From: Strigops habroptila
Lineage: Eukaryota > Chordata > Aves > Psittaciformes > Psittacidae
DNA length: 64,000 nucleotides
NCBI RefSeq assembly: GCF_004027225.2
Contig: NC_044282.2
Span: 63,787,725-63,851,724 of the forward strand
Direction: 5' to 3'
Both the position numbers and the translations under genes were made by a program. Under the pieces are notes generated by a model that saw only the letters and a list, made by a program, of their open reading frames with translations, was not told the origin of the DNA and did not search any database. How positions within the stretch are numbered: the first letter of the stretch is position 1; each line of letters begins with the position of its first letter. Positions 1 to 64,000 of the stretch are shown here, piece after piece.

Positions 1-3000
1 TAGGCAGGTTTTGGCTAGATGTATTCTGGATGCTTCTTGAGGGACAATTTGAAATACTTCAGGCCTGATTGCACAGATAATGCAATTTTATTTTGTGCTC
101 AGTTGTGAAAGTGAATTCTGAGGTTGTCAGCTAAGTGTAAGAAAATGAGGAAAAAACAGTGATTGTAAGCAACTGGTTTAATTGACTTGCCTAGTATTAC
201 ATTGGTCTGAGAAAGAAGGCAGTGTCATTGCTTCTAAACTGTGAGTGTGTGTGCACGTGTGTGTGTGCACTGACTCTCTACATACAGAACAACAGTGGTA
301 ATAAATTCAAACACTTGACAACTTTGTGTCAAGGTGTCCAAAAGAAAACCTGAGATTTGTTTGTGAGTTTTTATGGATCGTGTACTTGAAATGACTACAG
401 TTGGGTTGGCATGGAAGCGTCTAAGAATCATGTTTTTCAGTTGTAAGTGAAAGAATTAAAGTCTTTTTTCCAGAAGTACTGACTAGACAGAGGTAAGCTT
501 CTCTAAGTTTAGTTAGAGAATTAAACTTGGAGTTACTTGGAGTCTGATGCTTTAAGAAACAATAAATAACACAGCATTTGTGATCCTTTTGAAAGTGCTA
601 GTAATAGTGCAAGGCTTGGTGATTCTGCTATGTAAGGCAATGATTTTAAGTTCTTATTGGTCAGTGGATCTGACCTCTACCACAGCTGTTTATGGAGCAC
701 ACACTAATTTAGGTATTCAAGCCAGTGTCAAACATGCTCAGCAGTCATACTTCTCTTGACAGTAAGTAGTGTATTGCATGCTTAGTACTTCTGGGGTTTT
801 GGCTTCAGAAGTCTTGTAATGAGTACCCAAATGTAGGGGTTTATCAACTGTTGATGGATTGAAAAAAGTAGCAAGTAGCAAGGAGCTGTAAGTGCTGTCC
901 AGCCGAGAGGAGAGCACGGATAAATCCAAGTCAAAATAATAAAAAAGAAGAACTGAGAAAACTTTTGCGGTTCAATTTGTACAGGTATGTTGGTGTTCTC
1001 ACCATCCCTCTGCAGCTGAGATAGCAGTCAATTCCCGTGGGAGAGTGATCAGAGCACTGATTTCTTAAGCTGTTCAGAAAAAAAGGAGCAAACCCCCTGC
1101 ACATTCATGCTTCAGGGGTAGATAACAAACACCAATGTAACCTTCTTTCACACTGCTACATGCCGCACTTCATATTCAACCTGCGTGCTACATGCTACAC
1201 GTAATGTTGTGATTCCACTGACTTGGTGGTGGCCTCCTGAGTTCTTGGTAAAAGGGAGTAAGTTGAAATGACTAATGTGGGAAAGCCAGTCTTGAACATG
1301 CAAATTACAGCAGCGAAAACTTCCTAAGAGCTGTTGACCTCTCCTCCAAGTCAAGACCCCATCCTTGGCCAGAACAGCTGAGTTTTGGCTGAGGAAGAAC
1401 TGCAGAATTAAACCCTGCAACAGCAGAGCCTCCCTCTGTGGCAGAGAAGCTGTGCAGAGCTCTCCATTTATGCAGATCTCTCCCTGTGGTGAAATTACTT
1501 CTCCTTCAAAGCGGCATTTTCTTGGTTTCAGTCCTTAACTGAAGCTTCTGCAGTTGCATGCCCTCAGCTGCAACAGCTTGTGTCAGCAGCAGACACAACA
1601 CACCCGAGGGAGAGAACTGTGGCCAACAGCCCTGATTTCGATGTGTTGGGAGATGTGCTGACATTACCCCTACAAGCTGTATGTCTACTTATGATTCTCC
1701 TCAAGCTCCAGGAAGATCCCCAGCATTGTTTTCCATCAAAATGTATATGTGAAAACATGCAACCTGGGGGTAAAACATAATGACATGAGAGAACTGATCG
1801 CTATAGGAGAACCTTTATGCAAGCAAAAACTATGAATGTGAAAAAAAGAAGAAGAAAATAAAAGGACTAGGCAAGAGCCACCTTAAGGCTATTAAATTGA
1901 GAGGTATGGAAGCAGCTTCTGACTCAGAAGATCCTTAAACTGCTGATGGCTGGAAACTGGAAAGTATATCTGGGAATGCTCACTCTGTGCATTCCATTTT
2001 TAATGTGTTGCTATATGCACCCACTGCTGGCAGCTTTCCAGTGTAGGAGGATGCTTTGGTACCTTTGGTCTGACCCATTTTTATGCCACCTCTTGTTGAT
2101 TCAACTGAAAAAGGCAGATAAGGTCTTAGGGTAATATAACCCCTAATACACTCAGCACAGTAATGTGTGATGGCTGAAGGACTACTTTCACCTCACATCT
2201 GAAAGTCATATCCTGACCCTTTTTAGGTATCACCTTCTTGTTAACATCCCATTGTGAATGCCATTACTGGATCAACTCATGAGAATTATTTTTCCCTTTT
2301 GGACAAGCAAAATAAAACCTTTTTCCATTTTTATTTTAGCTGTTACGTGCATTCCCATGGTATCTAAATACACTGATTTTAGCACTGGAATTGTAATGTC
2401 TTAGCATGGTAAGAAACATTCCTCACTACAATGAGCTAATAGCTTAATGTAATATAAATTACAGTAAAGGATGTAAGAAACACAAGGCGGGAAAGGAAGA
2501 GAAGAGAAAATTGTACTGGTAACAACATGTACTTCCAAACTATGTGCATAATTAAGTGGTTTAAATTTCTGCTGGGTTTGGGGAAATTTCATGTCATTGT
2601 TCTGCTCTTTATGTAATTATGTGGTTGTACTTGACTGCACGGTGGTAAGCAAATAACACTAATTGCTTTTCTTATTGGAGGGCAGTGGACTGAAACCATG
2701 ACTTCTGTTTATCAGCTCCAGGTGATAAAAATTGTATGAAAAGGACTATTTCAGGCGGTATTAGCACCTTTCATCTCTCTCTTTCATAACAAAAGAAGCA
2801 GGTCTGACAGGCAACATAACAATGAAATCCTTCTGCTGAGTCAGATCCTCAGTTTCAAACTTACATAACTGGGATGTATTTCCATATTCCTTCTCTCCTT
2901 TTGTATGCACGAAGCTCAGACAGGAAGAATGACTGCTCCTCACAGTAGCTTAGTGTGGAAGCCTCAATGTCACAACTTAAATATGAAAAACATCTTCATA

Positions 3001-4184
3001 TATCCACTGTGGAATAATTAAATACCGCATTAAGCAAGCAAAGCAGGGTCTGCTACGGAGTGCCACCAGAGACCTTATGCTGCACAGGGGCGTGCTGAAA
3101 CTTTTCTGTTTCTTGGAACACTCATTAAATAAGAATTTGGCCAAACAGTCATTTCCTCATTTTCAGAAAAGTAACTTTAAATACATGGGGGGGGGGTGGG
3201 GGAATTAAATTATTGCAGCAAATGTAATTATTGCAGCATTTCAGGGCCATTTTCTGACTGTAACTCTGGTATGTTGTGTGATTTCTCAGGCTGTTATTTG
3301 CAATTGTATGGTGTAAATGTCTGCTAAAATCCCAGAGGTCTAGCAAACTACAACTAATTTACTAGAAACTTCATCTGGCAAGTTAGCATTTATGTCCATA
3401 GCAGAAATATCAGTAGTGTATTTACAAATAAGTCAAATGCTGAGAAAAATAAGTTTAATGTTCACAGATGGCATGTTCCTTGTTGACCATTTGAACCTAC
3501 AACAGATGTATGGACAGTTTCAGCCCTGTGGATTGTATACTCTCAAAGCTGTAATGGTTCTTTGTTAAAAAGGAAAAATAGGTACAAGTATAACAAATAC
3601 TGATAGAAAAAAAATACATTAAGAAACAAAGACCAAAGAGGAAACAAGAAGGTGAGAAACACAGCGAGTTAAATCCAATGTATGTATTTGTAGATCAGAT
3701 GATTAGATGAGCTATCTGACAGATGCAGATTTAAATCATGTCAGGCAGAATATGAAACTGAACCTCCTCCTAATTCTTCTTGGAGGAGTGCCTTTACCAC
3801 TGGGTTTCAGGGTAACACAAAATATTTGAACAGCAAACCATTTGCTTTCTTTTCTAGCTCACAAGTACCATTTCAGGTTGAACAACATGTTTTGTTTGAT
3901 ATAAGTGTAGGGTTTTGGATCCTCCTCCAAAACAAGAAGAATAACATTTGTTTTGGCTGTCTTCTGTATTGCTTCCCTCCCTCTTATTTGTCTGCTCAAC
4001 TGAAAAATCAATTACTTGCACAATCCTACACCCATTCTCCACTGACCTACTTTCAGCAGGGTTCCACTCCACATCCACCTGGGTTTGGCAGCCACAGCAA
4101 CAGAAGCTAATTCAGCTAGAACATCCTGTAAACCACTTATAACATTGAAAGTTATCTTTCTGTGCCTCCACCCATGAGGAAGCC
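1..4184. other. Upstream intergenic DNA, no gene recognised
   Basis: AT-rich DNA with short, unrelated open frames and no splice-linked coding pattern that I can recognise. A short GT-rich microsatellite lies at 241-270. A G-run interrupted by one T lies near 3187-3201. In mammals the neighbour on this side of HNRNPLL is GALM, oriented away from it; nothing here looks like a GALM exon. Confidence 0.5.
241..270. repeat. GT-rich microsatellite
   Basis: Two short (GT)n tracts separated by GCAC interruptions. The tract is imperfect. Confidence 0.7.
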
Positions 4185-5188
4185 TTCTCCTGGACAAACT
4201 GGCAAGACAGAGATGGATAGGTGGTCTGCAAGATGGGTAGAAAATGGGCTAACAGGCTCATCAGAAGGTGGTGATCAATGCTTTTTACTCAGGCTGGGAG
4301 CCTGTCAAAAGTGAGGTTCCCCAGCAATTCACACTGGTCCCCACCCTGTTCATCTGCACAATGACCTGGATGATGGGATTGAAACCACCTTCACCAAGTT
4401 TGCTGATGACACTAAACTGGATGGTGAAGTGGACACATGAGAAGGGAGAGCTATCATATGGAGAGACGAGACCTGGACAGGCTGAAAGAATGGACTAGGA
4501 AGAACAGTATAAAGTTTAACAAAGACAAGTGCAAAGTCCTGCACACTGGACAACATAAACAAAGAGCCCAGTACAGGCTAGGACCTGCATGGCGGGGAAC
4601 TGCCTTGCTGAAAGGGATCTGGGAGTCCCGAACAAGAATCAGCAGTAACTGCTGCAGCAATGAAGACAAATCAGATCCTGGGCTGCATCTACAGGGGTAT
4701 TACTAGCAGGGATAGAGATGTGATCATCCCACTGTACTCGGAGCCTGTCAGACTGCACCTGGAGTGCTGCATCCCATTCTGGTCCCCACATGTCAAGAAT
4801 AACACTGACAGACTGGGTAGGGTCTGAAGGAGGGCCACAAAGATGATCAAAGGGCAGATCTACCTGCCCTATGAGGAAAGACAGAGGGAGTTAGGTCTTA
4901 TCTTCCTGGAGGAGAGAAGGCTGGGGGCGTGGGGTTCATCACAGTCTTTCAGTACTTAAAGAGTGCCTACAAAGAGGATGGAGAATCTCTCTTCACAAAG
5001 AGCCAAGTGGAGAAGACAAGGGGCAACATGCATTGTTTTTCACAGTGAAAATAACTGATAACTAGGACCCAGAGTCCCCATCGCAGGAGGTTTTTAGGAT
5101 GCCACTGGACAGGGTGCTGGATACCTCCCCTGGGCCCCCTCCCACAAAAAGTTGGATCTTTCCAGCTCCCTTCCAGCCTGGTTAGTCC
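4185..5188 (+). mobile_element. Old CR1 LINE fragment, reverse-transcriptase part
   Basis: Frameshifted remnant of the C-terminal half of CR1 ORF2 in sense orientation. Visible pieces are a degraded VPQ motif near 4318-4326, the catalytic FADDTKL near 4397-4417, a KFNKDKCKVLH block near 4513-4545, and later segments matching the region that follows the polymerase core. Many indels and stops show it is much older than the CR1 copies in HNRNPLL intron 12. The boundaries are approximate. The right end reads like a CR1 3' tail (TTGGATC followed by CCCTTCCAGCCTGG). Confidence 0.75.
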
Positions 5189-5729
5189 AATGGCTGTGTG
5201 CAGATAAGCATGGGCTCCAAGAGCCACCTTCAGCAACACCTCCCTGAAGAAGGAGCCCTGAGCAGACGCACCTCCTGTTTGCACTGCCAGCACAGACACA
5301 TAGGCGATGCAGTGCAGCCCTATGAGTACACGCTGGCACCGTTAGAAACCGCGGTGCCAGTAACACAGCCGTGGGGGCACGCACAAAGCTGCCCAGGCAG
5401 CTCTCCACGTTCACCGAGCTTGTGGGGAGCGTACTGAGTGCGGTACTGCCCCTCACCCGGTGAGCGCCGGACCCCATCGGCCCTCCTGAGCCTCCTCTTC
5501 ATGGCCAGGGGCTGCGGGTTAGGTGTGGAGCTAACGGCTGCGCCTGAGGAGCCGCCTCACGGCTCTCTAGGTGCTCTGTGACCTTGGCAACTCGGGGCTG
5601 CAGCGCGGCGGGCCGGAGCGCTCCCCGCGGGGACACACCGGCCCGGCCGCTCCCCACGGCCCGCAGCGCCGGGGCCCGCGCCAGTATCAGCCGTGGCGCC
5701 GGGAAGCAGACAAAAGCGGTGAGGGCTGC

Positions 5730-5754
5730 GGAGGAGGAGGAGGAGGAGGAGGCG
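5730..5754 (+). repeat. (GAG)n trinucleotide repeat
   Basis: A short GAG repeat in the CpG island, followed by GGCGGCCGCC and more purine-rich sequence. It lies upstream of the likely transcription start. Confidence 0.75.
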
Positions 5755-6190
5755 GCCGCCGAGGAAAAGGCCCCGCGGCCGGAGCGCTGGGCCCGGCCCT
5801 CCCGGGCCTTCGGCGCGTCCTCCCAAGCCCTCACACATCAAAGGCCGAGGGGAGGGAGCGGAGGGAGGGGGCGGTGCCGGAGCAGCCTCTAGGGGCGGTG
5901 ACGGGCGCGCTCGCCGGCCAATCACTTTGCCGGTGCTGTCCGATTGGCATGCCTGCTGACCTATCGGCTCCGCGCCTTCGCCCCCGCCCTGACTCGGAGC
6001 CAATGGTGGCACCGGTGGCCGCCGGGGAGGCGTGCCCCGCTCCCGGCGGAGGGAGGGGTGTGTGCGGTGGGGGCCGGGACGCAGAGCATCTTCGGGGCTC
6101 GCCGCCGCCAGGATCCGGCCCCGCTCTCTCGCCGCCTGTCCCCCCCGCTTCGCCGGCAGCAGGGCTGTTCCTCCTGTCTCGGTCGCGGCC

Positions 6191-6382
6191 ATGTCGTCGC
6201 CGTCGTCTGGAGAGCGGTACGAGGAGGAGGAAGAGGAGGACGGCGCCTACGAGAGCCAGGCCAAGCGGCTGAAGCCCAGCGCCGCTGCCGAGGAGGGCGA
6301 GATCGAGTACAGCGGCGCGGAGGAGAGCGAGAGCCGGCGGGACAAGCCCCCCGCGCCGCGCGGGGCGGGCTTTTCGGGCGCG
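6191..6382 (+). CDS. HNRNPLL: HNRNPLL coding exon 1 (residues 1-64)
   Basis: Begins at the ATG in GCGGCCATGT and ends before GTGAGG; phase 0. It encodes the unstructured acidic N-terminus: [10 protein letters not shown], a run of six Glu, then YESQAKRLK (a likely nuclear-localisation patch) and EEGEIEYS. The last codons (GAGFSGA) are Gly-poor compared with mammals. Confidence 0.93.
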
Positions 6383-9300
6383 GTGAGGGACGCGGCGCGG
6401 CCGCCGGGGAGGGGCTTGGGGGGGACCTTCCACCAGGATGCCGCCGGGGGGAGGGGGCCTGCGAGCCGCCCGCCCCGCCCCACGCTCCCTCCCCTCCCCG
6501 GGGACCAGGCTCGCTTCGCTCCCCGCCGCGTTCACCCGGTGCGGGCGGCGGGCTTCATCCCCGGCCACGCGGTGCCCCCGCGGCTGGAGCCCACTGTCCC
6601 TCTCCCCCGGGCATGGAGGCGCTTCCGGTGGGGTGTGCTCCCCCCGCGCCTTTCCCGTAGCCGGGGGAAGGCGGTGGGGGAGCCGGGCTGGGTCCCGCAC
6701 TCCTCTCCCTTCTCCCCGCGGCGGGCGTGCTCGGGGTGCGCGGCTGATTGTTCCTCCCCACAGATGCCTGGGGGAGAGGGACTGAGCTCCGCAGCCTGCT
6801 GGGGCTGCGTGGTTTGGGTTTCGCAGGTCTGAGATTGCTTCTGTTCCGTGGGCAGCTTGTTGCCTCCTGGGATATTGCCATTGCAAGTTTTGTGTTTGCC
6901 CTGTTGCTGAGTGTAACTATAGAAACGTAGAGCGGGGGAAGAAAGCGAGGCAGAGGGTTTCTTTCATCCTTCTGTTTTGCCGTTGTGTCTGGCGGCATAT
7001 GGCGACAAGGTTGATGACAAGCGATTACCTCCTTTTAAAATTCACTTGTATTTCTACTATCCCCCTCCTCCCCCGAATGTGAATAAGCTGGTTCACTTAT
7101 TTTTTTGCGACATATCTTTTATTCTTCACGAATCTAAGTATCAGGATAGTCCTTGACCCATAAATTTGAGCTAGCGATACTTTTGTGTCTGCTGTTTGAT
7201 TTTTTTAGCTAATTGTCTAGCTGATTTTAACCATTTTTCTTCTTGATGGCTTTTTCTGTTTCTTCCTTGTAAAAGCAAGATCAAGAGAACATTGGTTTAA
7301 TGGCAAACCTTGTAATTTAGAATAGCTCGTTTTATGATTTTTTTAAAAATGAACTTGCTTAACACTGGGATAAGTTAATGAGAGAGCATTTGCTGTTAAC
7401 ATCTCTCAGTTAAGCCTCTTGATGGAGAGGGTGCCTGCTAAATTAGCACAAAAGATTGCCAATAAATTGCAACAAAGATACATCTCTGGAGAGAGCTATT
7501 TTAATTCTATAGTTTCTTGGGACAGAGCACTGTCTGCAGTCAGAGTTTATCAGTGGGCTCTGTCTTAAAGGTCAGTTTTCAATGACATCCATATTCTTGC
7601 TTAAGTTACGTTGGAGTTTTGTCATGTAGGAGAGCTGGAAATCACACAGTGTTTCAAATAAGAACAGGATACTGCTCTTGCCTTTCCTCTTTTCTGTGGT
7701 ATTTTATGAAATCAGCTAGTTCTTACTTTTCTCCTTTTTTTTTCCCCCTTCATTCTGGGTTCTGGCTTGCGTTGTCTTCATGTTGACTTCAGTATCTCAG
7801 TTTATTGCAGTTAATGTGCAGAGAGGCAGAAGCTGTCTTGATGATAGAGGTTAAACTAGTTCCTTAAGAATAAGCTGTAACATCAAGTGAATACATGAGA
7901 AATGAACAACTGAGTGCTTTTGTTAGTAATTTTATGTGGGGCTTTTAATAGCAAAATGCTGGCATCTTCAATTAGAGTAAGCTAATGTGAATGATAGGTT
8001 TTTTTCTCTAATAGATTAGAAAAAAGTGCAGGAAACTCATTTATTCTTTGGCATATCTTAATAGTTTATCTCCAGGTAAATGTTCTTAGCTTATAAAAGT
8101 TGTATGTGGTTCAGGGCAAAGATACATAAGATTAAGGTAGGTTGAGAGGAGGGAAGAAGTGTAAGTATCCTGGGTTGCTCAGAAGAGAGCAGAAAACCAA
8201 TAAGTGGAGCAGGAGGAACTATAGGAGATGGGGAATTAGAAACAGAAATGGGGAAAAATGGACGACCAGCGTAAAAAGAGTGGTAGGAATCTGTTAGCCT
8301 CACTGTTGTCCATGTCCTGTCCCCTCCCCACTGCCAGCGTGTGTCCTAGAATAGTGGTGAACTGTACACTCACATGGATTATATGCTTTCTTTGTATAAA
8401 AGCTGTTTTGTGGTAGGACCTGCTAGCAGGTTGGTGGGGTCTCCGTGCTGGGCTACATTTATTATTGTGGCATTTTCCCATTCCTCTGGGATTGTTTCAT
8501 TGGGTCGAATAAGCCTTTCGTGCCTCTAAATTTTGTGGGTTTTTATAAATGGGTGCCTAGAAGTCTGTGTACAAGATCCAGGTGGGAAAACTGAAAGTTT
8601 ACTCTTCTTTTTCCTCTGTTCCCAGTCCTGTGGACACTCCTCATAGCCCAGAGCTGTACCATCTTCCTCATGGCTCGTATTAAGGCTGAGGAGCATGGAG
8701 AGCCAGGAACAGACTGGAATGTTGACTGGGGTACAAGCAGGAAGTGGTCTTACAGAAGCATTCTGTGTGGGAGAGTATGATTTGGAAGAATTGACTTTTA
8801 CAGAGGCTATGTTGAGTGTTGGTGAAGCTTTAGCAGAAGAGTCAGAATTGTGGTATAGCATAGGGTCAGGACACTGGGAGAATGTGGGTCAAGAGCTGTG
8901 TTTTCAGCTCCATCCACTCTTTCTCCCTTAAATTTCAGTTTTGTTGATTAATGTTGTATTTATACAACCTGTATTTTCTGTAGCATCCACCTGCCTCACT
9001 GTCTGTGACATACCTATTCTTAAATATGTCTTTGAAGCAGGGAAGATCTGTTATCCCGTTCTTACTGTTGGGGAAGTGAGATGTGGTGTCTAAATACACA
9101 AACATAACTATACCTTATCTTGCGGTAGCTTGTAGGAATGTAAACTTGTCGCTTCTCAGCTACTCTGCTGTAACTTCCCGTATGCAGTGTTCTTGCTTTG
9201 CAGTAAATGGAAAGCAAGCAGCTCACTTTGCAACTCAGTTGCTTCATGACTATGGCAGGCAGTTGTGGTAACAGTAGCTATAAGATAGTGACTTCAGATC

Positions 9301-12300
9301 TCGACCTATTTTGCAGTGACTTGTTCATATATCCGTTTCTTAAATGAAGTACATTCTAGAAATTGGTTATGGAGTAAGAGTAAATCATCCCCTCTCCTTT
9401 GTCCTCTGTCAAAAAAAGTAGCCGTTACCTTCAAGCTAGTTCAGGTTGAATCTCCTGATGATGCTGTGTTGTGTGGGGTTTTGTTTGTTCTTTGTTTTCT
9501 AAGGGGATATTCAGATTGTGCTGAGTAGAGAGGAAAATAAAGAGTATGTCGGTTGGCAGGGACCTACAACGATCATCTAGTCCAACTGACTGACCTCTTC
9601 AGGGCAGATTCATAATTGGCAGAAGGGGACAGAGTACAAGTATTCCATTCTGTAGCAGTTGTAATCATTGAAAGGACACAATCATAGAGAGTGCCAGGAA
9701 AAGGTATGCATTAAACAAGAGAAATGATACACCAAACTCATATCCAAAACAAAACTGAATCGCCAGGTAGCTTCCCAGAGTATGAGGTGTGATTAACTGT
9801 AACCCCCAGCACCCAAAACAAACCAGCAACAACAACAAAATAAATGCAAGATATACAAAACTGGTGTGTTCTTCTACTGCCATAGAACCTGAACTTTGCC
9901 TTTTTTGCTTGGTTCTTCTGAAACACTGTTGTGCTTCACTGTATACTGGAAATACAGTCAGTGCAAAGTCACAGGAATTCAAGGGGGCGCAGAGAGAGGA
10001 GCCTCCTATACCTCTGTAGGGAAGAGACAGAACTGCTAAGGTCAGGCAGATGTGATCAGCAGGGATGATGTATGACAGAGCAAAGAATTTTATATAATGC
10101 CATCATCATGTAGTGCAACTAGCAGTTGAAGACTGTGCATGAGATGCTGTGTATCTGCTTATGAAAGTTTCCACATCGGACCATCCCCAGTGGGCATAGC
10201 TGAGATTATTGGGGAATGTACTGAGTACCTTCACCTTGCCTTTGTAGTGTGGTAATTTAAGCTACCCTTGACATTCTGCAAGGCAGTTGGATGCTCAGTC
10301 CATAATGATGATGATCAGTTATGCATTAATGAAGTTTGGGGAACTTACATAACTAATAAGAAACCTTTGGAGGCTCCCCCCCCCGTCCCCCCCCAGTTCT
10401 GTCATGTTTCTAAAAGCAATTTCAGAGCATTTAAGAGGGATGCAGCGAAAGGAAAAAGTTGAGAGTGAATAAGATGATCTGAATGGTGAGAAGTAAAATA
10501 GTATATTTAGGTACCTGAGGAGAGAAAAGCTGGAGTGCTGTCCTTTTGCAGTAAGGAGAAAAAGAGGAGGAGGTAAGCAGAGAAATGGTAAAGGAGCAGA
10601 TGGTCCAAAAAAGGTAGTACTGATTAATAGATCTAAGGTGAATATGCTGACTGGAAGGTGTCTGGCAGAAGGATAAAGGATGCATTGATGAACAAACAGT
10701 TGGTGAAAAAATCTCTATCTGGAATTGGTGAGCAGGAGAGACATCATCCTGGAGCCCGTGATGAGATGACTTTCTTCCTTTGTAGAATGGCAAATCAGTA
10801 TTTGTTAGCAAGAAAGCAGTGATATATTTGCAATTTTGACTAGAACTGTATAGGTCACCAAAGAATGTATGTTAAAATGCTACAGCCATTCTTTGAAATC
10901 TGCTGCAGTCTTACATATATGAAGTAACTTGTTTGTGCTTCAACTGCTTGGTTACGTCAGCAGTTCATGCCTCGGCTCTCTACAGAAGCTTGGTTTCAAT
11001 GTTAAGGATTTTTATGTTCTAGCTTCTTTTTGTGGTGGAAACTTTCTCTGTCCTGGTTACCGGTATTGAGCATTTAGAAAGGAAGTCTGTTTCCATTATC
11101 TATTAAATAATTGCATTTTCTGTCCAGCTAATGATTCTTCAAGAAATCGTTACCAAGCTTTCAGAAGCCCTTAAACCATACATATTAATGGATACAGCAG
11201 TAACGTTAGCTAAACTGTTCTCCTGGCTCTGGTGGAGTGCAAGTGTCGTCGGAGTTTTGCATGGGCTTTTGTGCCATTGTGGGGGTTGGCATTAGTGAAA
11301 GACTCCTTTGTAAGCAAAGAAATACTGGTAGTGGTTAATCTGTATGTGAGCAGATGCTTTGATGTAACCTTTGTCTGTGTGCCAGCTGTAGCACATGGAG
11401 TTTTCAGGGTACAATGACCATGAGATTTTGGCCAAAATCCTGTATTTTTCATCTCTGGGAACAAATTACGGCAGCAGTTGGATGAGTTGTATGCATTCTG
11501 ACCTTAGCTGTGGAGATGCTTTAGACCTACAGACAGGTTTGATTTTTCATGTGGTCTAGTGGTTTTATTTCTCCTTTTAGAGGAAATCAAGGATGATTCT
11601 AGATTTGCTTCATACTGCAGCTTGGTAGCTGCAAAATTTGTTCGACGATAACGTGTACGTCTGCCCTTTGTGAAGACTTTTTCCTCTCAAACATGTGCCT
11701 GTGGCCCATGTTCATGTCTTTCACCAGCATGCTCTGTGAATGTTAGTTTGTGGCTTCCTCGTTCAGGACTGGCTTATGCTTGGTTCTTGTTTGCTGTTTA
11801 CTGCTGCTAGTTAGAAACTATTTGAGTAAAGCAGTGCCGTCTGATTTGGCCATTTATAACCTCAACGGTTTTATCTGTATAAATTAGTTTCTGAAATGCT
11901 ATGTAGATAAATCCTTAATTTCATGGCAAGTGACTGAGATTTCACTGGTGTGTGTTGGTTTTTTTTTTTAATTATTGTTGTTATTGTTATTGTTGTTGTT
12001 ACTATTGTTAATAATATTATATTCCATGCTCTTGAGCTTCTGTGTGAGTTACTTACCATAGCGCCAGTGTTGTGGCTCGCGATTCTTGCTAAATCTCCTA
12101 CTATACAACACCCTACTAATGGACGTTTTCTGTGTGGTGTTGTGGGAGAAGGAAATTTGGCTTGGAAAGCCAAGTGTTGCTTTAACCGCAAAAGAAAGCA
12201 AAATTTGTATCTGCTGATGGCTCTGAGAATAATTCCAGTTACAAAATTGCAGACACCTCTATATGTGTATACAACTTGTGTATAATGGATTTGAAGATGC

Positions 12301-15300
12301 AAGTATAAAAGCCTTAATTTTTGAGAGTTTGTACTATTAGAAGGAGTTTTATCTTCAGTAGGCAAGCTTAAATGGACTGCTAATAAATAAAAATACAAAG
12401 GGATGTGCATGACAAAAAAACATGAACTGAAACTATAAGAGAAGGTTGAACTGGGAAAGGGAGAAAGAGAAATACTGTTCTGTTATGATCCACTCTCTAA
12501 AAAGCTTGATTTGATGCATGGGGTGCTAGTGAAGTAAGGTAGCTCTTTGTAGTGTGTCTTTGCTTCACTGAGAAAATCATTGCATATATTTGCCATCTGA
12601 TGAGACAAATATTTTTAGGTGAGATTCTTGAATGCGTTAAAGAAAAGAAAACAAAAGCAAAGAAAATGCATAGCCCTAATGTTAACGGGGATCCTAATAT
12701 AGTAACAAGTATGCAGGGCAATGAATAATAGATTTAAGAGCTTCTGATTGTTCTGTAGACTGTAAATAAAGTAAAGGTGCCTGCTATCATAATGCCTGAG
12801 AGTAATAGACTTTGCAGGAAAAACTGGTAATTATTGTTAGTTTTCCTTTGGAAATTTCCTTCCTTAGGTGCTTTAAGCTTTAAAAAGTGTGTAAGTGGGT
12901 GAAGAACATACAAGCTGAAAATAAAAACCTCTGTGTGGGTCTGTTCCTTCCACAATTGCCAAAATATTTGCAGTTCAAAGTATTAACCTTTTATGACTTC
13001 TTAGATCACTGCTACCGCTGTAGACCTCAGATGATTAATTAATTCAGGATATATGGTATCTTATGCAAATATCACTAGTGCTGTTCTCCCACAATTGTCA
13101 CAGCTCTTATTCAAAGAAAAGTGTTGCCACTTCATGCTTTCGTACTGCAAATGAATCAAATGTAAGCTAAGTTAAAAAAATTACACAGCAGATTGATTGA
13201 TGTCTGATGAAGTCTGAAATGCTGGCTTTTGGTTCAAACAGAATGGTCAAATCCTCTATTTAAAGAAGAAAAAACGTAATTGTTTTGGGAGAGCTGTGAA
13301 TGGAACACAGGAATTAAACACAAGACTCAATTTGTAGTTATCTGGAATGTGTTTTTTTCCTTGAATCTGTAGCTCAAACAGATAGGGAAGAGAGGAATGT
13401 CTGTAGCAGTAGCAGCAATCATTGTGGTTACTCAATTACTGGAGCCGAATGCTCCTTTGTGCTACAAATGAGAACCTCTAGTTCCAGAAGATGCTACACT
13501 ACTTCTTATGAAAAAGTGAAAAATCAATAAGACTTGATCAGTGAGATCAAACGCATCTGGCAAATGTAGTTGCTAAATACATGATCTTTAACGGCCATTA
13601 CGAAATTTGGGTGCTGGTGCTTGCAGTATATTTTAGCACTCCCTTGATTCTCTCTAATCTTTCCTTGATTTTTCCTTTATTTGCTAATATTGTTTCTTTC
13701 TTTTTCCCCTCCATGTCTTAGAATATATGAGGTAAATTTCAGCCCTTTTTCAGGCTTTGCATGGAAAGGTGATCTGAATCCAACCCACATGCTTCAGTCA
13801 CACAGAACCTAAACCGAATTCGTAGCAGTAGCTCTGAAAAGTGTTTATAGTGGGAATTCTGTGTGCTAATGTATGGCAGCTGAATCTGTTAATGGTAGAC
13901 AACCTTGGAGTGAAAAAAGAGGGCATGCCCATGGCTACAGAAATTGTGAGGTTTTATAAACATGTATGAAGAGTGTTCAGAATTAGAAGGGAGCTTGGGT
14001 TTATTTCAACTGTAGCATGGAACGGGCATTTTTTTCTGCATTTTGGGCCGCAGCACTATGTACATTAGAAGAATAATCCATTTTCATTTAGTTTACTCAT
14101 AGCCCTTGTTTGTTCTTGCTTTTTATCCCCCAGCCTGTCTCAAACAAACAAACAGGAAGTGTGTCAGAAATATTTTAGCTATCGTGTATTTTTTTTATGC
14201 TTTTAGAAGATCTCCTGCAATTCAACCAAGTGTTAAATGGCCTTTTTTTAATTAGGAAAATCTTGCCTGTGCAAGCACATTAACTAAATCTGCAAAGCAT
14301 TTTATTTTTAGTAGACTTCAGCAACTAAATTTGGCAATCTGTTTGGAAAGAGAAGTTAAATTATTTAAAATATGCTTGGATTGTACATTATTTAGATGGC
14401 TGTTTCTGGATCCAGTGGAGTGTCTGCCAAGTTTTAGTTAATTTTAATTAATTTTAGTTAATGACAGCAGTATTCCTCGTTCTGTGTTGAATTTTAAAAT
14501 CTTTTCATTGCTAGGATGCTGGGGGAAGTCATCACAAAGTCTCCGTTTCTCCTGTTGTCCATGTCCGAGGGCTGTGTGAATCAGTTGTGGAAGCAGATCT
14601 TGTGGAAGCTCTTGAAAAGTTTGGAACCATATGGTATGTCAAGCAGTGTAATGTCATGTCTCTGGACAAGTTGTGAGCATTATTTAAAGGTCACTTGGAC
14701 CTCTTTATGATAACTATTTGAAATCCAGAACTTAGTTAATAGTAAAGCATTGAGATTTTCTAGGTTTGTGAGGATTCTGTATTTCTGTACATGCCAAGTC
14801 TGGTCAAGCAGAGTTACAACTGGCTACATGCCCTAGTGTCTGCTCTCAGACGCAGAAGCACAGCTCGTCCTGGCCTTAATATGAGCTCTAGCTAAACTGA
14901 ATTGCGGAACAGCACAAGGGTGGTTGTCTTGGTATAAGTGAATATACCAAAAATAAGGATAGGCCACACAGCAGATGGTGCTTTTTCCTGTGGTTTTGTA
15001 TGGGGGGAGTGCTCATGATATGGTAGAACATTCAGAATGAGATGATTACTTAGAGAAAGCCCATTCAAAGGTCATATAGCCTAAAGATTCCTCATCTGTG
15101 AACAAAATACTAAAGGTGAATGGGTAAAGCCAGCTTATTCTGAATTTTGAGTCATTCAGTTTTTGGAATCATGCATTTCTTTTCAAGTGAATGCATGTAT
15201 TGAAGTTAAATAGGGTTTTTTAAATAGGACAACAGTATTTTTTCCACGGTCTTAATAGTCACATAATTGAATTATACTTGTACTAGTATCTTAAATAAAA

Positions 15301-18300
15301 TTAAGCAAGGACCAGCTTGTTCAAGAATACAAATAAGTCCATTTAGCCTGAAACTTAATTAACTGACAAAGCCTCTTGAGTTTGTCCGTGTCTGGATTTG
15401 GTCAACTACAATACTTCTGTTTATTTCCTCTAAGGTAGTTTTGTGTCAAAAGTAGTATTTTAAATTTCTTAGCAACAGCAAAAAAGTTTAATGTATCAGC
15501 TTTGAATGTGTTTTATAATTGTCATTTACTTTGATCCTTTACCTCAAATGGCTTTAGCAAGATTTTTTTTAATATTAATTGTAATTTTTGTAATTTAGTA
15601 AATATTTGTTTATTTTATTGGTTGAATTTTTTTTTTTTATTAAACTTCTTCATGAAAACAATTGCTTATTACTTATTTATCTTATAGCTTCATTTCTTTG
15701 TTTTGTGCAAATGCTTTAGGAATGTGTTGGCCAGGTTTGGGAAGTGTGAGCAGGGAGACTCACCTTCCTTATAGTCCTTGTTAGGCATTGTTTAGAAAAA
15801 AACATGACACTTACAGGACTTTGGCTTTGTTTTGAGTAAGTGTATAGGAAAACTTACTGTAATGTTTCTCTCACCAGTTATGTCATGATGATGCCATTTA
15901 AGCGCCAGGCTCTGGTGGAGTTTGAGAATGTAGAAAGCGCAAAGAAATGCGTAACGTTTGCAGCGGATGAACCTGTGTACATTGCTGGACAGCAGGCTTT
16001 TTTCAACTACTCAACAAGTAAGAGGATTACTCGGCCAGGGAACACTGATGACCCATCTGGTGGAAATAAAGTTCTCCTGTTGTCAATTCAGAATCCTCTC
16101 TACCCAATTACAGTGGTATGTTTCTTCTTTTTTTCTCTTTTTCTTTATAAAATAATAAAAGGCAGGGAGCAGCAATCTCTATTACATTATTTCCATTGTT
16201 TACCATTTGTTAAAATTATACACGCTTAACTTGAGTCAGGAATTAAATTCACATACCAAAGGTGTCCACCATCTTCACAAAAGTAACAGGCATGTTCTGG
16301 AAAAAAGGTTTTTTGGGGTGATTCAGTCTCGTACAGGTATTTTGCAATACATTTGAAGGCTGCAGTGGTCAGGATCTCGAAATGTTTAAGTTACTGTGTG
16401 CTTTGGAAATATTGCCAAACGTGTTGCCATAGTATCAAGAATGTCATTTAGAGTTTTTAGGCTGTGAGTGGTGTAAGTTTAAATAGCAATATTGTTTTCC
16501 GGTCTCAGGGGTTATTATGCAGTCCTTCATTCTGAAGTATTTCCTTTGTGGGAACTGGAAATCTTTATTTGTTGATTATCAACTGGAGTTTGATGGAATC
16601 TTCGTCACTTTTATTTCGGCTGATACATTCTGCTTTTCGGTATTTCAAGTCATACCGTATATATCGGTTGCATCCTAATTTATTGCCATCTGTTTATGGC
16701 ACACGTGCATTTTTTAATGATACAGATTATTTTTTGCTAGTCTTTAAGAACACGTTTTCTCATGCACTGAATGCTTATATTTTTCATAGAAATTTTATAG
16801 TACACATTGAATTGCACAGAAATATGCCATGAAAAAATTAAAAGTCTACTTTAAGCAGACTTGTAATTCTGTGATACAAGCATAAGTTACTTGTTTTTAG
16901 GGAAATATATGGGATAGTATGGATCAGTCAAAGTGTCCGGGTTGTGTGGAACCATATAACTTAAAGCAAGCATTAAGTTTTGCTAATGTGATGTATATTA
17001 TGGCGGCAAGTTGATTGAAACTTAGTATTCCTGAAATTGCTTCAAACAGTCAGTTCCATGTCATGCTTTTTGCTTCACTGTATTGTGAATATTGTGATAG
17101 GTTTTTGCCTGTTGATTCCTTAATGGATGCTGTATTATTTTTCTCCTGACAGTTTTCCTTATAGAAAAGCATGGCAAGAACGAGGTGCTTTTTCATCAGT
17201 GTTTAAAAATACACCTGCTTTGAGCTGTGTGAACAAATCCACTGGAAGTTGAAGTATTCTTTCCATGTGACTGTAATACAATTTTTGGAAACCGAGTTTC
17301 ATTCATGCATTTGAAATTTGTCTTGCATAAGTGTCTGAGTTGAGTGTAGATGCTTGAGGAAAGTGGTAGCAGAAGCATCCTTATGGGCTGGGAGAGTTTC
17401 ATGGAGATTCTGAGGATGAAACCTGTAGCACTGTAGCTGCTTTTCAAAAACAAACACTCCCCCCTCAACCTCTTCCTTTCTGCTGCCCCCAGCTGTTTGT
17501 CTAGAGTATACCAATGATCACTGGGAGCAGACTCCTAGCACCACATTGTAATCCCGGCCTGATGTGCAGTAAGGCGAGCTTTTCTCCTTACTATTTGGTT
17601 CCCCTACAGCACTGAAGGTGGAGTGTTAACAATGAGTTTGCATTAATGCAGTGTTTCTTGTCAGAAGGTTTCTCTGCCTTAAGGGAAGCAGCACAGCAAC
17701 CACTTTGCAGTGTCTTTGATGCAGGTGAATAAAAGTGAAATTCTCCTTTTGGTAAGCTACCTAAGCTTACATCATGGACTACACCCAGCTACTCTTCTGA
17801 AAGTGAACATGAACAATTAAAAAAACCCCTTTTAACCTTATGAAATGAAATGTTCCATAACTACAGCGTCACTTCGTCTCTTTTTGCTTTGGTAAAAATA
17901 CTGCAATGCATGCTTAAAAGGGAGCATAGGTTGAGACATGGATGGAATTAATGGGTTTAACACAGTTGAAGGTACTTGTTTAATGTTTGCATTAGTACTT
18001 GTTAGAGAAGTTTTTCCCTGTTTTTCAGATTTGACTATCTGTTCTGTATTAATCCATAAAAATGCTAGTCACAAATGTATAAACTGTATAGGGAAAGTTA
18101 TAAATGAAAAGTGAACAAGCCTTTTCTTTACTCTTTGGCATTTAAATGCCAATGCAAGAAAATGTTCTGTGGACCTACTGTTTGAAATGTCACATCTGAC
18201 TAAAATATATTTTTCTTCTTCTTTAGGATGTCTTGTATACTGTGTGCAACCCTGTTGGAAAAGTGCAGCGCATTGTTATATTCAAGAGAAATGGAATACA

Positions 18301-21300
18301 AGCTATGGTTGAATATCCTTTTTGAGTGTGATTTTTTTGTTGTATTTGCTGTAAGTTCTTGACTGCAGATGGGATAAATACTGTGGAATTTTGAGACCAA
18401 ATTATTTTTTAGTTTCTATATAAGACATGATGATTTCTATATGTCTGTAAGCACTTTAAACATTTTATCTTTATAGGAAAAAGACATTGTCAACAATGGT
18501 CTTTGTTTTATAACCATGTTTATAGGTGGCCCTAAGGCAGACATGAAATGTGTCATTCGTTTGATAACACGTTATACGCAAAGCTTCATGGCTTCTGCTG
18601 GTGTTGATACTCAAGAAATGGGTACAGGATTGCAGAGATGCAGTTTGACTTCTTCAGACTCCTCTAAAATAGTTCTAATATATATTGCTTGCGGCCATCT
18701 TAGGCCTCCTTGACCTGTTTATCATGTGTTGGGGAAATTCCCTGCTCTGTTATCCTACTGTTTACTCTATTTGTAGTGTTAAGTTGTACATGGGATGAAT
18801 GTTCAGAGTTGTTAATGTATTACTGCAGTTTGCAAAGTCCAAAGTCTGATATGATTATACCTTAGTTTATAAAACTCTGATAGCCCTCTTCCTAGAGACT
18901 GATTACCCTCCATTTCAGAGCTGTTATATGGACAAAATTGTACCAAAGTCTCAGAAATCCTTTTGTAATTTCAGATGCATCTGATGTGGCAGGCTTTACT
19001 AGTGGGGTCACTTTGGTAATGTATGTCTTAACCAGTGGTTGCACTAATGATTTGCCAGTCAAAAAGAATTACCCTGACTTCCATAAAAGCAAGCTAATTG
19101 CGGTGTATCTATGTAGAAGACTTAACTGTGCATCCTAACAAGCACTAGCGTGACTTACTGTGTATTGAGTTTGTGGTAAGCAAGCAGTATTTTCTGGATC
19201 AGGTGACTTGTACAGTTGGGGGTTATTTTGCATCTTGTGAAAGATTAGGGAAGTTGTAGAGAGGATCCTGCATGTAATCTGAGACTACTGTACTTCCGTC
19301 CTTTGAATTAAATTCTGCAACATGCCTTTTGGCAAAAAACCCAACCAGCAATTGAAAGAAAACTCAAAATGTGGGCAAAGTAATGCAGCAGTGTAGATGA
19401 ACAGCTTGGTGGGGGGGAAATAGTGAGCTTTGAGACAAGCCTTGTCTGAAAAGTTCAGAAATTGACACAAATTTCAATGCTAACTGCAGTACCCACTACT
19501 TTTGCAGATGTGCTTCCACAGCTCTAGCCAGTGTCCAGCAATTTCTTAGAGGCCTGCAAAACTTAACTCTTCTCACTCTTAAATTCCACAGTGAACCTAT
19601 ATCACCTTAGAAGAAGTTGGGTTGCAGGAATGTGGTAGAACACAAGGGATATGCTACTGGTACAGACTACTTCCAAAATGTCACTAAAATTATATTGCAG
19701 GATGGTCTGCTGCAAGGTTCAGGCTCTCTGACACCATATGTTATTGAATGTATGAGATCACGGATTAACATGTGCCAAGGCTCAGGTACATTTTTCTGCT
19801 AGTCATAGAACATAAGAGTATGTAGAGGATATGAAGTAACTTACATTTGGAGCCTGGTAAATGTATCTGCCTTGAGCAGTGGGTTTAAGGCAATCTGCTG
19901 CTTGTATTTTTTGATGCAAGATGATTATTTATTCACTCAAAGTATTTCTCTTAGTTCCGTGGTTTTATTTGGCTAACAAGCTAAAAAGGATGTACTTTTT
20001 TGTAGTTTTTTGCTGTAAAGTGATTACTGAGCTCATATTTTCTCTACCCACAGGTCTCTAGCTAATGCTAGTGGTGAAAAGGGATGCGTTGTCTTAAATC
20101 ACGCCTTCTTGCCCCTGAGCTCTGATCCCTTCCCAAATGCTGCAGCTTGAACTTTCCCTTCAAATATTCTCTAGGCTTGCTGGTAACTTTCTGTGTCTTC
20201 TGATGAATATTACTAAATCCACCAGAATATCCCCTTCCAAATGGCATAAGATCAGAGCATAAAGGAAGCTTGCATGTATACTATTCATACTGAAGAATTT
20301 ACTAATTTATGAACAGTCTCATTATGTGCTGCTTACATCTCAAAACCAGATGGTTAACATAAGTTGAACCCATATATATTTGTTGGTAATTTTTATATTG
20401 AAGTTTGTATAGAGATCTTGCATACGATAATGAAATATCTGCAGGCTACAAATATGAAGCCATATGAGAAGGGGCATGAATGAGACACCTGGGGGAAAAA
20501 AATCCTTAACGTGATGTGTATGTTTGAATCAGTGTTTTGCGCCCAGAAGGCGAAGGCTGCACTCAATGGAGCAGATATCTATGCAGGATGCTGCACACTA
20601 AAAATTGAATATGCAAGGGTAATGCTTGGACCTTCTCTTTTAATTTTACTAGAAAAATATATATAATCAAGACTTAACCTTTTTTGCTTTTACTCTGTTT
20701 GAACAGCCAACTCGACTTAATGTCATTAGAAACGACAATGATAGTTGGGACTACACTAAACCGTATCTGGGCCGACGAGGTAGGTTTTCATATGTTACTG
20801 CTGTAGATGTTTGACTGTACTAATGACAATCCTTTATACGTGGTCAGGCTCTATCGCAATAGTCATTTCAAAGTGCTTCTGAAGGCTGTATTCACAAGCC
20901 AGGAAATTAACCCTGAGCCCTAGTGCCCCCCTACTGCCGTGTGCTTGAGCCATTTAGTTCAACAAGGAGCCCACACCTCCAAGCACCTTCGCAGTTCTCA
21001 AGGACTTGCATTTCTCCAAGCAGCTCTCTCCCTTTGGAGGAGAGGAAACCTGGTACAGACTATTCCTTACAAACTACAAACTTGCACACTGCTTCTCCTT
21101 CGAAAGGACTCTTTTCCCCTATGTTGGACGAGGCATTAAGAAGGATAGAGGACTTCAGCAGGCTGACTCTACACTTCATCATGCACCACATCGGCATCAG
21201 CAAAAAACCCCCAAACAAACAAACAAACCCTCTGAAAAAACTCAGACTTGCAATTCACCTTGTCTGCATACTGCATGCACCACCACCACAAGTTTTTAAA

Positions 21301-24300
21301 GGAGGACACTTTCAGTACTTCAGATTTGTATGGGATGAATAACATGATAAGACTGTACCCATTCTGTTCAAGTTTGTATGTATGCTGGCTTATTTCCCTT
21401 AAAATTACAACTGAAAATTTGAGAACCTCCAAAATTAAGAACCTGTCTTGTTGATATCATTGACATTGTAATCTTTTTATTACTTGCTGTATGTGAGAGT
21501 TGCATTCAGTCTTAGTGTAAATATTGTCTAGTAGCAGGGACGTTTAATCCTTATCTGTAGACAGTTGGAAATGAGCAGTGCAATATCAGATAGGTCCCCT
21601 CAGCTTTATTTAAGTATTAAAATAGGGAGATTCATAATTGGTACAGTCATACTGTCTCTTAAATACTCAGCTGTAAAACTTACCAGAGCTTAACTCATGT
21701 CAGTGGGAACTATAACTATATATGTAAAGACAAACTGCTGTGTAGCCTAACTCCTGTAAAGTGTTTATTAAAAAAATAATAATCTGTAACTATTGAGTGC
21801 AGTGTTCAGTAACTTCTGTACAATAATGTGTGCAATGTAAAGGTAGAAAAGTGAAGACAATGTGTCCAAGATAGATTATCTACTTATGAAAGGCTATATG
21901 AGAACCAGGGCTTTGGCCGTCTCAAGTGATACGCACTTTCAGAGTAACTCTGCAGAGACACTGGGCTTGTAAAACTGTTGTACAACTAAAAACTTAGGGC
22001 TTGAATTAAGTTCTTGTAAAAAGTTAACAAGGGAGCTACAGTATTGGTTGATTATGACTATTTGTATCAGGATTCAATTAATTTTTTCTCAAATTCCTGA
22101 GTTAAAAAAGGGATTTTGAAGAAACTGAAGGGCAAGAAAAAAAAAAATGAAGTTTTGAATTTGAAAAATCTGAAGGATTAATTTGACCCTCGTACCTTTT
22201 TATTATTGCAGCGTTCAGAGGCTGAATTGTAAAGTTGTGCATCTAATTACATTATGTAATTGGTCTTCAAAAAGCTATGGCTGTATGAACTAAATGTTCC
22301 CCAAGCTAGAGAAAACAGTGGGAAATGAAAAACTCAGGATACATATGGCTTGTTCTTTCTCAAGAACTTTCACTCTACTCTTTTGTTTTCCTTTTGTTAC
22401 TTTGACAGCCTGTCTCTGTACATTTTCTGTACATCACTCTAATACCCATAAGAGGAAAAGAATTAGACTTATATTTAATACATGAATATACTGTATATAG
22501 CATGATTTTTCACTTATTGTGGCCCATTTATCTGGAAAATGGGAATATAATTTTTGAGTGAACACTGAAATGTACTTGAGAAGGCAGGCATCTAGAGCAG
22601 TTTTGCCTATAAAGTAATGAAGAGTACTTTGGTGGTTTTGCTGCTTTTTTGAGAGTTTTCATATTTGTGCTATAGCTTAGTCTTGCAACAATGTTGTTTG
22701 GCTTTTGAACTTAATGTGACCAAAACTGTAGGGCTCTGACTATTGCAAACAAAGTCTTAGCCCAAAGGAATTTCATTCTGAGGACAGGCATGCTAATACA
22801 GGCTTTCAGAATTTCACAAACGCCCCCTCAAATCTTAGGAAGGAAATGCATTTTGCTCATAGTTCCTATGGTAACATATTACAGACTTGCCTATTGTATT
22901 TGTCCACTTAAGTAAGCTTCCTAACAAGTGCCTGCTGCTGTGAACACATACTGCATTAGGCTGAATGAAAAAAAACCCCACCTGACTCTTAGTGTTCTAC
23001 TTGCTTTTAGCCAGAAAGCTCAAATTATAGCTTGGAACATTTCTTTTGCTGGTAATACCAGCAGATGCAGTGACTCAAGGACGTGATTTAAAAATGAAAG
23101 CAAAGAACAACAAACCCAAAACTTAAACAATATTATAAAGAATCTTTCCTTTCAGAATTATTTTTAACACAGATCAGTTCTTATGTTTCAATGCTTGTTT
23201 TTACAAGTCTTTGTACTGACACAAGTGAGGGACTTCAAGGAAGTAACAAGTATGGAGCAGTGGACTACACCATCATGAGGACGAAATATTTGTCAAACTG
23301 TGTTCTCCCAGATTTCTTTATTTGAAGAATATGGTCCTTTATTACTGTGTGCAGTTTCAAAGGATTTAGCTCCACAGACTAGATTTTCCTGAAAGATGAT
23401 TTTCCTGAAAGATGATTACTGCATACAGTTTAAATGCTCCAAATACTTGATATGACTGCCCATTTGCTTTTTAGAGGCAAGAACCAGAGGTGTTACCCTG
23501 AAGAGGGAATGGAAGAACAAAACTTGACAAAAGTAGTCTTTCTTCTATGTATTTGAAAGCATTCGGCACTGTTCTCTCTGCAGGCTTTATTGCCAAAGTA
23601 AATATCTGACTTGGAACCTGTCCTCAAAATCCTGAGCAGAAAGGGCACATGTGTTTTCATTTCCCATTGTTGTGTTGTCTAATGCAAATAGTTTCTGTTT
23701 TTTCAGGGGAAGTACCTCCAGCTGCATTGGGCTGGAGTTGCCATTTTCAGCAGTCTTACTTAAATTTCCTGGGAATTGTTGTAAACTGATAAATGTCTTG
23801 CCCCATCTTTTCAACGTGGCTTTTTTAATTGTGAGAAACCAATTGTTGCTTACCACAAAGAAATCTGTAAGTTTAGATTTTCTTTATCATGCAGAATGGA
23901 TCTGATTTGAAAAATACAGCTTTGGCTGTGATGCACTGCTTTCCTCCAATAATGTAGACCCCTTGCTTAACTTTATGTCCTAGAGAACTGGGTTTTCTTA
24001 AAGGATTGACCGTTGTTTTAAATGCATTATTCAGTGATGTTTTTCTTCAGTTGAACTGTTACGTGCTGCTGATAATGCAATAATGTACAATCCTTTCAGC
24101 ATGCCCATAAATCAGTAGGTGTTCTGTAAATGTATATGTACACATATGTAATGCTCTCTGTTTACTGATTATGAAACCATGTAATACAGGTTGTTGTTGG
24201 CTTATGCTGAAACTTCTTGAAAGAAGCCTACTTTGAAAATGTGTTGCTGTTGAAGCTAATATTATGATTCAGGTACTGTCTTTCAAAAGTACTGCATTTC

Positions 24301-27300
24301 AAATTTGTTTTAAGAGACACATAGGTAAATCCTGCTGTATGGTGTTATCTATACTAATGTGTGGTGTCTGTTTAGGAAAACTATTGGGTATTTCCATAAA
24401 CTTTAAATGTCTGCATCTCCTCATTGGCCACTGCCCTCAATCAACTTAAGTGCAATTTGTTACACAGATGGCAGTCTTTTTAATTCTGGTGTCCCAGGGC
24501 TACAGCTTGTGGTTTTAGACTGTGAATGAGAAATCATTTCTAAAATTAACAAGGACTCAAATTACTTTTTGCCTTTTAACTAAAAGCTTTGTGTCTTAAC
24601 TGGAGAAGTTGGGTGCATAGTTGTGCATACTAAACTGTTTTCTTTCCCTTCCCACATGTTAGACAGAGGGAAGGGCCGGCAGAGGCAAGCTATTTTGGGA
24701 GAGCATCCATCATCTTTTAGACATGATGGTTATGGTAAGTAACATAGGCAGGTGGTTATGATTTCTTTGTATGTAATGTGGAATTCTAAATATTCAATTA
24801 ATGCTGAACTGTGGACCATTACAGCATGAGTAGTTGTGCTGTATATGTGGTGCTGTCAGTCCACATTCTGAAAATGCTAGTGACGGACTGAAATCTATGT
24901 GCATTGTTGCAATACCTCTTCCTTCTGCGGAGAGCATGCAGCTTTACAAATTTATCCCTTGGAAGAATATTTCCTTTAAATTGCTATCACCCTAGCAATG
25001 GATGGAAAATGACATCTATATTGGGAAAGCAGTTTTCTTCTAGAAAATGGCAACACAGCCTGATCATTAGTTTCATGCAGCACAGAGCTCTTTGATGTTC
25101 TTGCATGCAAGAATTGTGAGCTTTGTGTTTCTTCTAATTCAGCTAATTCTGAAAAGTTATAGCTGTGTGACTGTATAAGAATGATGTTTTGGAATTAGTG
25201 CTATAAAGTGCCACAGTTGTTACCAATGCTATCTGTGCATGATGATCTGTCACTTTCATGTGTTGGGACTTCAGTTTCTCAACCCTGAAGTTCTTGGTCC
25301 CAGTTAGATGTGACTTTTCTAGTCATTTTCTCTCAACTGTCAGATGCAGTGTGATTTGTCTTGCCTCTTTATCTGCAAATAGATTTATGATATTTTACAA
25401 TGTAGGCTAACCTTCTACCTACTCTTTCCAAAGGTTCTTCAAATCTCCAGAATTTCCAAGTTCTACCTTGTATTCACTGATGTTCTTTTTTCATTTTTCT
25501 GACATATTCTCTCTTAAGAAGCGTGGCTGTCTCCTCCTATACCACTGTTTAACTCTCATTACTGCTTTTTTTTGCTGGGGAAAAAAGGACAAAAGGTTCC
25601 TTTTATACTTGGCTTATGTGAATTTCACACTATATTTGTCTTGGAACAACAGGGATCATCTCCTTGTCTGTAATACTGATGTTTCTTATAGAAAAGTATT
25701 GCATACTAGTAATGTTTCTTCATGGGGGAAAAAAAATAGAGAGAAAGATTGTTTATTTCCGCGAAACTTGTCACTTTAGTGAAACATAGGATGGCTTCAT
25801 TTTGCATTAATGCAGGGGTTTAAGTGTTCCTGTTTCTTCCAATTGAGCTGTTTGTAGAAAGGCAGTTTTCTGACTTCATCTCTTGTCTCTGGAAAAAGAA
25901 CTGTGTCATCTCGTCTGCTGTCCTCTGGCTAAGAGTTCATTCCTTCTGGTTTGTTTTCCCTACTATGTAATATTCTTTCTTGGTGTCATGGAGCTCTACA
26001 AGTAGATATGGCAATATTGCTGAAGGTTTATTGTAAATATTTCTTCCGATAGGTTTATGTTCAAGTATTTTTTGTGATGCAGAGAAGATACTATTTTTAT
26101 AGTTATTGAAATACCTTTTTTCACTTGTATAAAAGCAATACCATGAAACAGCTCCTTCCTCCTTGTCTGCTAATGTAAAAAAAGACTTGGAACATTAAAG
26201 GGAATAGAAGAACCGGGAGGTTTTTTTGTTTGGTTGGTTTTTGTGGGTGGTTTAGGTTTTTGGTGGTGTGGTTTTGGTTTTTTTTGTAATTGGAAAAAGA
26301 ATTAATGGAAACTGCTGTAATGTTTTTCCCCCGCCTCCTTTAAATACCCATTAGTTATGTGGGCTTTAATGCAAGATTAAGTACTGAAACTTGTTTCATA
26401 CAATATGAAAGCATGGTCTTTCATCTCCTTAGGGTCACACGGTCCTTTGTTGCCCTTGCCAAGCCGGTACCGAATGGGGTCTCGGGACACTCCAGAACTT
26501 GTTGCTTATCCGTTGCCCCAGGCATCTTCCTCTTACATGCATGGTGGAAATCCTTCTGGGTCAGTTGTCATGGTTAGTGGGTTGCATCAGCTAAAGATGA
26601 ACTGTTCAAGGGTCTTCAACCTGTTCTGCTTGTATGGAAACATTGAGAAGGTAAGGTATAATTTATTAGAAACTTGGAAACTACTATATAATTTTAATTG
26701 TTTTGGAAAAAGCCTGGTTGAGATGGTCTAAAAATATTTCCTGATAATTTATAAAACTCTTTGTTGGGCTGTTGCAATGTCATTTTTTTTCTCTTATCTA
26801 TCTTAGGTGAAGTTTATGAAGACTATTCCTGGCACAGCACTGGTTGAAATGGGTGATGAGTATGCTGTGGAAAGAGCTGTCACACATCTCAACAATGTCA
26901 AGTTATTTGGAAAGAGACTTAATGTCTGGTAAATATGTTTTATCAGATTAATAGTCTACCAGTGGGCAGGTGGAATGAGGTTGCAAACGGAAAATAGCTC
27001 ATTGTTCTGTTATCAATTTGCAACTATTATTTATTTATTGCTATTTATTTTGTTTCTGTTAATAAAGCATATGGGAATTACATGGATTGACTGTTAATAA
27101 ACTGTATCCCTTAATGTGTCTTATACATCCTTTCTTTTTTAAAGAAAGGTATCAAATCCAACCCATCTGTTCTCCCATTTCAAATTGTTGTAAAGAAATG
27201 TCATCTCTGTTCTGGTCAGATCAATAATTTGCATGCAAAGTATGCAAGTCTTAATTATTTAAGAAACTTTAACTATATATATCCTTAAATCCCAGTGTTT

Positions 27301-30300
27301 CCAAGCAGCATTCAGTAGTTCCAAGCCAGATATTTGAACTGGAGGATGGCACAAGTAGTTACAAGGATTTTGCAATGAGTAAGAATAATCGCTTCACCAG
27401 TGCTGGCCAAGCATCTAAGAACATTATCCAACCACCCTCTTGCGTGCTGCATTATTATAACGTTCCCCTGTGTGTAACTGAAGAAACATTTGTAAAGGTA
27501 GGCAGTTGAAATGACTGTGACATACAGTGCTTTGGGACTCTATCCTAGCTTTACACTGTGCTACTTTTTAAAGAGAAATAAGTGGGAGAATGGTTTTTTA
27601 AAAATAGGTTTGTAGTGGCTCTATACAGAAGCTGCTATATTTTCACAATTCTGGCATTATCCTCTCTTGGAAATAAAGTTGAGGAGCTTAATGTGTTGGG
27701 GTTTTTTGTGGAGGAAAAGACTCACATAAATCCAAATACAGGGAAAGTTAGAACTACAATTCATGAAAGATTTACTGACTCCTTGAGGTGGTTACTGTAA
27801 TGACTGATGGGATGTTTCAGAATGGAGAGGTGCATGCACCTGAAACAGTTTGCACAGTTCAGTCTTAAATGAACTCTGTATGCTTAAAACATGCAATACT
27901 GGGCTTCTCAAGTGGAGGCAGTGGTAAAACTGATGATGATTCAGTTAGTTCTTTTTCAGTTCAATATAAAGATGTTTTTTGAAGCTCTGTCTGAAGGTTA
28001 ACTCAGGCTCATAAGTGGTGTGCTTGTAAGTTCAGCTTCTGAGCTGCTGTATTGAAATGGGCATGTCAAAAAGAAGAGCTTGTTTTTATTTAAAAATGGT
28101 GCTTCAGGTAGTAGTGATAGCAGTACTCTAATGATTTTTTGCCAAAAAATCATTTCTCATGGGACAGCACAGATACAGGAGCCTTGTTTTGCATACTACA
28201 GAATGGTGTTCTAAAGAGTTACCAATCCAAACATATTTTGAAAACAGTAATTTGCCATAAATTCTTGGAAGCTCTCTTAGAGTCAGTATCTTAATTTTTG
28301 GAACTTAGAATTTTTGCTAATGTGTTTATGTGCATTTTTAGTGGAGTTTTACCTCTTATTTTATTTTTGTGACAGTTATGTGAGGATCATGAAGTTCTCA
28401 GCTTTATTAAATACAAAGTGTTTGATCCAAAACGTAAGTAAACTTTGACCTGTTTGGGGAGTTACTTGAATTCCAGTTTTGATAAGAACAAAGGAGACTT
28501 GACTGATCCCCTCCTTCCCTTATTTTTATTTCTCATTTTGACAGCCTCTGCCAAAACACTGTCTGGTCTGTTGGAATGGGAATGTAAGACAGATGCAGTG
28601 GAAGCTCTCACTGTACTTAATCACTACCAGATAAGAGTCCCAAGTAAGTCAATTTTGGTGATTTTACTGCTATAATTTTTTTTTCTTTCATGTTGATACT
28701 ACCTTTGTAAAAGGTGAGGCTTCAGCACCTCAGTCTGCAGCTAGAAATGGTGTTCTTATTGTATCTATTTGTGCTATTATATATATACACACACATAATG
28801 TACTATTTATAGTATTCAATCTCTAGTTTAGGTTCTGTTACTTTCTATTTAAATGGCATTCATTCTTCTTAAGGTTTGAGTCAACCTGTAGAACTCAAAA
28901 TATGCTCCACAATTTTTGAAGTTCTGGAAGGACACTGAAAAAGCCCAATTGGTTTGGGATAAAAAGGAGGAAGGCAGGAAGACCACTAAATTCCACTTTT
29001 ACCAAAATCAAACCTATGATTTTGGATAATGGATATTCATAGAATCATAGAATAGTTAGGATTGGAAAGGACCTTAAGATCATCTAGTTCCAACCCCCCT
29101 GCCATGGGCAGGGACACCACACACTAAATCATGTCACGCAAGACTCTGTCCAACCTGGCCTTGAACACTGCCAGGGATGGAGCATTCACAACTTCCTTAG
29201 GCAACCCATTCCAGTGCCTCACCACCGTCACTGTAAAGAACTTCTTCCTTATATCTAATCTAAACTTCCCCTGTTTAAGTTTGAACCCATTACCCCTTGT
29301 CCTACCACTACAGTCCCTAATGAAGAGTATCTAGTATCCTTGCAGGCCCCCTTCAGATACTGGAAGGCTGCTATGAGGTCGCCACACAGCCTTCTCTTCT
29401 CCAGACTGAACGGCCCCAACTTCCTCAGCCTGTCTTCATACAGGAGGTGCTCCAGCCCCCTTATCATCCTCATGGCCCTCCTCTGGACTTGCTCCAACAA
29501 CCCCATGTCCATCCTATGTTGAAGACACCAGAACTGTATGCAGTACTCCAAGTGAGGTCTCATGAGAGCAGAGTAGAGGGGCAGGATCACCTCCTTTGAC
29601 CTGCTGGTCATGCTGCTTTTGCTGCAGCCCAGGACATGAGTGGTTTCTGGGCTGCGAGTGCACACTGAAGCTGGTTCATGTTCAGTTTCTTGTCAACCAA
29701 CACCCCCAAGTCCTTCTCCTCAGGCTGCTCTGAATCACTCCTCTGCCCAATTTGTAGCTGTGCCTGGGATTGCCCCGACCCAGGTGTAGGACCTTGCACT
29801 TGGCTTGATTGAACTTCATAAGGTTGGTGTTGGCTCACCTCACAAGCGTGTCAAGGTCCCTCTGGATGGCATCCCTTCCCTCCAGTGTATCAACCGAACC
29901 ACACAGCTTGGTGGTGTCAGCAAACTTGCTGAGGGCGCACTCAATCCCACTGTCCATGTCGCCGACAAAGATGTTGAACAAGACAGGTCCCGACACCGAT
30001 CCCTGAGGGACACCACTCGTTACTTTTTTCCAACTGGATATTGAGCCATTGACCACAACTCTTTGCATGCGGCCATCGAGCCAGTTTTTTATCCACCAAG
30101 CGGTCCATCTATCAAATTGATGTCTCTCCAATTTAGAGACAAGGATGTCATGTGGGACAGTGTCGAATGCTTTGCACAAGTCCAGGTAGATGACATCAAC
30201 TGCTCTGCCGCTGTCTATCAGTTCCGTGGCTCCATCATAGCAGGCCACCAAATTGGTCAGGCAGGATTTCCCCTTAGTGAAGCCATGCTGGCTGTCACCA

Positions 30301-33300
30301 ACCACCTCATTGTTTTTCATGTGCCTTTGCATGCTTTCCAGGAGAAACTGTTCCAAGATTTTGCCAGGCACAGAGGTGAGACTGACTGGTCTGTAGTTCC
30401 CCAGGTCTTCCATTTTCCCCTTCTGAAAATGGGGGTTATATTACCCTTCTTCCAGTCATCGGGAACTTCACCTGACTGCCAGGATTTTTCAAATATGATG
30501 GACAGTGGTTTAGCAACTTCATTCGCCAGCTCCTTCAGGACCCATGGATGGATTTCATCAGGTCCCATGGACTTGTGCATGTTCAGGTTCTTAAGATGGT
30601 CTCGAACCTGATCCTCTCCTACAGTGGGCCTAAGGTCTTCGTTCTCACAGTCCCTGCATCTGCCTTCCAAGACTTGGGTGGTGTGGTCTGAGCATTTGCT
30701 GGTGAAGACTGAGGCAAAGAAGTCATTAAGAACCTCAGCCTTCTCCAAATCCAGGGTAGCCAGTTCTCCCAGTAACTTCCAGAGAGGGCCCACATTGTCC
30801 CGACTTTGTCTTTTTGTTTGCTGCATATGTATAGAAGCCCTTCCTGTTATCTTTCACATCCCTTGCCAGATTTAATTCTAGCTGGGCCTTAGCTTTCCTG
30901 ACCTGGTCCCTAGCTTCCCGGACAATGTCCCTGTATTCTTCCCAGGCTGCCTGTCCTCGCTTCCACCTTCTATAAGCTTCTTTTTTCCCCTCTAAGTTTC
31001 CTCAGCAGCTCCTTGTCCATCCATGGAGGTTTCCTGGCCCTCCTGCCGCACTTCCTTCTAGTCGGGATGCAACACTCCTGAGCTTGGAGCAGGTGATCCT
31101 TGAGTATCAACCAGCAGTCTTGGGCCCCCCTGCCCTCTAGGGCTTTATCCCATGGAACCTTACCAAGCAGGTTCCTGAAGAGGCCAAAGTCTGCTTTCTT
31201 GAAGTCCAGGGCAGTGAGCTTGCTGCGTGCTCTTCTCACTGTCCTGAGGATCTCGAACTTGCCCAACTCATGATCGCTACAGCCAAGGCTGCCCTGGAGC
31301 GTCACATTCCCAACCAGCCCCTGACGGCTGGTGAGCACGAGGTCAAGCAGGGCACCTCTCCTTGTTGGCTCCGCTCTTATTGCAAGAAGAAGTTGTCTTC
31401 CACACAATCAGGGAACCTCCTGGATTGCTTGTGCCAGGCTGTACCGCCCCTCCAGCAGGTACCAGGATGATTGAAGCTCCCATGAGGCCAAGGGCCTGCG
31501 AGCATGAGGCTGCTCCTATCTGTCTGTAGAGCGCTTCACCCACAGAGTCCTCCTGATCGGGTGGTCTGTAACAGATCCCCACAGTAATGTCCCCCATTGC
31601 TATTCTCCTTTTGACCCTGACCCACAAGCTCTCAGTTGGCCCATCACCTGTCCCCAGACAGAGTTCCATACTCTCCAGCCTATCACTGACATAAATAGCA
31701 ACTCCCCCTCCCCATCTGCCTGGCCTGCCTTTCCTAAAAAGCCTATAACCTTCCATTCCAACACTCCAATCATAGGAGCCATTCCACCATGTTTCTGTGA
31801 TGCCAGTGATATCATATCCCTATAGCCATGCACACATCTCCAATTCCTCTTGTTTATTCCCCTTACTATGGGCGTTTGTCTAGAGGCATCTGAGCTGAGC
31901 TCCAAATGAAGCTGACTCATTGGCTGGAGCGGCTGAAATAGCTCTGCATCACTCCAAGCCTTTATTACAGGTGCTGGCAACTGACCGGGAGTGTTGGGAT
32001 GGATCGATGCCTCCCTCCCCCAGCACATCTAGTTTAAAGCTGCCTTGACCAGCCTGGCAAGCCTCCTACCAAAGCAGCTCTTCCCCTTGTCAGACCAGCT
32101 CCACCAGCTTCCGGTAGACCTGGCCTCCCAAATCGAGTTCCATGTTCTAAATAACCAAACCCCTGACTACGGCACCACTGTTCTAACCATTTATTAACCT
32201 GCCACATCTGCCTGGCCTATTCAAGGTCCTCCCCTTTAACCTGGAGGATTGATGAAAAAACTATCTGAGCTCCAGAGCCCCTAAACACCTCTCCCAGGGC
32301 TCTGTAGTCCTTCTTAATGATTCCCAGTCTGCTGCTATCTGTATCGCTAGCACTCACATGGACCACAAGAAGTGGGTAATAGTCAGCGGGACTTACAGAA
32401 TCATAGAATGGTTTGGGTTGGAAAGGACCTTAAGATCATCTAGTTCCAATCCCCCGCCATGGGCAGGGACACCTCGCAGTAAACCATGTCGCTCAAGGCT
32501 CTGTCCAACCTGGCGTTGAACACTGCCAGGGGTGGAGCATTCACAGCTTTCTTGGGCAACCCATTCCAGTGCCTTACCACCCTCACAGTAATGGTGGTGA
32601 GGCACTCACAGTGCCTCACAGTAAAGAGCTTTTTCCTTATATCTAACCTGAACTTCCCCTGTTTAAGTTTGACGCCATTGCCCCTTGTCCTATCACTACA
32701 GTCCCTAATGAAGAGTTCCTCCCCAGCATCCTTTTAGGCCCCCTTCAGATACTGGAAGGCTGCTATGAGGTCTCCACACAGGCTTCTGTTCTCCAGGCTG
32801 AACAGCCCCAACTTTCTCAGCCTGTCTTCATACAGGAGGTGCTCCAGCCCTCTTATCATCCTCGTGGCCCTCCTCTGGACTTGCTCCAACAGCTCCATGT
32901 CCTTTTTATGTTGAGGACACCAGAACTGTACGCAATACTCCAAGTGAGGTCTCACAAGAGCAGAGTAGAGGGGCAGGATCACCTCCTTCGACCTGCTGGT
33001 CACACTGCTGGTGATGCAGCCCAGGCTACAGTTGGCTTTCTGGGCTGCAAGCGCACGCTGCCGGCTCATGTTAAGCTTCTCCTCAACCAACGCCCCCAAG
33101 TCCTTCTCTGCAGGGCTGCTCTGAATCTCTTCTCCACCCAACCTGTAGCTGTGCCTGGGATTGCCCCGACCCAGGTGTAGGACCTTGCACTTGGCTTGGT
33201 TAAACTTCATAGGGTTGGTGTTGGCCCACCTCACAAGCATGTCAATGTCCCTCTGGATGGCATCCCTTCCCTCCAGCGTATCAACCGAACCACACAGCTT

Positions 33301-35480
33301 GGTGTCGTCGGCAAACTTGCTGAGGGCATACTCAATCCCACTGTCCATGTCGCTGACAAAGATGTTGAACAAGACAGGTCCCGACACCGATCCCTGAGGG
33401 ACACCACTCGTTACTGTTTTCCAACTGGACATTGTTTACCACAATTCTTTGCGTGCGGCCATTGAACCAGTTTTTATCCACTGAGTGGTCCATCTATCAA
33501 ATTGATGTCTCCAATTTAGAGATGGCAGCCTCTCAGCAACATCCCTGATCTGAGCCCCTGGGAGGCAACACACCTCCCATGACACTGGGTCAGGCTGACA
33601 GATGGGTGCCGCTGTGCCCTTCAAAGTAGTCACCTACTACTGTGACCCACTGCTTTTACCTGAAGGCACCAGTAGTGATCCTCTTTACTGGTGCATCAGC
33701 AGGTTGTTCATTTGGTGCATTGGGTGTTTCCTCCTTAGCCCCCTGCAGAACTATGAAGCGGTTCTGGGCAGGGACGTCAGATTTAGGAGGAAGCCCCTTG
33801 CTTTTAATTGTCCTCTTCCTCCTTTTTTTGTTGTTTTTTGTTTTGCTTTGTTCCTAGCTGACATCTTCCTGCATTGCAGCCCTCTTACTTTCCTGTATGT
33901 GCTGTAATGGACGTTTGTGGCCCTGCACAGTTTGGGCTGGAGCAAGCAGTCCCGCTCTCCCTCAGCTTCCCTGACACCTTTCAGCTACTGGCAGTGTCCC
34001 GCAGCTCAGCTCCTGCTGCAGGAGGACCTCCAGCTTGGCGCACCGGGCGCAGCCCTGCCCATTGTGCACCCTCGCCTCAAGGGACCAGTCGAGGCACTTT
34101 GTGCACCCCGAGCTCTGCGCCGCAGCCTCCCCTCCCCTCGGCTCTGTCCGGTGCCGCCGCTGCCACCGCCGGGGCAGCCAGAGCAGAGCTCCTGGAGCGG
34201 GCCCTGCCCTGAGCCCAGCGCGCCCCGCCCCGCCCCGCCCGCTGCCCGCCCGCGCTGCTCCCGCGCTCCCCGGGGCGGGTTCTCCCTCCTCGGGCTGTGC
34301 CTCCCTCCTGGTGCCGCCCCGGTGAGTCCCGGCGCGCCTCAGCGGAGCTGCGGCTCCGGGGCAAGGCCTGGCGGGGGCTCGGGGCTCCCTCCGGTGGCTC
34401 TCGCTGCTCGGAATGACTGAAGTTTTGTATGTCTGTCAATAAATGCAGAGAAATCTGCGATATCCAGCCCATTGCCTAATATTATTTTAAACTACCATCT
34501 CCAAACTATTACGAATTAGTATCCCTGTCATGTGTTAACAGTTTAAATCTTCCCTATCCAACACCCTCTTCTCTTTTTTCCACCTCAGTAATGGACTGAG
34601 ATTGCTTCAGAGGCACAATATTTCGTAGGGTATTATTGATAATACGCTGTTCACAATTTAAGATTTATCTCAGTTTGGAGAAGTGATAACAGCAGAAGGA
34701 CTTACTCTTGCAACATGAAAAGGGCAAACCCTAATACATACTCAAATACAGCTGTCACAGGAAAAGAGAGCATTTTAACGCAGGGACTGGTGGTTAAGAC
34801 TTGCTGAAATAAGATTGTCTGAGGTTAGCTGAACCAGAAGGACATACCATCCACAACGAGAGAGGCAAATGTGTGCTGCCCTCCCTGGTCTTGGCAGCCT
34901 TTCCCAATGGAGAGGGGTTGTTTTAAGCTTTGCTTTCTGGAGAGGCCTAAAGGGTGTGCTGGACATCCTGCTGTTCCTTTCTCAAACACATGTAAATACT
35001 GTCCAGTGCCACTCTGATAGAAATGCCACATTCTAAGTTTTGACTTTCTTAAATATCTATGCCTTTTGTCTTTGAAATTGCCTGTTAAATACTACTTTTA
35101 TAAATAGTTTGGCTAGGAAGAGGGACGGTGATAATGGTAACATCTTTGTTATGTATAGTACAACATTTGGAATTCATCTACATTCCCTTGCAACCAGATC
35201 CATCACTTTGGGTTTTATGTCTAGAAAATGCTGGTGGACTACCAATAACACATACTGATAGATGATCTGGTGTCTGTGGGCCACTGGTGGGGTAGGTGGG
35301 GGAGGTATGAGCCTTAAATCTACAGAATTGGTGAACTTGTGAGATTATGCATGGTGATCTTGATAAGCAGGAGAGTTATTCTCAATAAAACACTCTGAGT
35401 ATGTTATATGTTGTCTCCTGACAGATGGCTCCAACCCTTATACCTTGAAGCTTTGCTTCTCTACTTCATCCCATTTATAG
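6191..35480 (+). CDS. HNRNPLL: HNRNPLL, heterogeneous nuclear ribonucleoprotein L-like (13 exons)
   Basis: Nuclear RNA-binding splicing regulator of the hnRNP L/PTB family. In mammals it binds CA-rich RNA and drives exon skipping in activated lymphocytes, including CD45. Thirteen exons join in frame to 543 codons plus TAG, close to the 542 residues of the human protein. The order is: an acidic N-terminus with an E-run and a QAKRLK basic patch; RRM1 about residues 76-150 (VVHVRGL, then ALVEF); RRM2 about 168-244 (VLLLSIQNP); a linker with GKGRQRQ and [12 protein letters not shown]3 about 336-409 (VVMVSGL); RRM4 about 455-540 (VLHYYNVPL). EEGEIEYS near the N-terminus and the lack of long Gly runs fit HNRNPLL rather than HNRNPL. 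All introns are GT-AG except intron 4, which is U12-type AT-AT. Translation starts at the first in-frame ATG of the CpG island. No frameshift or internal stop is present. Confidence 0.97.
9545..9620 (-). mobile_element. Short CR1 3'-end fragment
   Basis: The stretch reading GGTTGGCAGGGACCT and then GATCATCTAGTCCAACTGAC is the antisense form of a CR1 3' end. Only the last 70-80 bases are left. Confidence 0.6.
10376..10394 (+). repeat. Poly-C tract
   Basis: Two C-runs split by a GT, immediately followed by AG, so the tract looks like a strong polypyrimidine tract plus acceptor inside intron 1. Confidence 0.8.
11956..12022 (+). repeat. T-rich (TTG/TTA)n microsatellite
   Basis: A poly-T run followed by interspersed TTG and TTA triplets. 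Low complexity. Confidence 0.75.
14515..14633 (+). CDS. HNRNPLL: HNRNPLL coding exon 2
   Basis: Acceptor TTGCTAG, donor GTATGT; 119 nt, ending two bases into a Cys codon (TG|T). It encodes [13 protein letters not shown] followed by VVHVRGL (the RNP2 strand of RRM1) and the first RRM1 helix ([13 protein letters not shown]). Confidence 0.97.
14634..15877 (+). other. HNRNPLL: HNRNPLL intron 2 (1.2 kb)
   Basis: AT-rich; donor GTATGT, acceptor TCACCAG. Nothing recognisable inside. Confidence 0.85.
15878..16115 (+). CDS. HNRNPLL: HNRNPLL coding exon 3
   Basis: 238 nt, the longest coding exon. It completes RRM1 ([17 protein letters not shown], then [20 protein letters not shown]), encodes the [18 protein letters not shown] linker, and starts RRM2 ([15 protein letters not shown]). 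Ends in phase 0 before GTATGT. Confidence 0.98.
16116..18226 (+). other. HNRNPLL: HNRNPLL intron 3 (2.1 kb)
   Basis: AT-rich; donor GTATGT, acceptor CTTTAG with a T-rich tract. Nothing else recognised. Confidence 0.85.
18227..18312 (+). CDS. HNRNPLL: HNRNPLL coding exon 4
   Basis: 86 nt encoding [19 protein letters not shown], then [10 protein letters not shown], in the middle of RRM2. The last Glu codon is split after GA. Reading past the boundary gives a stop within five codons (TATCCTTTTTGA), so the exon must end here, directly before ATATCCTTT. Confidence 0.95.
18313..20521 (+). other. HNRNPLL: HNRNPLL intron 4, U12-type AT-AT intron
   Basis: Begins ATATCCTTTTT, a 9/9 match to the minor-spliceosome 5' splice site RTATCCTTT. 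A TCCTTAAC branch motif lies at 20503-20510. From the branch adenosine to the intron end is 12 nt, within the usual U12 range, and there is no polypyrimidine tract. The in-frame junction (GA|G TTT GAA TCA, giving E-F-E-S) places the last two intron bases as AT at 20520-20521, not the more usual AC. No AG acceptor nearby preserves the frame. Confidence 0.9.
20522..20618 (+). CDS. HNRNPLL: HNRNPLL coding exon 5
   Basis: 97 nt encoding the end of RRM2: [16 protein letters not shown], then [16 protein letters not shown]. Its start is set by frame and the U12 3' splice site; its donor is the ordinary GTAATG. Confidence 0.94.
20619..20706 (+). other. HNRNPLL: HNRNPLL intron 5 (88 bp)
   Basis: Very short intron with donor GTAATG and acceptor TTGAACAG. 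Confidence 0.93.
20707..20779 (+). CDS. HNRNPLL: HNRNPLL coding exon 6
   Basis: 73 nt encoding [20 protein letters not shown] followed by LGRR, the linker after RRM2. Ends one base into the next codon before GTAGGT. Confidence 0.97.
20890..21315 (+). promoter_or_regulatory. CA-rich intronic block, possible hnRNP L/LL-binding splicing element
   Basis: About 430 bases unusually rich in C and A on the + strand compared with the AT-rich rest of the intron. They include ACAC/CACA-type motifs near 20970, 21084, 21171 and 21308, an (AAAC)n tract at 21212-21227, and a CACCACCACCACAA tract near 21278-21291. hnRNP L proteins bind such motifs. Its placement in intron 6 matches the CA-rich enhancer known to precede a poison exon in HNRNPL. 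The functional reading is inference. An open frame across it is likely due to chance. Confidence 0.5.
23384..23415 (+). repeat. 16-bp tandem duplication
   Basis: TTTTCCTGAAAGATGA occurs twice back to back without mismatch. Confidence 0.9.
24663..24734 (+). CDS. HNRNPLL: HNRNPLL coding exon 7
   Basis: 72 nt encoding [20 protein letters not shown] followed by HDGYG, a basic linker between RRM2 and RRM3. Phases match on both sides. A 72-nt exon can be skipped without a frameshift. Confidence 0.96.
24735..26432 (+). other. HNRNPLL: HNRNPLL intron 7 (1.7 kb)
   Basis: Donor GTAAGT, acceptor CTCCTTAG. Holds a G/T-only tract at about 26220-26288; nothing else recognised. Confidence 0.85.
26220..26288 (+). 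repeat. G/T-only low-complexity tract
   Basis: About 65 bases made almost only of T and G, with GGTGGTGTGG and GGGTGG clusters, about 145 bases before exon 8. Confidence 0.7.
26433..26650 (+). CDS. HNRNPLL: HNRNPLL coding exon 8
   Basis: 218 nt. It encodes the proline-rich linker ([38 protein letters not shown]) and the first part of RRM3 ([30 protein letters not shown]). Donor GTAAGG. Confidence 0.98.
26651..26806 (+). other. HNRNPLL: HNRNPLL intron 8 (156 bp)
   Basis: Donor GTAAGG; T-rich tract and acceptor TATCTTAG. Confidence 0.92.
26807..26928 (+). CDS. HNRNPLL: HNRNPLL coding exon 9
   Basis: 122 nt encoding the RNP1-like second half of RRM3: [20 protein letters not shown], then [20 protein letters not shown]. 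Splits a Cys codon (TG|T) at donor GTAAAT. Confidence 0.98.
26929..27295 (+). other. HNRNPLL: HNRNPLL intron 9 (367 bp)
   Basis: Donor GTAAAT, acceptor ATCCCAG. Ordinary GT-AG, AT-rich. Confidence 0.92.
27296..27497 (+). CDS. HNRNPLL: HNRNPLL coding exon 10
   Basis: 202 nt encoding [20 protein letters not shown], the linker with [13 protein letters not shown], and the start of RRM4 ([19 protein letters not shown]). Donor GTAGGC. Confidence 0.98.
27498..28375 (+). other. HNRNPLL: HNRNPLL intron 10 (878 bp)
   Basis: Donor GTAGGC, acceptor TGTGACAG. Nothing recognised inside. Confidence 0.88.
28376..28433 (+). CDS. HNRNPLL: HNRNPLL coding exon 11
   Basis: 58 nt encoding [19 protein letters not shown] in RRM4. 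Ends one base into a Pro codon before GTAAGT. Confidence 0.97.
28434..28544 (+). other. HNRNPLL: HNRNPLL intron 11 (111 bp)
   Basis: Short intron, donor GTAAGT, acceptor TTTGACAG. Confidence 0.93.
28545..28643 (+). CDS. HNRNPLL: HNRNPLL coding exon 12
   Basis: 99 nt encoding [20 protein letters not shown], then [12 protein letters not shown], most of the rest of RRM4. Donor GTAAGT. Confidence 0.98.
28777..28797 (+). repeat. (AT)n(AC)n microsatellite
   Basis: Short AT then AC repeat just inside intron 12. CA repeats are the preferred ligand of hnRNP L proteins, but the tract is short. Confidence 0.7.
29275..31985 (-). pseudogene. CR1 ORF2 (endonuclease + reverse transcriptase), degraded
   Basis: Broken polyprotein of the older CR1. 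Endonuclease pieces: GITETWWNG at 31778-31804 (carrying the conserved Glu), [13 protein letters not shown] near 31690-31720, and CSDHE with [10 protein letters not shown] near 31200-31280. Reverse-transcriptase pieces: [17 protein letters not shown] near 30360-30400, [15 protein letters not shown] near 30140-30190, [11 protein letters not shown] near 29985-30015. The catalytic box reads FADT at 29914-29925 instead of FADD, so the second metal-binding Asp is lost. Several frameshifts break the frame (for example near 29840 and 30420). It would cleave the target and reverse-transcribe its RNA if intact. Confidence 0.88.
31995..32396 (-). pseudogene. CR1 ORF1 C-terminal part (esterase-like), interrupted
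   Basis: Reads [19 protein letters not shown], then [27 protein letters not shown] and [17 protein letters not shown]. This is the C-terminal, SGNH/esterase-like region of CR1 ORF1. One in-frame stop lies after GEDLE. The upstream half of the same frame resumes at 33523, on the other side of the nested CR1. Confidence 0.78.
32397..33522 (-). mobile_element. Nested, younger 5'-truncated CR1
   Basis: A 1.1-kb antisense CR1 consisting of the C-terminal half of ORF2 plus the 3' tail. Its 3' end (ATTCTATGATTCTGT on its own strand) abuts the older element's ORF1 at 32396-32397, and its 5' end lies at about 33518-33522, where five bases (AGAGA) could belong to either element. A 232-codon frame (32734-33432) stays open across the reverse-transcriptase end, with an intact FADD at 33304-33315, then ends in one TAA. 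It is clearly younger than its host element. Confidence 0.88.
33523..34130 (-). pseudogene. CR1 ORF1 N-terminal part (zinc-knuckle-like), interrupted
   Basis: Contains CTKC and, 15 residues later, [17 protein letters not shown] (the C-x2-C ... C-x2-C pattern of CR1 ORF1), with the C-rich part at about 34020-34105. It ends with [17 protein letters not shown] at the junction with the nested element. Some stops and frameshifts are present. Confidence 0.72.
33950..34412 (-). promoter_or_regulatory. GC-rich CR1 5' region resembling a CpG island
   Basis: A GC- and CpG-rich block with GC boxes (CCGCCCCGCCC near 34226-34240) that ends abruptly at about 34412. From its position it is the 5' UTR/internal promoter of the older antisense CR1, not a host promoter. 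Residual antisense promoter activity about 1 kb from HNRNPLL exon 13 is conceivable but not shown. Confidence 0.65.
35425..35480 (+). CDS. HNRNPLL: HNRNPLL coding exon 13 (last) and stop
   Basis: 56 coding nt encoding [17 protein letters not shown] and the TAG at 35478-35480; this is the conserved RRM4 end and C-terminus of the family. Confidence 0.98.
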
Positions 35481-35640
35481 AGAAGAGGACAGCATGTGAA
35501 GAGCTATATTCACCTTGATTTGCAAGTTTAAAACTACACTTCGTTCACAAAGCTCTAAGTGGTTGTTCTAATGTTGCCTTGTTTCAACTTAATTCTAATA
35601 TCTTTTATCTTGTTTTATAATAAATGGATGTTCCTTCATA
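35481..35640 (+). other. HNRNPLL: HNRNPLL 3' UTR (minimum extent)
   Basis: AT-rich sequence from the stop codon to just past the first good polyadenylation signal. A longer 3' UTR cannot be excluded, because AT-rich sequence of the same kind continues to about 36600. Confidence 0.6.
35619..35624 (+). terminator. HNRNPLL: Polyadenylation signal AATAAA
   Basis: Canonical AATAAA 139 bases after the stop codon, followed by a T-rich stretch at 35657-35670 that could serve as the downstream element. Confidence 0.7.
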
Positions 35641-38600
35641 AATACAAACCCCAGATTTTTTCTTTTTGCCTCTAAGTACATTGTAAGCTTACTACGAAGT
35701 TTGTATTTTGCTAGTGTAGTATCTTCAAATGTCTAAAGAAGCACCAGTAGTATAAGCAAGATCGTTTTCTTCCAGAAATGAAATATATTTGCATTTTCGA
35801 TAATGTTAAAGATTAGCAAGTATTTTTCCATTCGTAGTTTTAATTGGCAGATAGAGCTATTACTGAGAATTTTAAATGTAGAACTTGTTTTTCAGTATGT
35901 TAAGTAGTGAAGTATGTTGCAATACTAAAAAGCTTGTATTTATAAAATGCTTTAATCAGGTTCATGTTGCACCTGATTAAATACCGAATTTTTAGTGGTA
36001 TAGACTTGGTTTATAGTTCAAACAAAACTAACATAGAAGATTAAGTATGTACATGTGTATGGTGTGAATTCATACTTATTTAAAGTGGTTTTCTTTTTTT
36101 TTTTCTTTTAAACCCAACACATTTTCCATTTGCATTAGCATGATGCCATCTCTAGCTAGTCCCACCGTAGGGGCCTTTTAAAATTAAAACTGCAAGCCTG
36201 TATCAGTGTGTTCATCATCATTTTCCATTATTTAAACTTTTAAATCTTTGGTGTTTAACATACCCTCTTGACTTTTTTTTTAATAGTGGTTATGACGTAT
36301 TAAATGGTAGAAGTTGGATATGTGAGAAGATTGATCGCAATAGAAACCAAGGTGGTAAAAATAGTTAAAACAAAAAGCAAGCCCCACCATACTCTCTCAT
36401 ACTCTCTCATAACCTGGACAGTTAATTTGATGTTTTCTTTTGTCTGATTTATCTTACACATCTCTTATGACCATGAAAGAATTCATAGGGTGAGTAGACT
36501 TGGCTAGCCCCTCATTTAAACTAAAATAATCTAGGTGTGATTAAGATTATGGAACTAATTACATGATGTGAAATTGAGGTGAAAAATCTTTCACTTGGGA
36601 AAGTCGATTTACTTTGTCCCAGTACTTTGAAACCTCCGTTCTCTCTTCTAGAACTGGAGTTGTCTTTGCTAAACCCTCAGAAACGTGAATCCAAGCAGGG
36701 GAAATCTGGGAGCTGTTGTAGGCTCTGTTTGCTCCTTTTTCTGAATTTGCAGCAGAGTGTTTAGGGCTTCTTTTACTTCTGCTCTTAATGATCAGAAAGA
36801 AGGTATTTTATCAGATATTTTATGTTTTATTATACAAGCTCTTCGTTCTGTCTTTATGGATTTTATCCATATCTATCCTTTATGCAAGATTATTTTTGCA
36901 GTATGCTTGTCCTTAAGAGATTATGTTGCAGTATGTTTACACAGTGTGGGCATTGCACATGTCTTTAAATACAGACTGAATTTTTCACATTCTTAATTTC
37001 AAGGCAAATACACCTTATCATACAAGGCAAAACATGTCAGCTGTCCTTCGGGTTTTCTCATCAACAATGATTCATTTTTGCCCTGTCTACCTCCATTTTG
37101 TTCATGCTTCAGGTAATGAGTATTTCAGGTTTTCAGATCAGGTTTCCTATATGTCTGAACAGGGAACTGAAGAACAGCTGCTCTTTGGCAGCTCTTTCAG
37201 CACAGGGTTGGAATAATACTAGCTTCTTGTCCGGAAGGTGGCAAACTGACTTGCATTTTAGGGGCCCTGCTAATACTCTTTCAGCCTCAGTGCTGTCCCC
37301 TAGAAATTGCTTAGAGAGTTCCAGCATAGAAAGCCATGTGCCATATCTTGTTACTAGCCAACAGAAATGCTGGGTGCTAGTGAAATGTTTTCTGCTGCCT
37401 AGTGTTTTAACTGTAAAGGGTCTCTCCTAATCATTCATTTCTCTTCCATCAACTTGAATGTTCTGTGCAAAGCTGTTAACTCTGTTGTAACTTGCATTGC
37501 TATTTGTATTAATGTAGTTTCGGAAGTGAAGTTGATTGTAGTTGGGCATTAAAAATAGTATGTTATCTGTTCGTCCAGTTTGGGATGTAGGATGAGTGAC
37601 CCTTAAAGCATTCAGGTTTTACAAAAAAGCACTTTAATGTATCAGTGTCCTCAGTAGATCACAGCATTCAGTGCCTAAGATGTTCAGGTGAAAGGCATCT
37701 TTTGTGTGGCTGCCCAGATCAAACAGAGGACAGACTAGTTCAAGGTGTATCTGAGAGGACTTAATACCAGCTGGAAGTCCCAAATGCAAAATGAGTAGCC
37801 TGTGCCACATGGCAAAGAAAAGAGAGGAGACTGAAAAATAGTTCAAGCTTCTTGCTCCTTAAAATAATCATCTTACTCATGTAAAAGTTGAGAACAGGAA
37901 AGATTCCTTGTTAGTGTTTTGCTGTAAAAAGAAAATTGTCTTCTGTTGGGCCTACAAGGATGGATACTTGTCCTCAGGGAGGAATGAATTTGGTTTCCTC
38001 CTTCCACACGAGATCTGTGTTCACCTATAATCATGCTCTTTAGAATAGAGCCAAGACAGTGGCGTAGGTGAAGACTTAGTTGCTCCAAGGGGAGTGAAGT
38101 TTGTCTGTCACTTGGCAGTGGTATTACTATACTTGTTAGGTTAAAATTAAACCATTAAGGTCTCTTAGTGCAGTTTTTCCTGTCTCTTTTGCATAAGCCA
38201 TACAAGCAAAATAGTGAACATTGCTATGCACATTCCCTGCTTGTAAGCAGCTGGCATTCACACTGTAATATCTTTGTGTCTGTTCCACTGTTTGTTTGTT
38301 GTTTTGGATTTGTTTGTTTTGTTGGTTCTAAGTTTATTTTTTCTAATTGATCACCTTCCATTGGACATAAATATGTACTGAGGTGGAGATCTGTTCATGC
38401 TCTCTCATGATACTTTAATCCTTGTTTATATTTATTTTTCCTTATATGCAAGAAGTGGGAATAGTTGCTTTTTGACTTTCTATACCACCACAGCAAGATA
38501 GACTGTAATCGCTAGGGTGATACAAGACTTAAAAAACCATTCAGGAAGTGTCTGGGTGTCCTGCTTTATGAAAGGAATGATACAACTTAATGTGGTGTCA

Positions 38601-41600
38601 GTAAGTCTGTCTTTTAGTAAGGGATAACATTTGGGGTAAGCTGGCTTGTAACTGGCTGAAACCCTTTTTGTTGTAATTAAATGCAACTTGCTCCTTTTCC
38701 TGCTGTGTGTTTTCTTGTGAACAGCACTTGAACTTGCTTGAATGCTATGATTGCTTAGGAGGGGACATGCAGCCTCTTCTCTTAAATAATATGTTAAAGT
38801 CTGGGAATGTGAACACACTTGGTAAATTCTTTTTCTTTTTTCCACTTCTGGGATGTGTTTGAACATCTTTTTGTGTCCTCTTTTGAAAAATACCTTGTAT
38901 TCTCACATCTGTAGCTCCTAGTGGGGTTTTTTAGCCATTCCAGGTTTTTATGTCTCCCCAGCCTATTGGTTTATTCCCTTCTGGCAGTTACAGTGGTGGT
39001 AATAATCTCAAAAATAATCTTGTTTGCATTAGCACGGCTTTGGCCAGAAATAATGTGCAAGAAGGCATAGGAAAATAAAATACTAGTTATGGGCTCAGCT
39101 TCCTGTGGAGAGTTCTTAAAGCACAAAATACCATTGTTCCACACCTTAAATGAGATGTGGCTGTGCTGCAGTTGAGAGCCTCCCACCTTCACATATCTGA
39201 TGTATAAAAGGTAATTTAAGAGTCCTGCTGAAAACTTGCCTTGCAGTGGTTGCATGTATCAGTTTGTGTGTTCGGTGCTGTGACCAAGCAATGCTCTGAC
39301 ATGTTCTCATAGAAGAGCTAATGGTCTCCTCTGGCAAAAACATGTCAGCCTTAAGGAAACAAACCTTGTTGATCTGGGTTCCCTCGTAGCAACAGTCTCA
39401 AAGAAAGGGAAAAATGTAAATGGAAAAGCAATCTGGTGCTCAACAGAGTGTTTCCAATGTATTGGTTAGCTGCTGATACTGTGATGCTGTCCTACATCAC
39501 AGGTTATGTTGCTCTAAGATCAGCGAGAAGGGCCTTACTGAATAACCACAGAAAAGTATGTCGTGTAACCTCATTTGTTGAGAAATTCAAGAGTGAATGA
39601 AGAATCCTATCCAAGCAAGGGACACGTGGTGCTGTGAGACCTCTGGAAGGAAGGCACTAAGGAACAAGGCATGAGCACAGTTCACTAGACCTGCATTTCT
39701 CTCCCAGACTGCAGCTGGATGAAGTGATCTGATAGGATCTCACCTAAGGCCATCCTATCTTACAAGTCAGGTGTTTTTCACTTCCTTCATTTCTTCTAGC
39801 TTGTGCTATTTTTGTTATTAATTGTTAAGACCACATGTTTTAAATTAATTTAGGTTCTTCCCAGCCTACTTTTGCTTCTGTAAGCAATAGGCTGGGAGTG
39901 GAAAGGGAATGTGGAAAATGTTAATAGTATTCACCAGGGAAGTCCGAGTTGAAAAATACCTGGTGTCATTCTTCATCTGTAAAACAAGGGATTTCCTTTT
40001 TTCTTTTTTCCCCTTACTTGTTAAACCTTATGCATGGTAAGTGAGTAGTAAGACAGTATGTTCTCAGCTGCACCATTAAAACTGACACTTGTGGAGAGCG
40101 GTCATCAGATGTGCTCACGTGGTAATGTGATGTTTCTAGCATGGCATTTAGGCTCCTTACAAAAGCTGGTGAGGGTGCAGTCTGAGGTAAGCTCACCACA
40201 AAGAGCTGTTTGGGGTTTGGGATGATGAGGCCCCCCCCAAGCTGAATTGCTAAAGTATGTGATTTGATAAAGGGTAAAGAGGTTCCATTTCTAGACAGTT
40301 ATATCAACAAGTTAAAAGAACAAAGTATTTATGTTCAGTTAAGTCTCCTAATGCGTAATACTCTTTCCCTGTTAAAAATAGAAGATTTCTTTCTCCAAGG
40401 ACTGTAATTCCCACAGGATGTGGAAGAACCTAATGCAGCCAGATTACTTGTGCTGTGCTTTGGCCGTGTCCCTCTAAAGGAAATAACATCAGTCCCTTTT
40501 CTTGTGTTCAAGAAAGCTTTGGTATCTGTCCTGTGCCAAATCTTCCCCTTCTGGCCTTTCACAGCCAGCTCCCTGGGCTAGAGCCATGCATTAATTCAGG
40601 TGGGTTCTCTGCTCTTCCTCTTGACTGTTGCAGCTGCTGATGTGAGGTCTTAATTTCTGGCATGATTTATTTAACCTTCCTTCTCTGGTGTTCCTGGAGC
40701 AGCTGCAGACTGAGTGAGCCTTCATGCAAGGGAATGAGTGCTCCTGCAGGAATGTGCCAGGGAGCCAGCAGCTATTAAAACGGCAAGATAATTAACCCTC
40801 TTTTCCAAAGCATCTAGGATCCAGGAATACAAATTAATCCTGGCAGGGGCAGTATAGCAGCATTCAGAACAGAACACTGAAATGAGCTTGTAGCACGGGG
40901 TATAGCTGAGGTTGGCAGTTGCTGCAGAATGCAGGATGTAATTACTCAATTTCATATAAGCCAATACCTGTTTGTTTTCTCTTCCCACTTCTTTCCGTTT
41001 GTGGTCTCATCCATCTTCAAGCTAGTAAGAAATAGCAGATGTCTGTGCTCGACTCAAATTTAGATGGGTAGGAGTCAAATAAGCCCCCAAAAGTTATTAG
41101 TTGGAATACTTGCTTTCTAAATCTCTCATCTCCTGAATTTTCTCTCTTAGGCTTGTTAATACAGCAGACTTGTAATACAGATTATGCATCTATTTTCTGT
41201 TCTGTTAACCACAGCACTGGAACTGCTAAATCAGATTAAATCAGTGAGCTTTAAATACATACCCTGTTGAAAGGCTTCAGAAGCGTGTCCAGCACTTAGT
41301 GTGGTCAGACAGTGACCTGGCTCATCTTACTTGAAGTTACTGCATGGCTTCTGTCTGAAACATGGTAACATAAAACGTCACTAGTTTAAGGTGGGAATCT
41401 ACTCACGGAGCTTTTAATTCTCACTCACCTGTCTTCTTGGGGGGCATTTTAAATCCAAAACAAACTCCTGAGCTCTGAGGATAAAGCTCAAACTGGAATA
41501 TTTTAGTTATACTTAAATACGATTCTCTTGTGGAATAATTGTGGATGTTCTTTTTTGTTGCTTTATAGGCAAAGACTTGTCTGTGCCTTTTAAAGGATCC

Positions 41601-44600
41601 TTTTTCTGTCTCTTACTCTTCTTTTTGTGTCCTTTTAATGTGAAGCAATGAGAACTAACTGCAGGATTTCACATTAGGACTGTGCTACTGACTTATTTCA
41701 AAGCATTTCAGACTAACATGCTCTCTATCTTGCCTTCTTTTTTTAGCTGTAGCTTTCATCTAATAATAATAAGAAACCCTGCACCCTAATAGGGGTGAAT
41801 TTCTCTCCACAAAGAGAAATAAGGTGATAATACTTTCCCATGTCTTTCAGGACCCCAAGTTCACAGCTAAGTATGACTCTGCTCTTCTTAGTTTCTCTAG
41901 CACAGACTGTAACACACCATTTATGTTCAAGTGTTGCTTCAACCTGCCCCTACCATTACCTCCAGTGTCTGCAACTTTGATAACCCTGTCATTGCATAAA
42001 AAAGAAATGGAGCTCTTCCTATCTCCCAAAGCTTTCAAACAAAGCTTGTTCATCTGTCTGTTTTCTGCACATCTTGAAACTTCCTAAGAAATAGAGCCAG
42101 GGATATTTGGGGATGCAGGAACAGCAGAAGCTAGTCTCATTCTTTTAGACTGGGAGGGAGGAACAAGTAGTAGCTCCTGTCCTGAGGCTGCCAGCACAAC
42201 ATCCATTTTCTTACTGCTGGAAACAGGCTCAGCTTTCTAGGAACTCTGCTTTGTAGACCTTTCTGAAGAACACCTGGCTAAGGATAAACCTTTCATACTG
42301 AGGACAGAGCAGTTCAGAAACCCTGATGACATGAGTTCATGTACAGTATGTGTGTGTGGTCAGGCTTTACATTCCAAGGGGACAGTTGCTTCTTGTAGCA
42401 TGCTGCCATACCAACGGCCTTGGCAGGAGACCTATTTCCAATAAGCTACTCGTAGCTGATCCATGTTTGAGAGGGGCTAGTCTTTAAACTGTTTTAGAAG
42501 CAGTCACTTTCCATGTGAAGTTGCTCTTAAGGCATTTTGCAAGCACTTGCTCTGCTTCTATGTTGTACTCCTCTTGTGTTGATATTCCCCATTTCCCCAG
42601 TCATTGTGTGACTGCCTGTACCTTGTATTGGCTTGGTTGCTTTTAAGGACCACGAAGATCAGTGTTCCCACCAGTGTCATCCTCTGCCTGCTTTGAGTCG
42701 GGTAGTAGTTTGAGCTTAGTTCTGCCAGCTGGGAGGTTAGCTCCTGACCCAAGGAGGATGGGCATCTGCCCTGACACAGCAAAGCCCTAAAACCAAATTG
42801 CCCCAAGTTTTGCTAGTAGCTCGGAAACTTGTCCACACTTGTCCTTACAGCTCAGTGAGGAGTCTGCCAGTAGCCCTGAATCAGCTTTGTAGCTAGGGAT
42901 ATGCAACACAGAGACCAAGCTGATAACTACTGCATTTTACTTTGTGTCTTTTCCAAGTACAGACCAAGTTTCACTGTTGAGATCTGAGGAAACTGCAGGT
43001 GCAGAGGCTGACGCTGTGTTCGCCTGGCAAATACTGTTCTTACCTGCTCTGTTAACAGGGAGTTGACCAAAGGAGCAAGAGAAACATGTACACCTTTGCC
43101 TCCTGGTTGTGCCAGCAGTGCACAAATACCTGGACTGCTGGCCTGTAAAGCAGAGGAGCTTTCAGAGCAAGCCTGGTTGAGTTTTACAGGCTGGTGTCTG
43201 GTAGATTGAGTGCTGTAAAATTGAATTTCTTCATGTTATTTAGGTGGCTTTGGTTTGGTATAAGGTAGCTCTGTGCATGTGGCTTGCACTTGATGAAGGC
43301 ATGAGGCCCGAGATCTTTGACTTCCCTGTTGTTTTCTTGCCAGTTCTTCCTGGTTTACTAGTAAAGTGGTAAAATGGAGCAGCTTTCCCTTGCACCAGGC
43401 CCATGCAGCTTGCTTGGCCTTGGGGATTGCATTGGTCCTCACAGGCACAGCCAACATGCCTGCCCTTGTCCTCACACAAGTCTGCACTATGCAGGGGAAT
43501 GTCACTGGACTGGTTGTTGCATTGCATGGAGCCGAGGCTGTGTGAATAACCTGCCCGTGCATGGGTTTTGCCTGCTGGGCTGCTTGGGGCCAGGAGATAA
43601 CTGGTTACTGCCAGGAATCTGGTGAGAGTGAGCAGGCGAGGGCAGTGAAGGACAGATAGGGCAGCTATTGCCACAAAGGCATTCTTCAACTACTTCCTTA
43701 CAGACCTTTCACACCAGACTTCTGCCTTTCCTCCCTCTCCTGGTTCCTTTCAGGGCCTGTGGTTCTGCCTATAAATAAATTATATAATATTTAATAAAGA
43801 AAATACAAAAATGGCTTTGGATGGAATGTAGTCCTGAATTCCCGTTGTGCCAGGCACAGCCCAGCTGATGTAACCCCGTGTTGCCCTGTTTATCTGAAAT
43901 GCAAAAGCTTGCTATGGAGGAATGGGCAGGGTCCTGAGTGGGTCCTGTTAAGGACCAAGCACCAGAAGCTCTGCTGTTGTTGGGCTTCTGTAGCATTTTA
44001 ACTGATTTGCCTCTCTGGGCCAGACACCTGATAATCTGAAAGGCTTTCTGGCACCCACTCCTCAGTTTATTTGTCCTGTCAACTGAAGCAGGAAACTTAC
44101 TGCCTCAAAGTAAGTTTTTTAGATTTTATTTATATTTTAATTATTATTTCCTCTATGTCTACAGCTCTCACCTTTGCTTTTTCCCAGTGGTGGGCTGAGT
44201 TAGCGGGGAGGAAGCTCCCGTGTGGGCCTGTCCTGACTAGCAGCAAAGGTGGGACACCGCTTCCCAGCGCTCAGGGTCACTTTCTGCATGGCTGATGCTG
44301 TCTTCTTGCTGGTGTGTTCATGTGGCACTGAAGGCCAGCCGGAGCAAGCAGCATTCAGAAGTGCTCGGCATGGGATTGAGCTTTGGTGATGACTGGTCTT
44401 GCAGTGGAATTCACTGAAATGAAGACAATCTGACCTGGAGATTATCAGGCAAACTGTGGGCAATGACTTCAGCCTGCAAGGAGCAGTCCTTGGTAAGCAC
44501 TCCCCGGGTGCGTACATGGACAGAGGCGCTGTCTCTGAATTACTTCCTGTCTCCCATGTCTTTTGAGGCCTGGCACATGAATTGGATGTGTTGTCTTTCC

Positions 44601-45854
44601 TGGCTGCCTGCAGTGTGATCCTCCACTGTGCCAACTAATCCTGACCTTGACACCATTTACACCAGCATAAAACAGGACCTTCTGCACAGAGGACAGCGTG
44701 AGGTTAATCCGAATTACATACAAGCACTGCTATAAGATGGATGGGTGAAACTGCATTAAGCCCCTTTGTGGGCGCAATTCCAGACTGAAGGAAGTGAAAT
44801 CAAATACTGGCCACTTGAGTTCTGAAAAAGCACATGCGAATGGGTGCGATGCCCATTGGCAAATCCCCTTGGAACACCAAATGGAGTTAACTTTCTCGAG
44901 TGTCCCTGAACATCCTATTGCTGTTGTAAAAAGCTACATTTTCTCCCAGGAAAAGCTGCAGAGCCACTATGAGCAATTCCTGTCTTAATGCCCTTGGAAA
45001 CATGTCAGGAGGGCAACTTTAGCCTAGTAATAAAGTTGCCATCAGTGCATTGCTCAAACTGCTCTTGTTGCGGCCGTGTGGGTCTTTCTGTGTTATACTT
45101 CCTGTCTTCCTGTCTCAACTGTGCATCTCCTCAGTGTCTGTTGTTCAAGGAATTGCAAATAAAATGCCTCTTAGAGTTCCTGCTACATTTGTGCCAATCT
45201 CACCTTGGCTTGTGATGCAGCATGCTGGGACTTGTACAACCTTTCCCCCTTGCCTTTGGGGCTTGCAGCCTGGATTGTCCCCCTGGGATGTCTCTTGCCT
45301 TGTGCTCAAGCCCCTCTCGGGCTGTGGATGCAGGAACCATGCAGAAAGATGCAGAAACCAACCTGTGGGTTCCAAGTGGGAGAGGACGGCTCTGGCTTGC
45401 AGCAGGCTGAAAAAAACAGAGACAACTTTATCGACTGTGATTTTGGAGCATGTACCAGGAGAATCAGGACACAGAAGCTACTGCTTTCCTTTCTCTGTTG
45501 GTGTCTCCGGGTGGACAAACAAGTCTTTGGGTCCCTCTAGTGCTTGGCAGGGGCCGGGTGAACAATGGGTCCTGCTGTTTGCTGTGCCGGGTCCAGGCCC
45601 GGTCCCTGGGGCAGTGCTAGCAGGGAGAGCCGAGCAAAGCCTGCCCTGCTGGCCGGGGACAGCAGGTGGCAGCAACAAATCCCCTTGCTCCCAGCTCAGC
45701 GCCGGGGACCGTGTGTGTCGGCTTCTCCCTGGCGCTTCACCTGGGGCAGGAGCCTGCAGCCCCAGGCAGGCTGCTGGTCTGGGGACAGTGACATCTCGCA
45801 CTAACTGCCGTAAGCAGGTTTTTACACTGCTTTTGGTTTGTGCTTATAGGATGT
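35641..45854. other. Intergenic DNA, no gene recognised
   Basis: About 10 kb without a coding pattern, RNA gene or clear transposon. It starts AT-rich and becomes more GC-rich after about 42 kb. An ATACTCTCTC direct repeat lies at 36390-36410. Isolated AATAAA hexamers occur, for example near 43790 and 45158. Confidence 0.5.
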
Positions 45855-46322
45855 TTGAGGTCATGGAGCTGCTGGAGCAAGTCCAGAGGAGGCCACGAGG
45901 ATGATCAGGGGGCTGGAGCACCTCCCGTATGAAGACAGGCTGAGAGAGTTGGGGCTGTTCAGCCTGGAGAAGAGAAGCTGCGTGGAGACCTCATAGCAGC
46001 CTTCCAGTACCTGAAGGGGGCCTACAAGGATGCTGGAGAGGGACTCTTCATTAGGGACTGTAGCGATAGGACAAGGGGTAATGGGTTCAAACTTAAACAG
46101 GGAAGATTTAGGTTGGATATAAGGAAGAAGTTCCTTACTGTGAGAGTGGTGAGACACTGGAACAGGCTGTCCAAGGAAGTTGTGAATGCTCCATCCCTGG
46201 CAGTGTTCAAGGCCAGGTTGGATGGGGCTTTGAGCAACCTGGTCTAGTGGAAGGTGTCTCTGCCCATGGCAGGGGGTTGGAACTAAATGAGCTTTTTCAT
46301 CGCACAAACCATTCTGTGATGA
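45855..46322 (+). mobile_element. CR1 LINE 3' fragment
   Basis: Sense-strand CR1 from the end of ORF2 ([10 protein letters not shown], then [18 protein letters not shown] in frameshifted pieces) to the 3' tail (GGGTTGGAACTAAATGA, then ACAAACCATTCTGTGAT). Confidence 0.88.
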
Positions 46323-49300
46323 GATGCTCTCCTGCAGCATCTGCACTGTACCACCAATATGGATGCACAAAGCTAGATGTGCCGAAGGGCTCCCAGGTGG
46401 TGAGTTTGGGCTCTCTTCACCAGGGTGGCCACTCCAGCTCATGCAGAGCCATTTGCCGAGACATCTGTGAGCGAGGAGGGAGGCTGTGTAGAGCGTGCCA
46501 AGGGCAGCAAGCGCACATGCTGCTGAACACAGCTGTGCTTTGGAGAGGACAGTGCGAAAGGTTGTTTCTGCAGAAACCAATCCTTGCCTTGGGAATCCTT
46601 TCTGCATTACCTGGAAATGTCCAAGTTGGAAACCCTCATGTCTGCATCTCTCCTGTGGGCTCTCTCAGCTCAGGAGATAAGACATCTCTGCAACCCCTCT
46701 CTTAAGAACAGCATTGCAAAAGAGCCCTACTGCATAACCCAGAAACCTGGATTCGATTCCACTTGCATAAGCAAATTAATCTATCAGGCAAGGGAGGATA
46801 TTTCATCCCTCTTCCTTGAGGGAGCTGATGTGCTTCCAGGCATGTGCAAATGCTCTTGGTACGTCAATAGTAATGGATAAATGGCAGCCTGGCTTAGGAA
46901 GAACAGATCTTGCAAGGTAAGAGTGATTGCTTGCACTGGGGACAGAATGGAGAAGGATCCAACAACCAAAGGCATGAGCAGTACCTACCATGGCCTGGGA
47001 CCTCTGAGGAGTGTTTGTTAAATAAGTGCAAAAGTGTGGTGAGAGGCACAGTGGCACAAGCGGAGCCCGATGAGACACCAGGGTCCACCGTGGGGCAAGA
47101 CATCCACCTCAGAGAGCTCACAAAAGGGATGAGGAGCCTGCAGGTTTACCTGGAGAGGGTGGGACTTGGTCCCATTCCCTTTCCTCCTGTTTGACTCTAG
47201 GCTCTGCCTGACCCACTCACCAGGGGTGCTGGGGAGCCATGGCAGAGGTGGAGGTTTGTCTGCCTCCCTGGCTGCTGTGCTGGCTGTCAGATCATCCCAC
47301 TCCTGAGCCATCCCTGCGGGCTCCATCCGGAACTCACCCCATAGAGGAAGCAGCAAGCCCTGCCTGGCTTTTTTCAAGGAGGTAGGATACCTGCATTGTA
47401 ATGATGGGTTGCAGAAGGAAGATGTGGGTGAGGGAGAAGCATTCACACTGGTAGAGATTGCCTTGGGACAGAGTAGGAGCTTGGCAAAGGCTTGGTCACA
47501 CCAGCTGTGTGCTGTCAAGCTCTGGCTGCTCTCTGGCTTCCCCAGTGTTATCTTCCTGGCAAAGAATGGGACCAGCTTTAAGCTTGGAGCCAGATTGTTT
47601 ATACCCAAAAGAAAACAGTTGTTTTGATACCAAATAAAGCATGTTGTTTATTTTGGGGAAATTTCCGCCTTTTTGTTTTCCATCCTTACTGTATGTAACA
47701 AAAATTGTCTTTAAACAGGGTTTCAGAAGAGGAATGGTGCATCACTTGTACAACAGCTGCGTAGCACAGTGAGTAATTAAGCCAGTTGTAAAGCTGTTCC
47801 TTTGCCTTCCCTCCTTGGCCTCAGCCGGAGCTTACTCCTGCTCTGCTTTCCCTCTGGATTTGCTCTTTTTTTGTTTCCCTTTTGTCAGTGCTCTCTTCTT
47901 TCAGGCACATGTTTTCCAACAGCTCACAGCCAGAGGTCATGGTCTCTTGGGTGTGTAACCTTGGCCATGGATTTTTTAACTCCAAAGAAAGAAGAACCAA
48001 CCTCCGTTTGCCGTTTGCCTCTGGCCGTGAGACCCCCTCGCTCTGCGTGTCTTGCACAAGCTGCCCCAATGCTCTGGGTCTGCTTGCTGCGCTGTCCCTG
48101 CTTATCTTGCTGGGGCCAGGAGTAGACTGGAAGTGCAGGGTAGCTGCTGGCATCCCCACTCCTCAGGCAGTTGTGCCAGGCAGCGAGCACAGTGACATTT
48201 GTCCTGGCCTGGGTGAGACATGAGGCCTGGGGTCTCAACCTCTTTTGTGCCAGGACACCTCCAATACTTGTGACTCGGTGCACACACCCTGCCATGCAAC
48301 GTGGCAGGTTGTCCTTGAGGGTTAAAGCATTGCTGGATCAGTGCGACCAAATGGCAAAAGCAACTGTGAGCTCCTGCCCTTTGAGCAGGGTAGAAACTCC
48401 TGCTCACAGGCAGCCAGAGGAGCAGCCTGACGTGAATAGGTGATAAGGGAGCACTTGCACCCAGACACGCTTCTTGGGCAAACCCTTTGCCCAGAGCTGT
48501 TAAATACCCTGCTGTATGGTGAGTGTGCTGTGATCCCTAACCCCCAGCCTCCTGTGCCTGCAGTGTGACCCCAAGCTGCCTCTCCCTTGGGGGTTGCTGC
48601 CAGCTCTGGTTTGCTGGGGAGGCAGGGAGGCAAAGGGCAAAGGCATCTCTTGCATCACACTGGAGGGGTGATGGCTGGGCAGGGGCTGTCCTTCCCAGCA
48701 GGACCACTGCAGGCCCCAGGAGTATGATCAGGTGTGGCACCGGCTCACTTGCAGTGGCACCAGGCATAGCTGCAGCACCTTCAGCCACAGCGAGTGCATT
48801 CCTGTAGCATTACTGCATTCAAACTCTGTCCTCACTTAGCTTGGCTCTTTCAGAAGCTGATCCGAGCCAGAGACCTTGCTGTCCGGCTGGAGCAGAGCTC
48901 TTGCACCCCAGGCAGGCTCACCAGCCCCCCTGCCAGCAGCAGCACAGTAAGATACAGCCCGAGCCGACTTTGTGCTGCAAGGCAGCAGGCACGCATCTGA
49001 GGCTTTTAAGATCCAAGGACCCACTCCAAAGCAATTCCCTATTGCCTGTGAATGAAGCAGACTAGCCTTGCAAAATCCAAATATTGCTAGCAAGCCAAAG
49101 CTGCTTCCTCCAGCTGAGCTCTGACTTGCCCAAGGAGAGGGCAGTTTTTATTTGAAACAGCCAAAATGTTTTCTGCATTAAAGGCCCAGTGAAAGCACTG
49201 ACAGCTCGTGCCACCTGTTTATAAGGCAGCTTTGGAGTTAATTGTTTACGTAACCTATTAAAAATACATTCATTCAGCCTTTTATTCCTTTCTTCCCTGT

Positions 49301-49834
49301 CAAAGACATCGGTAAGACACAGTTCCAAGTGAGCTCTGATAGCTGGGTGCTGCTGCAGGGTGCAGCTCACAGACTCAACATCCCTCTGTGCTGCTTGCAG
49401 GGCATTGCAGGATCATCCCTGTGCCTTGCTGTGCATCATCTCCCAGTGCTGGCACACGCAGACCTCAGGCTCAGTAATGTACCACCCTGCTCCTCAGAGA
49501 GCATCTCACCTCTTTAGCCCCCTGGTTAATAGTTAGACTTCGTTACATTGCAGCAGCTGACTTCCCAGCCCAGCTATAGAAAGAATCACAGCTTTTAAAT
49601 ACTGGATTTTCTGATCTTGTCCTTTGAACCTACATTTTCCCCGTGGCTGTTGGGTAAACTCTGTGTTCCTGAGCTCAGTCTGCTGCAAAATCCTCTGTGG
49701 ACTGCTGCATCTCCGAGCAGGTACATCTCTGTAGGTCATACAAGAGCAGTGTTTGATGTAAGTTGGCATGTATGGCTGAAGGCAGGAGGCCGATTTCAGC
49801 TCAGTTTGCTGTAGAACTGCCACCCAGTTTATCA
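46323..49834. other. Intergenic DNA, no gene recognised
   Basis: GC-moderate DNA; several 100-200-codon chance frames on both strands overlap one another and show no family motif. An AATAAA lies near 47634. Confidence 0.45.
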
Positions 49835-50300
49835 TGGGCTCATAAAAGTGCTGGTGGGAAGGGGCCTGTGAAGGTTTCTGATCCAGCCAACCCTTGACTG
49901 CTGGGTCAGAGCAGCTGGGGCTCTGAGAGCTAAGGCTGAAAAGCTTCCATGGATGGAGTCTCCTCTTCTCTGGGTGCATGTCCCAGGGCTCCAGCACCCT
50001 TCTGGGGAGGGAGTTTTTCCTAATGCCCTACTTGAACCGGCCCGGATGCAATCTCTGCCTCTTGCTTCATGTTATATTGCCTTGGCCTACTGGAAAGACC
50101 TTGGCTCCACCCTCCCTGTATCTCCCCTCCAAGTCACTGTAGACTTCTAAATTGTCCCAACCTCCTCTCCTTCCCGAACAATCATGCCAGTTATCACCTC
50201 TCCCTGCAGGCAATGTCTCCTGATCTCAACCAGCCTGGTGGCCCTGCTGGGTCCTTTCCAGCTTCCCAGCAAATCCATGCTAATCCTGGAGGGGCTGCTC
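49835..50300 (-). mobile_element. Ancient CR1-type fragment
   Basis: Layout matches an antisense CR1 3' half but is heavily diverged: GATGGAGTCTCC, then CTCCAGCACC, GAGTTTTTCCTAATG, TTGGCTCCACCCTCC and the later AACCAGCCTGGTGGCCCTG blocks fall in the same order as in CR1 consensus-like copies. Boundaries are uncertain. Confidence 0.5.
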
Positions 50301-51265
50301 ACAGCCACTGAGGTCTGCTGAAAGGGGATGCTTAGACCTGGGGCAGGCTAAAGTCAAGCTCATAAACAAGGCTTCAGGAGAACTGGGTTTGGCTTGATTT
50401 CTGAATGAGATGGATCAGAACCAGCTGGCAAGTGCCCAGCAGTGATCAGCAAGGCCTGCCTATGCCTGTCTTCTCGCAACATTGCAGCATCCTTCTGGCC
50501 ACTGAGGGCTATAGGGCACTGCCCTGAACTGTTTCCTCAGCCACATGAAGGAGCAACATGGTTTGGTGACATCACCAGCATAAGGCTGATGTGCCCTGAA
50601 CCCTAGACTATGTGGGCACCTCTCCACTGCCTCCTGGGCACTGCCCACCCCTGGGGCAGGTCCAAGGGGCTCAGTTGCTCCCAGGCCCCAGAGGCAGTGT
50701 GGCTGGAACGCAGAGGGAGCTGTTAGAGCTGGCTTGCCCTGCCCAAGGACAGCTCATCCATCTTCACCTTGCGGCACAGCTAATCCTGACACGGAGAGGT
50801 GAGTCTAGAGCTTTATTTAGATGGGCAGCAGGGAGCAGGGGGGCTTTGCAGGGTCTGGGCATTTCAGCAGGGTCTGGGCTCCACACCTGAGCCCTTGTGG
50901 GGGCATTAGGTCTCTCCTCCCCTCTGTGGGACTGGGGTGTGCTGGGCAGCCCATTCCTGCCCAGAGGTACCTGATCTCCACTGATCGCTCCTCTCTGAAG
51001 GATGGTGTCAGATGCCCGAGGCTGCTCCTCTGAGGTCTGAAAGATTAGACTGGAAGTTTTCTGGGTGGGAGATACCCCAGGGCTGAGGTCAGGGACAGAA
51101 ATGTAATGTCTGCCCTGCTCTGTTATACAATCTGCTGCTAAATAATCACTTGGGGTCACTGCGCCTGTCAGGTGGCTGCAGCTGGCAGGGGGGCCTGGAA
51201 AACAGGCTGTGGTGTGCAGGACTGCTGTCCCTCTGACAACTAGAAGAAGGAAAAGCAGTTACCTA
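50301..51265. other. Intergenic DNA, nothing recognised
   Basis: No gene or transposon seen. Confidence 0.45.
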
Positions 51266-51712
51266 GAATCACAGAATAGTTTGGGTTGGAAAAGACCTTA
51301 AGATCATCTAGTTCCAACCCCCTGCCATGGGCAGGGACACCTCACACTAGACCATGTCACCCAAGGCTCTGTCCAACCTGGCCTTGAACACTGCCAGGGA
51401 TGGAGCATTTACCACTTCTTCAGGCAGCCTGTTCCAGTGCTTCACCACCCTCACAGTAAAGAACTTCTTCCTTATATCTAACCTAAACTTCCCCTGTTTA
51501 AGTTTGAACCCATTACTCCTTGTCCTATCGCTACAGTCCCTAAAGAAGAGTCCCTTTCCAGCATCCTTGTAGGCCCCCTTCAGATACTGGAAGGCTGCTA
51601 TGAGGTCTCCATGCAGCTTCTCTTCTCCAGGCTGAACAGCCCCAACTTTCTCAGCCTGTCTTCATACGGGAGGTGCTCCAGCTCCTGATCATCCTCATGG
51701 CCCTCTTGGACC
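51266..51712 (-). mobile_element. CR1 LINE 3' fragment
   Basis: Antisense CR1; its 3' end lies at 51266 (AGAATCACAGAATAGTTTGG) and it runs into the end of ORF2 (the CTTCATACGGGAGGTGCTCC block). It is close in sequence to the sense copy at 45855-46322, forming an inverted pair 5 kb apart. Confidence 0.9.
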
Positions 51713-53464
51713 CTTCCCAGCATCGGGGCTCCTCATTGCAAGGTGCTTTTGGTGATGGAGGCACCAGCCTTGCAAGGGCACAACCTATTTGTAAAGCTAT
51801 CATCAGCTTAATGTTCTCAGTGGAGATGTGGTTTTGGCCACTGTGGAAAAAGGCTGGTGTTTATCTGTTGCATGCTGAGGCTTCATGGGCACAAGCAGGG
51901 ACCTGTGCCTGTCACGAGGACATCTATCCAGCACAGCTCTGTGTCCCGCAGCAGCTTCATTTCATAAGGCTTCAGTGGAGCCCATCCCCAGGTGCTAATT
52001 TTGGGTGGTGCTGCCCATTTGAGACTGACAGCCATTTAACAGCATTGTATTAATCACTTTGAAGGTGCTGCAGAACAAAGTAGCCAAAACAGGCACGTGG
52101 AGGACATCAGGTAACCTGTGGGAATGGCTAGAGATGATTCATGCTAGCTGCAAATGAGCAGTCACTCAAGGGAGCTGGGTGGTTTGTCCTAGGAAATACA
52201 GGAAATCCCAAATCTAGGAAAAGAAACCACTCTGGCTGGGAAGGCTCCCAAAGGCTTCCAAAGCAAGGCTGGGAAGCAGCCACACTGCGCTCAGAGCTTG
52301 AGCCCCCCTGCCCTGGTGTTGCCATCCTTGAGCACACATTTACAGATCTCTAGCCTATTTTTGCAGGAAAATTTCTTCCCAATAAGGGTTTTTGGCAGGT
52401 GGCCGAGGAAAAGCAGTTTAATATGAGCAACAAACTGGTGGGGGGCAGTGAGAGTTCGTGTTGTTTTCACCTCAGAGTGTGGTTAGGAAATAGAAGCGCT
52501 GGGGCACAGTTGGATGGCACTGAGGAAGCTTGAGTTATCCCTTGGTTGTGTTTTGTTCCCCCAGATGCTGTGCTGGCAGAGCAGGGCACCAGTGTGACCC
52601 TGTGGCGATAGAGGAAGGACGTTCCAGGCTTCTCAGTTTTGCTTGTGCCTCCCTGCACAGAGGTCAGGATACCCCAGGCAGCAGGGCCGTGCCAGAGGCA
52701 GCCAGAGGCCAGCACTGGTGTGGGAGCACCAGGGGCCTGGGATGATGCGAAGTGTCTCATGCACCTGCCAAATGTCCCTCATGCAGAGCGACAGCCCCGT
52801 GGCAGCTCTGGCGCTCCTCTCCTCCCATAACACTGCTTGCAAAGCCAGTGGGAGTCATGAGCCTGGTCCCTTCTGCTCCATCCCTGAGGTGGCCCTGGGA
52901 CAGCGGGGATGCTGAGCTGCCCTTGCGCCATCCCCAGAGAACCCTGAATGGGACTGGTGGGGCTGTGGTGGGACTGGCTCTGACAGATCACTCGCACACG
53001 CGCTGAGCTCACCTGTGCCAGGCAGCAAGATGCTCTGCTCTTCCCATACAGCCAGTCAACCAGCCCCCAAACACCGCAGAGCTGTGGTACGGAGCGTGCT
53101 TTCCTGTCCCTGCCGGCAGGCTCTTTGGTGCCTGGCTTCCTGTGATCCAGGGAGGCATTCTAGCTTAATGCAGCTATTTTGTTCTTTAATCCTGCTTGAT
53201 TTTCCTTAACACCTTTCCAAATGTTTTAAGCTACCCTTTGTGGTGCTCATCCACTGTTTAATCAGAGATCAAATGATTGTATCTTAATCCCTGGATCTCG
53301 AATGAATTTGCTTTGGTTTGGGCAGCTAAACCTCCAGCCCTCTGCTACAGCCAGGCTGCGTTTATCTAGGGCAGGCAGTATCAGGGAAGGAATAAATTGC
53401 TTTCTCCCTCTCCTCTTGCTATTTCTCTCTTTCTCACAAGTTAACGTTACTGGAGCTGCACAAA
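51713..53464. other. Intergenic DNA, nothing recognised
   Basis: GC-rich unique sequence; only short overlapping chance frames. Confidence 0.45.
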
Positions 53465-54093
53465 ATATGTGATAGCCCAGAAAGCCAACTGTAGGCTGGG
53501 CTGCACCAAAAGGAGTGTGTCCAGCAGGTTGAGGGTGGGTATTCTGTTCATGTACTCCACTCTTGTGAGACCCCCCTGCTGTCCTGCATCCAGCTCTGGG
53601 GCCCCCAAAACAAGAGGGACGTGGAGCTGTTGGACCAAGTCCAGAGGAGGCCACAGAGATGCTCCAAGGGCTGGAGCAGCTCTGCTACGGAGACAGGCTG
53701 AGAGAGCTGGGCTGGTTCAACCTGGAGAAGAGACGGCTCCGGGGAGACCTTAGAGCAGCTCCCAGTGCCTGAAGGGGCTGAGAAGAAAGCTCTCCAGCTT
53801 TTGACAAGGGCCTGTAGGGACAGAACAAGGAGGAATGGCTTTAACCTGACAGAGGGGAGGTTTAGATGAGATCTTAGGAAGAAATTCATACTATGAGGGT
53901 GCTGAGGCACTGGCACAGGTTGCCCAGAGGACCTGTGGCTGCCCCATCCCTGGCAGTGTTCAAGGCCAGGTTGGACGGGGCTTGGAGCAACCTGCTCTAG
54001 TGGAAGGTGTCCCTGCCCATGGCAGGGGGTTGGAACTGGATGAGCTTTGAGGTCCTTTCCAACCCAAACCATCCTGTGATTCTATGATTCTAT
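53465..54093 (+). mobile_element. CR1 LINE 3' fragment
   Basis: Sense CR1 from the AQKANCRLGCTKRSV region of ORF2 to a complete 3' tail with the ATTCTATG repeat at its right end (GTGATTCTATGATTCTAT). Frameshifted throughout. Confidence 0.9.
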
Positions 54094-57000
54094 ATCCTCC
54101 TGATTAATATTTCCAAATAATTTTATGTTTTTCTTGTAATGAGCCACTGGACCCTTCTTTTGTGAAACTACCTAAATGCGATCAAAGCCAGTGCAATACT
54201 GTGCTTTTTGTGGCAGACTGGGTGCACAGAGCAAGCTGGCATGGAGTGAGTGTACAGGATAGCACCTGAATCCATTGTACAGCCTTCTTGGAGGACAGCC
54301 AGGAAGGAGGAATTCCTGGAGGAATCCATTGTACAGCCATGCTCTTGATGAGTAGTCCCCAGCAGCAACCTGGCACTGTGCTTCCCCCAAAGGACATGTG
54401 CACTTCACTTCAGTGGCATTGGAGTGGCCACCTTTATTTTGATGTGCTTGCCTGGCCCATGGGGGTGCATTTCTCAGCTCAGCAAGGGGAGACCTGCAGT
54501 TGCTGAAACTCCCCTGGAGCCAGTGGAGCAGACAGCCCTCTGCACTTCCTGAGGGCACCGAGACAAACGTGGGGACACCATCAACACAAGCCCTGCTGCC
54601 TGGGAACAGGGATGGTGCTGGCGGGTACCAGCCCCTGTGACCATGCCTGCCCCACATTACTTTGCCTTCCCCATGCTCTCCTCTGTCACACAGAGAGGTT
54701 TTGGGGCAGGAGAACCTCTGAATCAGACTGACACAAAGCCAAAGGTGACAGAACACTGGTCTCAGCCCCATCCTCTGCGTGCTGCTAAACCCCACAGCAT
54801 GTCGTGGGTCCCGTGCTCAGATGCATACAAAGACACTTCAAGAAAGATTAAATGCCATTTTCCTACAGCGTGTTATAGATTTTACTGAGAGTAGATTAAG
54901 TCTAGTTAAATTCACACATTATTCCAGCTGGATTAAATGGCACATTCTGCTTAGTACCCTTAGCTTGGCCCAGCGTTCCAATGTTCCAGTCTGAACCTGG
55001 AAACACAGATGGCGGAACTGGTCTGGTCTTTCATTTCTAGTCTCAGCCCCAGACTTTGATTTGATGCCAGAGATTGGATCCAGACAGTTTCATCAGTGTG
55101 TTAAGGATCGTGCCCCAGATCCAGGACTGGTTCAGAGCAGGGTGCAGCAGTCATCCCGGCCCTTGAGGGTGCTGCTGCCCCAGGTGCCTTCTTGTAAGTC
55201 CCCAGGGCTGGTGGGAGAAGCTCAGGTCCTCATCTGACCTGGGGTTTCCTGTAGATGCTGCCATCAGTGGGTATCATCACTGTTGTCAGCTCTTGCTGAC
55301 AGCTACCATGTCTTTTAGATACCTAAGTCCTCGGTGAGACAGCCTGTGCTGGTCCAAAACTCCTGAGCTGGGCAGGGGGGGCTGTGACTGCGTGGCTCAA
55401 TTGCATCCAAACCCATCCTGATGGAGCAACGGGCTGATGCAGCCTCATCCAAGTGTGTATGTGTGAACCTGTGCTGGAGAGGATTTGCCTTCCAGGGAAG
55501 GACAATGAGAGCCGCAACTCATCTTCTCTGGTGCTGTGGGAATTCACAGCAGGATCCTTCTTTTAAGCACAGCTCATCTCTATGCAGCTAGTCTGGACTT
55601 GCATGGGAAGAAACCACGTGAAACCCTGGGAATAAGCCTCCTGCTTCCTTGTGAGGACCTGTAAATCTCACCCAGCAGAGCCAAAGTCACGTAGCTGCAA
55701 AGGATGCAAATAAGCTCTGCTGTGTAATTAGCACCCTTTGTATGCCAGGGCAATCATACTCAACCCCATTTGCAACCAGGAGGCAGGTCTGCCTGCACAA
55801 GGCTCAGTGCAGAACACCTCCTCAGGTGTAAAGGTGCACCACTTCACTCAAATCAGTATCACACAGGGATGCTTTGCTCCAAAGAGGAGGAGTTGGTTTG
55901 TGATAGGAAAGATCAGTTCAGCTGCAAAGACAAGTATTCTCTTCTAAAAGCTGATAGGAGTGTTTCCTAGCAAATACCCACAGCACTCTAAGCAATCAGT
56001 CTTATTTTATTACATTAAAGAATAAACTGTCTACACAGCATTTTTCCAAGTGAGACTCTGAATTAACACTGATGCTTCTGTGGTGGAGTACTTTCTCTCA
56101 TCCCAGATTATCTCTGGTAACTTGCACTTTGCATGCTGCACCATGCAGAGAAAGCTCTAGTAGTGGACTGAAGCACGGTGTCACTGGTCACGTAGGCACC
56201 ACTGGAGACTCCTCCTTCATTGAGCCAAGTGCTGTGTACCAGCAAATATGACACAGCTCTGTGCCTTGGAGGGAGGCCATACAGGACTAGTGGTTGCTGT
56301 GATTATCTCTGCAAGACACTTGATGGGCACCACAGTGACAGCTGGAGCAGTTACTCTTTTTCTAGGACAAGACATTTGGGAGCTAGGGTCTGGAGGTGTG
56401 GAAAAGTTCTTTCTCTGTGGCGGCTTTGATGGCCTAAGGAGGCATTGGGAAATGCCACCAATGGGACCCAAGCCGCAGGGGTGCTTAGAGATGCTCAGGT
56501 CAGGTAAGAAAAAGCAGTTTAAAGCCTGTGTAGAACTGCATTTCACCATCCTGGCATCTAACATGTGTGTGCATACTTCCCAGCAGCAGAGCTGGTCTCA
56601 TTTTTAGAGAGGCAGGTCAGAAACCACCACAGAGCAGGCAGTAGATAGGCAGATGTCCTCCGTCTGAGGCTGGAGGCAGCATGCTGGCTGTAGACAGATC
56701 CATCTCTGCAGAGGGGCAGCTCCAGGGCTTGCAGGTGTATTGGCACTCAAAGCAGCACTGCAGCCTCCACTGGAGTCAATATCTAGCCCAGGCTTTAAAT
56801 GCAGCCTCATCTTGTTGTGCTCTTACACAGCAGTGAGATGGAAATTGCACTGTGTTTATACACACCCCAAGGATAGGAGTCCATTTGAGCAAATGCTTGC
56901 ACATGAAAGCTTCAGCTGGCTACAGAGCTTCATTCCCAGGAGCAGAAGAAAACCACTTAGCCATTTAATCCTTTGAAGACTTCAATCACCCTGATAAGGG

Positions 57001-58789
57001 AAGACAGAGCAGGATGGAGGAGAAGGCTCTCATTCACACCTGTGGGGCCTCTGGAGAGCTCCCCTAACACACGCAAGCATGGCTCCTGGTTCCAGAGTCT
57101 GCCCAGTGCCCTTTCCCCGGCAGTGCCACAGCCCCTTGATTTAAACCCTTAGTCCTGGTAAAATTGTGCAATAGCTCCTTCAGGCTGAGAATGGATTATG
57201 CCCATTTCAAAGGTATTTGGCACTCGAGCCCAACCCCTCCTGTGAAAGCACTTGCAGGTGATTCCTGCAGCTGGTGCCTAGCAACATTCTCTGAGCTGCT
57301 CAGACAACAGCTAAAATTCAGCATTATTTCCTCCTCCCTCCCCAGAGGAGCAGCTTTGAGTCATCAGCAGGGGAGAATGGGATGTGTCTCCCACTCGGCT
57401 TGCTATAAATGAGCGGTATGCGAGGGGTTGCTGCTAGCTAAAAAGGCATCTCAGCATGTGGGACAGCTGCAGGTTCAGGAGCTTTGGTAAATTGTTCTTT
57501 TGCCTTCCTTCTCAAACGGCCTCTCTGCTTCCTTGGTGCTCTCTGCAGGGAAGCCTGCAGGAGAACCAGCTTTGGATGCATGCTGAGTCCCACCTTGGCT
57601 TTGCTTGGGCAAGCTCCAGGTCATGCAAACACACAGAGGTACAAGCTAGTGACACATGGCAACTTTTAGATCACCTGCATGACAGAAGAAAGAACCCCTG
57701 AATCTGAGGGAGATGCTTTTGAGGAATGGTGGATATCAGAAAAAATTCATAGGAAACCCAGCTTGTGTGTTCATGGGGCTGAGATCCTTGCAAAGGTGGT
57801 GAGGCAAACATCAGCCAGCCCAGGCAGGACCAAGCAGCGTGTTCCTGCATGTGGGCAGGGTGCAGGGATTGGTGACGGGAAGAGGGAGTCAACAGGAGGA
57901 TCCAGCTGCAGAGAGGGCAGGAGCTTTGTGGGCAGCTCAACCTCCAACGCCTGCTGGCACTGTGCAGAGGGGAGGAGGGCTCCAGCTGGAAGAGGTGGGA
58001 AGCTGTGACGAGGTGAATTCCATGAGTAGTAGGGTTGTGGTTCTGCAGCCTGGGTGCTTCTCAGAGAAAAGTAAGACAAGGTGCCTTGCAGGGATTTTCC
58101 AAACTGGGGGGGCATGTGTTTGTCTCTGGGAGCAAGCCTGAGATCCAGGCAGATTTCCCACTGGGAGGCTTAGGAAATTTCAGGCTTGCTCAAGTGACGC
58201 AGCTCCCTTGGTGGTGCCTGGTGGGAGGGCAGCTGACCACCATCTGCCCTGGCTGTTCCCAGTGCTAGCACTGGTTCCCCACTGCAGGGCTGACCGCTCC
58301 TAGTCTCCCCAGTCGTCTTCCTTGGGAAGCCTTGTGCGGCCCTAGGGACTGCAGCCAAGGAGTGGGAGGCACCTTATTGCTGCAGACAGTGGGGGCTGCC
58401 AGAAGAACCACCTTTATCTCATGGCTATCTGTCCTCAGCTCCCAGAGGAATGCAGCACTGTGTAGCCTACAGGGAAGACTGAGACACACCTTGTCACTAA
58501 TCTGGACTGAAGGAGATGAGGAAAGACATTGGTAAGTGCCGTACTGCCAACAGAGACCTCTCCAGCTCATCCCAGGACTCTCAGCCCTTCAGAATGGGAA
58601 ATTGCTCTGTTCCCCAGCCCAGGAGCGATGTTCAGCATGCTTCAGGTGGGTGTTTGGCTTAGAGATTTGTTGTCATACAGGTCACCTTAAACAAACCCAG
58701 CAGGTTAGCTGACAGGGATAGAGAAGCATTTTATACAGAAAGGCATAAATAAAGAACCTCTCTCTAATCCAGCTTTTTCCAGTGTCCAA
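54094..58789. other. Intergenic DNA, no gene recognised
   Basis: 4.7 kb of unique sequence. A 17-bp exact direct repeat lies at 54268-54284 and 54322-54338. No coding signal beyond chance frames. Confidence 0.45.
54268..54338 (+). repeat. 17-bp direct repeat pair, 54 bp apart
   Basis: GAATCCATTGTACAGCC occurs at both ends. The intervening sequence has GGAGGA-type motifs, suggesting a local tandem duplication that has since diverged. Confidence 0.75.
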
Positions 58790-59135
58790 TGGATGTCTCT
58801 GCCCGCAAGGGTCAGGAACTGTCTTGTCCCATTCCATGCTGTCTTGAAGGGCAGGAGACATTGTGGTGGATCCAGGCTGCAGAAGGGGACAACTCTCTCA
58901 GCAGAGCGGCTAAGCAGCCCCTGCCTTGGGGCTGTGTCTAAACTTGGCCTGTTTAGGCACTGGAAGCTGCTCTGAGGTGTCCCTGGAGACTTCTCCAGGC
59001 TGAACAAGTCCAACTCTCTCAGCCTGTCTTTATAGGAGAGGTGCTTCAGCCCTTGGAGCATCCTCATGGTCTTGCTCCAACAGGTCCGTGTCCTTATGTT
59101 GGGGGCCCCAGACCTGAATGCAGTACTCAATGTAT
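58790..59135 (-). mobile_element. Degraded CR1 LINE fragment
   Basis: Antisense remnant: CTTCTCCAGGCTGAACAAG, CTCTCTCAGCCTGTCTTTA, GGAGCATCCTCATGG, TTGGGGGCCCCAGACCTGAA and GCAGTACTCAA are CR1 ORF2-end blocks in order. The left part is poorly preserved, so the boundary is approximate. Confidence 0.72.
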
Positions 59136-60800
59136 TCTTCCCTCCTGCAGCTGTGAAAGGACAGAATTTAGATTGAGCTTTATGACCTCCAAGTTCTTGA
59201 CTTCTGTTCTCACGTTACAGCAGCAGCAAATCCTGTTGCATGGAGCAGAAATCTGTCTGTATATGCATTATTTCAAACTCTTCTCCACGTAAAGTGTTCC
59301 AGTCTTGCTCGAAACCAAGGCCGTTTACTAAAAACAGAGCTGGGAAACTTCTTTAGTATTTTTGCCCCCATTTTTAAAGTTTTCTTATTGAGCTGCTGAA
59401 GCTGAATTTTATCAGTTAACGCTGTTTCTAGCTTTTAATACACTTTTACTTCAATATGTTTCCTTTGCCTGATTTCATGGGTATCTCTGAGATACTTCTG
59501 TACGTAGAGTGTGCTCTGCCTTCTTTCTGATGTCAGGAAAGGTTTTCCTCTTGACTTGGGATAAAGTTAGAAGGACAGGCAATGGAACACTCATTTTATC
59601 CAAATAAGTAGAGAGAGTATTAAACTGCAAAAGGCCAATGGCAACGGTTTTTTTTCCTTGCATTCATACCAACACTTCTGTACAAAGGGGTTGAATCCTG
59701 ATTCCATTTATGCTGATGTAAATCTAGAATAATAAAGTTACAGACAGTTTTACAGCATTGCATATTTTATTTACACAAGTGGCATAACTAGAATTGAATA
59801 TTAGTTTGATCATTGTATCCTTTTGCAGTTCTCCCTTGCTGTGATTACAGCATCTTTTAGTCATTTTAATGTCTTTTAGACATTAAACTCTCTGAGGCAA
59901 GGAGTGCCACTGTAAGCATAGAACCAAGTGTAACAGACCCCAATGTTAGGATGACCCTTATGTGCTTCTTCAGTAGTAAAGAGGTGAAAAGAGGGTTTGG
60001 AGAAGGTTTGGTTGGGAAACACTTCCAGGTGCCAGGACAGCCAGTTGTTTTTTTGCTCAGAAGCTTTCCCTCGATCTCAGAGCCAAGCTCAGCTTGTTTT
60101 TGGATTGCTGTCATTCAGAAGTTGCATCTCCAGGGCCAAATAAGTTAGCACAGCTCAAGACTTTCAGGCAAATGGTTTCTACAGAAAGCATTACCACAGT
60201 GAGGTGAAGTTTTGCAAAGCTGTTGCTTGCTTCACGTGCTGATTTATCAGCCAAATGTGTTGTTGGAACAAGGGACAAGGTCACACCGATCAATTTGATT
60301 GTGAAGGTTTTCATAACCTTTAGCAACATGAAACCTCACAGACCTAAAACCTTTATGCAGTAAAGGCATAAATGCAGTAAAGGCATAAATGCAGTTAGCT
60401 TTAATAGTTGGCCTTCTAAACGTATGCGGTAAGGTCAGTTTGGGTTAGAGGAACAAGGCTCTTACAAAACCCAGAAACAATCAGGAATGTTTGGTCCCTT
60501 GGGAACTTATGTGGCTTGTTCTGATTCAGAGCTGTCCTCTTGTGTGTTTCCAGCCCAAATGCAGCAGCAGAAGCAGCAAGAGCGAGGATCTGGTGTTCCT
60601 GCCAGAAGCGCAGAGCGCTTGGGACATTTTCCTGGCTGTCCCCATGGACACGTCCTCTGGCCCAACAGAGGTGGGAAAGGGCATCCCTGAGGGGACTCTC
60701 ACCCTGAGGCGTTTTGTGCAGCCATGTGCATGCCATTTCCATCCCTATCACCCTGCTGCGCCTAAAGTCCCTCACTCAACTGCCACGTCGTTCTGAGGTG
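59136..60800. other. Intergenic DNA upstream of the second CpG island
   Basis: AT-rich up to about 60400, then GC rises. Contains a 17-bp tandem duplication at 60361-60394 and no recognisable gene. Confidence 0.5.
60361..60394 (+). repeat. 17-bp tandem duplication
   Basis: TAAAGGCATAAATGCAG twice without mismatch; a partial third unit precedes it. Confidence 0.9.
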
Positions 60801-61140
60801 GGGAGCAGGGCCATGAAGGCGAGCACCCCTCCCCTCGGGGGCTGGCCCGGGCAGCAGGGCCCGTCTGGTGGCGGTGAGGGCGGTATGTTTTGCGTCTCTA
60901 CCACAGAGGACGCTTCGACCCACAGCGTGTGGGACTTCGCCTCTTCCCTCCCTTCCCCGCTGCCCGGCGGTCAGGAGCCGCGCAGCACCGCAACAGTGAC
61001 AGGGAAAGCGAATGGGGAGCCCTGAGCGGGGCTGTGAGGGCGCATGCCCCGCCCCTCCCTGGGCGGGCAGCCGGCGGCGCTAGGGCCCGCCCCTGACCGC
61101 GCCACCGCCGCCGGGCGATAAAGGTCTCTCGGCGGAGCTC

Positions 61141-61148
61141 TGACGTCA
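61141..61148 (+). promoter_or_regulatory. cAMP-response element TGACGTCA
   Basis: Exact 8-bp palindromic CREB/ATF consensus, 28 bases before the ATG, inside the CpG island. Confidence 0.75.
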
Positions 61149-61176
61149 CAGCGAGTTAATTTTAAACCCGGACAAG

Positions 61177-61237
61177 ATGGCGGAAAGGGACGCGGCGCGG
61201 CGCGCGGGCCCGGCCCGCCAACGGCCCGCACCGGCAG
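61177..61237 (+). CDS. ATL2: Probable first coding exon of ATL2 (atlastin-2), partial
   Basis: ATG in the strong context GACAAGATGGCG; 61 coding nt (20 codons plus one base) up to a donor-like CAG|GTAACG. It reads MAERDAARRAG followed by an Arg/Pro-rich stretch. The M-A-E-x-D-x-A-A-R start resembles mammalian ATL2, and in mammals ATL2 lies next downstream of HNRNPLL on the same strand, which fits. Atlastin-2 is an endoplasmic-reticulum membrane GTPase that fuses ER tubules. The GTPase domain and membrane segments would lie in exons beyond this window. The similarity is short and GC-driven, so the assignment rests largely on gene order. Confidence 0.5.
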
Positions 61238-64000
61238 GTAACGCGTCCCCCGTTCCCCCCCGGGCTGGCGGCGGGGCTGCCCGCGGGAGGCGTGGAGCTG
61301 CGCCGCGGGCCCTGCCGGCGGGCGGCGCCGGGGGAGGCCCCGGGGTCTTCCCCCCCCCCCCCAACCCCCCCCTCCTCAAAATGGCGGGGGCGGCCGCCAG
61401 CCCCCACGTCTGGCTGTGGAGGGGCGGCGGGGGAAGCCGGCGCGGCGGCTCCCGGTGCGGGGTGACCCCGCTCTGCCTGCGCCGCCAGGGCCTCCCGCTG
61501 TGCGCACGGCGGCCCGTGCCGGAGCGCGGCCCGGCCGGCGGTGACCTTATTCCCCGCTGCGGCGTGGCCCGCCAGCCCGTGTGTACATGATGTGAGGAGC
61601 GCGGGGTGCGGGCCCGAAAGCGGCCGAGGTGCGCGGGGCACTGGGCTGGCACTACCGGGGCCGGAGCGAGGCAGCCGGGAGGGCTCCGGAGCCGCGACCC
61701 CCTGCGAAGGGAGCAGCAGCGGGCAGCTCGGAGAAGGAGGTGGCTGATCCGTGTTGGCCCGTCCCCCGTGTGGACTCGGTGCGCTCTGTCAGTGCCGTTC
61801 TTGTAATACATCCTCCGGTGGTGACGGGACGTGTCTCTGGCTTGGTGTTTAGTCTCGGGTGTGCTGGAGTCTGCGCAGTATTTATTTTTTATTATTATTA
61901 CGCTTATTTTTCCAAGAATAGCTTAAAATCTGAGAGCTTGTAACCCTTCCTCTGCCATACTCTGCTTGAGGACTGTGACTTTTAGGGACTGTAGTGACTT
62001 GAAAGCTAAGTTGAATCGTGTGAGGTTCTTAGCACTGCGCTAGAACACTGAACTATTTTAGCATCTTTGTTGTATAACTCTCAGTTTGGAAGCAGGATGA
62101 TTGGACTGGGCATGATTAAACAAAATCTAACAGATGCCATGAGCCACTACTGGTTTCAATTGCTTCATCTGTAAGCCAGCTAAAGACTGGGAAATCTATA
62201 ACGCTTATAGCATGATGCTATAAACTGTCAGGTGTGGAGTGGCAACTCTACTGACTTTTTTTTATAGGCAGGAAAAGGCAGCACTTCTGAGCATGTGGAA
62301 ATGTTTGATTGTGCTTGGCAGTTTTGTGATTTTAATAATTTAAGAGTCCAGAGATTGACATCGAGGACATGATGTACTGCTTTACTGCTTGGATACCGGT
62401 TTCTCGCCTCCGAACCCAGCACTGCTGAATTTTCTTTGATGGTTCTCTGTATTTTCACCACTATGTACTTCAGTCATCTCAAAGCATTAGATGATTGCAT
62501 AACTTTCTCAGGGTCATAAAAGCACCAGCACACCAGTAATAAATGACCTTTAAGGTAGCTGTGTCATCATTAGTGGTGGAAACATGTGCATGTCACTTAA
62601 GTTACTTGCGTACTAAAGGCATGGAACAACCGATTTGATAGGGTTTGCGTGTACAGCTATAGATGATCTGTGCCTGCTTGCAGAAGAGCTTTCTGTACAA
62701 CAAAATAAAGCAGAGTGATGTACTGGAATAGTTATACAAAATGTAACGGGAGGGGCCTATATCTCCTCCTGTACCATTACTAAGTGTTGCTTAACAGCTG
62801 TTATGTTCTAGCTTTTCCTAAAGTTGCTATTGGTGTTACAGTTCCTCCTCAAATAATAGCAATAGCTCTGTGGCGTTTCAACTAAAATTCTTTCGAAAGC
62901 AGGGAGTGGGATTGAGGAAGGCTGTGTTCTTTCCTTTTCATCTTCTGCCTGCAATTTAAAGACACTTCTGAAATAGTTCTAGCGCAGAACAGTTTTACTT
63001 CAACTATCATAACAGCATTTCTTTAAATATTAGTCTCTCCTAGTTTAGATGGCCAAGTAGCTCTTGTTCATGTTGGGTGGACAGGAGTGCTTGAGCCAGG
63101 TCTTGAGGAGTGCTGATACTTTTCAGGCACCTAATGCTAACTGCAGTGCCTGTGTTTTGGTTAAATATCAGTGATTAACGTTTGCTTACTGACTATCCTA
63201 TAACGTACCACTGACTGGAGTGAGATACTGTGGTAGATGAGGAATTGTTTTCCCTTGTCCTAATAAGAATAAGGACACTATCTCAAGCTGGCTAGACTGG
63301 ATAAGAGCAGGTCTGTTGGAGAGGAGGAGGGCTGGGGATTTTCCTCTGGTGTAATAGAGCACTTATCTCCTGATGGTGATATTGCATCCCCTCTGACTTT
63401 GAGTTTTGCCCAACTGTAAAAACAGATGTAATAAGCAGATGGAAATGCATGTAAATTAAATTCTGTGTTGTTCATGTTTTGCAGTGTTGTTAGTCTCCAG
63501 CACAAGCTGCATCGCAGGTTTCACTTCAACACTATGATGAAACTAGTTTTAACTTTGTTGTCAGTAGGCTGTTGTACATCTTAGCACAGTCTGTAGAAGT
63601 TTCTAACCGTTCCAAGTACATTCACGAGGAAAACTGCCAAGTTTCACTTCACCTTATGTAGAAAAGTTAGACCTGAAGTTGCTTTTGTTACTTCACTGCA
63701 GTCATGAACAGGCCCTGTCCTTGGGATGATTTTTGATACCCTGGCATGGCAGTTTTTGAATGGGATGTTTTGAACTTTAAAATCAGGCTAAATTGTTTCC
63801 CTGTCTTCACTGTCGCTGCAAGCTGCGCTTACAGTGTGCTCTGCAAACTGCCACTTTGAGTGCATTTTTCCAACTTTTTGCTGAATCCTGCATTAACTTC
63901 TCAAACCTAATACACTAATCATTAGTATTTTAAGGTTTTGTCTTTAATGGCAACTGTCTAAGGTGAACAAGGCACAAAAATATTTTCTAAGCTTCTGCAT
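61238..64000 (+). other. Probable ATL2 intron 1 (start), no exon seen
   Basis: CpG-rich up to about 61760, then AT-rich unique sequence to the window end. A 13-C plus 8-C run lies at 61350-61372 and a second AAAATGGCGG motif at 61378-61387. No further coding exon recognised. Confidence 0.5.
61350..61372 (+). repeat. Poly-C run (13 C, AA, 8 C)
   Basis: Homopolymer in the CpG island; the opposite strand is a G-run able to form a quadruplex, and the length is prone to sequencing error. Confidence 0.85.

Follow-up and report, generated by a model that had tools for sequence, protein, structure and literature searches.

The splicing factor HNRNPLL regulates activation-induced alternative splicing in T cells and, under the name HNRPLL, is listed in Table 1 of PMC3564746 among the human genes with a U12-type intron. 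For this gene the same table gives alternative removal of a U2-type intron at the position of the U12-type intron, with 536 versus 537 residues and the change lying within an RRM. The 18 human twintrons are described there, as a set, as derived from U12-type introns and highly conserved in vertebrates (PMC3564746). The HNRNPLL case is repeated in a review, in which the U12-type intron is described as external and the U2-type intron as internal (PMC8329584), an arrangement that does not easily fit 536 against 537 residues.

Among the minor introns of animals, AT-AT is the second most common non-canonical ending according to the text on Figure 6 of PMC10639083. It falls within the A-type class, of which 92% of the introns were affected by the loss of CENATAC in human cells, compared with 24% of the G-type introns (PMC8280824). 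Introns with non-canonical ends are often spliced with lower efficiency (PMC3584512), which by analogy may also hold for the HNRNPLL intron described here. The main text of PMC10639083 contains no occurrence of HNRNPLL, and the main text of PMC8280824 names neither HNRNPL nor HNRNPLL. The texts searched yielded no statement on AT-AT ends in HNRNPLL; these ends may well be on record in supplements or intron databases.

Here we analysed a window of 64,000 nucleotides from the Strigops habroptila assembly (1,148,577,936 bases, 89 contigs) that carries HNRNPLL on its plus strand (Table 1). Intron 4 of this gene has the same terminal dinucleotides as the AT-AT minor introns of other animals (PMC10639083). 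Its letters and placement make it very probable that it is the ancestral U12-type intron of A-type of the HNRNPL/HNRNPLL pair, located in phase 1 in RRM2, with T as its last base instead of the usual C. A U12-type intron in HNRNPLL and AT-AT as a minor variant were known already, and by its sequence the locus is a well-founded new example. We further add an AT-AC intron at the corresponding position of HNRNPL, a CpG account of the AT end and the apparent absence of an in-frame U2-type alternative of the human kind.

Table 1. Positions of the features discussed; coordinates without a contig name refer to the window
Feature	Position	Strand	Remarks
Window	C6:63787725-63851724
HNRNPLL exon 4	18227..18312	+	RRM2; 28 residues plus GA of a Glu codon, phase-1 end
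HNRNPLL intron 4, putative U12-type (minor, A-type), ends AT-AT	18313..20521	+	2,209 nt, 38% GC
5′ splice site ATATCCTTT	18313..18321	+	matches the U12-type donor consensus
Branch-point sequence TCCTTAAC	20503..20510	+	putative branch adenosine at 20509
3′ splice site AT	20520..20521	+	12 nt past the putative branch adenosine
HNRNPLL exon 5	20522..20618	+	G plus 32 residues; 97 nt
HNRNPLL exon 6	20707..20779	+	frame check past the exon 4/exon 5 junction
HNRNPLL donor	24735	+	GT-AG intron
HNRNPL	contig C80 (L012)	-	exon translations equal the HNRNPL chain over the compared stretch
Sodium-channel paralogue L044, AT-AA U12-type intron	C20, ~870723-870818	-	TCCTTGACCAGGCTTTAA/ATTATTCAGC
Further U6atac match	C7:57559841-57559958		second gene or pseudogene
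Further U6atac match	C4:46038540-46038617		second gene or pseudogene
Further U6atac match	C2:61374593-61374718		second gene or pseudogene

HNRNPLL and the signals of its fourth intron

Exons 2 to 13 of HNRNPLL (12 exons) join to a single frame that stays open through to the stop codon. Boundaries other than those of intron 4 were placed by eye at the ends of tblastn matches and are confirmed by this open frame; exon 1 was located with the human protein as query. Of the remaining introns, ten can be read at both ends and all of these are GT-AG, which leaves intron 4 as the exception. Across the join of exons 4 and 5 the translation is identical to the human HNRNPLL RRM2 chains 7evs and 2e5i at 84 of 85 residues, without gaps.

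Exon 4 ends in GCTATGGTTGA, the intron begins with ATATCCTTTTTGAG (in a longer reading, ATATCCTTTTT) and ends in GTGATGTGTAT, and exon 5 opens with GTTTGAATCAG. The consensus sequences of U12-type introns are RTATCCTTT for the 5′ splice site and TCCTTRAY for the branch point. The donor ATATCCTTT agrees with the former, and TCCTTAAC, close to the 3′ end, agrees with the latter. The spacing of 12 nt from the branch adenosine (20509) to the last intron base (20521) lies inside the optimum of 11–13 nt for U12-type introns (PMC3584512). Introns of this type are without a distinct polypyrimidine tract ahead of the acceptor (PMC3584512), and such a tract is likewise lacking in intron 4, where pyrimidines occupy 9 of the 17 positions at 20502-20518 and six of these nine belong to the branch motif. 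By its genomic letters and by the frame, the intron starts with AT and ends with AT.

A first-pass annotation of the window had proposed a U12-type intron with AT-AT ends in HNRNPLL at these positions. Its coordinates and letters are exact, and both frame and donor register agree with them; the minor-spliceosome donor and the branch adenosine 12 nt before the junction were found as described there. The assignment to gene and intron class is upheld by the protein match across the join, the open frame over 12 exons and the counterpart in HNRNPL.

Taken singly, both motifs occur in the window at chance frequency. There is one ATATCCTTT against a shuffle mean of 0.66, with at least one copy in 49 of 100 shuffles, and there are 12 instances of TCCTTRAY against a mean of 10.97. 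Counts over the whole assembly were uninformative (570 forward and 862 reverse hits, with the reversed pattern giving 1,156 and 695). The first base of the 9-mer directly follows the end of one conserved exon, and the branch motif is located 12 nt ahead of the start of the next. It is this joint placing at a conserved exon pair, not the motif counts, that argues against chance, for which we estimated a joint probability of about 1e-8 or less from the shuffle means and the roughly 128,000 positions that both strands offer.

A U12-like appearance was also noticed at the acceptor of HNRNPLL intron 9 (ATATCCTTAAATCCCAG, 27279-27295). This intron has the donor GTAAATAT and is a GT-AG intron, and the resemblance is probably due to chance.

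Acceptor, register and competing readings

Downstream of the branch adenosine, the AT at 20520-20521 is the only AN dinucleotide at a distance of 7–18 nt; those that follow are AA at 19 nt and AT at 20 nt. Other candidate acceptors shift the frame and run into a stop, namely AC at 20509-20510, AT at 20528-20529 and AG at 20531-20532, 20545-20546, 20548-20549 and 20554-20555. The first-pass annotation had discarded the AC and two of the AGs on the same grounds, rightly so, except that the second AG sits at 20545-20546 and not at 20546-20547. It had also taken the start of exon 5 to be set by the frame. The AT-AT join (18313-20521) is indeed in frame, but so is a TA-TG join (18314-20522), and the proteins from the two are identical, GAG and GAA being synonymous codons for glutamate. 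Frame alone thus does not separate them, and it is the register of the U12 donor that leads to AT-AT.

That a U12-type intron is removed here with a different acceptor, either through the TA-TG shift or at an AT at 20514-20515, is very unlikely in our judgement. Both are in frame, and the former leaves the protein unchanged, but it does so at the cost of the U12 donor register. The AT at 20514-20515 ends just 6 nt from the branch adenosine, against an optimum of 11–13 nt (PMC3584512), and would insert two residues (Cys-Met) that are lacking in the aligned human HNRNPLL and HNRNPL chains.

The T at 20521 is read in one assembly, and an ordinary AT-AC intron would lie behind it if this T came from a mistake in assembly or base calling, or from a minority allele. 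AC is the common ending of A-type introns (PMC8280824) and is present at the same position in HNRNPL. However, the sequence around 20521 reads normally and AT-AT introns are known (PMC10639083), so we consider such an error or allele improbable. The rarity that the first-pass annotation had ascribed to AT-AT was somewhat overstated in view of its rank among animal endings (PMC10639083).

The human gene provides a third possibility, the removal of a U2-type (GT-AG) intron, wholly or in part. The human twintron, with its 536 versus 537 residues (PMC3564746, Table 1), is taken here as the counterpart of intron 4 because the reported change is slight and lies within an RRM; the two share the gene and a U12-type intron. 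Unlike the human gene with its U2-type route (PMC3564746), the bird gene lacks a GT-AG pair that is both in frame and credible at its donor when donors at 18240-18519 and acceptors at 20380-20617 are scanned (in-frame pairs only, scored with a crude frequency matrix). Sixteen in-frame pairs were found, the best donor scoring 1.7 bits against 5.5 and 9.3 bits for two real HNRNPLL donors. The 15 pairs detailed each lose 10 to 35 residues, and none of them retains all residues but one. On this in-frame scan, U2-type splicing at this place in the bird appears very unlikely.

The paralogue HNRNPL and the endings of A-type introns

The paralogue HNRNPL contains a compact U12-type AT-AC intron of 164 nt at the same codon and in the same phase as HNRNPLL intron 4. 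Its donor is ATATCCTTCC, its branch site TCCTTAAC and its end TCCTTAACCCTCCCCTCAAC/G, i.e. CTCAAC/GTTCGAC, with the slash marking the junction. The two introns thus have in common the codon, phase 1, the ATATCCTT donor and the TCCTTAAC branch site, whereas they differ in length (164 nt versus 2,209 nt) and in the final dinucleotide (AC versus AT). Since both paralogues carry an A-type U12 intron at the same place, the U12-type intron in RRM2 is most likely older than the HNRNPL/HNRNPLL split. In a PTBP-type relative (L014), read by eye, the exon runs uncut through the homologous place. Among other genome contigs, a scan picked up one locus (L018) in a bacterial bin, where 20 residues match at 70%, which we attribute to chance; in viral contigs no relatives were found.

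In HNRNPL the junction AC/G forms a CpG across the splice site, and the corresponding junction of HNRNPLL is AT/G. The terminal T of HNRNPLL is a probable product of a single C-to-T change in this CpG, as judged from one paralogue pair and with the direction assumed because AC ends are more frequent. Much more tentatively, the AT-AT minor introns of animals might have arisen largely by such CpG decay, a methylatable AC/G drifting to AT/G and being tolerated by the minor spliceosome, with HNRNPLL and HNRNPL as an example; should this bird have no usable U2-type escape, HNRNPLL would rely wholly on CENATAC-dependent splicing. The AT-AT end points to CpG change as a simple way in which this recognised class of unusual splice sites could arise; our literature search found no related paper on such an account.

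The endings of further A-type introns were read in sodium-channel genes, for which a channel segment was used as query. The search gave 39 matches, of which 30 were fetched and 23 of these scanned, covering exons 2 to 4. A ATATCCTT donor was found at the end of exon 2 in nine of the 23 loci, and two further donor-like matches lie elsewhere. Seven of the nine acceptors were readable, five by script and two (L058 and L059) by eye, while two masked loci (L057 and L060) were dropped from the count. Six of the seven end in AC and one, in paralogue L044, ends in AA. No branch motif is visible in L058, and the acceptor of L038, which is too distant from its donor for the same locus, was paired by position. 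From these six AC ends and one AA end it follows that variation in AT-AN endings is ordinary. Together with HNRNPL and HNRNPLL, nine A-type introns from chosen, not sampled, genes comprise seven AC, one AA and one AT ending.

Minor-spliceosome components and consequences for HNRNPLL

The snRNAs of the minor spliceosome were detected in the assembly, with Rfam matches over the cut-off for U11 (one), U12 (one), U4atac (one) and U6atac (four); an Rfam scan across the window itself returned no matches. The best U6atac match, on C16, scored 130.6 bits. Among the three further ones, a strong match reached 99.2 bits and the other two 35.2 and 34.5 bits at a cut-off of 33. For CCDC84/CENATAC, three stretches exceeded the Pfam cut-off, two of which read through one TGA that is probably part of an intron. 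The U12 snRNA sequence TAAGGA can pair with TCCTTA of the intron 4 branch site. The donor stretch TCCTTTTT (18316-18323) could form 8 base pairs, including one G-U, with the 5′ end of U11 (AAAAAGGG), a run given as an illustration and non-specific in itself, since the longest-run measure placed the HNRNPL donor elsewhere on U11.

U11 and U12 would be expected to recognise ATATCCTTT as donor and TCCTTAAC as branch site, and with both strong signals present the spliceosome would take the AT, the only AN dinucleotide there, at the optimum of 12 nt. Signals, spacing, frame, paralogue and the matches to genes of the machinery all point to splicing at AT-AT. AT-AT introns are within the CENATAC-dependent AT-AN class (PMC8280824), and by extension from human cells, in which the dependence was measured, the bird HNRNPLL intron 4 may require CENATAC as well.

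If intron 4 is retained, the frame reads MVEYPF followed by a stop, and if exon 5 (97 nt) is skipped, the frame shifts; full-length HNRNPLL therefore needs intron 4 to be removed. A dependence of HNRNPLL on minor-spliceosome activity, which is not new for this gene, would follow from this anatomy. As the sequence evidence indicates such a need for both HNRNPLL and HNRNPL mRNAs, the splicing regulation exerted by the two proteins would be coupled to the activity of the minor spliceosome. The AT-AT end of HNRNPLL also offers a natural test of the variation tolerated at the last base of A-type introns, and annotation programs that demand canonical ends may misplace exon 5.

Elsewhere in the window, long open reading frames overlap on both strands at 5500-6900 and at 60900-61900, a pattern that suggests GC-rich promoter islands. 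HNRNPLL exon 1 sits inside the first of these, and the second may mark the start of the next gene. On the minus strand, long open reading frames at 29255-33435 resemble LINE reverse transcriptase, presumably of the CR1-like kind, and similar pieces are found near 45.9 and 51.4 kb of the window.
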